Of a DNA stretch of 54,483 nucleotides, positions 1-54,483 are shown piece by piece. Position numbers and translations under genes: made by a program. A model generated the notes under the pieces. It did no database searches and was not told the DNA's origin. It saw only the letters and a list, made by a program, of their open reading frames with translations. Source of the stretch: Candidatus Polarisedimenticolaceae bacterium (GTDB lineage: Bacteria; Acidobacteriota; Polarisedimenticolia; Polarisedimenticolales; DASRJG01); contig DASVAW010000094.1 of NCBI GenBank assembly GCA_036376135.1, positions 1 through 54,483 on the forward strand, written 5' to 3'. Every line of letters begins with the position of its first letter. The first letter of the stretch is position 1.

Positions 1-2
1 TG

Positions 3-257
3 GTGCTGGTCGTCCAGATCCTCCTGATCGTGGGCGTCTTTTATTTCCTCGTGATCCTCCCGGCGCGCAAGCGCCAGAAGCGCCATCAGGAGATGCTCGA
101 CAATCTGAAGAACGGCGACCGTGTCGTCACCACCGGCGGCATCTTCGGAACGGTGGTCGGCGTCGAGGAGCAGAAGGTGCAGCTCCGGATCGCCGACCAG
201 GTCAAGATCGAGGTCGCGAAATCCGCCATCTCCGGAATGCAGGAGCGGCCGGAGTAG
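3..257 (+). CDS. yajC: YajC, SecDF-associated preprotein translocase subunit (5' partial)
   Basis: Small inner-membrane partner of SecDF. The readable part opens inside a hydrophobic helix (residues about 2-20, ending VILPARKRQK), followed by a basic cytoplasmic stretch and the family hallmark NGDRVVTTGGIFGTV, in which the TTGG turn is diagnostic. YajC proteins are usually about 90-110 residues with some residues before the helix, so the true start probably lies upstream of the window and the GTG at position 3 is not trusted. It is followed 15 bp later by secD, the usual yajC-secD-secF order. Confidence 0.9.
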   Translation: MLVVQILLIVGVFYFLVILPARKRQKRHQEMLDNLKNGDRVVTTGGIFGTVVGVEEQKVQLRIADQVKIEVAKSAISGMQERPE

Positions 258-272
258 GCCGGAGGTCCGTCG

Positions 273-1871
<1,599 letters not shown>

Positions 1872-1893
1872 CGACGGCGGACCGGAGGTTACC

Positions 1894-2877
1894 GTGTTCG
1901 AGTTCTTCCATGAACCCAAGTTCGACTTCGTCGGCAAGACCAAGATCTGGGCCGGCGTCTCCATCGCCATGGTGGTCCTCGCCGTGGCGGTGCTGTCCAC
2001 GAAGGGTCTCCACAAGGGGATCGAGTTCACGGGCGGCACCGAGGTCCAGGTCCAGTACGCCTCGAAGCCCGACATCGGCGCGGTCCGCGCGATCCTCGAG
2101 CGCTCGGGGTTCACCGGCGCGGTCGTGACCTCCATCGGCAAGGCCGAGGAGAACGAGGTCTACATCCGTGTTCCCCTCGCCGAGGGGAGCGCGGAGCGGG
2201 ACATCTCCAAGGAGATCGTGACCGCGCTGCAGCGGGACGGCGCCCAGCTCGCGCTCCGCGGTCAGTCGTATATCGGACCGGTCATCGGCGAGGAGATCGT
2301 CACAAAGGCGATGTGGGCGATCTTCGGGTCGCTCGCCGGAATGCTCGTGTACATCTGGATCCGGTTCGAGTTCCAGTGGGGCGCCGCCGCGGTCATCGCC
2401 CTCGTGCACGACACGATCGTGACGCTGGGAATGTTCTCGTTGTTCGACTTCGAGATGAGCCTGCCCGTCGTCGCCGCGTTCCTGACCCTGATCGGCTACT
2501 CGGTGAACGATACCGTCGTGGTGTTCGACCGCGTTCGCGAGAACATCAAGCTTCGAGGGGGCGAGTTGCCGACCCTCCGGGTCCTCATCAACGACTCGCT
2601 GAACCAGACCCTGAGCCGGACGATGCTGACCTCCTCGTTGACGTGGATCTGCTGCCTGTCGCTCTTCTTCCTCGGCGGCCCGGCGCTCCGCGACTTCTCC
2701 ATCGTGCTCGTGATGGGGATCGTGATCGGGACATACTCGTCGATCTACGTCGCGTCGCCCGTGCTCGTGGCGTGGCGCGAGTGGATCTCGCGCCGCGCGA
2801 CGGAGGGCGGCAAGACGGGGGCGGCCGCGCCCGCGAAGCCGGCCGCCCGGAAGGTGCGGACGTCCGGGAAGGCCTGA
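1894..2877 (+). CDS. secF: SecF, protein translocase subunit
   Basis: 327-aa partner of SecD. It shows an N-terminal helix at about 18-35, the SecF hallmark GIEFTGG at 42-48, a short periplasmic domain, and a C-terminal bundle with TLIGYSVNDTVVVFDRVREN, the classic SecF motif. The final 25-30 residues form a basic Ala/Pro/Lys cytoplasmic tail. The GTG start is preceded by a strong GGAGGT ribosome site at about 1886-1891. It is last of the three Sec genes before a 53-bp gap that carries a TATAAT box. Confidence 0.97.
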   Translation: MFEFFHEPKFDFVGKTKIWAGVSIAMVVLAVAVLSTKGLHKGIEFTGGTEVQVQYASKPDIGAVRAILERSGFTGAVVTSIGKAEENEVYIRVPLAEGSAERDISKEIVTALQRDGAQLALRGQSYIGPVIGEEIVTKAMWAIFGSLAGMLVYIWIRFEFQWGAAAVIALVHDTIVTLGMFSLFDFEMSLPVVAAFLTLIGYSVNDTVVVFDRVRENIKLRGGELPTLRVLINDSLNQTLSRTMLTSSLTWICCLSLFFLGGPALRDFSIVLVMGIVIGTYSSIYVASPVLVAWREWISRRATEGGKTGAAAPAKPAARKVRTSGKA

Positions 2878-2898
2878 CGCGTTCGTCCGGCGCCTGCC

Positions 2899-2904
2899 TA
2901 TAAT
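2899..2904 (+). promoter_or_regulatory. Candidate -10 box (TATAAT) for rel
   Basis: A perfect TATAAT stands out in the GC-rich 53-bp gap between secF and rel, about 26 bp before the rel start. No good -35 is present at 17 bp; the closest is CTGACG at 2874-2879 with a long 19-bp spacer. It would allow rel to be transcribed independently of secDF. Confidence 0.4.
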
Positions 2905-2930
2905 CCCCCTCGGGAAGGCAGGGACGCCGC

Positions 2931-5081
2931 GTGCGCCGGTTCGAGGACATCGTCGAGCGGGTCGAGTCGTACAGCCCGCAGGCGGACCTTTCGCTTCTGC
3001 GGAAGGCGTACGTCTTCTCCGCGCGCGAGCATCGCAACCAGGTCCGACGGTCGGGCGAGCCCTACCTCATCCACCCCCTCGAGGTGGCGTACATCCTGGC
3101 GGAGCTCCACCTCGACGTCTCGAGCGTCGTCGCCGGGCTCCTCCACGACGTGGTCGAGGACACCCTCACCACCCCCGAGATGGTCGCGTCGTATTTCGGG
3201 GCCGACGTCGCCCACCTCGTCGACGGCGTGACCAAGATCTCCAAGCTCCAGTTCCAGACGCGGGAACAGGCCCAGGCCGAGAATCTCCGCAAGATGATCC
3301 TCGCGATGGTGGACGACATCCGGGTGATCCTCGTCAAGCTCGCCGACCGGCTGCACAACATGAGGACGCTCGAGCACCTCGACGCGGACAAGCGGGAGCG
3401 CATCGCCCGGGAGACCGCCGAGATCTACGCGCCGCTGGCGAACCGCCTCGGGATCGGCCGCGTCAAGACCGAGCTCGAGGACCTCGCCTTCCGCTACCTG
3501 GAGCCCGAGGCCCACGAGTCGCTCCAGCGCGCCCTCGAGGCGCGGCGCAACGCCAGCGAGGCCTTCATCGGAGAGATCCGCGGGAAGCTCTCGGAGGCCC
3601 TCGAGGAGCAGGGGATCCGCGCCCAGATCTACGGCCGGGTCAAGAACATCGCCTCGATCCACAAGAAGATCCGGCGCCAGCGCATCGAGGTGGACCAGGT
3701 CTACGACTACGTCGCCTTCCGCATCCTCACCGACAGCGTCCGCGATTGTTACGGGGCGCTGGGCATCGTGCATTCGGTCTGGTCCCCCGTGCCGGGACGG
3801 ATCAAGGACTTCATCGCGATGCCCAAGCCGAACATGTACCAGTCGCTGCACACCTCGGTCATGACCGAAGTCGGCCAGCCCTTCGAGGTCCAGATCCGGA
3901 CGCACGAGATGCACCGGGTCGCCGAGGACGGCATCGCCGCGCACTGGCAGTACAAGGAGGGCGGCTCGGTCGCCGCACGCGACGGCGAGAACGTGACGTG
4001 GCTCCGTCAGATCCTCGAGTGGCAGAAGGAGACCAAGGACTCCCGCGAGTTCCTCGAGCTCGTCAAGGTGGACCTCTACCCCGAGGAGGTCTACACCTTC
4101 ACGCCGAAGGGGAAGGTGCTCTCCTTCCCGCGCGGGGCGACTCCCGTGGACTTCGCCTACGGCATCCACACCGAGGTCGGCCACCGGCTCTCGGGCGCGA
4201 AAGTCAACGGTCGCATCGTGCCCCTGCGCACGGAGCTGCAGAACGGCGACATCGTCGAGATCCTCACGCAGCCCGCCGCGAAACCGAGCCGGGACTGGCT
4301 CGCGTTCGCGCGGACCTCCCGGGCGCGCGGGAAGATCCGCGCATGGCTCAACGCCAACGAGCGCGCCCGGGCGATCGACCTGGGCCGGGAGCTCGTCGAG
4401 AAGGAGTTCCGGAAGTACCGGCGGCCCGCGAAGGACCTCGATTCGGCGAGCGGGGAGGCGTTGCGGCGCATCGGCTTCTCGAGCCTGGACGACTACCTCG
4501 CCGCCGTCGGCTACGGGAAGGTCACCCCGCACCAGCTCCTCGCCTCGCTCGTTCCGCCGTCGGAGCTTCAGGCTCCCAAACCCGACGGCCCCGTGGCGCG
4601 GGTGGTGAAGCGGGCGCTGGGCATCGGGGACCGCGGGGTGAAGGTGCGGGGGCTCGACGACGCCCTCGTGACGCTGTCGAAGTGCTGCAACCCGGTGCGC
4701 GGCGAGGAGGTCGTCGGGTACATCAGCCGGGGCAGGGGCGTGACGGTGCATTCGGTCCACTGCCCGAACCTCCAGTCGCTCATGTACGACCCGGAGCGAC
4801 GGATCGACGTCGAGTGGGACGGAGCGGAGGGCGACCGCGCGCTCTACGACGTCAAGCTCTCGCTCGACGTGCAGGACCGGCAGGGACTCCTCGCGAAGAT
4901 CGTCTCGGCGATCGCCGACGAGAAGGCCAACATCCGCAACGTGGACGCGAAGACGTTCGAAGCGAAGGACGCCCGCATCGACCTGACCCTCGCGGTGGCC
5001 GACCGGCAGCAGATGGAGAGGGTCATGGCCCGCATCCGGAAGATCGAAGGCGTCCGGGACGTGGAGCGCGTGCTCCGCTGA
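2931..5081 (+). CDS. rel: Rel/SpoT bifunctional (p)ppGpp synthetase/hydrolase
   Basis: 716-aa RelA/SpoT homologue controlling the stringent-response alarmone. Order of domains: HD hydrolase (residues about 25-190, with H48 and the catalytic pair H72-D73 in LLHDVVEDT); nucleotidyl-transferase synthetase domain (about 230-350, with RIKDFIAMPKPNMYQSLHT at 290-308); TGS domain (about 386-447); a Cys/His-containing helical region; and a C-terminal ACT domain (about 640-716). The R-x-K-D form of the synthetase loop is typical of bifunctional enzymes rather than the E-x-D-D form of synthetase-only RelA, and the HD site looks intact. The GTG start has a weak purine-rich ribosome site. ridA follows 20 bp downstream. 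Confidence 0.95.
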   Translation: MRRFEDIVERVESYSPQADLSLLRKAYVFSAREHRNQVRRSGEPYLIHPLEVAYILAELHLDVSSVVAGLLHDVVEDTLTTPEMVASYFGADVAHLVDGVTKISKLQFQTREQAQAENLRKMILAMVDDIRVILVKLADRLHNMRTLEHLDADKRERIARETAEIYAPLANRLGIGRVKTELEDLAFRYLEPEAHESLQRALEARRNASEAFIGEIRGKLSEALEEQGIRAQIYGRVKNIASIHKKIRRQRIEVDQVYDYVAFRILTDSVRDCYGALGIVHSVWSPVPGRIKDFIAMPKPNMYQSLHTSVMTEVGQPFEVQIRTHEMHRVAEDGIAAHWQYKEGGSVAARDGENVTWLRQILEWQKETKDSREFLELVKVDLYPEEVYTFTPKGKVLSFPRGATPVDFAYGIHTEVGHRLSGAKVNGRIVPLRTELQNGDIVEILTQPAAKPSRDWLAFARTSRARGKIRAWLNANERARAIDLGRELVEKEFRKYRRPAKDLDSASGEALRRIGFSSLDDYLAAVGYGKVTPHQLLASLVPPSELQAPKPDGPVARVVKRALGIGDRGVKVRGLDDALVTLSKCCNPVRGEEVVGYISRGRGVTVHSVHCPNLQSLMYDPERRIDVEWDGAEGDRALYDVKLSLDVQDRQGLLAKIVSAIADEKANIRNVDAKTFEAKDARIDLTLAVADRQQMERVMARIRKIEGVRDVERVLR

Positions 5082-5101
5082 GCGCGCCGCAGGGAGGTAT
5101 C

Positions 5102-5482
5102 GTGAGACGACCCGTCAACACCCATCGGGCGCCCGCCGCCGTGGGGCCGTACACCCAGGCGATCGTCGCGGACAATCTCGTGTTCGTGTCCGGACAGATC
5201 CCGCTCGACCCCGCCTCCGGCCAGCTGGTGGACGGGGGTGTGGAGGAGCAGACCCGGCAGGTCCTGCGCAACATCGCGGCGATCCTGGCGGAGGCGGGAT
5301 CGAGCATGGACCGCGTGGTCCGCGCGACCGTCTACCTCACCGACCTCGGCGAGTTCGAGGCGATGAACCGCGTCTACGGCGAGATGTTCACGGGGATGCG
5401 CCCCGCGCGGGTCACCGTCGAGGTGTCCAAGCTGCCGAAGGGTGCACGCGTCGAGATCGACGCGATCGCGATCCTGAAGTAG
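5102..5482 (+). CDS. ridA: RidA family enamine/imine deaminase
   Basis: 126-aa YjgF/YER057c/UK114 family member that hydrolyses reactive 2-aminoacrylate-type enamines formed by PLP enzymes. Visible hallmarks are AVGPYTQAI near the N-terminus, the FVSGQIPLDP strand, and the C-terminal signature RPARVTVEVSKLPKGARVEI, with the substrate-carboxylate arginine at about R103. The GTG start is chosen because it follows AGGGAGGT by 5-6 nt and gives the standard family length. It is co-directional with rel and converges on rpmB with only 15 bp between the two stops. Confidence 0.93.
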   Translation: MRRPVNTHRAPAAVGPYTQAIVADNLVFVSGQIPLDPASGQLVDGGVEEQTRQVLRNIAAILAEAGSSMDRVVRATVYLTDLGEFEAMNRVYGEMFTGMRPARVTVEVSKLPKGARVEIDAIAILK

Positions 5483-5497
5483 GGGAGAGGGGTCGCC

Positions 5498-5695
5498 TCA
5501 GCGGACGGTCTTGCGGATCGCGCCCGTGCGGATGCACCGGGTGCAGACGCGCATCCGGCGCGTGCCCCCGCGCTCGAGGTGAACGCGGACGCGCTGCAGG
5601 TTCGGCATGAACGTGCGCGAGCTCACGTTGTGCGCGTGGGACACGGTGTTCCCGAAGATCGTCTTCTTCCCGCAGAGCGTGCATACCCTGGCCAT
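5498..5695 (-). CDS. rpmB: Ribosomal protein bL28
   Basis: 65-aa large-subunit protein beginning MARVCTLCGKKTIFGN. Two CxxC pairs (C5/C8 and C51/C54) indicate the zinc-binding (C+) form of L28. The start is placed at this ATG rather than at an upstream in-frame ATG because it matches the family N-terminus and has AGGAG 7 nt upstream on the minus strand. A consensus-quality promoter (5730-5758) lies just ahead. It is a single-gene unit converging on ridA. Confidence 0.95.
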   Translation of the reverse strand: MARVCTLCGKKTIFGNTVSHAHNVSSRTFMPNLQRVRVHLERGGTRRMRVCTRCIRTGAIRKTVR

Positions 5696-5729
5696 GGCTC
5701 GACTCCTGATTCCGCTCAAAAGCCGCGAA

Positions 5730-5758
5730 ATCCTATTGGAGGGGTCCACGGTTGTCAA
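5730..5758 (-). promoter_or_regulatory. Sigma-70-type promoter of rpmB
   Basis: On the minus strand, TTGACA (complement of 5753-5758) and TAGGAT (complement of 5730-5735) are separated by exactly 17 bp and lead into the AGGAG ribosome site and ATG of rpmB. The predicted transcript start is near 5723, giving a leader of about 28 nt. Confidence 0.7.
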
Positions 5759-5855
5759 GACGGCCCGGGGGTCGCTCGAGGTCCGCGATTTGCGCGGCTC
5801 GCATGCCTAGGGCGATGACCGAATGCGTACAGTCGTCCGGACGCCATGTCCATGG

Positions 5856-5883
5856 TTGCTTTCGTCGAACCGCCTCCTATATT
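5856..5883 (+). promoter_or_regulatory. Possible distal sigma-70 promoter upstream of pilM
   Basis: TTGCTT (5856-5861), a 16-bp spacer and TATATT (5878-5883), a five-of-six -10. If used, it would give a leader of over 200 nt ahead of pilM. It is weaker at -35 and at spacing than the proximal candidate. Confidence 0.35.
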
Positions 5884-6011
5884 TGTGCCGCGTGCGATTG
5901 TGGAAGCTCCGTAAAAAGCCGACGGCGCCGCCAACCGATGGTCGCGGCGGAGGCGGAATTCTCCCGGCTCGAAGGTGCATGTCGAGGAGTGGAGCAGGGG
6001 TTGTTTTCGGC

Positions 6012-6041
6012 TTGACTCCCCGAGTTTCGGTGCCTTAGGTT
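6012..6041 (+). promoter_or_regulatory. Candidate promoter of the pilMNOPQ operon
   Basis: TTGACT (6012-6017), an 18-bp spacer and TAGGTT (6036-6041). The expected transcript starts near 6048, about 60 nt before the pilM ATG. The -10 has the same TAG start as those proposed for rpmB and pilB. Confidence 0.45.
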
Positions 6042-6108
6042 TAGGCGACAGTTGGGGTTAGGGCTTTTCACCCCTGACTCGAACGCATGTGGAAGGGGCG
6101 AGGCAACC

Positions 6109-7176
6109 ATGTTCTTCGGACGCAGCCGTAACCTGGTCGGACTGGACATCGGCGACAGTTCCATCAAGGTCGTCGAGCTGAAAGACCTAGGAAAAGGCCG
6201 GGGTTACGCCTTGGCCAAAGCCGGCTGGGAGCCGTTGTCCCCGGATGCCATCGTGGATGGCGCCATCATGGACTCCCAGATGGTGATCGAGGCCATCCAG
6301 CGGCTCTTCCAGAGGCTCCGGATCAAGAACAACCAGGTGGCAACCGCATTGTCGGGCCACTCGGTGATCGTCAAGCGGATCAGCCTGCCGACGATGAGCG
6401 AGGCGGAGCTCGCCGAGTCGATCCACTGGGAGGCCGAGCAGTACATCCCGTTCGACATCGAGGACGTCAATCTGGACTACCAGATCCTCGAGGGTTCCTC
6501 GCTCTCGGGCGAGGGGAACATGGACGTCCTGCTCGCCGCCTCGAAGAAGGACAAGATCAACGACTACACGAGCGTCGTGACGCAGGCCGGCCTCCAGCCG
6601 ACCACGGTCGACATCGCCGCATTCGCGTTGCAGAACGCATTCGAGGCCAATTACGAGTTCGAGCCCCACCAGATCATCGCACTCGTGGACGTGGGCGCGG
6701 CGGTCAGCTCGATCTCGGTGCTCCACGGCGGGACCTCGGTCTACTGGCGCGACATCAACATCGGGGGCAACCAGTACACCGACGCCGTCCAGAAGGAGCT
6801 CAACCTCTCCGCCGAGCAGGCCGAGCGCCTGAAGAGGGGCGAGGAGATCGACGGCATCCCGTACGAGCGCGTCCTGCCGATCCTCTCCGGGGCCAACGAG
6901 GACGTCGGCTCCGAGATCCAGAAGACGCTCGACTTCTTCAAGCAGATCTCGGCGACGGACGAGCCCCTGGACCGTCTCTACCTCACCGGCGGCTCCGCCC
7001 AGGTCGTGCACCTGAAGGAGTCCCTGGGGGAGCGGCTCAAGACCCAGGTGGAGCTCCTCAACCCGTTCCGGAAGATCCAGCCCGCCGGCCGGGACGTGAG
7101 TCCGGAGATCGTTCACGAGATGGCGCCGACGGCCTCGGTGGCGGTCGGTCTCGCGCTCCGAAAGATCGGGGATTGA
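6109..7176 (+). CDS. pilM: PilM, actin-like T4P assembly ATPase-fold protein
   Basis: 355-aa cytoplasmic protein of the type IV pilus alignment complex that binds the N-terminal tail of PilN. The FtsA/actin-like fold is visible as phosphate-1 motif GLDIGDSSIKV (residues about 11-21), a second glycine-rich strand NIGGNQYT near 215, and LYLTGGSA near 290. The start is set at the ATG giving MFFGRSRN because it follows GGAAGGGGCGAG and matches PilM N-termini; an in-frame ATG 57 bp earlier lacks this. First gene of pilM-N-O-P-Q. Confidence 0.96.
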   Translation: MFFGRSRNLVGLDIGDSSIKVVELKDLGKGRGYALAKAGWEPLSPDAIVDGAIMDSQMVIEAIQRLFQRLRIKNNQVATALSGHSVIVKRISLPTMSEAELAESIHWEAEQYIPFDIEDVNLDYQILEGSSLSGEGNMDVLLAASKKDKINDYTSVVTQAGLQPTTVDIAAFALQNAFEANYEFEPHQIIALVDVGAAVSSISVLHGGTSVYWRDINIGGNQYTDAVQKELNLSAEQAERLKRGEEIDGIPYERVLPILSGANEDVGSEIQKTLDFFKQISATDEPLDRLYLTGGSAQVVHLKESLGERLKTQVELLNPFRKIQPAGRDVSPEIVHEMAPTASVAVGLALRKIGD

Positions 7177-7180
7177 ACCG

Positions 7181-7813
7181 ATGATCAAGATCAACCTGCT
7201 CGCCGAACGGAAGGCCGCGAAGGCGAAGGCGCCCGGCGCCGGCCTGAAGCTCGAGGGATTCTCCGGCGGCTCGAACATCCTCCTGCTCGGCGTGTTGCTC
7301 GTCGGCGTGCTCGTCGCGGGCGGCTGGTACCTGATGACGAGCAACGAGCTGAAGGCCCAGCAGGAGCGCAAGCGCGAGGCCGAGGCCGAGGTGGCGCGAC
7401 TGGTCGAGATCCGCAAGAAGGCGGACGAGTTCAAGCGCCAGAAGGAGCTGCTCGAGCGCAAGATCAACCTGATCACCGAGCTCAAGAAGAAGCAGAGCGT
7501 TCCGGTCCACATCCTCGACCAGGTGTCGCGGAACCTCCCCGACTTCCTCTGGCTCGACTCCATGACCGCCGCCTCCAACCAGGTCCAGATCGCCGGCAAG
7601 GCGACGACCTACAACGCGGTGTCGAACTTCTACGACAACCTCATCGCGTCGGGGCAGTTCCAGAACGTCGTCCTCGGGCGCACGTCGGAGATCACCGAGG
7701 GCGTCACGTTCAGCCTCACGTGCACCTACCAGGCTCCGGCCGAAGCCGCCGCGACGTCGGCACCGGCTCCCGAGGCGCCCGCGTCGACCCCGGCGCCGGC
7801 GACCAAGGGCTGA
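7181..7813 (+). CDS. pilN: PilN, T4P inner-membrane alignment protein
   Basis: 210-aa bitopic inner-membrane protein. The conserved PilM-binding N-terminus MIKINLL is followed by one transmembrane segment (about 33-51), a charged coiled coil (about 55-110), and a periplasmic ferredoxin-like domain that pairs with PilO. It ends in an Ala/Pro-rich tail of about 20 residues that is longer than usual. It begins 4 bp after pilM. Confidence 0.95.
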   Translation: MIKINLLAERKAAKAKAPGAGLKLEGFSGGSNILLLGVLLVGVLVAGGWYLMTSNELKAQQERKREAEAEVARLVEIRKKADEFKRQKELLERKINLITELKKKQSVPVHILDQVSRNLPDFLWLDSMTAASNQVQIAGKATTYNAVSNFYDNLIASGQFQNVVLGRTSEITEGVTFSLTCTYQAPAEAAATSAPAPEAPASTPAPATKG

Positions 7814-7852
7814 CCCCGGGACGACGGGCGAAAGGACGAGGGAGTCGAAGCG

Positions 7853-8428
7853 ATGCTGGAGAAACTTCCGTTCTGGGGCCAGGTGGCGCTCGCGCTGGCG
7901 TTGGCCGCGCTGATCGTCGCCGCGGTGTACTTCATGGGCATCCAGGGCATGCGCGAGGAGATCGCGGTCCTGCACGCCGACATCGAGCAGCTCGACGCGA
8001 AGATCCGCGAGGGTCGGGCGATCGAGCAGAAGCTCCCCGAGTTCGAGCGCGAGGTCGCGAACCTCCAGCGCAAGCTCGGCGACATCCAGCAGATCCTTCC
8101 GACCGGCACCGAGACCGGGGATCTGCTGCGCTGGATCAAGAACATGAGCGACCAGTCGAACCTGGAGCTGAAGGTCTTCGCTCCGGGGAATCTGGTGCCG
8201 CGCGACTTCTACAAGGACTTCCCGATCGACATGGACGTCGTGGGGCGCTACCACGACCTGGGCATCTTCCTCGATCGCGTCAGCAAGTACTCGCGCATCA
8301 TCAACGTCGACAACCTGCGCATGGCCGCGACCCCGCCGGGGAGCGAGAAGACCATTCGCGCGACGTTCACCGCGACGACCTTCGTGTACGACGAACAGGC
8401 CGCCGTGGCTTCGGAGGGGCAGCGATGA
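7853..8428 (+). CDS. pilO: PilO, T4P inner-membrane alignment protein
   Basis: 191-aa PilN partner. N-terminal membrane helix at about 9-28, coiled coil at 31-77, then a periplasmic PilO domain (MDVVGRYHDLGIFLDRVSK is typical). Its stop overlaps the pilP start (ATGA), so the two are probably translationally coupled. Confidence 0.94.
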   Translation: MLEKLPFWGQVALALALAALIVAAVYFMGIQGMREEIAVLHADIEQLDAKIREGRAIEQKLPEFEREVANLQRKLGDIQQILPTGTETGDLLRWIKNMSDQSNLELKVFAPGNLVPRDFYKDFPIDMDVVGRYHDLGIFLDRVSKYSRIINVDNLRMAATPPGSEKTIRATFTATTFVYDEQAAVASEGQR

Positions 8429-9003
8429 GGGCCCGCAACGCGATGTTCTGGGCGGCCGCCGTCGTGCTCACGCTCGCCGCCGCGGCGACGACGCCGGCGT
8501 TCCCCCAGGGCGCCACGCCCGGCGCGTCGGCGCCGGAGCAGCAGGGGCAGGCGCCGTCGAGCGAGACGCAGAAGGAGGGGCAGCAGACCGTCGAGACGAT
8601 CCTCCGGCAGCAGGAGGAGCTCCTGAGCGGTCAGCGCTTCTCCTACGATCCCGGAGGGCGGCGCGACCCGTTCCGCTCGCTGACCGACGAGATCAGCGCC
8701 CGGAAGAAGGGGCCTCGCCCGAGGGGCGTCGCCGGGATGCTCGTGAGCGAGATCGACCTCACCGGCATCGTGCGCGACGCTCAGGGTGGGAACGTGGCGG
8801 TCTTCATCGGTTCCGACAACAAGGGTTACTTCCTGCGCGCGGGCGACGAGGTCTACGACGGGACGGTGCTCGCCATCGATCCCGCGTCGGGAAGCGTGAC
8901 GTTCCGGCAGCAGGTCGACGATCCGAGGCTCATCAAGCCGTACCGCGACGTGGTCAAGCGGCTGACGCCCGTGGACGTGGAAGAGGAGAAGGCCAATGAG
9001 TAA
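8425..9003 (+). CDS. pilP: PilP, T4P periplasmic alignment protein
   Basis: 192-aa protein linking PilNO to the secretin PilQ. It has a hydrophobic signal segment (about 7-26), a Gln/Ser/Pro-rich linker, and the PilP core beginning YDPGGRRDPFRSL (about 74-86), the family hallmark, followed by a small beta-sandwich. The best-studied PilP proteins are lipoproteins; here no cysteine is present at all, so it must be held by another means or be periplasmic. The ATG overlaps pilO, and the last 8 bases overlap pilQ. Confidence 0.92.
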   Translation: MRARNAMFWAAAVVLTLAAAATTPAFPQGATPGASAPEQQGQAPSSETQKEGQQTVETILRQQEELLSGQRFSYDPGGRRDPFRSLTDEISARKKGPRPRGVAGMLVSEIDLTGIVRDAQGGNVAVFIGSDNKGYFLRAGDEVYDGTVLAIDPASGSVTFRQQVDDPRLIKPYRDVVKRLTPVDVEEEKANE

Positions 9004-10870
9004 GTACGGCAAGTGGTTCCCGGCCGCGCTGGCCGCGTGCGCGCTGGCCGGCCTCGCGATCGCCGAGACCGGCGAGGCTGCCGCGCCCGCGACAGGGCCG
9101 CAGGCCGAAGCCGCGGCCGAGGGGAAGGCGGCCCGCGCCTCCGTCCTGAGCGAAATCGTCGTCGGCACGGAGGGTGAAGGCCGGCCGCGGGTGACGCTCG
9201 CCGGCGACGGCGCCTTCGCGTTCGACACGCAGACGCTCGAGAACCCGAAGCGCCTGGTGGTGGACCTGAAGGGGGTGACGAGCAGGCTCTCCGCCCCGCA
9301 GGTCGCCGTCGCCGAGGGCGGCGTGGTCCGCGTCCGCGCGGGCCAGTTCCGGCGTCAGCCGGACGCCGTCTCGCGGGTGGTCTTCGACCTCGAGGGGGAC
9401 GTGGCGTGGACGATCCGCGAGGAGGCGTTCGGCCTCGTCGTGGAGTTCGCCCCCGCGGCGGCCGCCGTCGAGTCCGCCAAGGCGGCTCCGGCCGCCGAGC
9501 CGCCGGCCGCCGAGCCGGTCGCCGCCTCCCGCGCGCTCGCCCCGGAGGCCGTCGACGCGCTTCTCCGGCAACCGGCCCTCGCGGCGGAGCCCGAGTCCTC
9601 GGCGCTGCGCGTCCCCCAGGGGAGCTTCGACACCAAGACGATCTCGTCGGATGCCCCGGTCTACTCCGGCAAGCGCATCTCGATGAACCTCGTGGACACC
9701 GACATCAAGCAGATCTTCCGGCTGTTCCACGAGATCTCGGGCCTGAATTTCGTCCTCGACCCCGGCGTCGACGGCAAGGTCACGATCGTGCTCGACAACG
9801 TGCCGTGGGACCAGGCCCTCGACATCATCCTGAAGAACAACGGGCTCGACAAGGTCCTCGAGAACAACGTCATCCGCATCGCGACGACGCAGAAGCTCGC
9901 GTCGGAGGCTCAGGCGCGCAAGGCGCTCCGCGAGAACCGCGAGCTCGAGGTCGAACCGGTCACGATCACGCGGACCCTCTCCTACGCGAAGGCGAAGGAC
10001 GTGGAGAACGTGATCAAGAACGGCGGCATCCTCTCGGCGCGCGGCAAGGTGATCGTCGACGAGCGCACCAACGCGTTGATCGTCAGCGACATTCCCAAGC
10101 GCATCGAGCCCCTCGACGTCCTGATCGACACGCTCGACGCCGAGACGCCGCAGGTCATGATCGAGGCGCGGATCGTCGAGACGTCCAAGGACTTCTCCCA
10201 GGACGTGGGCGTGAAGTGGGGCTTCAACGCGATCGCGGACGCCTCGCGCGGCACGGCGACCCGCCTCAATTTCCCGCGCAACGCATCCGTCAAGTACGCC
10301 CTGAATCTGCCCGGCGAGGGCGGCGCGAACGCGATCAACTTCAAGTTCGGCAACATCCTCGACTCGTTCACCCTCGACCTCGCCCTCAATGCGCTGGAGA
10401 CCGAGGGCCGGGGCCGGATCCTCAGTTCCCCGAAGATCGCGACGCAGAACAACGAGAAGGCCGAGATCGAGCAGGGCGTTCGCATCCCCGTCGTGAACAC
10501 GACCGCGACCGAGATCAACGTGGAGTTCGTCTCCGCGTCGCTGCGCCTGTCCGTGACGCCGCAGATCACCGCGGAAGGCACCGTGATCATGGACGTGACG
10601 GTCGAGAACAACCAGCCGGACTTCCTGAACCGCGTCGGCGACGTGCCCCCGATCACCACGCAGCGCGCCCAGACCAAGATCCTCGTCGGGGACGGCGGGA
10701 CGGCGGTCATCGGCGGCATCTTCGTGGTCAACGAAGGCGTCAGCGACGTGGGCGTGCCCTGGTTCCGCAAGCTCCCCGGCGTCGGGTGGCTGTTCCGGAA
10801 CAAGGTCGTGACCAACACCAACCGTGAGCTGCTCATCTTCCTCACGCCCAAGATTCTCAAGGTCGGCTAG
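8996..10870 (+). CDS. pilQ: PilQ, T4P outer-membrane secretin
   Basis: 624-aa secretin forming the outer-membrane gate for the pilus. Order: signal peptide (about 1-26); one AMIN peptidoglycan-binding domain (about 45-155; many PilQ proteins carry more than one); an Ala/Pro linker; the N0/STN-like domain starting at about 226 (RISMNLVDTDIKQIFRLF); an N1 domain (about 320-385); and the secretin barrel (about 440-620, with GGTAVIGGIFVVNE near 566 and a C-terminal ELLIFLTPKIL strand). It overlaps pilP and is followed 13 bp later by a lipoprotein gene that could serve it. Confidence 0.96.
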   Translation: MSKYGKWFPAALAACALAGLAIAETGEAAAPATGPQAEAAAEGKAARASVLSEIVVGTEGEGRPRVTLAGDGAFAFDTQTLENPKRLVVDLKGVTSRLSAPQVAVAEGGVVRVRAGQFRRQPDAVSRVVFDLEGDVAWTIREEAFGLVVEFAPAAAAVESAKAAPAAEPPAAEPVAASRALAPEAVDALLRQPALAAEPESSALRVPQGSFDTKTISSDAPVYSGKRISMNLVDTDIKQIFRLFHEISGLNFVLDPGVDGKVTIVLDNVPWDQALDIILKNNGLDKVLENNVIRIATTQKLASEAQARKALRENRELEVEPVTITRTLSYAKAKDVENVIKNGGILSARGKVIVDERTNALIVSDIPKRIEPLDVLIDTLDAETPQVMIEARIVETSKDFSQDVGVKWGFNAIADASRGTATRLNFPRNASVKYALNLPGEGGANAINFKFGNILDSFTLDLALNALETEGRGRILSSPKIATQNNEKAEIEQGVRIPVVNTTATEINVEFVSASLRLSVTPQITAEGTVIMDVTVENNQPDFLNRVGDVPPITTQRAQTKILVGDGGTAVIGGIFVVNEGVSDVGVPWFRKLPGVGWLFRNKVVTNTNRELLIFLTPKILKVG

Positions 10871-10883
10871 GGAGGCCTGATCC

Positions 10884-11411
10884 ATGCGCCATCAACTCCG
10901 CATCCTCTCGGTACTTCTCGCGGCCGCCGCGTTGCTCCAGCTTCCGGCGTGCAACAGCACCCAGCTCGACGACGGCGACAGCGCCGACGTCGTGCTCGAG
11001 ACCGGCACGATCACGATCCCCCCGATCCAGGGGCAGATCGATCAGCTGACCGGCGTGTGCACCTTCACCGTCACCGACGCGACGGCCCAGCTGTTCAACA
11101 AGCCGAAGAACGAATTCGCGGTGACGTCGCCGTTCAACGACATCCGGAACCTGTACCTGCAGGTCGCCTACACGTGGGATGACGCCCTCGTCGCCCCGAC
11201 GCCCGATCGCGTGATCCTCCTCCCGGGCACCGTGCCCGCGAACGGGTCGTTCACCACGCAGTTCAGCGCGATCCTGCTGGGCGATCTCACGCCCGACAAG
11301 GAAGGGCACACCGCGAACCTGTACATGCGCTTCCACGGGGAGACCGTGGACGGCACCCCGGTGAGCGCCCTCGGCCTGGGCCGGACGCTCTCGATCGGTT
11401 CCTGCCAGTAG
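10884..11411 (+). CDS. Putative outer-membrane lipoprotein following pilQ
   Basis: 175-aa protein of no family I recognise. A signal peptide ends in the lipobox LPAC (C23), predicting a lipidated protein. The mature part is beta-rich, with a long hydrophobic/Thr pattern, and has two further cysteines that could form a disulfide, one near the middle and one two residues before the C-terminus. It is co-transcribed with pilQ (13-bp gap) and ends at a strong hairpin, so it is the last gene of this unit. Position suggests a pilotin-like or secretin-accessory role, but it lacks the TPRs of known PilF/Tgl pilotins, so this is only inference. Confidence 0.8.
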   Translation: MRHQLRILSVLLAAAALLQLPACNSTQLDDGDSADVVLETGTITIPPIQGQIDQLTGVCTFTVTDATAQLFNKPKNEFAVTSPFNDIRNLYLQVAYTWDDALVAPTPDRVILLPGTVPANGSFTTQFSAILLGDLTPDKEGHTANLYMRFHGETVDGTPVSALGLGRTLSIGSCQ

Positions 11412-11430
11412 CGTTGCGTCCGATTCCCCG

Positions 11431-11472
11431 GGGCCCCTCCGCGAGCGAAGCTCGCGGAGGGGCCCGTCGTTT
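11431..11472 (+). terminator. Strong terminator hairpin after the pilMNOPQ-lipoprotein operon
   Basis: A perfect 15-bp stem (11431-11445 with 11451-11465) with a 5-nt loop CGAAG is followed by a short T-rich run (GTCGTTT). It separates the pilM-to-lipoprotein unit from the next small genes. Confidence 0.75.
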
Positions 11473-11491
11473 CAGAGCGAGGTGAGGCGCG

Positions 11492-11818
11492 TTGTCCGGC
11501 TTCGAGACGCTCACCCACGCCCGGATCCGCGCCGCTCAGGGCGACCTGACGGGGGCGCGCCGCATCGCGCGGGCGATCCTCGATCGCGACCCCGAGGACT
11601 CCGCCGCCCGCGAGCTGCTCACGACGCTGGGATCGCACGGCGACGCGCCGTCGCGAGAAGCGGACGAGCCCGTTCCCGACGCGCCGACGACCGCGGCCGC
11701 CGACGACCTTCGTGAGAGTTTCCGCGCCCGACTCGGCCTCGCGCCCGCGCTCGGCCCCCGGGAGCGGCTGACGGCATGGCTCGAGCGCGTGCGCGCCAAC
11801 CGGAGCGGGAACGCATGA
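11492..11818 (+). CDS. Small TPR-like protein
   Basis: 108-aa soluble protein read from a TTG with a GAGGTGAG ribosome site. The N-terminal third (about 9-45) looks like a single tetratricopeptide helix pair (AQGDLTGARRIARAILDRDP). An acidic, Ala/Pro/Thr-rich linker and a short basic helix follow. No signal peptide is present. Its stop overlaps the start of the Roadblock gene (ATGA), so the two are likely partners. Function unknown. Confidence 0.75.
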   Translation: MSGFETLTHARIRAAQGDLTGARRIARAILDRDPEDSAARELLTTLGSHGDAPSREADEPVPDAPTTAAADDLRESFRARLGLAPALGPRERLTAWLERVRANRSGNA

Positions 11819-12174
11819 ACTTCGATCGCCCTCTGGAGAAGCTGCGCAAGGACTCCCCCGAGGTCCGTGACGCCGCGCTGATCGGCCTCGACGGCGTCGT
11901 GATCGCGCGCGCCGGGAGCGGCGACGGCGACGCGGTCGAGGCGGCCGCCGCGGCGCTGGCCGACGTCCTGCGCAAGGCGGCGGCGGCCCATCGCGTCGCC
12001 GAATTGGGGGAGCCCGAGGAGATGGTCCTGGCCACTCCGGACGGGACCGTCGTCGTCCGGCCCGTCGGCACGGAATACGCGGTCCTCGCGCTGGTCGAGT
12101 CCGGCGGATTGTCCGGGCGCGCCCGACACGCCGTGCGGCTCGCGGCGGCGGCCTTCGAGCCCGAGCTCGCCTGA
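11815..12174 (+). CDS. Roadblock/LC7-domain protein
   Basis: 119-aa single-domain protein with the Roadblock/LC7 pattern: an N-terminal helix, then [14 protein letters not shown], an amphipathic helix rich in Ala, a central strand pair [18 protein letters not shown], and [13 protein letters not shown]. Family members such as MglB regulate small Ras-like GTPases; no MglA-type GTPase is found in this window. The ATG start overlaps the stop of the preceding TPR-like gene. Placement between the PilQ and PilB gene groups makes a link to pilus polarity or motor control plausible but unproven. Confidence 0.7.
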
Positions 12175-12204
12175 TCCCCTTCCGCAACCGCCTTCGGAGC
12201 GTCG

Positions 12205-12234
12205 TTGCCCGCGCCGGGGAGCGGGTGGTACGCT
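12205..12234 (+). promoter_or_regulatory. Candidate promoter of accBC
   Basis: TTGCCC (12205-12210), an 18-bp spacer and TACGCT (12229-12234) lie in the 88-bp gap before accB. A start near 12241 would give a leader of about 22 nt carrying the AGGAGG ribosome site (12252-12257). Confidence 0.4.
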
Positions 12235-12262
12235 TCGCCGCCGTTTTCCGCAGGAGGCGTCG

Positions 12263-12727
<465 letters not shown>

Positions 12728-12737
12728 GGGCGCCGTC

Positions 12738-14108
12738 GTGTTCCGCAAGATCCTCATCGCGAATCGCGGCGAGATCGCCCTGCGCATCATCCTCGCCTGC
12801 AAGGAGCTGGGCATCCGCACGGTGGCGATCCACTCGACCGCCGACGCCGATTCCCTGCACGTCAAGTTCGCCGACGAGGACGTCTGCATCGGCCCCCCGC
12901 CCAATCGCGATTCCTACCTCAACGTGTCGGCGGTCCTGAGCGCCGCCGAGATCACGGGGGCGGAGGCCGTGCACCCCGGATACGGGTTCCTTGCGGAATC
13001 GGCGCATTTCGCCGAGGTCTGCCGGGAGTGCGGGCTCACCTTCATCGGACCGCCGCCCGACGTGATCCGGCGCATGGGGGACAAGGCCGAGGCGATCCGT
13101 ACCGTGACCGCGGCGGGGGTTCCCACGATCCCCGGAAGCGGCGGCATCGTCGAGGACGAGGGGGCGGCCTCCGAGGTCGCCGATCGGATCGGGTATCCCG
13201 TGCTCATTAAGGCCTCCGCGGGAGGCGGGGGGCGCGGGATGCGGATCGTGCAGGAGCCGTCGGAGCTCGGGCGGATGTTCGATGCGGCCCGGACGGAGGC
13301 GGGGGCGGCGTTCGGCGTTCCGGACGTCTACATGGAGAAATACCTCGTCCAGCCTCGTCACATCGAGTTCCAGGTGCTCGGGGACACCCACGGGAACCTC
13401 CTTCACCTGTTCGAGCGCGAGTGTTCGGTGCAACGGCGGCACCAGAAGCTCGTCGAGGAGTCCCCGTCGACCGCCCTCGACGACGGGTTGCGCGCCCGCA
13501 TGGCCGACGCCGCGCTGCGGGCCGCCGGGGCGGTGGGGTACGTCAACGCCGGCACGGTGGAGTTCCTGCTCGACGTCGACGGGTCGTTCTACTTCATCGA
13601 GATGAACACGCGCATCCAGGTGGAGCACCCGGTCACCGAGATGGTCACGGGGATCGACCTGATCAAAGAGCAGATCCGGATCGCGGCCGGCGACCCGATC
13701 TCGTTCACCCAGGAGGAGGTTCGTCTCCAGGGGCACGCCATCGAGTGCCGGATCAACGCGGAGGACCCGGACACGTTCGCCCCGAGTCCGGGGAAGATCC
13801 GCACGTTCCACGTCCCCGGGGGCCCGGGCATCCGGGTCGACACCGCCGCGTACGCGGAGGCGGTCATTCCTCCGTACTACGACTCCATGATCGCGAAGGT
13901 GATCGCGCACGGGAATACCCGCGGGGAGGCCATCCTCCGCATGCGACGGGCCCTCGAGAGCTTCGTCGTGGAGGGGATCAAGACCAACGTCCGCCTCCAG
14001 CAGCGGATCCTCACGGACGAGGACTTCGTCCGGGGACGGCTCTCCACGAGGTTCATGGACCGTTTCCTGCCGCCGCCCAAGAAATCCCCCGAGCCCGAGC
14101 GTGCCTGA
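12738..14108 (+). CDS. accC: Biotin carboxylase, acetyl-CoA carboxylase subunit
   Basis: 456-aa ATP-grasp enzyme that carboxylates AccB-biotin. Seen: N-terminal [16 protein letters not shown], the glycine-rich ATP loop [12 protein letters not shown] (about 157-168), the biotin/bicarbonate region HRECSVQRR-like [12 protein letters not shown], and [14 protein letters not shown] with the catalytic Arg/Glu. Full length for the family. GTG start. accBC is housekeeping but sits inside the pilus cluster between the Roadblock gene and pilB. Confidence 0.97.
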
Positions 14109-14112
14109 TCCT

Positions 14113-14138
14113 CCTGCGGATTTTTGTCACCCCGCAGG
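14113..14138. repeat. Inverted repeat just upstream of the pilB promoter
   Basis: CCTGCGG (14113-14119) and CCGCAGG (14132-14138) form a 7-bp palindrome around a 12-nt loop rich in T. It begins 4 bp after the accC stop and ends 5 bp before the -35 box of the pilB promoter. It could be a weak accC terminator or an operator for the pilB promoter. Confidence 0.4.
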
Positions 14139-14143
14139 ATTCC

Positions 14144-14172
14144 TTGACAGAAATTTTCACGGAACCTAGATT
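14144..14172 (+). promoter_or_regulatory. Sigma-70-type promoter of pilBTC
   Basis: TTGACA (14144-14149), exactly 17 bp, then TAGATT (14167-14172). Predicted start near 14179, giving a leader of about 75 nt to the pilB ATG at 14254, which has a GGAGGT ribosome site. The surrounding 60 bp are markedly AT-richer than the window. Confidence 0.72.
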
Positions 14173-14253
14173 CCCGCTGTCCCGCGATAAAAGGCCGAAA
14201 ACGCGGGAAATCTGGGCCAACTCGCCCCTTTCTTGCGGAGGTCCGGGCGCGCC

Positions 14254-15969
14254 ATGGCGGTCAAGCTGGGTGAGATGCTGCTGAAGGCCGGGTTGATCTC
14301 CCAGGCCCAGTTGCAGGAGGCCCTTGAAGCCCAGAAAAAGAACGGGGGGAAGCTCGGCTTCAACCTCGTGAAGATGGGCTTCGTCAAGGAAGACGACATC
14401 ACCCAGCTGCTGAGCGATCAGTACGGGGTGCCGTCGATCAACCTGCGGCATTTCGAGATCGACGAAGGGGTCGTCAAGCTGATCCCCTCGGAGGTGTCTC
14501 AGAAGTACCTCGTCGTGCCGGTGAACCGGACGGGGGCCACGCTCACGATCGCGATGGCCGACCCGACCAACGTGTTCGCGATGGACGACATCAAGTTCAT
14601 GACCGGGTACAACGTCGAGCCCGTCGTCGCGAGCGAGGTCGCGATCCGGGAGGCGATCGACAAGTACTACGGCTCGACGCACGCCCTCGAGCTGAAGAAG
14701 GTCATGGACGAGATGGCCGAGGCCGACACCGAGGCCCTCGAGCTGATGGAGGAGGACGAGGAGCTCGACGTCCACAAGCTCGAGCAGGTGTCCGAGGAGG
14801 CGCCCGTCGTCCGCCTCGTGAACATCATCCTCACCGACGCCATCAAGCGCTCCGCCTCGGACATCCACATCGAGCCCTACGAGAAGGACTTCCGGGTCCG
14901 CTTCCGCATCGACGGCGTGCTCTACGAGATCATGCACCCGCCGATGAAGCTCCGGGACGCGATCACGAGCCGCCTGAAGATCATGGCGAAGCTCGACATC
15001 TCGGAGAAACGCCTCCCGCAGGACGGCCGCATCAAGGTCAAGATGAAGCTGCAGGGCAAGGCCAAGGAGATGGACTATCGCGTCTCCGTCCTGCCGACGC
15101 TCTTCGGCGAAAAGATCGTCATGCGGCTTCTGGACAAGGACAACCTCGTCCTCGACATGACCAAGCTCGGGTTCGAGACCGAGTCGATGGCGAAGTTCGA
15201 GCGCGCGATCCTCAAGCCGTACGGCATGGTGCTCGTGACCGGGCCGACGGGGTCGGGGAAGACGAACACCCTCTATTCGTCCATCGCGCGGGTCAACACC
15301 CCCGAAACGAACATCATCACCGCCGAAGACCCGGTCGAGTTCAATCTGCACGGCATCAACCAGTGCCAGATGAAAGAGCAGATCGGGCTGAACTTCGCGA
15401 CCGCGCTGCGCGCCTTCCTGCGGCAGGACCCGAACATCATCCTCGTCGGCGAGATCCGAGACTTCGAGACCGCCGAGATCGCGGTGAAGGCGGCGCTCAC
15501 CGGCCACCTCGTCCTCTCGACGCTCCACACCAACGACGCGCCCTCCACGATCAACCGCCTCATGAACATGGGCATCGAGCCGTTCCTCGTCGCGACCTCC
15601 GTGAACCTGATCTGCGCCCAGCGTCTGGTCCGCAAGATCTGCAAGGAATGCAAGGAAGAGATCCACATGCCCGCCCAGGCGCTCGTGGACGTGGGTTTCT
15701 CGATCGAGGAGGCGCCGCGCGTCAAGTTGTTCAAGGGGCGCGGCTGCGCGAACTGCAACAACACCGGCTACCGCGGCCGCGTCGGGCTGTTCGAGGTCAT
15801 GGAGATGACCGACGAGCTGCGCGAGCTGGTGCTGTCCGGCGCCTCGGCGATGGAGCTCCGCCGCAAGGCGATCGACGAAGGCATGATCACGTTGCGGGCC
15901 TCCGGCCTGCAGAAGCTCCGCGAAGGCTCGACCAGCGTCGAGGAAGTCGTCCGCGAAACCGTACTGTAA
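14254..15969 (+). CDS. pilB: PilB, T4P extension ATPase
   Basis: 571-aa hexameric motor of pilus extension. N-terminal MshEN-type domain (about 1-150, starting MAVKLGEMLLKAGLISQAQL), then the GspE core: Walker A GPTGSGKTN near 330, the Asp box and Walker B IILVGEIRDFETAE, and the His box TGHLVLSTLHTND. A zinc tetracysteine motif CKEC...CANC lies near 462-502. The start is placed at MAVKLG because the GGAGGT site fits and an in-frame ATG 21 bp upstream adds residues absent from PilB proteins. MshEN domains bind c-di-GMP in some relatives; the exact motif was not tested here. Confidence 0.97.
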   Translation: MAVKLGEMLLKAGLISQAQLQEALEAQKKNGGKLGFNLVKMGFVKEDDITQLLSDQYGVPSINLRHFEIDEGVVKLIPSEVSQKYLVVPVNRTGATLTIAMADPTNVFAMDDIKFMTGYNVEPVVASEVAIREAIDKYYGSTHALELKKVMDEMAEADTEALELMEEDEELDVHKLEQVSEEAPVVRLVNIILTDAIKRSASDIHIEPYEKDFRVRFRIDGVLYEIMHPPMKLRDAITSRLKIMAKLDISEKRLPQDGRIKVKMKLQGKAKEMDYRVSVLPTLFGEKIVMRLLDKDNLVLDMTKLGFETESMAKFERAILKPYGMVLVTGPTGSGKTNTLYSSIARVNTPETNIITAEDPVEFNLHGINQCQMKEQIGLNFATALRAFLRQDPNIILVGEIRDFETAEIAVKAALTGHLVLSTLHTNDAPSTINRLMNMGIEPFLVATSVNLICAQRLVRKICKECKEEIHMPAQALVDVGFSIEEAPRVKLFKGRGCANCNNTGYRGRVGLFEVMEMTDELRELVLSGASAMELRRKAIDEGMITLRASGLQKLREGSTSVEEVVRETVL

Positions 15970-15979
15970 GGAGACGCGC

Positions 15980-17119
15980 ATGGGCGTCACGATGCACCAG
16001 CTGCTGAAGACCCTCGTCGATCAGGGAGGGACCGACCTCCACATCACGACGAACTCCCCGCCGCAGATCCGGATCGACGGGAAGATGGTCCCCCTGCAGC
16101 TCCCTCCGCTGACCGCCGCCGAGACGAAGAACCTCGTCTACAGCGTGCTCACCGACAACCAGAAGCACCGCCTCGAGGAGACCCTCGAGCTCGACTTCTC
16201 GTTCGGCGTGAAGGGGCTCGCGCGATTCCGCGCGAACGTCTTCTTCCAGCGCGGCGCGACCGCGGGAGCGTTCCGCACGATCCCCTGGGAGATGCGCAGC
16301 TTCAAGGAGCTCGGCCTTCCCGACGTCGTCGCCACCCTCTGCGAGAAGCCGCGCGGCCTCGTGCTCGTCACCGGGCCCACGGGCTCGGGGAAGTCGACGA
16401 CGCTCGCCGCGATGCTCGACAAGATCAACGCGGAGCGGCACGAGCACATCGTGACGATCGAGGATCCGATCGAGTACCTGCACTCGCACAAGAAGTGCCT
16501 GATCAACCAGCGCGAGCTGCACGCCGACACCCACAGCTTCCCCAACGCCCTGCGTTCGGTGCTGCGCCAGGACCCGGACGTCGTGCTCATCGGCGAGATG
16601 CGCGACCTCGAGACGATCGAGTCGGCCCTCCGGATCGCCGAGACGGGCCACCTCACGTTCGCGACGCTGCACACGAACTCCGCGTCGCAGACGATCAACC
16701 GCATCATCGACGTCTTCCCCGCGCACCAGCAGTCTCAGGTGCGCGCGCAGCTGTCCCTCGTTCTCGAGGGGATCCTCTGCCAGTCGCTGCTGCCGCGGGC
16801 CAACGGTCACGGGCGCTGCCTGGCCATGGAGATCCTGGTCCCGAACTCCGCGATCCGGAACCTGATCCGCGAGGACAAGGTCCACCAGATCTACTCCGCG
16901 ATGCAGACCGGCCAGGCCCAGTACGGGATGCAGACCTTCAACCAGTCGCTCGCGACCCTCTACTTCAAGAAGCAGCTCACCCTGCAGACCGCGTTGTCGA
17001 TGTCGTCCAATCCCGACGAGTTGCAGGACATGATCAACCGCGGGGCCGGCGTGGTGGGGCAGTCCGCGGGGAGCCCGGCGACGGCCGCCGCCGCGCGCCG
17101 GCCGGACGTGCGGCGCTGA
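15980..17119 (+). CDS. pilT: PilT, T4P retraction ATPase
   Basis: 379-aa retraction motor. The N-terminal PAS-like domain starts MHQLLKTLVDQGGTDLHIT. Walker A is GPTGSGKSTT near 132-141, and Walker B/His box are VVLIGEMRDLETIE and GHLTFATLHTNSA. The PilT-specific AIRNLIREDK near residue 292 separates it from PilB. An Ala/Arg-rich C-terminal tail of about 25 residues follows the conserved core. It begins 10 bp after pilB and is followed by pilC. Confidence 0.97.
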   Translation: MGVTMHQLLKTLVDQGGTDLHITTNSPPQIRIDGKMVPLQLPPLTAAETKNLVYSVLTDNQKHRLEETLELDFSFGVKGLARFRANVFFQRGATAGAFRTIPWEMRSFKELGLPDVVATLCEKPRGLVLVTGPTGSGKSTTLAAMLDKINAERHEHIVTIEDPIEYLHSHKKCLINQRELHADTHSFPNALRSVLRQDPDVVLIGEMRDLETIESALRIAETGHLTFATLHTNSASQTINRIIDVFPAHQQSQVRAQLSLVLEGILCQSLLPRANGHGRCLAMEILVPNSAIRNLIREDKVHQIYSAMQTGQAQYGMQTFNQSLATLYFKKQLTLQTALSMSSNPDELQDMINRGAGVVGQSAGSPATAAAARRPDVRR

Positions 17120-17145
17120 ACGCGCGGGAAAGCTGAGGAGCGAAC

Positions 17146-18348
17146 ATGCCGAACTACGCTTGGAAGGGCCGCACCCGCGCCGGGAAGACCCAGGAAGGGG
17201 TGCTCGTCGCCGACAACAAGGACGCCGTGGTCGCGATGCTGCGCAAGCAGCAGATCATGGTCACCGCGGTCACGGAGAAGGGCAAGGAGTTCGCGCTCCC
17301 GAAGTTCGGGGGCGGGATCAGCAAGAAGGAGATCGCGATCTTCACCGGTCAGTTCTCGGTGATGATCGACGCCGGCCTTCCGCTCGTGCAATGCCTGGAG
17401 ATCCTCGCGTCGCAGAACGAGAACCGGGTCTTCCAGAAGATCCTCTTCCAGGTCCGCTCGGACGTCGAGTCCGGCGCGACGCTGGCCGACTCGCTGCGCA
17501 AGCACCCGCAGGCGTTCGACGACCTCTTCTGCAACATGGTCGCCGCCGGCGAGGCGGGCGGTATCCTCGACACGATCCTCCAGCGCCTCTCGCAGTACAT
17601 CGAGAAGATCGTCAAGCTGCGCGCGGCCGTCCGGTCCGCGATGGTGTACCCGACCGCGGTCATCCTGATCGCCGTCGGCGTGGTGTGGATCATCCTCTGG
17701 AAGGTCATCCCGACGTTCGCCGCCCTGTTCCAGGGACTCGGCGCGCAGCTGCCGCTCCCGACGCGCATCACGATCTGGCTCTCGGAGTTCATCGGGCGCT
17801 GGTGGTGGGCGATGTTCGCGGCAATGGGCTTCGCGGCCTTCGCGCTGAACCGGTACTACAAGACGCACGACGGGCGGCGGGTCATCGACCGCCTGCTCCT
17901 GAAGGCGCCGGTGCTCGGCATGGTTCTCAAGAAGATCGCCGTGGCCCGCTTCTGCCGGACCCTCGGAACGCTCGTCTCGTCGGGCGTCCCGATCCTCGAG
18001 GCCCTCGAGATCACGGCGAAGACCTCCGGCAACGCGGTGGTCGAGGACGCGATCATGGCGACGCGCAAGAGCATCGAGGAAGGCAAGACCATCGCGGAGC
18101 CGCTGCGCGGAACGGACGTCTTCCCGTCGATGGTCGTGCAGATGGTCTCGGTCGGCGAGCAGACCGGCGCCCTGGAGACCATGCTCAACAAGATCGCGGA
18201 CTTCTACGAGGACGAGGTGGACGAGGCGACCGCGAACCTGCTCGCCCTCCTCGAGCCGATCATGATCTGCTTCCTGGGTATCGTGATCGGCGGCATCGTC
18301 ATCTCCATGTACCTGCCGATGTTCGACCTCATCAGCAAGATCGGCTGA
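17146..18348 (+). CDS. pilC: PilC, T4P inner-membrane platform protein
   Basis: 400-aa polytopic platform protein on which PilB/PilT act. An N-terminal YAWKGRTRAGKTQEG segment is followed by two T2SF cytoplasmic domains (about 66-190 and 270-392). The membrane helices are near 168-190 and 215-235, with a last one at 370-392 (LLEPIMICFLGIVIGGIVIS). Length is standard. An 87-bp gap with a strong hairpin separates it from pilS. Confidence 0.96.
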   Translation: MPNYAWKGRTRAGKTQEGVLVADNKDAVVAMLRKQQIMVTAVTEKGKEFALPKFGGGISKKEIAIFTGQFSVMIDAGLPLVQCLEILASQNENRVFQKILFQVRSDVESGATLADSLRKHPQAFDDLFCNMVAAGEAGGILDTILQRLSQYIEKIVKLRAAVRSAMVYPTAVILIAVGVVWIILWKVIPTFAALFQGLGAQLPLPTRITIWLSEFIGRWWWAMFAAMGFAAFALNRYYKTHDGRRVIDRLLLKAPVLGMVLKKIAVARFCRTLGTLVSSGVPILEALEITAKTSGNAVVEDAIMATRKSIEEGKTIAEPLRGTDVFPSMVVQMVSVGEQTGALETMLNKIADFYEDEVDEATANLLALLEPIMICFLGIVIGGIVISMYLPMFDLISKIG

Positions 18349-18361
18349 TCCCGGGTTCCGG

Positions 18362-18392
18362 GCCGCCGGGCGGGGGTCTCCCGCCCGGCGGC
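18362..18392 (+). repeat. Perfect 13-bp hairpin between pilC and pilS
   Basis: GCCGCCGGGCGGG (18362-18374) pairs exactly with 18380-18392 around a 5-nt loop. There is no T-run after it, so it is better read as an RNA-stability or attenuation element between the motor genes and the pilS-pilR regulators than as a full terminator. Confidence 0.55.
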
Positions 18393-18435
18393 TCCGCCCG
18401 CTCTCGCCCCCGGCGGCGAGGTTTTCGGACGCGTC

Positions 18436-20112
18436 ATGAGCCGCAACGAGACCGAGCGACAGCTGCGCCTGCTGATGATCGTGCGCGTGGTGACCGTCAC
18501 CACGCTGCTGGTCCTGGCGTTCGCGGTCGAGACGGTCGTCAACCCGGGTCCCACCCTCCGGCCGCTGTTCCTGCTGTCGGCGGCCGCGTTCGCGATGGTC
18601 CTCGCGTGGGCCGTCCTCGACCGGTGGTTGTCGGGCCGGCGCGTGTTCGTCTACCTCCAGCTCGTCGGCGACGCGCTCCTGGTGACCGGGCTCGTGGGCA
18701 TCACCGGGGGCATCGACAGCCCGATGTCCTTTCTCTATCTCCTCCCGATCATCGTGGCCGCGATGCTCGAGTACCGGCGAGGCGGGCTGGCGATCGCGAT
18801 GGCGAGCTTCGCCCTCTACTTCGCCACGGTGGTCTTCGTGCGCGGGGGATTCCCCCTCGGAACCCTCGTGGAGACGGCGCCGGTGGTGGCCGGGGGGCGC
18901 GTCTGGTACGTCCTCGCCGTGCACCTGGTCGCCTTCGCGGCCGTCGCGATGCTCGCCTCCTACCTCGCGGACCGCGTTCGCGTCCAGGGTTACGAGCTCG
19001 TCGAGCGGCGCGGGGCGGTCGCCCGGCTCCAGGCGCTCAACGAGAACATCATCGAGTCGATCCACAGCGGCCTGTTGACGACCGATCTGTCGGGGCGGAT
19101 CAACTTCGTCAACCGGGGGGGGACGGAGATCCTGGGCCGCACCGCGGACGCGGTGGAGGGGACGCCCGTCGAGAGCCTCCTCGGTCTCGCCCCGGAGTTC
19201 CTGCACGATGCGCGCCGGCAGCTCGTGGAGCGGCGGCGCTTCCGGTTCGAGACGCACCACGACGCGCCGGGCGGGCGGCGGATGTTCCTCGGGATCGCGG
19301 TGTCGAACCTCATGGACCGCTCCGGCGTCCCCCTGGGGTACATCTTCATCTTCCAGGACCTGACCGAGATCCACGCGCTCGAGCAGGAAGTGCGCCTCAA
19401 GGAGCGCATGGCCGCGCTGGGAGAGATGGCGGCCGGCATGGCGCACGAGCTCCGGAACCCGCTGGCCGCGATCTCGGGCTCGGTGCAGTACCTCAAGGGG
19501 GACCTGAGGCCCAAGGGCGAGACGCTCGAGCTGATGGACATCATCCTTCGGGAGTCGCAGCGCCTCGACCAGGCGATCAAGGACTTCCTCATGTTCGCGC
19601 GGCCGGGCACGTTCAACCCGCAGCCGTGCGACCTCGTGAGGCTGGTCGAGGACAACCTCAAGCTCCTGACCAAGAGCCGGGAGTTCCGGCCGACCCACCG
19701 CATCGACACGCGCTTCGACGCGCCGGAGATCTGGGCGGACGTCGACCAGAACCGCGTGAAGCAGGTGTTCTGGAACCTCGCCACGAACGCGCTCAAGGCG
19801 ATGCCCGGGGGAGGCACGTTCACGGTGGCTCTCGAGACCCGGGGCGCCGAGGAGGTCACCCTCGCCTTCCGCGACGAGGGGATCGGCATGGACGAGAAGA
19901 CCCAGGCCGGCTACTTCCAGCCGTTCCGCAGCTTCTTCGAGGAAGGCACGGGCCTCGGCGCCGCGATCGTGTATCGCCTCGTCGAGGAGCACGGCGGCCG
20001 GATCGCCATCGACAGCACGCCGGGGGCGGGAACCCGCGTGCGCATCGTGTTGCCGCGAAGGCAGGGGGCGTCCGTCACCCCCGCGCCCGCGTCGCAGGGA
20101 GCCGGGAAGTGA
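18436..20112 (+). CDS. pilS: PilS, membrane sensor histidine kinase
   Basis: 558-aa kinase. The N-terminal sixth-to-third is hydrophobic with about six membrane segments (about 14-175), as in PilS kinases. A PAS domain follows (about 195-310, ending YIFIFQDLTEIH), then HisKA with the phosphoacceptor H337 in MAHELRNPLAA, and a HATPase_c domain (VKQVFWNLATNALKAM, DEGIGMDEK, GTGLGAAIVYRLVEEHGG). It phosphorylates PilR; in known systems it senses pilin levels in the membrane. The stop overlaps the pilR start (GTGA). Confidence 0.93.
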   Translation: MSRNETERQLRLLMIVRVVTVTTLLVLAFAVETVVNPGPTLRPLFLLSAAAFAMVLAWAVLDRWLSGRRVFVYLQLVGDALLVTGLVGITGGIDSPMSFLYLLPIIVAAMLEYRRGGLAIAMASFALYFATVVFVRGGFPLGTLVETAPVVAGGRVWYVLAVHLVAFAAVAMLASYLADRVRVQGYELVERRGAVARLQALNENIIESIHSGLLTTDLSGRINFVNRGGTEILGRTADAVEGTPVESLLGLAPEFLHDARRQLVERRRFRFETHHDAPGGRRMFLGIAVSNLMDRSGVPLGYIFIFQDLTEIHALEQEVRLKERMAALGEMAAGMAHELRNPLAAISGSVQYLKGDLRPKGETLELMDIILRESQRLDQAIKDFLMFARPGTFNPQPCDLVRLVEDNLKLLTKSREFRPTHRIDTRFDAPEIWADVDQNRVKQVFWNLATNALKAMPGGGTFTVALETRGAEEVTLAFRDEGIGMDEKTQAGYFQPFRSFFEEGTGLGAAIVYRLVEEHGGRIAIDSTPGAGTRVRIVLPRRQGASVTPAPASQGAGK

Positions 20113-21584
20113 ACAGGATCCTGGTCGTCGAGGACGAGCGCAGCATGCGCGACCTGCTCGCGCTGATGCTCCGCAAGGAAGGCTACGACGTCGAGACCGC
20201 CGAGTCCGGCAAACACGCCCGCGACCGGATCGAGAAGGACGCGGCGTTCGAGCTCGTGGTGACCGACATCTCGATGCCCGGGATGACCGGGCTCGACCTG
20301 CTCCGGTTCTGCCGGCGCAACGCCCCGGAAACCTCGGTGATCCTGATGACCGCCTACGGGTCGAAGGAGACGGCGATCGAGGCGCTCAACGAGGGGGCGG
20401 CCTACTACGTCGAGAAGCCCTTCGATCTCGACGAGATGAAGGTCGTCGTCCGGAAGACCTTCGACCAGAAGCGCCTCGCCCGCGAGAACGCGGACCTCAA
20501 GACGCAGAACCGGGACCTGCGGGCCGAGCTCCAGGGGAAGTACCGCTTCGAGGGGATGGTCGGCCGCTCCGCGAAGATGCGCGCGATCTTCCAGCTGATC
20601 GAGCGCGTGGCCGGCACCGGCAGCACGATCATGATCCAGGGGGAGTCGGGGACCGGCAAGGAGCTCATCGCGCGCGCGATCCACTACAGCTCCGGCCGCG
20701 GCGAGAAGCCCTTCGTCTCCATCAACTGCGGCGCCCTTCCGGACGAGCTGCTCGAGAGCGAGCTGTTCGGTCACATGAAGGGTTCGTTCACGGGGGCGAG
20801 CGCGACCAAGAAGGGTCTGTTCGAGGCCGCCGACGGCGGCACGATCTTCCTCGACGAGATCGGCGAGACCTCCCCCGCGATGCAGATCAAGCTCCTGCGC
20901 GTGCTGCAGGAGCGCAAGATCCGTCGCGTCGGCGGGACCGAGGAGATCGACGTCGACGTCCGCGTGATCACGGCGACGAACCAGGATCTCGAGAAGATGG
21001 TGCGCGAGCGCCGCTTCCGGGAGGATCTCTTCTACCGGATCAACGTGATCCCGATCCGCATGCCCGCCCTCCGCGAGAAGCCGGAGGACATCCCGCCGCT
21101 CGCCGAGCACTTCCTCGAGAAGTACCGGAAGTCGATGGGCAAGAGCCTGCGCTCCGTTTCGGAGGAGGCGATGGAGCTCCTCGAGGCCTACCACTGGCCC
21201 GGAAACGTCCGGGAGCTCGAAAACGTCCTCGAGCGGGCCGTCGCCCTCGAGATGGGGGACGTGATCCAGCCCGACAGCCTTCCCCGGGAGATCCGCGCCG
21301 GGCGGGGGCGTCGCGGGGAGGTGGACGTCGTCCTCCCGGAATCCGGGATCGACCTCGATCGCCACCTGGAGGAGCTGCGCGGCCGCTACATGGCCGAGGC
21401 GCTCGAGCGCTGCAATGGGGTGCAGACCCGGGCGGCGGAGCTGCTCGGCATGACCTTCCGTTCGTTCCGGTACTTCGCCAAGAAGTACGGGCTCAACGTG
21501 CGGGACGCCGGGGCCGGCGCCGAGATCGACGAGACGCTGGACGACCTCGAGGGGGTCGACGCCGGCGCGGGCCCGGAGAACTGA
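20109..21584 (+). CDS. pilR: PilR, NtrC-type sigma-54 activator of pilin transcription
   Basis: 491-aa response regulator. Receiver domain (1-120) with phosphoacceptor D53 in VVTDISMPGM. Sigma-54 AAA+ domain (about 140-375) with Walker A GESGTGKE, the sigma-54 contact loop in the GSFTGA variant of GAFTGA, and Walker B DEIGE. A C-terminal Fis-type helix-turn-helix follows (ALERCNGVQTRAAELLGMTF). GTG start overlapping the pilS stop. Its expected target, a sigma-54 promoter, is found 154 bp downstream in front of the first pilin gene. Confidence 0.95.
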   Translation: MNRILVVEDERSMRDLLALMLRKEGYDVETAESGKHARDRIEKDAAFELVVTDISMPGMTGLDLLRFCRRNAPETSVILMTAYGSKETAIEALNEGAAYYVEKPFDLDEMKVVVRKTFDQKRLARENADLKTQNRDLRAELQGKYRFEGMVGRSAKMRAIFQLIERVAGTGSTIMIQGESGTGKELIARAIHYSSGRGEKPFVSINCGALPDELLESELFGHMKGSFTGASATKKGLFEAADGGTIFLDEIGETSPAMQIKLLRVLQERKIRRVGGTEEIDVDVRVITATNQDLEKMVRERRFREDLFYRINVIPIRMPALREKPEDIPPLAEHFLEKYRKSMGKSLRSVSEEAMELLEAYHWPGNVRELENVLERAVALEMGDVIQPDSLPREIRAGRGRRGEVDVVLPESGIDLDRHLEELRGRYMAEALERCNGVQTRAAELLGMTFRSFRYFAKKYGLNVRDAGAGAEIDETLDDLEGVDAGAGPEN

Positions 21585-21737
21585 CGTGGAGCGTCATCCG
21601 GAAAGCCGGCGACCGACAACGGGGGGAACCCGTACGGCCCGCAGGCGGCCGCCGCTGGGATCGACGGAGCTTGCTGCAGGCATGAAAGATGTTGCAAACA
21701 AACGAGTTACCAATTGAGCCCGGACGCAACGCGGTGC

Positions 21738-21753
21738 TGGCACCGACGTTGCT
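21738..21753 (+). promoter_or_regulatory. Sigma-54 promoter of the major pilin gene
   Basis: TGGCACC-N4-TTGCT with the invariant GG at 21739-21740 and GC at 21751-21752, spaced by exactly 10 bp. It matches the consensus TGGCACG-N4-TTGCW at nearly every position. The transcript would start near 21764, about 25 nt before the ATG. An AT-rich tract at about 21681-21716 upstream is a candidate PilR-binding region. Confidence 0.87.
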
Positions 21754-21788
21754 CCTTCCGGGGCGGACCTGAAAGGAGGCCACTCAAG

Positions 21789-22232
21789 ATGCTGAACCGG
21801 AACCAGAAGGGCTTCACTCTGATCGAGCTGCTGATCGTCGTGGCGATCATCGGCATCATCGCGGCCATCGCGATCCCGAACCTGCTCAACGCGATCGATC
21901 GCGGCAAGCAGAAGCGCACCATGGCCGACCTGCGCTCGATCGGTACCGCCATCGAGTCGTACGCCGTCGACGCCAACTACTACCCGACGGCCACCGACGC
22001 CGCCGGGCTCGAGGCCGTGGTCGAGCCGGTGTACATCAAGTCGATGCCGACCGAGGACGGCTGGGGCTACGCGGTCCAGGTCACCTCGACGACCGTCGCC
22101 TACACCGTGAACTCGTTCGGTAAGGACGGCGCGGGCACGACCTGCACCGCCGGCGTGACGAACTCGTTCAACGACGAGATCTGCTTCTCGGGTGGCTCGT
22201 TCATCCGTTACCCGGACGGCGTCCAGCAGTAA
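21789..22232 (+). CDS. pilA: Type IV pilin, GspG-like (probable major pilin)
   Basis: 147-aa prepilin. A short leader MLNRNQKG is cut by PilD before FTLIELLIVVAIIGIIAAIAIP, leaving Phe1 and the conserved Glu5. The C-terminal globular part resembles the pseudopilin GspG (QKRTMADLRSIGTAIESYAV, then a YTVNSFGKDG turn). A C-terminal pair of cysteines (TTCTAGV... DEICFSGG) probably forms a disulfide loop. AAAGGAGG lies 9 nt before the ATG, and a sigma-54 promoter and PilR lie immediately upstream. It is assigned major pilin because of this strong control and the terminator directly after it. Confidence 0.9.
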   Translation: MLNRNQKGFTLIELLIVVAIIGIIAAIAIPNLLNAIDRGKQKRTMADLRSIGTAIESYAVDANYYPTATDAAGLEAVVEPVYIKSMPTEDGWGYAVQVTSTTVAYTVNSFGKDGAGTTCTAGVTNSFNDEICFSGGSFIRYPDGVQQ

Positions 22233-22246
22233 GGCCTCGTGACGAT

Positions 22247-22280
22247 GCGGCGGCGGGGGGTTACCCCCGCCGCCGCTTTT
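22247..22280 (+). terminator. Terminator/attenuator between the two pilin genes
   Basis: A 13-bp GC stem (22247-22259 with 22264-22276), 4-nt loop and TTTT tail, a classic intrinsic terminator shape. No promoter was recognised between it and the next pilin gene, so downstream genes probably depend on read-through. Confidence 0.78.
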
Positions 22281-22310
22281 CGTCTCGGTGCACCTGAAGC
22301 GAGCGACGCC

Positions 22311-22754
22311 ATGAACAGCTCGACCCCCTCCCGAGGCTTCACCCTCATCGAGCTCCTCATCGTCGTCGCCATCGTGGGCATCCTCGCGGCGATCGCCCTC
22401 CCCGCCCTCCAAGCCGCGATCGACAAGTCCAAGCAACGCGCTACCATGGCGGACATGCGGATCGTCGGCCACGCCGTGGAAGTCTACGGGATCGACCAGG
22501 GGCGTCTTCCCGCGGGCGGTTCCGACTACGCCACGCTCAACGCGCTGCTCGTCCCGTACGCCACGACCGCGCTCCCCCAGCACGACGCGTGGCTCCACGA
22601 GTACGGCTACGACAGCGACGGCCTCCATTCCTACTCCGTCATCTCGTACGGCAAGGACGGGCTGGACGGGGTGGACATCTCCCCCGCGACGCGATTCGAC
22701 TTCGACCGGGACCTGATCCTCTCGGACGGCGTCTTCGTCGCCTCGGTCGAGTGA
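22311..22754 (+). CDS. Second type IV pilin, GspG-like
   Basis: 147-aa prepilin, the same length as the preceding pilin and clearly a paralogue. Leader MNSSTPSRG precedes FTLIELLIVVAIVGILAAIALP. Shared downstream features are KSKQRATMADMRIVGHAVEVY and YSVISYGKDGLDGVDI, the GspG-type calcium-loop region. It lacks the cysteine pair of the first pilin. The ribosome site is weak (GAAGCGAG), and it follows a terminator, both pointing to lower expression. Its stop overlaps the GTG of the O-antigen ligase gene. Confidence 0.88.
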   Translation: MNSSTPSRGFTLIELLIVVAIVGILAAIALPALQAAIDKSKQRATMADMRIVGHAVEVYGIDQGRLPAGGSDYATLNALLVPYATTALPQHDAWLHEYGYDSDGLHSYSVISYGKDGLDGVDISPATRFDFDRDLILSDGVFVASVE

Positions 22755-24412
22755 CCGGGACCGTTCCACCCGCCGCCTCCGCCCCCCCCCGCGCCGCGGG
22801 TTTCCTGCTTCTCGCTCTCCTCTCGCTCGTCGCGCTCCTCCCCCCGGAGGTTCACGGAAGCGCCCTCGCCGGAGCCTGCGCCCTCGTCGTGCTCGCCGCG
22901 CTTCTCGCACCGGCGTCGACGACGCACGCCGCGATCGCGGCCGCCGCGGTCGCGGTGCTCGCCCTCGCCGCCCGTTTCGCCGCCGCCCCCGGGGAGGCGG
23001 TCGAGCCGGCGGCACTTGTCGGCGTGGCGCTCGTCGCGGGACTCGCGAGCTCCCGGCTGAGGCCGAGCCCAGGCGCCGTCGGGGGGGGCTCGGCGGCTCT
23101 CGTCGCCGTGCTCGGGATGCGCGGGCTCGCCGACGTCGCGTGGGGGCTGCGCGCGGCCGCCGAGGCGATCCGGTCCGGCGCGTCGGTCGCCGACACCGAC
23201 GCGGTGCTCAACCGGCTGGAGCAGGGGAGGGCCTACGGTGGCTTCTCGACGCCGGCCGCCCTCGCCGGATTCCTCGTGATGCTGCTTCCCGTCGCCTGCG
23301 TCTGGACCGCCTCCCGAACGGGGCGCATGCGCGCCGCGGGGATCGCGGCGTGCGGGATCGGGCTCGCGGGCGTCGTGGCCACGCGCTCCCTCACCGCGGT
23401 CGCCGCGGCGGGGGGAGCGCTCGCCCTGGCTGCGGTCCGGCGTCGCCTCGGCGCCCGCACGCTCGGGTGGATCCTCGGGGCCGTCGCGTTGCTCGCGCTG
23501 GGCGTCGCACTCGCGCGCCCCGACGGGGTCTTCTCCCTCGGCCGGCAGGACAGTCCGTGGCGGCTTCGCGCCGGGAACGTCCGCGTCGCCCTCGAGATCG
23601 CCCGCGAGCACCCCGGCATGGGCGTCGGTCCCGGCGGCTATGCCGAGGCGTACCCGTCCCATCGACGCGCCGTCGACAACGAGTCGCGCTTCGCGCACGA
23701 CCTGCCCGCGCAGCTGGTCGCGGAGTGGGGCGTCCCGGCGGGCCTCGCGATCGCCGCGGCGTTTTTCGGACTCTTCCTCGGGCCGCTGCTCTCGCGTGCC
23801 GCCCCCTGGCGCGAGCCCGGGGGTGCCGTCGCGCTGGGCCTCGCCGCCTTCGCGATGCACAACCTCGCGGACTTCACCGCGTTCCTCCCCTCGTTCGCGA
23901 TCGCGGCCGCCGTGTTTCGGGGAACCCTGGCCGGCCCTCCGCCCCCCGCCCGCTCCGACCCGTCCCCCGCACCGCGGGCGGCGCTCGCGGCGGTCGCGGT
24001 CGCGGCGGCGTTCGCGGCGGGCCTCTCGGGTCTCGCCCGGGACGCGTTGTTCGAGGCGCGCGAAGCGGCGGCGGCGGGGGAACACGCTCTCGCGGCGCAG
24101 CGCGCGCGGCGAGCCGCCCGGCTCGCGCCCTGGGATTGCGATGCGCGAATGGCCGCGGCGCAGCTCGACGGGCGCGACGGACCGGCGGAGCGGGAGGCGG
24201 CGCTCGGCCATGCGAACGCGGCGGTCGCCGCGTCGCCGGTCCGGGCGTCGGCGCGCGCGGTTCGCGCGGAGCTGCGCGCCGCGCTGGGCGACGTACCCGG
24301 CGCGTGGGGCGATCTCACGACCGCCGCGGCGCTGCACCCGATGCGCGAGGCGTACGCGGTGCGGCGCGACGAGCTCGGTCGCGCCCTCGAAGCGGCGGGA
24401 CAGCGACGATGA
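22751..24412 (+). CDS. O-antigen ligase/polymerase-family membrane protein with soluble C-terminal tail
   Basis: 553-aa multi-pass protein (about 10-12 hydrophobic segments over residues 15-420) of the Wzy_C/O-antigen ligase superfamily, which includes WaaL ligases, Wzy polymerases and the pilin O-glycosyltransferases PglL/TfpO. The periplasmic loop around EHPGMGVGPGGYAEAYPSHR is the family signature region, here with a following FAHDLPAQLVAEWG. After the last helix comes an Ala/Arg-rich, TPR-like soluble region (about 430-553). The GTG start overlaps the pilin stop (GTGA), and its own stop overlaps the next ligase (ATGA). The acceptor cannot be read from sequence. Confidence 0.8.
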   Translation: MTGTVPPAASAPPRAAGFLLLALLSLVALLPPEVHGSALAGACALVVLAALLAPASTTHAAIAAAAVAVLALAARFAAAPGEAVEPAALVGVALVAGLASSRLRPSPGAVGGGSAALVAVLGMRGLADVAWGLRAAAEAIRSGASVADTDAVLNRLEQGRAYGGFSTPAALAGFLVMLLPVACVWTASRTGRMRAAGIAACGIGLAGVVATRSLTAVAAAGGALALAAVRRRLGARTLGWILGAVALLALGVALARPDGVFSLGRQDSPWRLRAGNVRVALEIAREHPGMGVGPGGYAEAYPSHRRAVDNESRFAHDLPAQLVAEWGVPAGLAIAAAFFGLFLGPLLSRAAPWREPGGAVALGLAAFAMHNLADFTAFLPSFAIAAAVFRGTLAGPPPPARSDPSPAPRAALAAVAVAAAFAAGLSGLARDALFEAREAAAAGEHALAAQRARRAARLAPWDCDARMAAAQLDGRDGPAEREAALGHANAAVAASPVRASARAVRAELRAALGDVPGAWGDLTTAAALHPMREAYAVRRDELGRALEAAGQRR

Positions 24413-26313
24413 GCGTGGCGTTCGCGCTGCTCTCCGCGCTGCTTCTGGTCGCCACGCTCGGCGAGGGGGGCTCCGTTCCGGACGTCCTGCTCGCGGTGCA
24501 CCTTCTCGCGCTTCTGGCGGCCGCCGCCGCCTGGCTCGGCGCGGGAGGCGGTGCCTTCCGCGCGGGCGGCCCGCTGCGGATCGCGCTCGCGGCGTTCGCG
24601 GCGCTCGCCCTCGCCGGAGCCGCCGCCGCGCCGTACGCATACGCGGCGCTTCTGACCCTCGTCGAGGTCGCGGTCGTCGCCCTCGTCGCGTTCGCCGCGT
24701 GCCGGTCGGGCCCGGCTTTGCCCGGACGGCTCGCGCCGATCCTCGCGGTGGCGATCCTCGTGCACGCGGTCGTCGCGGCCGTGCAGCGCGTGGGCGGGTG
24801 GCAGACCCGTCCGGCGTCGACCTTCCTGAATCCGAACCACCTGGCCGCCTGGACCGTCGCCGCCGGATTCGTCGTCGCCGGAAGGCTCGCGGCGGGACGT
24901 CGGGACCGGTTCTTCCCCCTCGGCGCGGCGGCGCTCGTCGCGGGGGCGGCCGCGTTCGTGCTCCTGGGCTCGCGGGGCGCCGCCCTCGGGGCGCTCGCGG
25001 GGGCCGCGGTCTGCTCCGCGCTCGTGTGGCCGGCGCTCGCCCCGAAGGCGCGCCGCGCCGCGCTCGCGGCGACGCTGGCCGCCGCGGCGTTGGGGGCCGC
25101 AGGGGTCGCCTGGCGGTTCCGGACCGCCGCCGACCCGTTCGCCTTCCAGCGGGTGGACATCTGGCGCGCCTCGCTGTCGGCGGGGCTCGAGCATCCGTGG
25201 CTCGGGCTCGGGCCGGGCCAGTTCAAACACGAGTCGCGTCGATTCAACTTCCCCCTCGAGGACGGCACGCTGCGCTTCGCGCGTCATTTCGCATCGACGG
25301 ACTCGGACGCGATCCGCGTGGCGGTCGAATTCGGACTCCCCGCCGCCCTCGTCGCGCTCGTCGGCGCGGGGCTGGTGGCGGCGACGGTCGTGCGGCGCCG
25401 TCGCGAGGGAAGCCTCGACCCGGCGTCGGCCGGGGCGTGCGCGGCGATCGCGGCGCTGTTCGCCCAGAGCCTCGTGGACAACCTCGCCTCGCGCCCGGCC
25501 GTCGCGCTGCTCGCCGCGGCCCTGGTGGGATCGGTCGTCGCGGTCCCTTCGGACACGGTCTGCGCTCCCGCGCGGAGGACGAGGTGGGGGGTCGTCCTGG
25601 CGGTCCTCCTGGTGTGGGGGGCGGCCGACCTCGCGCCGTGGCTTTCGTGGCGGGCGCGAAGCGATCCGGCCCGCGCGCTCGCGTGGAACCCGCACGATCC
25701 CCAGCTCCACCTGCGCGCGGCGGAGGCGCTCGCGGCCCGTGCTCCCGCGTGGAGCGCGCAGGACTTCGCGCGCGCCGCCGAAGCGGCCCAGGAGGCGGTG
25801 CGCCTGAGCCCGCGCGATCCCCGTTACCTCGGGGCCCTCGCGGGGATCGAGGCGACCGCGTGCCGCACCTTGTTCCCGTTCGCGGCGTACCGCGACCGCG
25901 TGGGTGCGAGGTACGCCGCCGCACTGGCGTTGAGCCCTCACGACCCGGCGATCGCGCTCGAGGCCTCGCTGTTCCTCCAGGCGTCGGGGGACGCCGCCGG
26001 GGCGATCCGCTTCGCGCGGGCGGCGGTGGCGATCGAGCCGCGCGCCGCCGTCCCCCGTCTTGCGCTCGCGGAGGCCCTCGAAGCGTCGGGGGACCGGACG
26101 GGCGCGGCCTCGGAGCTCGAGCGGGCGGTCGCGCTCGAGCGCGCGGGGGCCGCCGTCGCCGGGACGAGCGGCTACCACGCGAGGTTGTTGCGCCTGCCTT
26201 CCGGGCGCGTCACCCGACTCTTGCGGCTGCTCTCAGACCCGATGGGACTCGCGCCAGGACTCGAGCATCAGGACGTCCCACAGGTAGTAGTGCCAGTTCC
26301 GCCTGCCGGATAG
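24409..26313 (+). CDS. Second O-antigen ligase-family membrane protein with TPR tail
   Basis: 634-aa paralogue of the preceding gene. About 10-12 membrane segments (to about residue 415) include the Wzy_C motifs ASTFLNPNHLAAW and SAGLEHPWLGLGPGQFKHES. A C-terminal TPR-like region (about 425-605) follows with repeats such as AAEAAQEAVRLSPRDPRY and ARYAAALALSPHDP. The Wzy_C-plus-TPR architecture is known from polysaccharide loci, but two such proteins coupled to a pilin is unusual. Its last 27 codons overlap the 3' end of the convergent asparagine synthetase gene by 81 bp; the C-terminal 25 residues look non-conserved. Confidence 0.8.
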   Translation: MSVAFALLSALLLVATLGEGGSVPDVLLAVHLLALLAAAAAWLGAGGGAFRAGGPLRIALAAFAALALAGAAAAPYAYAALLTLVEVAVVALVAFAACRSGPALPGRLAPILAVAILVHAVVAAVQRVGGWQTRPASTFLNPNHLAAWTVAAGFVVAGRLAAGRRDRFFPLGAAALVAGAAAFVLLGSRGAALGALAGAAVCSALVWPALAPKARRAALAATLAAAALGAAGVAWRFRTAADPFAFQRVDIWRASLSAGLEHPWLGLGPGQFKHESRRFNFPLEDGTLRFARHFASTDSDAIRVAVEFGLPAALVALVGAGLVAATVVRRRREGSLDPASAGACAAIAALFAQSLVDNLASRPAVALLAAALVGSVVAVPSDTVCAPARRTRWGVVLAVLLVWGAADLAPWLSWRARSDPARALAWNPHDPQLHLRAAEALAARAPAWSAQDFARAAEAAQEAVRLSPRDPRYLGALAGIEATACRTLFPFAAYRDRVGARYAAALALSPHDPAIALEASLFLQASGDAAGAIRFARAAVAIEPRAAVPRLALAEALEASGDRTGAASELERAVALERAGAAVAGTSGYHARLLRLPSGRVTRLLRLLSDPMGLAPGLEHQDVPQVVVPVPPAG

Positions 26314-28194
26314 GTGCTCGGCCCACTTCTCGCGCACCGGCGCGGGATCGATCAGCCCCTCGCGGCGCAGGCGTTCCTCCGACAGGAGGTCCTCCGCCCA
26401 CGGCCGCAGCGGACCCCGGAGCCAGCGGTCGATCGGCAGCCCGAAACCCATCTTGGGGCGATCGACGAGCTCGCGGGGGAGGTGACGGTACAGGAGCTGG
26501 CGCAGCGCCCACTTTCCCTTCCCGTCCCGGAGCTTCGACGCGTACGGCAGCCGCCACGCGAACTCCACGACCCGATGGTCGAGCAGCGGAACGCGCGCCT
26601 CGAGTCCGACGCTCATGCTCGTGCGGTCCACCTTCACGAGGATGTCGTCGGGGAGGTAGGCGAGGGTGTCGTCGGCCATCCCCCGCTCGACCGCGCCGCG
26701 AAGCGCATCCGGCAGGCCGATCGCGTCGGCGAGGCGCGGGAGCTCCCGCGCGCCCGGAACCACCTCCGCCGGCCGCTTCCAGTGCGAGAGCAGGTCGAGG
26801 TAGACGGCGCGCCCGTCGCGAAGCGCCAGCAGTTCCGCGAGCTTGCGGATCTTGTCGCCGGCGGCGCCGCCGCTCCCGTAGCGGCGCAGCCACGGATCGA
26901 GGCACCCCAGCAGGCGGTTCGCCGGGCCGACGGGGACGGCGCCCAGCGCGGCGGCCAGCACGCGGCGAAGCGGGAAGGGCACGCGCCCGAGGCTCCGCTC
27001 CAGGTCGGCCGCGAGCACGTACCGCTTGTATCCGCCGAACGACTCGTCGCCGCCGTCCCCCGAGAGGCTCACCGTGACGTGCCGGCGGGCGAGCTCGCTC
27101 ACGAGCAGCGTCGGGATCTGGGAGGAGTCCGAGAACGGCTCGTCGAACAGGGCGGCGACGCGAGGCACCGCGGCGAGCGTCTCGCCGGCCCCGAGGATCC
27201 GCTCGGTGTGCTCGGTGCCGAGGCGGCGCGCGACCTCGCGCGCGAATGCGGACTCGTCGTAGTCGGGCTCCTCGAACCCGATGGTGAACGTCCGGACGGG
27301 GCCCGTCCCCGCGCGGCGCATCAACGCGACGACCAGCGACGAGTCGATCCCGCCGGACAGGAACGCTCCGAGGGGGACGTCGGCGATCATCCGGAGGCGC
27401 ACGGAATCCTGCAGGCGGCGCTCGAGCTCGTCGAGCGCCTCGCCGTCGGTGCCCTCGAAGGGGTCCTCGAGACCTCGCTCGACCACCTCGCGGAACGACC
27501 AGTAGCGTTCGAGGGCGCCCTCCGGAGGGGCGGTGCGTCCCGAGAGATCGAAGGTGCGGATCGAGCCCGGCTCGAGCTTGCGGAACCCCGAGAACGCGCA
27601 GCCGGGCGACGGGACGAAGTTGAAGCGCAGGAAGCTCGCGATCGCGTCGCGGTCGAGCGGCGCCGCGAACGAGGGGTGCCGCCGGACCGCGGTCATCTCC
27701 GAGCCGAACAGGAGCGCGGAGCCGCTCCGCCCCCAGTACAGCGGCTTGATGCCCAGCCGGTCGCGGACGAGGTGCAGGCGACGCTCCCGCCGGTCCCACA
27801 ACGCGAACGCGAACATCCCCACGAATCGGGAGACCGCGGGGACGAGGCCCCACGCCTCGATCGCCGCGAGCATCACTTCGGTGTCGGAGTGCCCGCGCCA
27901 GTTGCGCTCCCCCGGCGAGCCGAGCTCGGCGCGAAGCTCGGCGAAGTTGAACACCTCCCCGTTGAAGGCGATGACGTAGCGCCCGCTCGCCGAGGCCATG
28001 GGCTGGTGCCCCTCGGCCGAAAGGTCGAGGATCGCCAGGCGCCGGAAGGCGAGGCCGACGCCGGCGTCGGCATCCCACCAGAGCCCCTCGTCGTCCGGGC
28101 CGCGGTGGGCGAGCGCCGCCGCCATCGCGCCGAGGTTTCCCCGCCAGGCGTCGTCGTTGGTGTCGGGGGCGAACGCCCCGGCGAATCCGCACAT
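26233..28194 (-). CDS. asnB: Asparagine synthetase (glutamine-hydrolysing), polysaccharide-locus type
   Basis: 653-aa AsnB-family enzyme. The N-terminal glutaminase domain has the nucleophile Cys2 (MCGFAGAF), RLAILDLSAEGHQPM and the FNGEVFNF loop. The ATP-pyrophosphatase domain has SGGIDSS near 277-283 and LSGDGGDESFGGY. In surface-glycan loci such enzymes commonly amidate sugar acids rather than make free asparagine, and that is the inferred role here. It is last gene of a three-gene minus-strand operon; its ATG overlaps the stop of the glycosyltransferase upstream of it (ATGA). Confidence 0.9.
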   Translation of the reverse strand: MCGFAGAFAPDTNDDAWRGNLGAMAAALAHRGPDDEGLWWDADAGVGLAFRRLAILDLSAEGHQPMASASGRYVIAFNGEVFNFAELRAELGSPGERNWRGHSDTEVMLAAIEAWGLVPAVSRFVGMFAFALWDRRERRLHLVRDRLGIKPLYWGRSGSALLFGSEMTAVRRHPSFAAPLDRDAIASFLRFNFVPSPGCAFSGFRKLEPGSIRTFDLSGRTAPPEGALERYWSFREVVERGLEDPFEGTDGEALDELERRLQDSVRLRMIADVPLGAFLSGGIDSSLVVALMRRAGTGPVRTFTIGFEEPDYDESAFAREVARRLGTEHTERILGAGETLAAVPRVAALFDEPFSDSSQIPTLLVSELARRHVTVSLSGDGGDESFGGYKRYVLAADLERSLGRVPFPLRRVLAAALGAVPVGPANRLLGCLDPWLRRYGSGGAAGDKIRKLAELLALRDGRAVYLDLLSHWKRPAEVVPGARELPRLADAIGLPDALRGAVERGMADDTLAYLPDDILVKVDRTSMSVGLEARVPLLDHRVVEFAWRLPYASKLRDGKGKWALRQLLYRHLPRELVDRPKMGFGLPIDRWLRGPLRPWAEDLLSEERLRREGLIDPAPVREKWAEHLSGRRNWHYYLWDVLMLESWRESHRV

Positions 28195-29327
28195 CAGCGG
28201 GGCTCCCGTTCGAGAACGCGCCGGAGGAACGAAGCGTGGAGGTCCGCGCAGGCATCGAGGGAGAACTCCCGCTCGATCCGGGCGCGGGCGCCGGCGCCGA
28301 GCGTCGACCGCGCGTTCGCGTCGAGATCGAGCAGCGCCCCGAGCGCGCCGGCGAGCTTCGCCTCGTCCCCGACGGGTACGAGGCACCCCGCGTCGCCGAC
28401 GAGCCTTGCGGTGTCCCCGGCGTCGGTCGCGACCACGGGGAGCGCGCAGGCCATCGCCTCGCCCACGGCGTTGGGAAACGCCTCGCCGCGCGACGCGGAG
28501 ACGGCGCCGTCGCACGCCGCGAGCAGCGAGGGGACGTCGTCGAACTCGCCGAGGGCCCTCACGCGCCCCGCGAGCCCGCATCGGCGGGCGGCCTCGCCGG
28601 CGACGCGGTCGGTCGCACCGCTCCCCGCGAGGAGCAACCGCGACCACGGCCTCGTGGATGCGGCGGCGGCGAACGCCGGGAAGAGGAGGTCGTGGCCCTT
28701 TACCGGGTGCCATCGCGCCAGGCACGCGACCACGAGCTCGTCGTCGCCGTACCCCAGCCGGGCGCGGGTCGTGCGTCGGGCCTGGGCGTCGGGGCGGAAT
28801 CGCCGCGTGTCGAACCCGTTGGGGATCACCTCCGCGCGGTCGCGGGGAAAGCCCAGGCGGGCGTGATCTTCCAGGGCCACGTGCGCATTGTAGAGGAACG
28901 CGTCGGCGCGCCCGGACGTCGCCGCGCAGGCACGGACGACCGCGCGCGTTCGCGCGCGGGTCGTGCCCCAGTCCGCGAGCGATTGCCGGATCCCCCAGAC
29001 GACGCGGGGACCCCGGGGGAGCGCGAGGGTGGCGAGATTCCCGTGGTACATCCACCCGTGGACCAGCGCGGGAGCCCGCTCCCGGAAGAGTCGGCGCAGA
29101 CGGGCCCAGGCCAGGGGCCACCGGGTGGGCGAAGCGAGGTCCAGCGACTCGACCGGGACGCCGGCACGCTCGAGCTCGGGGCCGAATCGTCCGGGGCCGC
29201 GAAGGCTCGCCACGCGCACCCCGAAACCCCGCGCGGCGAGGGCGGGGGCGAGAAGCGAGAGCGCGCGCTCGGCGCCTCCGGCTTCGAGCCCGGTCGTGAC
29301 GTAAAGGACCGGGCCCCGAAGGCTCAT
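28194..29327 (-). CDS. Glycosyltransferase family 4
   Basis: 377-aa GT-B fold enzyme. The N-terminal acceptor half contains TTGLEAGGAERALSLLAPAL and ALVHGWMYHGNL. The nucleotide-sugar half has NGFDTRRFRPD, ACLARWHPVKGHDLLF and the EX7E-type GEAFPNAVGEAMACALPVVATDAGD, in which two glutamates bracket the donor phosphate. No signal or membrane helix is present, so it would act at the cytoplasmic face on a lipid-linked acceptor. Start and stop both overlap neighbours by 4 nt. Confidence 0.9.
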   Translation of the reverse strand: MSLRGPVLYVTTGLEAGGAERALSLLAPALAARGFGVRVASLRGPGRFGPELERAGVPVESLDLASPTRWPLAWARLRRLFRERAPALVHGWMYHGNLATLALPRGPRVVWGIRQSLADWGTTRARTRAVVRACAATSGRADAFLYNAHVALEDHARLGFPRDRAEVIPNGFDTRRFRPDAQARRTTRARLGYGDDELVVACLARWHPVKGHDLLFPAFAAAASTRPWSRLLLAGSGATDRVAGEAARRCGLAGRVRALGEFDDVPSLLAACDGAVSASRGEAFPNAVGEAMACALPVVATDAGDTARLVGDAGCLVPVGDEAKLAGALGALLDLDANARSTLGAGARARIEREFSLDACADLHASFLRRVLEREPR

Positions 29328-30442
29328 CGACCCACCGCCTCGAGCAGGAGCGCCTCGGTGCGCTCGGCGAGCTTCGCGATGGAGTAGCGCGAGACGACCC
29401 GGTCGCGCAACGCCGTGTCGGGAGCGCGACGGGGGACGGCCGCGGCGTCCATGGCCGCCGCGAGCGCCCCGGCATCGCCGGCGGGGACGACGCGCGCCGG
29501 ATCGCCCACGAGGGCGGCGCTGTCCCCGACGCGCGTGACGACCGCGGGGACGCCGCAGGCCATCGCCTCCGCGACGACGTTGGGGAACCCTTCCGACGAC
29601 GACGACGAGACGAGCAGGTCGAGCCCCGCGTAGACGTGCTCCACCGCGGCGGTCGGCGCCACCTCGATCCAGCTCCGGGCAAGGCCGGCCTCCCGGACGC
29701 GCTCGCGAAGATCCGCGAGCGCCCGAGCGGAGCCGGTGGCGAGCGCGGCGATCCGCCGCCTCGGGGAGGCGCCCACGAAACGGCTCGCGGCGGCGACGAA
29801 CGTCGGCCAGTCCTTCGCCGGGTCCAGGCGGGCGACGATCCCCGCGACGGTCTCCTCCGGCCCGATCCCCCACGCGGCGCGGGACGCGGCGCGCCGCGTC
29901 GCGTCGGGCCGGAAACGATCGACGTCGATCCCGTTCGGGACGACCCGGAGGCGCTCGCCGGGGAAACCCGCGTCGGCGTGCCGGCGGGCGCCCGTCTCCG
30001 AGTTGGCGATCAGGAGGTGCGCCGCGGGAGCGACGACGCGGGTCGCGTGGAAGTTGAGCTCGTCCCAAGCCCCGTAGGATCCGAACGCGACGTCGGAGGC
30101 CCGCAGTCCCCAGACCACCGCGCACCCGGGTGCGAGGACGCGGGTGCTGGCGGCGAGCAGGTTCCCGGCCGAGAGGAAGCCGTAGACGGCGTCGGGACGG
30201 ATCCGGCGCAGCGTCGCCGCGAAGCGCCGCAGGGGCCCCGCGACGTCGAGCCGGCCCCGCTTTCCCAGGGGGACGCGCGCGACACCCGCCCGCTCGAGGC
30301 GCTCGCCGAGCACGGTGCCGTCGGGGTAGAGCGTGGCGACCGCGATCCGGTGCCCGCGACGCCGCAGCGCCTCGGCGAGGACCACGAGTTGCGTCTCGGC
30401 CCCGCCGAACTCCAGATTGCGGATGACGAAAAGAACGGTCAT
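29324..30442 (-). CDS. Glycosyltransferase family 4
   Basis: 372-aa GT-B enzyme, first gene of the minus-strand glycan operon. Seen: VIRNLEFGGAETQLVVLAEAL at the N-terminus, VVPNGIDVDRFRPD, GIVARLDPAKDWPTFV, and the EX7E region SEGFPNVVAEAMACGVPAVV. The ATG at 30442 is chosen because it gives the standard N-terminus MTVLFVIRNL. No Shine-Dalgarno sequence is visible upstream (only C-rich sequence), and a -10-like TATCAT lies 12 nt away, so the transcript may be nearly leaderless. Confidence 0.9.
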   Translation of the reverse strand: MTVLFVIRNLEFGGAETQLVVLAEALRRRGHRIAVATLYPDGTVLGERLERAGVARVPLGKRGRLDVAGPLRRFAATLRRIRPDAVYGFLSAGNLLAASTRVLAPGCAVVWGLRASDVAFGSYGAWDELNFHATRVVAPAAHLLIANSETGARRHADAGFPGERLRVVPNGIDVDRFRPDATRRAASRAAWGIGPEETVAGIVARLDPAKDWPTFVAAASRFVGASPRRRIAALATGSARALADLRERVREAGLARSWIEVAPTAAVEHVYAGLDLLVSSSSSEGFPNVVAEAMACGVPAVVTRVGDSAALVGDPARVVPAGDAGALAAAMDAAAVPRRAPDTALRDRVVSRYSIAKLAERTEALLLEAVGR

Positions 30443-30454
30443 GGGCGGGGGTGG

Positions 30455-30462
30455 ATGATAAT
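30455..30462. promoter_or_regulatory. Overlapping divergent -10 boxes between the two glycan operons
   Basis: The 49-bp gap contains the only AT-rich spot in the neighbourhood, ATGATAAT. It reads as GATAAT on the plus strand (30457-30462, 29 bp before the plus-strand gene) and TATCAT on the minus strand (complement of 30455-30460, 12 bp before the minus-strand gene). The -35 boxes are not clear on either side. Confidence 0.35.
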
Positions 30463-30491
30463 CCCGCCCCGACCCCCGGAGGCACCTCGCG

Positions 30492-31586
30492 TTGCGGATC
30501 GTCTTCTTCATCGCCTCTACGCAATGCGGCGGGGCCGAACGCGTCGCGGCGACCCTCGCTTCGGCGTGGGCGCGTCGCGGCCACCGGGTGGCGCTCGCGA
30601 CCTGGGAGGCGCCGGGGACGGTCCCTTTCTTCCCGCCGTCCGACGACGTCGAGCTCGTGCAGCTCGGGGTGGCCGGGGCCACCGACGGCGTGGTCGAAGC
30701 CGTGGCGGCGAACCTGCGCCGGCTTCGCGCCGTTCGGGCGTGCGTGCGCGCGCGCCGCGCGGAGGTCGTGGTCTCCTTCGGCGACACGACGAACGTGACG
30801 GTCCTGCTCGCGCTCACCGCGCTCGGCGTGCCGGTCGTGGTCGCCGAGCGCGTCGATCCCGCGCGATGGCCGCTCCCCGCTCCGTGGCCTTCGTTGCGCC
30901 GACGCCTCTACCCCCGTGCCTCGCGGGTCGTCGTGCAGACCCGTGGGGCGGCGGGGTACTTCGACGCGTTGCCGCGTCCTCCCGTCGTGATCCCGAACCC
31001 CGTCGCCGCGCGGCGGGGTCCGCCCGCGAACGGATCGACACCTCGGCGAATCCTCGGCGTCGGCCGGCTGGTTCCCCAGAAGGGGTTCGACCTGCTGATC
31101 GAGGCCTTCGCGCGGGTCGCGCCCCGTTTCCCCGACTGGGATCTGCGCATCGTGGGGGACGGCCCCGAACGGCCGTCGCTGCTGGATCTCGCGCGCCGGG
31201 CGGGACTCGAGTCACGGATCGGGTTTCCCGGACGGGTGGGGCCGATCGGCGACGAGCTCGCCCGCGCGGGGGTGTTCGTGTTGTCCTCCCGTTTCGAGGG
31301 ATTCCCGAACGCGCTCGCGGAGGCGATGGCGCACGGGCTCGCCGTGATAAGTTCCGACTGCCCGTCGGGCCCGCGCGATCTCGTGCGCGACGGCGTGGAC
31401 GGCCTGCTCGTCCCTCCGGAGGACGCGGACGCGCTCGCGCAGGCGCTCGCCGCGCTCCTCTCCGACCCCGCGCGGCGGGCCGGCCTCGCCGCCCGCGCGA
31501 TGGAAGTCGTCGCGCGGTTCTCCGAGGACGCCGTGGTGGACCGCTGGTGCACGCTGCTGGAAGACGTGGCGGGGGCGCGGGGGTGA
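30492..31586 (+). CDS. Glycosyltransferase family 4
   Basis: 364-aa GT-B enzyme starting at a TTG with a GGAGG ribosome site. N-terminal FIASTQCGGAERVAATLASAW, then RILGVGRLVPQKGFDLLIEAF and the donor site SRFEGFPNALAEAMAHGLAVISSDCPSG with the conserved glutamate pair. The GGAERV and SDCPSGP features recall GalNAc/amylovoran-type transferases such as PglA/AmsD, but the sugar cannot be assigned. It opens the plus-strand glycan operon; its stop overlaps the next gene (GTGA). Confidence 0.9.
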   Translation: MRIVFFIASTQCGGAERVAATLASAWARRGHRVALATWEAPGTVPFFPPSDDVELVQLGVAGATDGVVEAVAANLRRLRAVRACVRARRAEVVVSFGDTTNVTVLLALTALGVPVVVAERVDPARWPLPAPWPSLRRRLYPRASRVVVQTRGAAGYFDALPRPPVVIPNPVAARRGPPANGSTPRRILGVGRLVPQKGFDLLIEAFARVAPRFPDWDLRIVGDGPERPSLLDLARRAGLESRIGFPGRVGPIGDELARAGVFVLSSRFEGFPNALAEAMAHGLAVISSDCPSGPRDLVRDGVDGLLVPPEDADALAQALAALLSDPARRAGLAARAMEVVARFSEDAVVDRWCTLLEDVAGARG

Positions 31587-32410
31587 GGTCGCACGCCGAG
31601 GAGGTCCGGGCGGGGGAGCGGTTCCCGTTCGGGGAAAACTGGCGGCGACTGCTCGCCTCGGTGGGCCCCGAGCGCATCGAGCACGCGTCGGCGTCCCTCA
31701 CCGGGGTCCTCGGCGCGAAGGCCCTGGAAGGGCGCCGGTTCCTCGACGCCGGGTGCGGGAGCGGGTTGTTCTCCCTCGCGGCGAGCCTGCGTGGGGCCCG
31801 GGTCGTCTCGTTCGACTTCGACCCCGCCTGCGTCGCCTGCGCGGTCGAGCTGCGCGCGCGTTTCCACCGGGACGCGCCGGACTGGAGGATCGAGCGCGGC
31901 TCGGTCCTGGACGCGGAGTATCTCGCGCGACTCGGGACCTTCGACGTCGTGTACTCGTGGGGTGTGCTCCACCACACCGGGCGGATGTGGGATGCGATCG
32001 ACCTCGTCGCGGCGCGGGTCGCCCCGGGCGGTCGCCTGTGGATCGCCCTGTACAACGACCAGGGGGCGTGGAGCCGCGCCTGGCTCGCGATCAAGCGCGC
32101 CTACAACCGCGCGCCGCGCCCGCTGCGCGACCTCCTTCTCGGCGCCTGCTTCGTGCGCCTGTGGGGCCCGACGCTCCTGCGCGACCTCGCGAAAGGGAGC
32201 GCGCTTTCCACCTGGCGCGGCTACGCGAGGACGGGGCGCGGGATGTCGCCGTGGCGCGACGTCGTGGACTGGGTCGGCGGTCTGCCGTTCGAGGTCGCGT
32301 CGATCGCGGCCGTCGAGGACTTCCTCGCCGCGCGCGGATTCGAGCGCGAGCACGTCGTGTCGGTCGGGCGAGGTCACGGCTGCAACGAGTTCGTCCTGAG
32401 GCGCCGTTGA
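31583..32410 (+). CDS. SAM-dependent methyltransferase
   Basis: 275-aa class I methyltransferase. The SAM motif is FLDAGCGSGLFSLAASL (about residues 53-69), with the acidic end of strand 2 SFDFDPACVACA and motif II-like FDVVYSWGVLHHTG. A C-terminal extension follows with several aromatic and basic helices. GTG start overlapping the preceding stop. Position in the glycan operon suggests methylation of a sugar or lipid-linked glycan. Confidence 0.87.
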   Translation: MRSHAEEVRAGERFPFGENWRRLLASVGPERIEHASASLTGVLGAKALEGRRFLDAGCGSGLFSLAASLRGARVVSFDFDPACVACAVELRARFHRDAPDWRIERGSVLDAEYLARLGTFDVVYSWGVLHHTGRMWDAIDLVAARVAPGGRLWIALYNDQGAWSRAWLAIKRAYNRAPRPLRDLLLGACFVRLWGPTLLRDLAKGSALSTWRGYARTGRGMSPWRDVVDWVGGLPFEVASIAAVEDFLAARGFEREHVVSVGRGHGCNEFVLRRR

Positions 32411-33717
32411 CCGTCACCGCGCGGCTGCTCCGGGGATTCGCGACCGTCGGCGCCCTGGCTGCGGGGGTCAAGGTCGTCTCGCTGGCGAAGGAGCTGCTCG
32501 TCGCCTCGTCGTTCGGACGCGCGGGGGAGCTCGACGCCTTCCTCCTCGCGCTGGTCCTGCCGACGACGGTCGCCGGGATCGTGGGAGGGGCCTTCCACCA
32601 GGCCACCGTCCCGCTCTACGCGAGGTGGCGGTCGGAGGGGGGAGGGCCCCGCGCCGAGGCGGCGATGGGCGCGGCATTCGGGTTGGGGCTTTCCGCGGCG
32701 GCGGGGGCGGCGTTCCTCCTCGCGGTGGCGGGAGGACCCCTGATCGGCACCTTCGCCGCGGGATTCGATGCCGGGAAGCTCGCCGTGACGGCATCGATGG
32801 CCCTCGCCCTCGCGCCGCTCGCGCTTCTCGCCGCCTGGTCGTCGATGGCGGCGGCGCCCCTCCACGCGGTGGAGCGTTACGGCGCGGTCTCGCTCGTCCC
32901 CGTCTTCACCCCGCTCGCCACGATCGCGGCCCTCTCGGCCTTCGGGCCGTCGGGAGGATGGCCGCTTGTGGCGGGGGCGGTCTCGGGCGCGGCGCTCGAG
33001 GGGGCGGTGCTCGCCGCGGTGCTGCGTTCGCAGGGTCTTCCGTGGCGGCCGTCGCTCCGGGGATTCTCCGACCCCGAGCTCCGCAGCGTCGTCGCGCAGG
33101 CCGCCCCCGCGATGGGAGGCATGCTCCTCCACACCGCGACCGGCATCGTGGACCAGGTGATGGCCTCGAGGCTCGAAGCCGGCAGCGTCGCCGCCCTGGG
33201 GTACGCGTCGCGCCTGGTCAGCGCTCCGCTGGGACTCGCGACGCTGGCGCTGGGGACCGCCTCCTTCGCGGTCCTCTCGTCGCTCCGGGCGGCCGAGGGG
33301 GCGGAGCGGTTCGGCCGCGTCGTCCGCCGACTCGTCGCGCGGGTCGCCCTGCTGACGACGGCGGGCGCGGCCGTCCTCGCCGCGGCCGCGCCCTGGATCG
33401 TCCGGGCGCTCTACGAGCGCGGGCGGTTCCAGTCGGCGGACACCGAGCTCGTCGCGTCGCTCGTCCGCATCCTCGCCTTCATGGTCCCGCCGTTCGTCGT
33501 GGGGGTGCTCGGCGTGAAGGTCCTCGCCGCCGCGGGGCGCAATCGGAGCATCGTGCCGATCGCGGCGGTGAACCTCGCGGCGAGCGTGGGCCTGAACCTC
33601 ACGTTGGTACACTTCCTCGGGATCCGGGGGATCGCCGTCGCGAACGTGGCGGTCTACTCGCTGTCCTGTGCCCAGATCTGGTGGGCCGTGTTCCGCGGCC
33701 TGCGCGAGGATCGGTGA
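32407..33717 (+). CDS. MurJ/MviN-like lipid-linked oligosaccharide flippase
   Basis: 436-aa polytopic protein (about 12-14 membrane segments) of the MOP exporter superfamily. The N-terminal KELLVASSFGRAGELDAFLLA and GGAFHQATVPLYARW match the MviN/MurJ pattern more than Wzx. It is shorter than typical MurJ (about 500). In this operon it is best read as the translocase for the glycan made here, not the peptidoglycan flippase. TTG start overlapping the previous stop (TTGA). Confidence 0.82.
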   Translation: MTVTARLLRGFATVGALAAGVKVVSLAKELLVASSFGRAGELDAFLLALVLPTTVAGIVGGAFHQATVPLYARWRSEGGGPRAEAAMGAAFGLGLSAAAGAAFLLAVAGGPLIGTFAAGFDAGKLAVTASMALALAPLALLAAWSSMAAAPLHAVERYGAVSLVPVFTPLATIAALSAFGPSGGWPLVAGAVSGAALEGAVLAAVLRSQGLPWRPSLRGFSDPELRSVVAQAAPAMGGMLLHTATGIVDQVMASRLEAGSVAALGYASRLVSAPLGLATLALGTASFAVLSSLRAAEGAERFGRVVRRLVARVALLTTAGAAVLAAAAPWIVRALYERGRFQSADTELVASLVRILAFMVPPFVVGVLGVKVLAAAGRNRSIVPIAAVNLAASVGLNLTLVHFLGIRGIAVANVAVYSLSCAQIWWAVFRGLREDR

Positions 33718-33719
33718 CG

Positions 33720-34400
33720 ATGGACCAGACGCGCATCTGGGAGCACTTCCAGAACGAGGGCGCGGACTCGTTCGCCGGCGCCCGCCCGAGGCTGGCGTGG
33801 CTCGCGTCGCGCCTGGCCCGCGGCGAGCAGGTGCTGGACATCGGGGTCGGGGACGGGGCTTTCGAACGATTCGCCGAGGCGCGCGGGGCGCGCGTGCACG
33901 TCCTCGATCCCGACGCGAAGGCGATCGCGCGCGTGCGCGAGGCGCTCGATCTCGGCGAACGGGCGCGCGCGGGGTACGCGACCGCGATCCCCTGGCCGGA
34001 CGCCGCCTTCGACACGGTCGTCGTCTCCGAGGTCCTCGAGCACCTGGACGACGCCACCCTCGAAGGCAGCCTCGCCGAGATCCGCCGCGTGCTCCGGCCC
34101 GGCGGCCGCATCCTCGGCACCGTCCCGGCCGACGAGGACCTCGCGGCGCAGGCGGCGGTGTGCCCGGACTGCGGCAAGCGCTTCCACCGGTGGGGACACG
34201 CGCGCCGCTTCGATCGGGACGGACTGGGCGCGACGCTCGCCTCGCGGTTCGCGTCGGTCGACGTCTCCCGACGGTGGTTCTTCGCCTGGGAGCGGCTGAA
34301 CGTCCGGGGCAAGCTCCAGGCGGCGGCCCGGCTCGCCCTCGCGACGGTGGGGGTCTGGGGGAGCGGGCACAACTTCGTCTTCGAAGCGAGGCGCGATTGA
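33720..34400 (+). CDS. SAM-dependent methyltransferase with zinc-ribbon-like insert
   Basis: 226-aa class I methyltransferase: QVLDIGVGDGAFERFAEA (SAM loop), VHVLDPDAKAI, FDTVVVSEVLEHLDD and RVLRPGGRILGTVP are the usual motifs in order. An insert CPDCGKRFHRWGHARRF looks like a metal-binding or nucleic-acid/glycan-contact element. The ATG at 33720 is preferred over the GTG at 33714 because GAGGA lies 9 nt from it. The operon role is probably glycan methylation. Confidence 0.86.
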   Translation: MDQTRIWEHFQNEGADSFAGARPRLAWLASRLARGEQVLDIGVGDGAFERFAEARGARVHVLDPDAKAIARVREALDLGERARAGYATAIPWPDAAFDTVVVSEVLEHLDDATLEGSLAEIRRVLRPGGRILGTVPADEDLAAQAAVCPDCGKRFHRWGHARRFDRDGLGATLASRFASVDVSRRWFFAWERLNVRGKLQAAARLALATVGVWGSGHNFVFEARRD

Positions 34401-35401
34401 GCCCGCTGGCTCTCTATCCGGCGGCCTTTGCCCTCGCGGCCGCCGTCGCCTGGGGGTTCACGCCGCGCGTGCGCGCCGCCGCGATCCGCTTCGGGATCGT
34501 GGACAAGCCGGACGGGTTGCTCAAGCAGCACCGGGAGCCCGTCGCGTACCTCGGGGGGCTCGCGATCTACCTCAGCTTTCTCGTCGCGTGCGCCTTCGTG
34601 CTGGACTTCGAGCGGGACGTGTTGGGACTCCTGCTCGCCGGCGCCATCGTGGTGCTCGTCGGACTGATCGACGACCTGGGGTCGCTGACCCCCTGGACCA
34701 AGCTCGCGGGTCAGGCGGTCGCGGTGGGCGTGCTGATCAAGTCGGGGATCTACATTCAGCTCGGGTTCGTTCCCTTCTGGATCGCCATCGCCCTGTCGGT
34801 CCTCTGGCTCCTTGCGACCACCAACGCCTTCAACCTGATCGACATCATGGACGGGCTGTCCGCGGGGACGGCCTCGGTCGCGGCGGTGGCGCTCGTCGTC
34901 GTGGCGCACCTCAACGGACGCGTCGGGGCGGCGACGATGCTCGCGGCGCTCGCCGGGGCCTGCGCGGGGTTCCTGCGATGGAACTTCCAGCCGGCGCGCA
35001 TCTACATGGGCGACACCGGGAGCCTGTTCCTCGGCCTGATGCTCGGTGCCTTCGCGATGGACCTCGCGTACACCGAGACGAATCCCGTCGCGGCGCTGGC
35101 GCCGGCCCTGATCCTCGGCGTGCCTCTGTTCGACATGCTGTTCGTGATGTACGTCCGCTGGCGCCGCGGCATGCCCGTGATGCTCGGGAGCCCCGACCAC
35201 GTCGCGCTGCGCCTGCGGAAGTGGCGCCTGACGACCCGTCAGACCGTCCTCGCCTCGTACGCGGCGACCGCGGTGCTGGGAGGCGCGTCGGTGGCGATGA
35301 TCGGCGCCTCCGCCACCGGGGCCCTGGGCATCCTCGGCGGCCTCGTGGCCTCGGCGCTCGTCCTCGGCGTATGGCTGCGCCGGATCGACATGTCCTTGTG
35401 A
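34397..35401 (+). CDS. WecA/MraY-family polyprenyl-phosphate sugar-1-phosphate transferase
   Basis: 334-aa membrane enzyme (about 10 helices) that starts a lipid-linked glycan by moving a HexNAc-1-phosphate onto undecaprenyl phosphate. Family landmarks in order: FGIVDKPDGLLKQHREPVAYLGG, VGLIDDLGS (paired Asp for Mg), NAFNLIDIMDGLSAG and ARIYMGDTGSLFLGL, then the histidine-containing cytoplasmic loop GSPDHVALRLRKW. WecA-type rather than MraY because of operon context and length. The TTG start overlaps the preceding stop (TTGA). Confidence 0.9.
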   Translation: MSPLALYPAAFALAAAVAWGFTPRVRAAAIRFGIVDKPDGLLKQHREPVAYLGGLAIYLSFLVACAFVLDFERDVLGLLLAGAIVVLVGLIDDLGSLTPWTKLAGQAVAVGVLIKSGIYIQLGFVPFWIAIALSVLWLLATTNAFNLIDIMDGLSAGTASVAAVALVVVAHLNGRVGAATMLAALAGACAGFLRWNFQPARIYMGDTGSLFLGLMLGAFAMDLAYTETNPVAALAPALILGVPLFDMLFVMYVRWRRGMPVMLGSPDHVALRLRKWRLTTRQTVLASYAATAVLGGASVAMIGASATGALGILGGLVASALVLGVWLRRIDMSL

Positions 35402-35414
35402 CGGAGGCTCGCGC

Positions 35415-36689
35415 ATGATCGTGATCCTCGGCGGCGGCCTCGCGGGGCTCGCCACCTCGCTCTTCCTGAAGGACGTGCCGCACGTCGTGCTGGAGGCGGA
35501 CGCCGTTCCGGGCGGCCTCTGCCGCACGCGCGCCGTCGACGGTTTCCTGTTCGACTACACGGGGCACCTCCTGCACCTGCGCGACCCGAGGATCGTCGCG
35601 CTGGTCGAGGAGTTGCTCCCGGGCGGCCTCGAGACGGTCGAGCGGCGCGCGTACATCCGCACGTGCGGCGTCACCCTCCCGTTCCCGTTCCAGGCGAACC
35701 TCCACGGCCTCCCGCGGGAGGTCGTCGCCGAGTGCATCGTCGGATTCGCCGAGACCCTCGGCACCGCCGTCCCCGCCGATCCCGAGATCTCGTTCCGCGA
35801 CTGGTCGCTCGCCGTGCTCGGTCGCGGGATCAGCGAAGCCTTCATGTTCCCGTACAACGCGAAGCTGTTCCGGCGCGAGCCCGCGGAGATGACCGCGGAC
35901 TGGGTCTCGTGGGCGATCCCGAAGCCCAACCTGCGGGAGGTGGTCCAGGGGGCGCTGGGCGTCGTGAACCGCGGGATGGGATACAACGCGACGTTCCGGT
36001 ACCCCCGATCGGGGGGGATCGGTGCGCTCCCCGAGGCGTTGCACCGTCGCGTCGCCGACCGCGTGCGCTGCGGCGCCCGTGTGACGACGGTCGACCTCGA
36101 CCGCCGGACGGTCCGCCTCGAGGGGGGCGAGACCCTGGCCTGGGACCGTCTCGTGTCCACGGCCCCGCTCCCGGCGCTGCTCGGGATGGTCGGGGAGCCG
36201 GCGCCCGAGCTCGACTGGACCGTCGTGGGCTGCCTGAACCTCGGGTTCGACCGCCCCGGTCTCGGCGGCGACGCCCAATGGATCTACTTCCCCGACCCCG
36301 AGGTCCCGTTCTACCGCGTCGGGTTCTCCCACAACATCGTTCCCGGCGTCTGCCCGGAGGGAACGTCGTCCCTCTACGTCGAGTTCGGGATGAAACGCGG
36401 CGAGGCCGCGGACCCCGAGCATCTCGAGGCGGCCACGGTCGCGGCGCTGCGCCGGGAAGGGTTCCTCGACGGGGACGAGCGCGTCGTGGTGAGGGACTTC
36501 GTGAGGATCGACCCGGGTTACGTGATCTTCGACCGCGCGCGCCGGCGCGTCATGGCCGAGGCCGTGCCGCGGCTCGAGGCGAGCGGGGTGATTCCCATCG
36601 GGCGGTACGGCGCCTGGACCTACTCGTACATGGAGCGCGCGATGCTCGACGGGCTCGACGCCGCAGAACGCCTGCGCCGGGGGGCCTGA
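35415..36689 (+). CDS. FAD-dependent amine oxidase/UDP-galactopyranose mutase-like protein
   Basis: 424-aa flavoprotein. The N-terminal dinucleotide fold MIVILGGGLAGLATSLFLKD is followed by VLEADAVPGGLCRT and DYTGHLLHL. Internal LGRGISEAFMFPYNAKLFR resembles the UDP-galactopyranose mutase and protoporphyrinogen oxidase-like group often found in glycan loci. A C-terminal GRYGAWTYSYMERAMLDGLDAAERL closes the FAD site. Exact reaction unknown; a sugar-ring mutase or desaturase acting on a nucleotide or lipid-linked sugar is the inference. Confidence 0.82.
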   Translation: MIVILGGGLAGLATSLFLKDVPHVVLEADAVPGGLCRTRAVDGFLFDYTGHLLHLRDPRIVALVEELLPGGLETVERRAYIRTCGVTLPFPFQANLHGLPREVVAECIVGFAETLGTAVPADPEISFRDWSLAVLGRGISEAFMFPYNAKLFRREPAEMTADWVSWAIPKPNLREVVQGALGVVNRGMGYNATFRYPRSGGIGALPEALHRRVADRVRCGARVTTVDLDRRTVRLEGGETLAWDRLVSTAPLPALLGMVGEPAPELDWTVVGCLNLGFDRPGLGGDAQWIYFPDPEVPFYRVGFSHNIVPGVCPEGTSSLYVEFGMKRGEAADPEHLEAATVAALRREGFLDGDERVVVRDFVRIDPGYVIFDRARRRVMAEAVPRLEASGVIPIGRYGAWTYSYMERAMLDGLDAAERLRRGA

Positions 36690-36695
36690 CCCCGC

Positions 36696-38510
36696 GTGTG
36701 CGGCATCGCCGGGATCGTCGCGCTCGACGCGCGTCCGGTCGATCGCGCGGCCGTCGCGCGGATGCTCGACGGGATCGTGCATCGGGGGCCCGACGCCCAC
36801 GGCCTGTACGAAGGACCGGGGATCGCTGCGGGGATCCGCCGGCTGCGCGTCGTCGACCTCGCGACCGGCGACCAGCCGATCGCCAACGAGGACGGCACGG
36901 TCGAGGTGGTCTTCAACGGGGAGATCTACGGATTCACCGCGCTTCGCGAGGAGCTCGAGGGGCGCGGGCACCGGTTCCGAACCCGCTCGGACACGGAGGT
37001 CCTGGTCCACCTTTGGGAGGAGCACGGCCTCGGGATGCTCGACCGCCTGAACGGGATGTTCGCGTTCTGCCTGCTCGACCGGCGGACCGGGGACGTCCTG
37101 ATCGCGCGCGACCCGATGGGGATCAAGCCGCTGTACCTGCGCGAGACTCCGGCCGGGCTCGCGTTCGCGTCGGAGCTCCCGCCCCTGCTCGCGCTTCCCG
37201 GGCCCCGCCCGAGCGTGGACGCGGAACGATTGCTCGACCTTTTCCTCCTCCAGTACGTCCCCGGCGACGCGACCGTGCACGCGGGGATCACCACGCTCGC
37301 GCCGGGGCACCTGCTGCTGCGCCGCGACGGCCGGTGGGATCGGCGCCGGTACGCGTCGCCCGCGCACGGGGGCGATGCGCAGCCCGGCGCCGCGCGGCGC
37401 CTCCGGGAGCTGCTCGAGGACGCGGTGCGCCTGCAGAAGGTCGCGGACGTCCCGGTCGGCGTCTTCCTCTCGGGGGGGCTCGACTCGACGGCGGTCGCGG
37501 CGCTGCTCTCGCGCGAGACGGGGGCGGTCGAGACCTTCTCGGTCGGCTTCCCCGACCCGCGCCACGACGAGAGCGGACACGCCGCCGCCGCGGCGGCCGC
37601 GGTGGGCTCGCGCCACCACGCGCTGCGCCTCGACGCCGGCGAGACGGCGGCGAGGCTTCCGGAGCTCGTCCGCCATCTCGGCGAACCGCTCGTCGATCCC
37701 GCGCTGATCCCGACCTGGCTCCTGTCGAAGTTCGCGAGGGAGCGGGTTACCGTGGTGCTGACCGGGGAAGGGGCCGACGAGCTCTTCGGCGGATACCGGC
37801 GTTATCGCTGGCAGCGCCGGTACGGAGCCGGCGGCCGGCTCCCCGGCGCGCGCGCGCTCGCGCGCTGGCTCCCCCGGCGCGCCGCGCAGGCGGTCGAGGC
37901 CCTCTCGGAGCCCGATCCCGCGTTGTCGCACCTCGCGTGGGCGTCGACCTGCGGCCCCGCGTTCGCGCGGACGTTGTTCGGGGACGACCGCGTCGACCGC
38001 TGGCGGAGGTCGACGCGCGAACGCTTCGCCCCGTACTTCGACGGCGTCGATCGGGTCGAGGGGTCGCTGCGGGCCGACCTCGCGACGTGGCTCCCCAACA
38101 ACCTGCTCTCGAAGGTCGATCGCGCGAGCATGGCGTTCTCGCTGGAGGCGCGCGTCCCCTTCCTCGATCGGCGCATCGTGGATCTCGCGTCACGCCTGCC
38201 TCTCGATGCGAAGGTGACCTCGAAGGAGGGGAAGATCGTCCTCCGTCGCGCCGTGGCGGACCTGGTGCCGCCCTCGGTGCTTCGGCGGCCCAAGCGCGGC
38301 TTCGACCTTCCGCTCGCGGCGTGGCTGAGGGGGCCCCTGGCCGGGCCGGCGTCCGAGCGGTTCGCCTCCGGCGCGCTCGAGCGCGGCCTCGGCCTGAGGG
38401 AGGGAGCCGCGCGACGGCTGCTCGACGACCACCGCGCCGGTCGCGTGGATGCCGGGCTTCCCTTGTTCTCGCTCCTGTCGATCGCCATCTTTCTCGACGA
38501 CCATGCGTGA
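36696..38510 (+). CDS. asnB: Second asparagine synthetase (glutamine-hydrolysing)
   Basis: 604-aa AsnB paralogue of the enzyme at 26233-28194. Glutaminase nucleophile Cys2 (MCGIAGIV) and FNGEIYGF; synthetase domain with SGGLDST near 259-265 and LTGEGADELFGGY; C-terminal FSLEARVPFLDRRIV. The GTG start is chosen because the Cys must follow the initiator Met. A short-spaced neighbour on both sides: 6 bp after the FAD enzyme and an 8-bp overlap with the next glycosyltransferase. Probably amidates a sugar acid in the glycan. Confidence 0.9.
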   Translation: MCGIAGIVALDARPVDRAAVARMLDGIVHRGPDAHGLYEGPGIAAGIRRLRVVDLATGDQPIANEDGTVEVVFNGEIYGFTALREELEGRGHRFRTRSDTEVLVHLWEEHGLGMLDRLNGMFAFCLLDRRTGDVLIARDPMGIKPLYLRETPAGLAFASELPPLLALPGPRPSVDAERLLDLFLLQYVPGDATVHAGITTLAPGHLLLRRDGRWDRRRYASPAHGGDAQPGAARRLRELLEDAVRLQKVADVPVGVFLSGGLDSTAVAALLSRETGAVETFSVGFPDPRHDESGHAAAAAAAVGSRHHALRLDAGETAARLPELVRHLGEPLVDPALIPTWLLSKFARERVTVVLTGEGADELFGGYRRYRWQRRYGAGGRLPGARALARWLPRRAAQAVEALSEPDPALSHLAWASTCGPAFARTLFGDDRVDRWRRSTRERFAPYFDGVDRVEGSLRADLATWLPNNLLSKVDRASMAFSLEARVPFLDRRIVDLASRLPLDAKVTSKEGKIVLRRAVADLVPPSVLRRPKRGFDLPLAAWLRGPLAGPASERFASGALERGLGLREGAARRLLDDHRAGRVDAGLPLFSLLSIAIFLDDHA

Positions 38511-39666
38511 GCGTCGCCGCGTCTGTCACCTGATCACGCGCCTGGAGCTGGGCGGCGCGCAGCAGAACACCCTGTTCTCGACGGCGCATCACGACCGCGC
38601 TCGCTTCTCGGTGTCGCTGTGGGCGGGCCGGGGGGGGATCCTCGACGACGAGGCGCGGGCGATCCTCGAAACCGACTTGCGCCTGCTCCCGTTTCTCAGA
38701 CACCCGATCTCCCCGGTCGCGGACGCGATCGCGGTCGTCCGCCTCGCGGCGATGCTGCGCGCGTCGCGGATCGAGCTCCTGCACACCCACTCGTCGAAGG
38801 CGGGGATCGTCGGCCGCCTCGCCGCGGCTCTGGCGGGAACTCCCGCGGTCGTGCACACGGTGCACGGATGGAGCTTCAACGACACCCAGGCCCCCGCGCT
38901 GCGTCGCCTTTACGTGGCGCTCGAGCGCCTGGCCGCGCGCCGCACGCACGCCCTCGTTTTCGTCGCCGAGGCCGACCGCGCCCGCGGCGCGGATCTGGCG
39001 ATCGGCGATCCGGCGCGTTACCGCCTTTTCCGCAGCGGGATCGACCGCGATCGGTACGTCGCCCCGGCGGGGGTGCGCGACGCCACGCGCCGCGCGCTCG
39101 GTTACGGTCCGGACGAGGTGGTGGTCGGCTCCCTCGCGTGCCTGAAGGCGCAGAAGGCGCCGCTCGACTTCGTCGCCGCGGCGGATGTCGCCGCGCGGTC
39201 GGACCCGAGGCTGCGATTCTTCATCGCGGGGGACGGGGAGCTCCGTGGCGAGGTCGAGCGGGAGGTCGCCTCGCGCGGGCTCGAGGATCGGTTCCGGCTG
39301 CTCGGCTGGCGCCAGGACGTCGCCGAGTTGCTCGCGGCGATGGACGTGTTCGTGTTGACGTCGAGGTTCGAGGGGTTGCCGCGAGCGGTCCTCCAGGCGA
39401 TGGCGGCGGGGGTCCCCGTCGTGGCGACGGCGGTCGGCGGCACGCCGGAGGTCGTGCGCGACGGCGCGACCGGGCGGCTCGTTCCCCCGGGCGAGCCCCG
39501 GACCGCCGCGGCCGCGATCCTGGGGCTTGCCGCCGATCCCGAGTTGCGGAGGCGGTGCGTCGCCGCAGCGCGCGCGCGTCTCGGGGAGGAGTTCGACATC
39601 CGTCGGATGGTGGCCGGGTTGGACGACCTCTACCTCAGCCTGCTCGAAAAGCCGAAAACCACCTGA
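38503..39666 (+). CDS. Glycosyltransferase family 4
   Basis: 387-aa GT-B enzyme ending the plus-strand glycan operon. N-terminal CHLITRLELGGAQQNTLF, the HTHSSKAGIVGRLAA loop typical of EpsD/PelF-like transferases, GSLACLKAQKAPLDFV, and donor site TSRFEGLPRAVLQAMAAGVPVVAT. The ATG at 38503 overlaps the asnB stop by 8 nt. The acceptor-domain motif HTHSSKAGI is frequent in enzymes that add the second sugar to a lipid-linked HexNAc. Confidence 0.89.
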   Translation: MRERRRVCHLITRLELGGAQQNTLFSTAHHDRARFSVSLWAGRGGILDDEARAILETDLRLLPFLRHPISPVADAIAVVRLAAMLRASRIELLHTHSSKAGIVGRLAAALAGTPAVVHTVHGWSFNDTQAPALRRLYVALERLAARRTHALVFVAEADRARGADLAIGDPARYRLFRSGIDRDRYVAPAGVRDATRRALGYGPDEVVVGSLACLKAQKAPLDFVAAADVAARSDPRLRFFIAGDGELRGEVEREVASRGLEDRFRLLGWRQDVAELLAAMDVFVLTSRFEGLPRAVLQAMAAGVPVVATAVGGTPEVVRDGATGRLVPPGEPRTAAAAILGLAADPELRRRCVAAARARLGEEFDIRRMVAGLDDLYLSLLEKPKTT

Positions 39667-39706
39667 GCTCCTGCGTCTTATTCTGAAAAGGAATGGGCGG
39701 AATCTC

Positions 39707-39735
39707 TTGCCCGTCCCTTCCTTCCTATTTAGATT
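39707..39735 (+). promoter_or_regulatory. Candidate promoter of the ABC-TPR-pilD operon
   Basis: TTGCCC (39707-39712), a 17-bp spacer and TAGATT (39730-39735), in a 96-bp gap that is unusually AT-rich for the region. The -10 is identical to that proposed for pilB. Predicted start near 39742, about 21 nt before the ATG. Confidence 0.5.
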
Positions 39736-39762
39736 CGGCGTCCCGGAGGAAGCCCCAGGACC

Positions 39763-40695
39763 ATGGATGCCCCGATCTCCGTCCGCGAAGTCCACAAGAG
39801 CTTTCGCGGCCACCTCGGGATCGGCGCCACCGTCGCGGTCGCCGGTCTGAGCTTCGAGGTCCGGCCGGGGGAGATCTTCGGACTGCTCGGCCCCAACGGC
39901 GCGGGGAAGACCACGACCCTCAAGATGCTGATCGGATTGCTGCGTCCCGACGCCGGGGAGGTGCGCCTGTTCGGCGGGTCGCCGAGCTCGGCGAACGCCC
40001 GCCGCCGGCTCGGGTTCCTTCCGGAGCAGCCGTATTTCTACGACTACCTCACCGCCGAGGAGTTCCTGCGTTTCTACGCCCGGCTCCAGGGCGTCCCGTC
40101 GGCGGAACGGGACGGTCGGGTGCGCCGCGCGCTCGATCGGGTGGGCTTGGGCGACCGAGGCGCGACGCCGCTCCGGAAGTGCTCGAAGGGGATGCTCCAG
40201 AGGGTCGGCCTGGCGCAGGCGATCCAGCACGACCCCGACCTCGTCATCCTCGACGAGCCGATGTCCGGCCTCGACCCGATCGGCCGTCGCGAGGTGCGCG
40301 ATCTGATCCTCTCCCTGCGCGCCGCCGGGAGGACCGTGCTCTTCTCGAGCCACATCCTCTCCGACGCCGAGCTGCTGTGCGACCGGGTGGCGATCGTCTT
40401 CCGGGGACGCGCGCGCGCGGTGGGGCGCCTGGACGAGCTCGTCCCTCCCGACGCCCGGTGGTACGAGGTCGAGATCGACGGCGACGTTCCCGACCTGGCC
40501 GGAGCCGAGCGGGTCGCCGCCTCGGGGAGGGAGTCTCTGGTGCGCGTCGACGACGCGAGGGATCTCCCCCGGGTCCTCGCGGCGGTGGAAGCGGCGGGCG
40601 CGAAGGTCGTTTCGGTCTTCCCGCGGCGGCGGACCCTCGAGGACCTCTTCCTGGAGGAGATCGGCCGGGCGCGCGCCGAGGAGGCGGGGTCGTGA
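39763..40695 (+). CDS. ABC transporter ATPase (PilH-like position)
   Basis: 310-aa ATP-binding subunit: Walker [11 protein letters not shown] (about 45-54), signature [15 protein letters not shown], Walker [18 protein letters not shown] and the switch histidine region [14 protein letters not shown]-terminal extension of about 85 residues has a regulatory-like fold. It has the general form of ATPases that pair with ABC-2 permeases. The Myxococcus pilus cluster carries ABC genes pilH and pilI next to pilG and pilD, and this gene and the next two resemble that set. The stop overlaps the permease start (GTGA). Confidence 0.92.
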
Positions 40696-41459
40696 TCGGC
40701 ACCGTGCTCACGATCGCCGCCAACTCGTTCCGCGAGGCGGTACGCGATCGGATCCTCTATCTCCTCCTCGCGTTCGCCGCGATCGTGATCGGCGTGTCGC
40801 GGTTCGTCTCGCTGCTCACCGTGGGCGACGAGGCGAAGATCGTGAAGGACTTCGGCCTGTCCGCGATCTCGGTCTTCGGCGTGTTGACCGCGATGTTCGT
40901 CGGCGTCTCCCTCGTCTTCAAGGAGATCGAACGGAAGACGGTCTACACCCTGCTCGCCAACCCCGTCCGCAGGTGGCAGTTCGTCGCCGGGAAGTTCCTC
41001 GGGCTGCTGATGGTGCTCGCGATGAACGTCGTCGCGATGGCGGCCGTGCTCGCCCTCGCGATCGTGTGGATCGGCGGCACGGCCCTGGAGTTGTGGCCCG
41101 CCGTGCTCCTCACGTTCGTCCAGCTCGCGCTCGTCGCGGCCTTCGCGATCCTCTTCTCCTCCTACACGAACCCGATCCTGGCGGCGGTGGGGACGGGAGC
41201 GGTGTACGTCGTCGGGCATCTCTCCTGGAGCTTCGAGCTGCTCAAGGCCCGCGCGAGCGGAGCCGCCGCGCGCGCCGCCTGCGACGCCCTGCACGCGCTG
41301 CTCCCGAACCTGGACCGACTCGACGTGAAGGCCCAGGCGGTGCACGGCATCGCGCTCCCCCAGGGCTACGTCGCGGCGGGGGTCGTCTACGGGCTGGCCT
41401 ACGCGCTGGCGGTCGTCGTCCTCGCCTGCGTCGTCTTCGAGCGACGGGAGTTCGCGTGA
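40692..41459 (+). CDS. ABC-2 type permease (PilI-like position)
   Basis: 255-aa membrane protein with about six hydrophobic segments. The N-terminus [27 protein letters not shown] is the standard ABC-2 permease entry. [26 protein letters not shown] is the conserved cytoplasmic coupling helix region that contacts the ATPase. GTG start and TGA stop each overlap neighbours by 4 nt. Substrate unknown; in Myxococcus the equivalents are needed for pilus assembly. Confidence 0.88.
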
Positions 41460-42304
41460 GGCGGGGGCTGATCGCGGCGGGACTCGTCGTCGCGCTGGGG
41501 GCGGGCGCCCACGTCGCGCGGGCGAGGCTGGACGCGTTGGCCGCCGCGCCGCCGTCGGGTCGGCCGCTCCTGTACCTGCCGAACGGGCGCTACCTGAAGG
41601 CCGCGAGCCTGGGGCACGCGCCGCTCGTCGCCGATTTCGTCTACCTCTGGGCGATCCAGTTCTACTCCGACTACGAGCGTCGGGACCGGTTCCGCTACGT
41701 CGAGCACCTCTTCGGTCGCGTGATCCCCGAGCTCGATCCGCGCTACGTCGATCCGTACTGGATCGGCGCGCTGATCCTCACCGTCGAGGCGCGGGACCTC
41801 GAGGGGGGGCTGCGGATCCTCGAGACCGGCTTCCGCAACAACCCCCGGCAGTGGGTGCTGCTCTACCTCGCCGGCTGGGAGTGCTCGACCGCCGGGCAGC
41901 CGGCGCGCGCCGCCGAGTACTTCGGGCGTGCGGCGGCGATTCCCGGCGCGCCCGCGCAGCTGCGTCGTCTCCAGGCGGGGATGGTGGCCAAGTCCGGCGA
42001 TCTCGAGGAGGCGCTCCACACCTGGCGCGCGCTTCTCGACGACCCGGCCTCCGATCCCACCACGCGCGGGATCGCCGACCGCCAGGTGCGCGACCTCACC
42101 GTGAAGCGGGACGTCCAGTCCCTCGAGCAGGCGGTGGCCCGGTTCCGCGAGCGGGCGGGACGGCCGCCGCGCACCCTCGAGGAGCTCGTCGCGCGCGGCG
42201 TCGTTTCCCGGCTTCCGCTCGATCCCGACGGCCTCCCTTACGCGTACGACCCGGCGAGAGGCGTCGTGTCCAGCTCCGCCGGACGCATCCTGGGGGACCG
42301 TTGA
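41456..42304 (+). CDS. Membrane-anchored TPR-like protein (PilG-like position)
   Basis: 282-aa protein: an N-terminal membrane anchor or signal (about 4-22), then a conserved [34 protein letters not shown] segment found in a family of TPR proteins next to pilus ABC genes (family recall, not searched). TPR-like helices follow (about 95-215), and a short C-terminal domain with [22 protein letters not shown] resembles the GspG C-terminus. It overlaps both the permease and pilD by 4 nt, so the four genes form one coupled unit. Function unproven. Confidence 0.78.
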
Positions 42305-43089
42305 GCGCGCTCGTCTTTCTCGTCGGGCTGATCGTGGGGAGCTTTCTCAACGTCTGCATCCATCGGCTCCCGCTGGGGGAGAACATCGCCTTTCCCGGGT
42401 CGCACTGCCCGAAGTGCGGGGCCGCGATCCGCTGGTACCAGAACGTCCCCGTCCTCTCGTGGCTCGCGCTGCGGGGACGGTGCGCCGCCTGCCGGGCTCC
42501 GATCGCCTGGCGGTACCCGATCGTCGAGCTGCTCTCCGGGATCGCCGCGCTCTCGGCCTTCGCCGCGTACGGTCCCACGCTCGCGTTCGCGATCGCCCTC
42601 GCGTACGCGTGGATGCTGCTCGTCCTGTTCTTCACCGACTGGGACCACCACCTCCTCCCCGACGCGATCACCCTGACCGGTTTCGCGGCGGGGATGGCGA
42701 TCGCCGCGTTCAACCCGTTCCTCGCCGGGGAGGGCAGCTGGGGACGGATCTGGACGGCGCTTCTCGGCGCGGCGCTGGGCTCGGGCATCCTCTGGGGGAT
42801 CGGCGCGGTGTGGAAGCGACTCCGCGGCGTGGACGCCATGGGCCTGGGCGACGTGAAGATGATGGCGATGGTCGGCGCCTTCACGGGGCCCTCGGGGGTG
42901 TTGTTCACGCTGTTCTTCGGGTCGATCGTCGGCGCGATCGTCGGGGTCGCGAGGATCCCGTTCCGGGGCGGATCGCTCCGCGACGAGCTTCCGTTCGGAT
43001 GTTTCCTCGCCCCGTCGGCGCTCGTCGCGATGCACGGCGCGAGGCGCGCGATCGACGCCTACCTCGCCTTCGTCGGGTTCGGGGCGTGA
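42301..43089 (+). CDS. pilD: PilD, prepilin peptidase/N-methyltransferase
   Basis: 262-aa inner-membrane aspartic protease that removes prepilin leaders and methylates the new N-terminus. The N-terminal GSFLNVCIHRLP is followed by the methylase-domain zinc cysteines CPKC (about 39-42) and CAAC, then the catalytic aspartates in FFTDWDHHLLPD and GLGDVKMMAMVG. All prepilins in this window (positions 21789-22754 and 45046 on) are likely substrates. The TTG start overlaps the previous stop; the next gene begins one base after its own stop. Confidence 0.95.
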   Translation: MSALVFLVGLIVGSFLNVCIHRLPLGENIAFPGSHCPKCGAAIRWYQNVPVLSWLALRGRCAACRAPIAWRYPIVELLSGIAALSAFAAYGPTLAFAIALAYAWMLLVLFFTDWDHHLLPDAITLTGFAAGMAIAAFNPFLAGEGSWGRIWTALLGAALGSGILWGIGAVWKRLRGVDAMGLGDVKMMAMVGAFTGPSGVLFTLFFGSIVGAIVGVARIPFRGGSLRDELPFGCFLAPSALVAMHGARRAIDAYLAFVGFGA

Positions 43090-43090
43090 G

Positions 43091-44884
43091 GTGGCGGAAC
43101 CGCGCCTGGGCCGGTTCGGTTTCCAGCTCCGCGTGACGCTCGTCCTCCTCGTCCTTTTCCTGGCCGCCGCCGACCTCGTCAACCTGATGCTCCTCGGTCA
43201 GGCCCGGGAGGCGCTGGAGGTCGCGGAGTCGGAACGGGTGCGGTCCCGCGCGCGCGAGGTGGCCCGGGCGCTCGGGTCGGCGCCCATCGACGCCGCGGGG
43301 CTCGCCCGGACCGCGCGCGACTTCGACCTGCGCCGCCTCGCTCTGTTCGAGCCCGGCGGGAACATCCTCGCCGCTTGGCCCGAGCGCTCCCGGTTCTGGC
43401 CCGAGCTCGACGCGGACACGCGTGCGGCGCTCGCCGCAGGCCGCGCCGCGTCGTTCCGGGACTCCGGGGAGGGGAGGGACGGGATGGTGGCGCTCGTCCC
43501 GGTGCTCGATCCGTCGGGCGTGTGGCTGCGCGGGGTGGCGGTGGAGCAGGCGGCGCCCGCGCTCGCGACGGTCGAATCACGCGCCCGGACGCTCCGGGTG
43601 GTCCAGGCGATCGGCATCGTCGTGATCGGAGGGCTGGCGCTGGTCTTCGCGCGCTGGGTCAGCCGTCCCTACCGCAGCCTCGTCGCGGCGGCGGGGGACG
43701 CGGGACTCGCCCCGGTCGCGCTCGACGCGGACGGCGACCCCGACGCTCTCGCGCAGGCGTTCCGTCGCGTGGCCGAGAAGCTCCGCGAGCAGGAGGCCGC
43801 GCTCGGCCAGGCGGGTCGCGAAGGGGGCGGGCTCGGCGACCTCGTGCGATTCGCGACGGGGCCGGCGCGCGGGATGACGACGGGGGTCGTCGTGGTGGAC
43901 CGCCGCGGAAAGCTCGCGGCGCTCAACGCCTCGGCCGAGGCGCTGCTCGGCGTGCGCGGCGTCGACGTGGCCGGTCAGCCGCTCGACGCCGCCGCGCGGG
44001 AGGTCGAGGGGTTGCGCGAGCTCGTCGTGGCGTGTCTCGAGCGCGGCCGGTCGGCCACGCGCGAGGTGCTCGAGGTGCGACGCCCCGACGGCCGCGGTGC
44101 GCACCTGGGGGTCTCGGTTTCTCCGGCGACGGCGGGCCCGTCGGGGGAGGTCGCCGGCGCGCTCGTCCTGATGACCGACCTCACCGAGATCCGGCGCCTC
44201 CAGGAACAGGCACGAACGCGCGACAACCTCGCGGCGGTCGGCCAGCTGGCGGCGGGAATCGCGCACGAGTTCCGCAACGCCCTCGGCACGATCCTCGGCT
44301 GGGCGCGGATGCTCGAAAAGCGCGACGACCCCAGGGTTCGCGGGCCCGCGCAGGAGATCATCAAGGAGGTCGACGCCGTGCGCGCCTCGCTCGACGAGTT
44401 CCTCCTCTACGCGCGCCCGCAGGAGCCGGCCCGCGTGCCGGTGGATCTCGACGACCTCGTCCGGCGTTGCGTGGCGAGCGCCCCGGAGGGGCTCGGCGTC
44501 GACGCGGAGGGGGAGTTCGGCACGGTCGTCGGGGACGAGGCCCTGCTCCGCCGGGTCTTCGGGAACCTCCTGCAGAACGCCGCGGACGCCGGGCGCGAGG
44601 CGGGGCGCGCCGTCTCGGTGAGGATCGTCGGCCGCAGGAGCGGATCCGGACGGCACGTCCAGATCGACGTGGAGGACGACGGCCCGGGCATCCCCCCCGA
44701 ACGCCGCCGCGAAGTCTTCGTGCCGTTCTTCACCACGCGGGCGAAGGGGACGGGGCTCGGGCTCGCCCTGGTGCAGCGGACGCTGGTCGACCTCGGCGGA
44801 AGCGTGGAGGTGGGGGACGGGCCGAGGGGCGGGGCCTCCTTCCGGATCCGGCTTCCCCTGCACGACGGCGACGGCGCAGTGTAA
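43091..44884 (+). CDS. Membrane sensor histidine kinase (second pilus-locus kinase)
   Basis: 597-aa kinase. TM1 (about 12-36), a periplasmic sensor domain of about 130 residues, TM2 (about 169-187), a HAMP-like linker, a PAS domain (about 255-365, ending LVLMTDLTEIRRL), HisKA with phosphoacceptor H392 in GIAHEFRNALG, and HATPase_c (FGNLLQNAADAGREAG, DDGPGIPPE, GTGLGLALVQRTL). Architecture differs from PilS in having a periplasmic sensor. It lies just upstream of the minor-pilin promoter; its natural partner is probably the NtrC-type regulator at 51276-52691. Confidence 0.88.
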   Translation: MAEPRLGRFGFQLRVTLVLLVLFLAAADLVNLMLLGQAREALEVAESERVRSRAREVARALGSAPIDAAGLARTARDFDLRRLALFEPGGNILAAWPERSRFWPELDADTRAALAAGRAASFRDSGEGRDGMVALVPVLDPSGVWLRGVAVEQAAPALATVESRARTLRVVQAIGIVVIGGLALVFARWVSRPYRSLVAAAGDAGLAPVALDADGDPDALAQAFRRVAEKLREQEAALGQAGREGGGLGDLVRFATGPARGMTTGVVVVDRRGKLAALNASAEALLGVRGVDVAGQPLDAAAREVEGLRELVVACLERGRSATREVLEVRRPDGRGAHLGVSVSPATAGPSGEVAGALVLMTDLTEIRRLQEQARTRDNLAAVGQLAAGIAHEFRNALGTILGWARMLEKRDDPRVRGPAQEIIKEVDAVRASLDEFLLYARPQEPARVPVDLDDLVRRCVASAPEGLGVDAEGEFGTVVGDEALLRRVFGNLLQNAADAGREAGRAVSVRIVGRRSGSGRHVQIDVEDDGPGIPPERRREVFVPFFTTRAKGTGLGLALVQRTLVDLGGSVEVGDGPRGGASFRIRLPLHDGDGAV

Positions 44885-44895
44885 CGAAATGTAAC
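44880..44895 (+). promoter_or_regulatory. Candidate activator site: TGTAAC direct repeat
   Basis: TGTAAC occurs at 44880-44885 and again at 44890-44895, 10 bp (one helical turn) apart, across the kinase stop codon and 107-122 bp upstream of the sigma-54 -24 element. That is the distance range used by NtrC-family enhancer sites. Known NtrC sites are usually inverted repeats, which weakens the case. Confidence 0.35.
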
Positions 44896-44900
44896 AGGCA

Positions 44901-44939
44901 CTCCCGGCCGAGGGAGGACAGCCGCTGCGCCGGCAGCGG
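44901..44939. repeat. Two small hairpins downstream of the kinase gene
   Basis: CTCCC/GGGAG (44901-44905 and 44912-44916) and a perfect 7-bp stem CCGCTGC/GCAGCGG (44922-44928 and 44933-44939, 4-nt loop). There is no T-run. They lie between the kinase stop and the sigma-54 promoter and might act as a weak termination region. Confidence 0.3.
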
Positions 44940-45001
44940 AGCCATCCTCGCAAACCATTGAATCTTATCGTCTTGTGTTCGGCGCGGACCCCGGATCGCC
45001 G

Positions 45002-45017
45002 TGGCACGCCGGATGCT
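45002..45017 (+). promoter_or_regulatory. Sigma-54 promoter of the minor-pilin operon
   Basis: TGGCACG-N4-ATGCT with GG at 45003-45004 and GC at 45015-45016, the required 10-bp spacing; only the first base of the -12 box departs from consensus. Transcription would start near 45027, 19 nt before the FimT-like ATG at 45046, with GGAGGG at 45035-45040 between. This also rules out a more upstream in-frame ATG at 45013 (and the GTG at 45001) as the gene start. Confidence 0.82.
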
Positions 45018-45045
45018 GTTCCGTCTCGTCGATCGGAGGGACGTG

Positions 45046-45522
45046 ATGAACCCGAGGGTGCGGAGTACATCGAGGGGCTTCTCGGCGGCCGAGCTGCTCA
45101 TCGTCATCGCCATCATCGGCCTGCTGGTCGCCGTGGCGGTGCCGCTCGTGAACAACCAGGTCCGTCAGGCCAAGGCCCGCGGCGCGGCGGACGCGATGGG
45201 GGTCGACCTCCGGGCCGCACGCATGCTCGCGGTCACCAAGCAGCAGGACATCCCGTTCGTCCTCGAAGTCGATCCGGTCAACGCCTACCGGTACACCGGC
45301 AACGACGGAAAGGTCCGCCGGTTCGTGCTCCCGGTGGGGGTCCGCATCCTCGGATCGTCCACCCCCACGACGATCACCTTCCGCCCGAACGGCTCGATCG
45401 CCGCCCAGGCGACGACCGTGGTCGAGATCGCGATGTCGGGATCGGCGACGGCGAAGGAGACCTACACCATCGTGACGTCGACGGCGGGGATCCCGAAGAC
45501 GACCAAGACCCGGACGAACTGA
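45046..45522 (+). CDS. FimT/GspH-like minor pilin
   Basis: 158-aa prepilin. Leader MNPRVRSTSRG, cleavage before FSAAELLIVIAIIGLLVAVAVP with Glu at +5. The globular part follows the GspH/FimT pattern (QAKARGAADAMGVDLRAARMLAV, then beta strands ending in TFRPNGSI-type and VEIAMSG). Start chosen from the sigma-54 promoter and GGAGGG ribosome site. First gene of the minor-pilin operon; minor pilins prime pilus assembly and cap the tip. Confidence 0.87.
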   Translation: MNPRVRSTSRGFSAAELLIVIAIIGLLVAVAVPLVNNQVRQAKARGAADAMGVDLRAARMLAVTKQQDIPFVLEVDPVNAYRYTGNDGKVRRFVLPVGVRILGSSTPTTITFRPNGSIAAQATTVVEIAMSGSATAKETYTIVTSTAGIPKTTKTRTN

Positions 45523-45532
45523 GGAGGGGGCG

Positions 45533-46006
45533 ATGCACTCGAGGAACGAACGCGGATTCAGCCTCGTCGAGCTCATCCTGGCGCTCGGTCTCCTGGCCGG
45601 CGTCATGCTCGCGATCGCGGGGATGTTCTCCATCGGCGGAAAGCAGGTGAAGAGCGGACGGACCTCGAGCGAGGCCCTCGCCGTCGGCCGGCAGATCCTC
45701 GAGGAGATGAACGGCTGGGCCTACCGGCAGACCTACGAGAATTTCGGGCTCGACGGGGCGGCGGCGAGTTATTCGGTCGACACGCGTGCGAACACGAGCA
45801 CCTTCGCCCAGAAGTGGCACGCGACCCTGCAGTCGAAGCTCGGGGCGAGCGCCTACGCCACGATCGCGCTCTCGTCGGTCGTGGGCACCGGCACCGCTCC
45901 CGTCATGAACAGCGCCGTCGCGAAGAACTACCGCGTCACGGTCACCGTGCACTGGAACGAGATCACCCGTCCCCGGACGGTGACCGTCGCCACGGTGCGC
46001 ATGTGA
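45533..46006 (+). CDS. PilV/GspI-like minor pilin
   Basis: 157-aa prepilin: MHSRNERG leader, then FSLVELILALGLLAGVMLAIAGM with Glu at +5. The short globular region with LAVGRQILEEMNGWAY is like PilV/GspI proteins, and a C-terminal strand reads NYRVTVTVHWNEITRPRTVTV. It begins 10 bp after the FimT-like gene, with a GGAGGGGG ribosome site. Confidence 0.85.
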   Translation: MHSRNERGFSLVELILALGLLAGVMLAIAGMFSIGGKQVKSGRTSSEALAVGRQILEEMNGWAYRQTYENFGLDGAAASYSVDTRANTSTFAQKWHATLQSKLGASAYATIALSSVVGTGTAPVMNSAVAKNYRVTVTVHWNEITRPRTVTVATVRM

Positions 46007-46017
46007 GGAGGACCGCC

Positions 46018-48759
46018 ATGGATCCCGCGAAACTCGCCCGCCGCCGACCCGACAGCGGTCTCACGCTGGTCGAGATCCTCGTCGCGACCGCCGTGCTCGC
46101 GATCGCGATCGTGATCGCGCTGATGATCTACGACCAGTCCCGGCGCTCGTTCAAGCAGGGCGAGAACGCCGTGGAGCAACAGCAGGCGGTCCGCATCGCG
46201 TTCGACCGGCTCAACGCCGACCTGCGGATGGCGGGGTACAACTACAACCCGGACGGCAACGTCGCTTCGGTCGACGAGCAGATCGAAGCGGCGTACGACG
46301 GCGCGATCGTCATCCGCGGCGACTTCGACGGCCAGGAGGAGCCCGCGCTCGTCGGCCCCGCGGCGGCGTCGGTCTCGGTCGGCAACGACGAGATCGTGAT
46401 CTACGCGCTGAGCAAACCCGAGTGGATCTCCTCCGGGACCGGCGGCCAGACGCTCACCTTCAGCGCGGACGTCCAGGAGGAGCCGCGCGACGGCGAGGTC
46501 GAGACGGTCAGCGTCCCCAACGTCGCGCTCGTCCAGACCGCGGCGGAAGCGCCGTACACCCTCTACCGGATCACGCTCAACGCGGACGAGAGCACCTGGG
46601 GGAGCGGCGGGTTCATCACCCGAACGCCGCTCGTCGAGAACATCCGCTCGATGACCTACCGCTACTTCGGGCAGACCCAGACCCAGATCAACACGCTCGA
46701 CCTCGGCTCGGCGACCGACGACATCGGCGGCGCCGAGACCGCCGCGTCCAAGGCGACCCGGCTGGGAATCCGCCGCGTGAACGTGTCGCTCATCGGATTG
46801 ACCCGCGATCCCGACATGAACTACGTCGACCCCGCCGACGCGGAGCCGAGCACGCGGAGGTACCGGAAGTTCGAGCTCGTCGGCGACGTGACCCCGCGCA
46901 ACCTCGGGATGAAGGGGATCCGCGACCTGATCGGCGATTCCAGCCCCCCGTCGCAGCCGGGAGCGCCGACCCTGCTCGCCGGCCACTGCGGGGGGCTCTA
47001 CGTGTCCTGGCCCCCGAACGACGCGGAGGAGGGCGTGACCTCGTACCGCGTGCTCATCGGCACGACGGCGGGAAGCCCGACCTCCTCGCGCAGCTCGAGC
47101 ACGAACGCCGCGTACGTTTCGGGGCTGACCACGGGGACGACCTATTACGTCGCGATCACCGCGCTCGACGCCGCGGGCAACGAGTCCATCCGGTCGAGCG
47201 AGCGCAACGCCGCGGTCACGAACACGACGGTCCCCTCCGCTCCGGCGACGGTGAGCGCGACGGACTCCCAGCCGGACGCCGTCAACGTGACGTGGACCGC
47301 CGTGACGACGAACACGGCGGCGCTCGCCGGAGATCCGCAGTCGCCGACCATCCGCGACCTGGCGGGTTATCGCATCTACCGCGGAACCTCGGCGAACTTC
47401 AGCCCCGCGGCCGGGAATCGGATCGTCGACGAGACCGTCTCGAAGCCGAGCCCCACCCCTTCGGCTCCGGACACGACGGTCGTCAACTGCCGCGACTACT
47501 TCTACAAGGTGCGCGCGGTGGACTCCTGCGGGACCGAGTCGGACGACGCCCCCGGGGCGCTCGGCGAGGCCGGGCGCGCGGAGAGCGAGGTCGAGCCGGC
47601 GACGCCGCAGAACGTGCAGGCGTTCATCACGGGAGTGAGCCGCGTCACGGTGTCGTGGGACGTCGTCAACGAAAACATCAAGGGCCAGCCGATCCGGATC
47701 GACGACTACGAAGTCATCGGCCGGCGCTGCCTGATCCTCGACACCGACTGCCAGAACGATCCCAGCGGTTACACCCCCGTCGGCACCGCGACCAACGGCA
47801 ATCTGAGCCTGGTGGACACCGGTGCCTCCGGGATCGACGTCCTCAGATCCTGGTACTACCGGGTGCGGGCCAAGGACGATTGCCCGAACTACTCGAGCTG
47901 GTCGGAGCTGGCCACCGCGCGGTGCACCTTTCTGGGCAGCCTGACCTGGGTCACGCCCAACGACGGCGACCCGGTGTCGGGAGTGACGCCGATCCGTGTC
48001 GCGGCGTACAGCGCGGGCGTCGAGACCTACGCGGACGCCAGCCTCACGATCGTCCACGGCGCGTCGGGGGCGACGGAGACGCGCATCCTCAGCCCGCGGG
48101 TCGTGGGCGACACGACGTATTTCGAGTACGACTGGCTGGCCACCCCTCCGGGGCAATACACGCTGACGATCACGGTACCCAACGCGGGGGGGTGCACGAA
48201 GTCGAGCTCGATCCAGCTCAACGCCGCTCCCACGGTGGCCTGTTGCCTGTCGTTCAACCCCGGAGTCGCCGGTGCGGCGCGGTTCCTCAGCTGCACGAAC
48301 GAGACCACGGACGGGAACGATCAGGAATGCCGGGACCTGAACTACAAGTTGTGGAACAACGCGTGCCTGACCTCCGTGAGGGTCGACTCGCTGACGATCG
48401 CCTGGACCAACGTGAAGGCACCCCAGCTGACGCGTCCCGCGCTCCTGGAGGAGGTCTTCTTCGGCGGCAGCAGCGTCTGGGTCCCCGGGAACGCGGCGAC
48501 GCCGGCGTCGACGACGTTCTCCTCCAGGCCACCGCTGGTGCCGTACACCCGCAACGCGGCGAACACGGTCGATGTGACCTACCGGTTCGCCGACGAGATG
48601 TCGCGGGAGGCGGGCGGCAAGCATCAGCCCGTCGACACGACGTTCAACTTCACCCTGCTCGATTCGGCCGGCGCGCCCACGGGGATCACCGGAACGTGCG
48701 GCGTCCCGAACGGATTCAGCTTCTCCGTGCCCGATCCGCTCAGCACGACCACCCCGTAA
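46018..48759 (+). CDS. Giant PilW-like minor pilin with fibronectin type III repeats
   Basis: 913-aa prepilin, about three times the usual PilW length. Leader MDPAKLARRRPDSG, then LTLVEILVATAVLAIAIVIALM, with Glu at +5, and a PilW/GspJ-like region to about 300 (QQAVRIAFDRLNADLRMAGYN; NIRSMTYRYFG; LGIRRVNVSLIGL). From about 310 come three FN3-type modules (about 312-400, 404-520, 525-640), each opening with a Pro-rich SAPATVSATD-type strand and a V-x-V-x-W core. An Ig-like module (about 641-740, SLTWVTPNDGDPVSGVTPI) and a Cys-containing C-terminal domain follow. Several cysteine pairs suggest disulfides. Likely exposed at the pilus tip as an adhesin. Confidence 0.85.
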   Translation: MDPAKLARRRPDSGLTLVEILVATAVLAIAIVIALMIYDQSRRSFKQGENAVEQQQAVRIAFDRLNADLRMAGYNYNPDGNVASVDEQIEAAYDGAIVIRGDFDGQEEPALVGPAAASVSVGNDEIVIYALSKPEWISSGTGGQTLTFSADVQEEPRDGEVETVSVPNVALVQTAAEAPYTLYRITLNADESTWGSGGFITRTPLVENIRSMTYRYFGQTQTQINTLDLGSATDDIGGAETAASKATRLGIRRVNVSLIGLTRDPDMNYVDPADAEPSTRRYRKFELVGDVTPRNLGMKGIRDLIGDSSPPSQPGAPTLLAGHCGGLYVSWPPNDAEEGVTSYRVLIGTTAGSPTSSRSSSTNAAYVSGLTTGTTYYVAITALDAAGNESIRSSERNAAVTNTTVPSAPATVSATDSQPDAVNVTWTAVTTNTAALAGDPQSPTIRDLAGYRIYRGTSANFSPAAGNRIVDETVSKPSPTPSAPDTTVVNCRDYFYKVRAVDSCGTESDDAPGALGEAGRAESEVEPATPQNVQAFITGVSRVTVSWDVVNENIKGQPIRIDDYEVIGRRCLILDTDCQNDPSGYTPVGTATNGNLSLVDTGASGIDVLRSWYYRVRAKDDCPNYSSWSELATARCTFLGSLTWVTPNDGDPVSGVTPIRVAAYSAGVETYADASLTIVHGASGATETRILSPRVVGDTTYFEYDWLATPPGQYTLTITVPNAGGCTKSSSIQLNAAPTVACCLSFNPGVAGAARFLSCTNETTDGNDQECRDLNYKLWNNACLTSVRVDSLTIAWTNVKAPQLTRPALLEEVFFGGSSVWVPGNAATPASTTFSSRPPLVPYTRNAANTVDVTYRFADEMSREAGGKHQPVDTTFNFTLLDSAGAPTGITGTCGVPNGFSFSVPDPLSTTTP

Positions 48760-48772
48760 CCGGAGGACGACG

Positions 48773-50659
48773 ATGACGAACCCGACGATGCGACTGCCTT
48801 CCCCGCGCGCGCGGGAGCGCGAGCGCGGATCGGCTCTCGTGATCGCCGTCCTGGTGACGGTGATCCTGACCCTGCTCGGCGTCGCGTTCCTGCTGATGGG
48901 CGAGACCGAGAACAAGATCGCCGAGAACGAGAAGCTCTCGGCGCAGGCCCTCTACTTCGCCGAGGCGGGGACGCGACAGGTCAAGCGCTGGTTCGACCGC
49001 CCGCGGGGCACGACCGGGTACAACTGGAACCTGCACAACCCGCCGCCGGGCGTGTTGCGGCGGGACCTCCGGATCCTCGATCCCGACGGTCCGGGGCCGA
49101 CGGCGGCGGCGGCGACCGACGGCAACGCGGGAGGCGCCCTGCCGAACTACAAGCAGGGGGTGGACGTCAACCTCGACGGGTTCGACGATGTCTTCGACCG
49201 TCCCTACCGGCCGACCCCGCTCGACATGTTCATGGGGACGGCCGACGGGCCGGACATCCGCATCGACCGCGCGTTCAACAACGCGTCGAAGGCCTTCCTC
49301 GACACGTTGTCCGAGCGCCTGCTCGCGAACTTCCCGGTCGCGGCGGCGAACATCGCCGCCCGGATCTCGCGCATCGACGTCTACTCGGCGCCGTACCTGC
49401 AGATCGGGCCGAACTGGACCCGTTACGGCGTGGCGACCGTCGCCGTCACCGCCCAGATCGTCAAGACCGAGAACGCCGTGGAGCGCGTGCTCGCGCAGCG
49501 CACCATCCGCGCGGTGATCAACGAGACCCCGTACCCGGGCCCGTTCGGCCCGCTGCACTCCTGCGACATGCTGAACTGGAACGGATCCTTCCGGGTCCAC
49601 TGGGGCGCGGCGACGGCCAAGGGGCCGGGAGTCTCCGACATCCCGAGCAACATCAACTCGAAGTTCGACCGGAGCCTGTCGCGCCTGAAGCCCCCGAACG
49701 GGAAGGCCGAGGCGTTCTACAACGGCGATTCGGCGACCTTCACGGCGATGGCGACGGCGCTGGAGACGGCCGGGACCACGATCCCGGATCCCTGGTTCCG
49801 CTTCCTCGCCGGAGGCAACGTGGACGACTGGCCGTCGGCCGACGACCAGTACGAGCCGCCCGACGCCCCTCCGGCGGCCGGGGCGGACTACATCGATTAC
49901 TCCAACATCATCCGGAACGTCCCCAACGTCGGGTGCCCGGACTTCGACTACGAAACCTGGAAGACGATCGCGCAGTCCGGGGGGAGCGACGTCTACTACT
50001 ACACGTGGGTGTCGGGCGACCAGTTCCGCCTCAACAGCTCCGGCCCGCCGACGGCCTTCGCCACGATCACCGGCGGGAAGACCGGCCTCTACTTCTTCGA
50101 CACCAAGAACTCCGCCCGGCCGGCGGACGACTACAGCAACCTCACCCCCGAGGTGCAGGTCCAGGGCGGCTGGCAGGGGTTCCGCGGGTTCATGTACCTG
50201 AACTCCGAGACCTTCACGATCAACGGCGCGCAGGCCGTCGCCGCCACGTACACCTTTCCCGGGGAGCCGTACTTCGACACGAACACGAACGGCAAGTGGG
50301 ACACCGGCGAGCCGTACGTGAATCTCAACTACAACTCCCTGGCCGCACGGGGCGACGACCTCGAGGCGGATCCGGCGGACACGTACGGGTCGGGCGCCGG
50401 CCGGGTCTACAACCGGAAGGGCGCGTCGGTCCCGGGCACCGCGGACATCTGGGGGATCGTCTACAACACCGGGGAGTTCGACGCGCAGGGCAACCCGGTG
50501 ATTCTCGGCTCGATGATCACGAAGAAAGGGCAGTCGAAGTCCGCCGGTACGGCCGATCTCTACTGGGACCCCAAGCTGATCGACGAGTGGCCGCCGTCGG
50601 ACTGGGATCTGCCGCGCGTGGTCATCACCCGGTACGAGACCGATCCGTCCACGAACTGA
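48773..50659 (+). CDS. Large PilX-like minor pilin
   Basis: 628-aa protein with the PilX/GspK N-terminal pattern: RERERGSALVIAVLVTVILTLLGVAFLL, followed by GETENKIAENEKLSAQALYFAEAGTRQVKRW. Position +5 is not Glu, as in GspK-type pilins. The remaining 550 residues, rich in Tyr, Asn, Asp and Pro, match no domain I recognise; a segment DTNTNGKWDTGEPYVNLN resembles calcium-binding dockerin/EF-type loops (Dx[DN]xDG-like). Typical PilX is about 200 residues. Last pilin of the operon. Confidence 0.83.
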   Translation: MTNPTMRLPSPRARERERGSALVIAVLVTVILTLLGVAFLLMGETENKIAENEKLSAQALYFAEAGTRQVKRWFDRPRGTTGYNWNLHNPPPGVLRRDLRILDPDGPGPTAAAATDGNAGGALPNYKQGVDVNLDGFDDVFDRPYRPTPLDMFMGTADGPDIRIDRAFNNASKAFLDTLSERLLANFPVAAANIAARISRIDVYSAPYLQIGPNWTRYGVATVAVTAQIVKTENAVERVLAQRTIRAVINETPYPGPFGPLHSCDMLNWNGSFRVHWGAATAKGPGVSDIPSNINSKFDRSLSRLKPPNGKAEAFYNGDSATFTAMATALETAGTTIPDPWFRFLAGGNVDDWPSADDQYEPPDAPPAAGADYIDYSNIIRNVPNVGCPDFDYETWKTIAQSGGSDVYYYTWVSGDQFRLNSSGPPTAFATITGGKTGLYFFDTKNSARPADDYSNLTPEVQVQGGWQGFRGFMYLNSETFTINGAQAVAATYTFPGEPYFDTNTNGKWDTGEPYVNLNYNSLAARGDDLEADPADTYGSGAGRVYNRKGASVPGTADIWGIVYNTGEFDAQGNPVILGSMITKKGQSKSAGTADLYWDPKLIDEWPPSDWDLPRVVITRYETDPSTN

Positions 50660-50668
50660 TTCCGGCGC

Positions 50669-50674
50669 TACAGT
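50669..50674 (+). promoter_or_regulatory. Possible leaderless -10 for the Pro-rich lipoprotein gene
   Basis: TACAGT ends 6 nt before the ATG at 50681, the spacing that would start the transcript at or next to the start codon. No ribosome site is visible in the 21-bp gap, and no clear -35 is seen. Confidence 0.25.
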
Positions 50675-50680
50675 AGGCGC

Positions 50681-51226
50681 ATGAGACCTCTTCTCGCACT
50701 CGTCGCCCCGCTCGCGCTCGTCGCGTGCGGGGCGCCCGCGCCCTCCCAGCCGAAAGAGCCCCCTCCGATCGTCGAGATGCCGCGGCGGGCCGCCGAGCCG
50801 GCGAAGCCGGCGGAACCTCCGGCGCCGCCGGCGGAACCGGCGCCGGGGCCGCCCCCCACCGCGACCCTGATCGACCTGGGAGGCACGCCGCCCCCGGCGC
50901 CGCCTCCCGCGCCGCCCCCGACCCCTTCCGCCGCGGCGAACGAGAAGCCCGACGCCGCGGCCGTCGCGATGTCGAACCGGCTCGAGCGCGAGCGCCGGGA
51001 GCAGCGGGTGAAGGAGGCCGAGGCGACGATCGCCGAGCTCGAGAAACGCCTGCTCGCGATCGCGAACCCGTTCCTCCCGCGGCCGCAGCTTCCCCCCGAG
51101 GAAGCCGAGGCCTGGCAGGGGCTCGACGGGGTCAAGCGGCGCGAGCGCGTGAACAAGCAGCTCGAGGAGGCGAGGACCGAGCTCGAGGCCGCGCAGCAGT
51201 CCCTGAAGGCGCTCGGGGGCAACTGA
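50681..51226 (+). CDS. Proline-rich lipoprotein with C-terminal coiled coil
   Basis: 181-aa protein. Signal peptide with lipobox LVAC (C16); a Pro/Ala-rich spacer of about 70 residues (PPAPPAEPAPGPPP-type); then a charged helical region (about 95-181; RLERERREQRVKEAEATIAELEKRL and KQLEEARTELEAAQQSLKAL) expected to form a coiled coil. Such proteins usually span the periplasm or tether a complex. No family recognised. It lies between the minor-pilin operon and the NtrC-type regulator. Confidence 0.75.
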   Translation: MRPLLALVAPLALVACGAPAPSQPKEPPPIVEMPRRAAEPAKPAEPPAPPAEPAPGPPPTATLIDLGGTPPPAPPPAPPPTPSAAANEKPDAAAVAMSNRLERERREQRVKEAEATIAELEKRLLAIANPFLPRPQLPPEEAEAWQGLDGVKRRERVNKQLEEARTELEAAQQSLKALGGN

Positions 51227-51237
51227 CCTGCCGCGTC

Positions 51238-51267
51238 TTGCCAAGATCGTCGCGCGGCCGGTACCCT
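51238..51267 (+). promoter_or_regulatory. Candidate promoter of the second NtrC-type regulator
   Basis: TTGCCA (51238-51243), 18 bp, TACCCT (51262-51267). The -10 ends 8 nt before the ATG, and no Shine-Dalgarno sequence is visible, so a nearly leaderless transcript is possible. Confidence 0.35.
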
Positions 51268-51275
51268 TCGCGCCG

Positions 51276-52687
<1,412 letters not shown>

Positions 52688-52691
<4 letters not shown>

Positions 52692-53623
52692 GCCGACAGG
52701 AACTGGCAGGACGCGACGTGATCTCGCTGCTCGACTTCACCCCCGACGAGGTGGCGTGGCTGATCGAGCTGGCCGGGGAAGTCAAGGCCAACCCCAAGCA
52801 TTACGCGCAGGCGCTTTCCGGCCGGACGCTGTTCATGTATTTCGAGAAGCCCTCCCTCCGCACGCGCGTGACGTTCGAGGCGGGCATGACCCAGCTCGGG
52901 GGCCACGCGATCTACTACACCGCGCAGGAAGGGAAGATCGGCGTTCGCGAGAGCGTCGAGGACGTCGCGCGCAACCTCGAGCGGTGGGTGGACGCGGCGA
53001 TGTGCCGGACCTTCAGTCACAAGCTCGTCGAGGACCTCGCGCGCCACGCCGAGATCCCGCTCGTCAACGGACTGACGGACTGGCTTCACCCCTGCCAGGC
53101 GCTCGCGGACTTCCTGACGCTGTCGGAGGTCGAGGGGGAGCTCGCCGGCAAGCGCCTCGCCTACGTCGGAGACGGCAATAACGTGGCGCACTCGCTGATG
53201 GAGGCGGGCGCGAAGCTGGGCGTGCACGTCGCCGTCGTCACCCCTCCCCGCTTCGAGCCCAACGCCGCGTTCGTCGAAAAATGCCGGGCGGCGGCGGCGG
53301 AGACCGGCGCGCGGATCGAGGTCGGCACCGACCTCGCGCTCGTGGAGGGCGCGGACGCGGTCTACACGGACGTGTGGGCCTCGATGGGGCAGGAGGCCGA
53401 GGCGGCCGCCCGCATCGCGGCGTTCCGCCCCTACCAGGTCAACGCGGCGCTGATGGCGCGTGCGGGGAGCGACGCGATCTTCATGCATTGCCTCCCCGCC
53501 CATCGCGGCGACGAGGTCACCGACGAGGTCGCGGACTCGCCGCAGTCGGTCATCTTCGAGGAGGCCGAGAACCGGCTCCACGCCCAGAAGGCGGTGCTGC
53601 TGGCGGTGATGGGGGGAGGCTAG
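52688..53623 (+). CDS. argF: Ornithine carbamoyltransferase
   Basis: 311-aa enzyme making citrulline from ornithine and carbamoyl phosphate in arginine synthesis. Carbamoyl-phosphate loop SLRTR (56-60, here with S-L-R-T-R in place of the common S-T-R-T-R), HPCQ at 134-137, and the ornithine signature HCLPAHRG at 267-274 (Cys268), which distinguishes it from aspartate carbamoyltransferase. Full length. The GTG start overlaps the preceding regulator's stop, so it may be translated by coupling from the pilus regulator. It converges on menG with a 4-bp overlap. Confidence 0.95.
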
Positions 53624-54339
53624 AGGCCTTTCATCGCGGTGTGGACGCAGACCACCCCGCCGGTGAGGGGTTTCCACCCGGCGGCCGCGAACCCCGATTC
53701 CCGGAGCAGTCCCGCGAGGGCGGGGGGCTCCGGGAAGTCCCCGATCGTCCGCGCGAGATACCGGTAGGGGCCCTCGTGCCCCGCGGTCGCGTCCCCGATC
53801 CGGGGGAGGACGCCGTTCAGGTAAAGACGATAGAGCCGGCCGAAAACCGGTCCGGTCGGGGTGCTGAACTCCAGGATCACGAGGCGTCCTCCGGGCTTGA
53901 GCACCCGGAGGATTTCCCGGAACCCCCGGCTCCGGTCGGCGAAATTCCGGACTCCGAAGCCCACCGTCACCGCGTCGAACGAATCGTCCGCGAAGGGAAG
54001 GCGAAGCCCGTCCCCCTCCACCAGACTGCAGCGGTCGGCGACCCCTTTCCGGCGGAACTTCGGGGCCGCTCGGGAGAGCATGGGGTGGGCGAAGTCGCAA
54101 CAGACGACCCAGGCGGCGGGTTCCGCGCGGGCGGCCGCGACCGTGAGGTCGCCCGTGCCCCCGCAGAGATCGAGGATCCGGCCGGGCTCTCCCATCGCGA
54201 CCTCGCGGACCGCGAGGCGTCGCCACCTCACGTCGAACCCCAGGCTGAGCAGACGGTTGAGGAGGTCGTAGGTCTTCGCGATCGCCCCGAACATCGCGCG
54301 GACGCGTCGGGGATCGCGCCTTTCGGGGGACGGCAGCAC
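53620..54339 (-). CDS. menG: Demethylmenaquinone methyltransferase (MenG/UbiE family)
   Basis: 239-aa class I methyltransferase of quinone synthesis. UbiE/MenG landmarks: MFGAIAKTYDLLNRLLSLG near the N-terminus, SAM loop LDLCGGTGDLTV, FDAVTVGFGVRNFADR, and the C-terminal GVVCVHTAMKGL. Whether it makes menaquinone or ubiquinone cannot be told from the gene; no ubiquinone genes are nearby. A GTG at 54339 gives the usual 15-residue lead to the MFG motif. A -10 box lies 6 nt upstream, suggesting a leaderless transcript. Confidence 0.93.
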   Translation of the reverse strand: MLPSPERRDPRRVRAMFGAIAKTYDLLNRLLSLGFDVRWRRLAVREVAMGEPGRILDLCGGTGDLTVAAARAEPAAWVVCCDFAHPMLSRAAPKFRRKGVADRCSLVEGDGLRLPFADDSFDAVTVGFGVRNFADRSRGFREILRVLKPGGRLVILEFSTPTGPVFGRLYRLYLNGVLPRIGDATAGHEGPYRYLARTIGDFPEPPALAGLLRESGFAAAGWKPLTGGVVCVHTAMKGL

Positions 54340-54345
54340 GGCGCG

Positions 54346-54351
54346 ACTATA
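54346..54351 (-). promoter_or_regulatory. Extended -10 of menG
   Basis: On the minus strand TGC-TATAGT (TATAGT is the complement of 54346-54351) ends 6 nt before the menG GTG. The extended TG motif could replace a -35. No ribosome site is present, consistent with leaderless initiation. Confidence 0.4.
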
Positions 54352-54373
54352 GCAGCGGGAACGGGAGGGTCCC

Positions 54374-54403
54374 TTGACGGTCCGCGAGGGGGCGTGCTAG
54401 AAA
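54374..54403 (+). promoter_or_regulatory. Promoter of rplM
   Basis: TTGACG (54374-54379), 18 bp, TAGAAA (54398-54403) with a preceding TGC extended -10 element. Transcription would start near 54410, leaving a leader of about 49 nt to the rplM ATG. It is back-to-back with the menG promoter. Confidence 0.6.
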
Positions 54404-54458
54404 GTCGCGTTCGTCCCGGGCATTTCCGTGTCCATGGCCCGTCCGCGGAAGGGTTTGC

Positions 54459-54483
54459 ATGAAGACGTACGTTCCGAAGGCCG
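54459..54483 (+). CDS. rplM: Ribosomal protein uL13, 5' end only
   Basis: The last 25 bases encode MKTYVPKA, matching the conserved L13 N-terminus (M-K-T-Y/F-x-P-K). Upstream GCGGAAGGG could serve as ribosome site, and a good promoter lies at 54374-54403. The rest lies outside the window; rpsI would be expected next. Confidence 0.7.

Follow-up and report, generated by a model that had tools for sequence, protein, structure and literature searches.

The gene at positions 46018-48759 encodes a 913-aa modular minor prepilin, hereafter PilW-FN3, in which a PilW-type pilin is followed by three FN3 modules and two further beta-sandwiches, and two profiles for PilY1 found no such protein in its genome. 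On balance, we lean towards a diderm type IVa pilus tip that is free of PilY1 and is built with two modular minor pilins, namely PilX, which would cap it, and PilW-FN3, a stalked accessory that would bind a ligand.

The window, which is the whole stretch of DNA analysed (54,483 nucleotides, corresponding to the entire contig C94), comes from a fragmented 4.38-Mb Acidobacteriota genome of 179 contigs with a completeness of 97.6%. It carries the type IVa pilus gene set (PilM-N-O-P-Q, PilB, PilT, PilC and PilD) together with the minor pilins. The first part of the contig runs pilM-N-O-P-Q, pilB, pilT, pilC, pilS-R and two pilA-like genes, and the second part runs ABC-ABC permease-TPR-pilD-histidine kinase-fimU-pilV-pilW(FN3)-pilX-lipoprotein-sigma-54 regulator-argF, an order that is largely retained across the class from the ABC gene to argF. 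The names PilT, PilD, PilX_N and GspH are confirmed by family matches, and several others were assigned by gene order or resemblance.

6109-10870, + strand: pilM, pilN, pilO, pilP and pilQ, named by gene order and resemblance, without family test
14254-18348, + strand: pilB, pilT and pilC, with PilT identified by TIGR01420
21789-22754, + strand: two major-pilin-like (pilA-like) prepilin genes, with N_methyl matches
42301-43089, + strand: pilD, prepilin peptidase (Pfam A24)
43091-44884, + strand: PAS histidine kinase gene adjoining the pilin genes
45013-45522, + strand: fimU/gspH-type minor prepilin gene (Pfam GspH and N_methyl), start uncertain, 45046 also possible
45533-46006, + strand: pilV-type minor prepilin gene
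46018-48759, + strand: pilW-FN3, modular minor prepilin of 913 aa (gene call, Pfam, alignment and model)
48773-50659, + strand: pilX, 628 aa, no Glu5 (mature SALVI), PilX_N at E 2.2e-9 and model
50681-51226, + strand: gene for a predicted 181-aa lipoprotein with a coiled-coil end, conserved in the cluster
51276-52691, + strand: sigma-54 response regulator gene

The lipoprotein combines a stretch rich in Pro and Ala with a coiled coil that is conserved at its C-terminus, and in most of the class its gene still follows pilX. Between the major- and minor-pilin parts, positions 22751-39666 hold genes for glycosyltransferases, asparagine synthases and other surface-polysaccharide-type functions. 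No second fimU-pilV-pilW-pilX or PilY1 cluster was found around any other N_methyl prepilin of the genome; these are a set resembling a type II secretion system (T2SS) on contig C97 (L100) and otherwise isolated prepilins. The genome also has a comEA gene beside a prepilin-like gene.

The reading frame of pilW-FN3 is genuine, with an ATG start, a GGAGG ribosome-binding site just upstream and a third-position GC of 0.94, which is coding-like and typical of the contig. A chance origin of the frame or of its architecture is excluded because relatives at 29-48% identity share an identical architecture. As the original prediction had stated, the N-terminus is that of a normal class III-signal prepilin: Pfam N_methyl scores above its cut-off at residues 10-35, cleavage is predicted between G14 and L15 so that E19 becomes Glu+5 of the mature protein, and both G14 and E19 are invariant in an alignment of 14 sequences. 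The protein thus combines the class III leader, Gly-1, hydrophobic helix and Glu+5 of a type IV prepilin with domains that are not specific to type IV pilus biology, the combination that defines a modular pilin. Its identity as PilW comes from its position in the fimU-pilV-pilW-pilX cluster and from its shared N-terminal domain; Pfam PilW (PF16074) did not match the window protein and matched one of the 14 aligned proteins at E 0.065. The N-terminal prepilin parts of the minor pilins or their paralogues also resemble the Verru_Chthon cassette proteins A-D (TIGR02600, TIGR02598, TIGR02599, TIGR02596), although these matches cover the N-terminal part only and lie far below the curated cut-offs. 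Along the gene, the following parts can be distinguished.

46018-46059, + strand: class III leader, residues 1-14 (Pfam N_methyl; invariant G14 and E19)
46066-46230, + strand: long alpha1 helix, residues 17-71 (model)
46231-46911, + strand: pilin globular domain, residues 72-298 (model, conservation)
46933-47223, + strand: FN3 module 1, residues ~306-402 (Pfam fn3 at E 1.4e-7; model)
47224-47586, + strand: FN3 module 2, residues ~403-523, with C491/C504 (model and structure match; Pfam weak)
47587-47928, + strand: FN3 module 3, residues ~524-637 (model and structure match; no Pfam match)
47929-48234, + strand: Ig-like beta-sandwich, residues ~638-739 (Big_7 at E 0.003, below cut-off; model)
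48235-48756, + strand: distal beta-sandwich, residues ~740-913 (model; least conserved)

On sequence alone, Pfam calls FN3 once (residues 327-389, E 1.4e-7) and is weak or silent for the second and third modules. An AlphaFold2 model with a mean pLDDT of 73, calculated from a shallow alignment of ten sequences, all drawn from retrieved related loci, shows five beta-sandwich modules after the helix and the pilin domain, whose sheet reaches residue ~291. Residues 308-637, the only part of the protein with good VIA coverage, superpose on crystal structures of three FN3 domains in a row, contactin FN1-3 among them (VIA Z 13-14), and Foldseek finds three-FN3 tandems at E values down to 1e-16. FN3 folds are therefore present throughout residues 306-637, in module 1 by Pfam and in all three by model, Foldseek and VIA; the predicted trio of FN3 modules was confirmed, and the outcome of a structure without FN3 folds did not occur. 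The Ig-like module that had also been proposed corresponds to the sandwich at 638-739 in the model and to the weak bacterial Ig match; the fifth sandwich at ~740-897 had been left unlisted.

The helix and pilin domain are the best conserved part of PilW-FN3, with a mean pairwise identity of 47% for the pilin, followed by 34, 37 and 30% for the three FN3 modules and 29 and 23% for the two distal sandwiches. This drop along the rod is what one would expect if a stalk diversified at its far end, although a mere spacer would also be expected to produce it. Eight cysteines (324, 491, 504, 622, 636, 726, 742 and 894) recur in 11-12 of the 12 sequences compared, with 491/504 placed in FN3 module 2, which also contains a conserved GDPxSPxIRDLAGYR motif, and 622/636 in module 3.

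The tri-FN3 cassette occurs as well in non-pilin, probably secreted proteins of related genomes, which share 35-37% identity with that of PilW and the GDPxSPxIRDLAGYR motif; one match has 37% identity over 325 aa. Its presence in both pilin and non-pilin proteins fits a grafting of the cassette onto the pilin. The own genome encodes, in addition, a protein of 275 aa that carries one FN3 of a similar kind. The cassette proteins lie at the following loci.

L096:1049-2398: non-pilin tri-FN3 cassette protein
L050:8284-9549: non-pilin tri-FN3 cassette protein
L097:6963-11279: non-pilin tri-FN3 cassette protein
L049:8497-9324: non-pilin tri-FN3 cassette protein

Conservation analysis, in which most of the genomes compared are MAGs and gene names were given by homology, showed a PilW match spanning the pilin part through the FN3 modules in at least 21 of the 41 class genomes, the own genome included. 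Longer versions are found in two other families of the phylum (G067 in f45; G042 and G029 in f31) and also in the named records L058, L060 and L063; related records are named Acidobacteria, one of them Thermoanaerobaculia. A single-protein query of the genome contigs gave no match, and an alignment query gave 13 loci. In genus g8, orphan second copies of PilW-FN3 lie outside pilin clusters (L047:8413-11151 and L048:7647-10241), and no prepilin leader with helix was seen in the upstream frames of the L048 copy.

The FN3 modules are missing in one family of the class, f4 (six clusters read, L088-L093), and in the complete genome G059, where PilW measures 264-287 aa, PilX is large and PilY1 is absent. 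No fimU was seen in these clusters. The pilus of f4 may work differently, and Glu5 of PilW is lost in some of its members. A loss of the retraction ATPase as the background to the FN3 loss in f4 was rejected, since PilT-family proteins are present in all 41 class genomes. Since the cluster and the PilT-family genes persist there although FN3 and PilY1 are both missing, whatever system f4 and G059 have can do without the stalk, and this counts against the explanation that we favour below. In the same way, the FN3 modules do not compensate for the loss of PilY1 in every case, because f4 and G059 lack both and keep the large PilX.

PilY1 had been predicted to be absent from the window, and Pfam PF05567 indeed has no match there or in the rest of the genome, nor was its C-terminal domain found in PilW-FN3 itself by Pfam scan. 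This profile was also silent in all 14 control genomes, and therefore its presence across the phylum served as the positive control: it is positive in 57 of 199 phylum genomes, none of which belongs to the class of the window. A second profile, representing the PilY1 C-domain and built from five phylum PilY1 proteins, is positive in 68 of the 199 genomes. With every candidate scored, it recognized one of the 41 class genomes and was negative in the own genome, so that the whole-genome search agrees with the window. A full-length PilY1 profile had matched 33 of 41 class genomes; the listed matches except G212 were to generic N-terminal repeats and were removed by the C-domain profile. A PilY1 too divergent for both profiles could conceivably remain in the genome.

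The only class genome with PilY1, G212 (6% contamination), harbors it in a second cluster (L094:7360-12274) with a PilW of 226 aa, a PilX of 155 aa and pilY1, while its FN3-type cluster encodes a PilW-FN3 of 731 aa and a PilX of 619 aa and has no pilY1. In sister lineages, the genes are arranged as fimU-pilV-pilW-pilX-pilY1 with products of about 340-405 aa for PilW, about 170-207 aa for PilX and about 1120-1360 aa for PilY1; one of these clusters (L075) shares the pilD-TPR-ABC neighbourhood with the window.

The neighbouring PilX is itself large and modular and lacks Glu5. Its model, built on 7 alignment rows from retrieved related loci, deserves little confidence overall (pLDDT 58) and somewhat more in the core strands; it shows a helix and a sheet like those of a pilin, into which a beta-solenoid of the ice-binding-protein/ComZ type is inserted. 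In the VIA comparison, rows 1-14 are ice-binding beta-solenoids at Z 7.8-9.1, including 4nu2 (Z 8.7, 141 residues, 2.8 A), and row 15 is ComZ (6qvi, Z 6.9). Foldseek ranks ComZ at the top, though at E 0.058, and a PilX profile run against the sequences of solved structures did not find ComZ or any sequence similarity to it.

All clusters read that lack PilY1 encode a large PilX (at least 560 aa), even where FN3 is missing, and none of the PilY1 clusters read does so. Among the phylum genomes, PilY1 was detected in 0 of 19 with a strong, long PilX match versus 68 of 180 others, a difference (Fisher p 0.0003) that is descriptive, as the genomes are related and independent events are few. PilX size thus tracks the absence of PilY1 better than does the presence of FN3 on PilW. 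In genome G071, a paralogue of PilX is encoded close to comEA and to a GspH pilin (L107:7868-11381 and L104:7746-8652), which, like the comEA neighbourhood of the own genome, suggests a link to DNA uptake. In G153, a second full-length large PilX gene stands alone beside a PAS sensor gene (L105:6567-8426).

We take IPR003961 to be the FN3 domain entry. IPR003961 is among the 15 commonest modular pilin architectures and has no clear function, and ligand interaction is a common theme of grafted pilin modules (PMC8179133). Streptococcus sanguinis uses two modular pilins, PilB, which bears a vWA module, and PilC, which bears a lectin module (PMC8179133, PMC9934059); PilHIJK are replaced in its system (PMC8179133, PMC10191384). 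As in these proteins, non-pilin domains are grafted onto a minor pilin in PilW-FN3 for a proposed presentation at the tip. In contrast to S. sanguinis, the modules are carried by PilW, a core minor pilin, in a diderm type IVa pilus with all four core minor pilins, five modules stand in a row, a second modular minor pilin is present and PilY1 is absent nearly class-wide. PilY1/PilC (PF05567) is regarded in reviews as a standard component of diderm type IVa pili that acts as tip adhesin and priming partner (PMC10191384, PMC7541494). PilW-FN3 has the same proposed place and function, in that its modules would meet a ligand where the minor-pilin complex ends at the tip, but it has no PilY1 C-terminal domain and its modules are part of a pilin rather than a separate protein. 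CofB of the ETEC type IVb pilus is likewise a large minor pilin at the tip with beta-rich modules C-terminal to its pilin domain (PMC8179133); it differs in being type IVb, trimeric and an adapter for a secreted protein, and its modules are of beta-repeat and beta-sandwich type, not FN3. ComZ of Thermus thermophilus carries a beta-solenoid between its last two pilin strands, has 4NU2 as its nearest fold and binds DNA (PMC6561018). If its low-confidence model is right, PilX would share with ComZ a GspK-like pilin in which an ice-binding-type beta-solenoid is inserted before the last pilin strand; it has no detected sequence similarity to that protein and, unlike it, belongs to a complete fimU-pilV-pilW-pilX cluster with a stalked PilW.

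In the modelled type IVa tip, the order is FimU-PilW-PilV-PilX-PilY1, with PilX directly under PilY1 and PilW two subunits below PilX (PMC13190605). The original prediction that PilW could be the tip adhesin itself is partly supported: such a function is plausible and has precedent, but PilW is not the cap in modelled tips, and clusters exist that have neither FN3 nor PilY1. Given the FN3 folds of the model and the failure to find pilY1, PilY1 could plausibly be replaced by a pilin that brings its own stalk; PilX, which lacks Glu5, is ~620 aa long and has a ComZ-like solenoid in its model, is no weaker a candidate for the very tip. In the explanation that we favour, PilD would cut the leader of PilW-FN3, whose alpha1 helix would pack into the short complex of minor pilins from which the pilus is primed and which comes to lie at the tip. 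The Glu5-less, ComZ-like PilX with its inserted solenoid would cap this complex at the place of PilY1, and the FN3 rod of PilW would extend from just behind the cap and offer its fast-evolving distal sandwiches to a ligand, which may be a surface, a polysaccharide, another cell or DNA. Retraction by PilT would then pull on the attached load. Under this scheme, the tip function of PilY1 would thus be split between two modular minor pilins. We infer adhesion or ligand binding by PilW-FN3, its tip location and this division of labour, and given the ComZ-like partner, DNA capture would be a real alternative to the binding of other ligands.

It is unlikely, yet deserves serious weight, that the enlarged PilX replaces PilY1 on its own, as a ComZ-like tip receptor perhaps engaged in DNA uptake, with the FN3 rod serving as an accessory spacer or support of the cap. 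The distribution of the large PilX, which accompanies the lack of PilY1 even where FN3 is missing, points in this direction, as do the structural matches of its model to 4nu2 and ComZ and the comEA genes near the PilX paralogue of G071 and near a prepilin-like gene of the own genome; ComZ, moreover, has been proposed to sit at the tip (PMC6561018). Against this, most of the class and two further families of the phylum have retained the FN3 rod, together with its conserved motifs and cysteines, and the Foldseek match of PilX to ComZ is weak (E 0.058), with no sequence similarity found. A purely mechanical rod inside the machine, which would plug the secretin entry or stop over-retraction as proposed for the PilY1 N-domain and would have no external ligand, appears improbable. 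In Myxococcus xanthus, the entry of PilQ is occupied by a stem and plug that PilY1 builds together with the minor pilins (PMC7541494), and the stalk is large enough that it could take up a comparable space; however, the distal modules diverge fast, and FN3 was lost in f4 and G059 though their PilT-family genes were kept.

We consider it very improbable that the cluster builds a T2SS-like pseudopilus whose modules bind secreted substrates. The minor pilins resemble GspH/I/J/K, two relatives from outside the class (L044, L106) adjoin pilB/pilC-like genes with other partners, and the own genome does have a separate T2SS-like set; yet this set sits on another contig, and the contig of pilW-FN3 has pilMNOPQ, pilB, pilT, pilC and pilSR, with pilD beside the minor pilins. 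A fusion of a pilin gene and an FN3 gene by chance or by assembly would be conceivable in a genome as fragmented as this one, but is refuted by recurrence, as the same one-frame fusion at the same place in the cluster is found in many genomes of the class and also in MAG records named as Acidobacteria.

Modular pilins, including those bearing IPR003961 (PMC8179133), and a monoderm system that uses modular pilins (PMC10191384) are already known. What is new here is a diderm example, class-wide in extent, that lacks PilY1 and keeps the four core minor pilins, two of them modular; literature searches on PilY1, FN3 and minor pilins, which covered few subscription journals, yielded no description of the PilW-FN3/large-PilX case. 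We tentatively propose, with confidence somewhat short of even, that most of the class swapped PilY1 for a ComZ-like beta-solenoid cap, PilX, and an FN3-stalked PilW, which together would prime, cap and equip the tip. If true, PilY1 would be replaceable in a diderm type IVa pilus that retains all four core minor pilins. A lineage that retains the four core minor pilins, lacks PilY1 and carries large modules on PilW and PilX is a natural experiment on which functions of PilY1 are essential and in which ways they can be replaced, and it offers a concrete, testable function for FN3-bearing pilins, which have been catalogued without one (PMC8179133).
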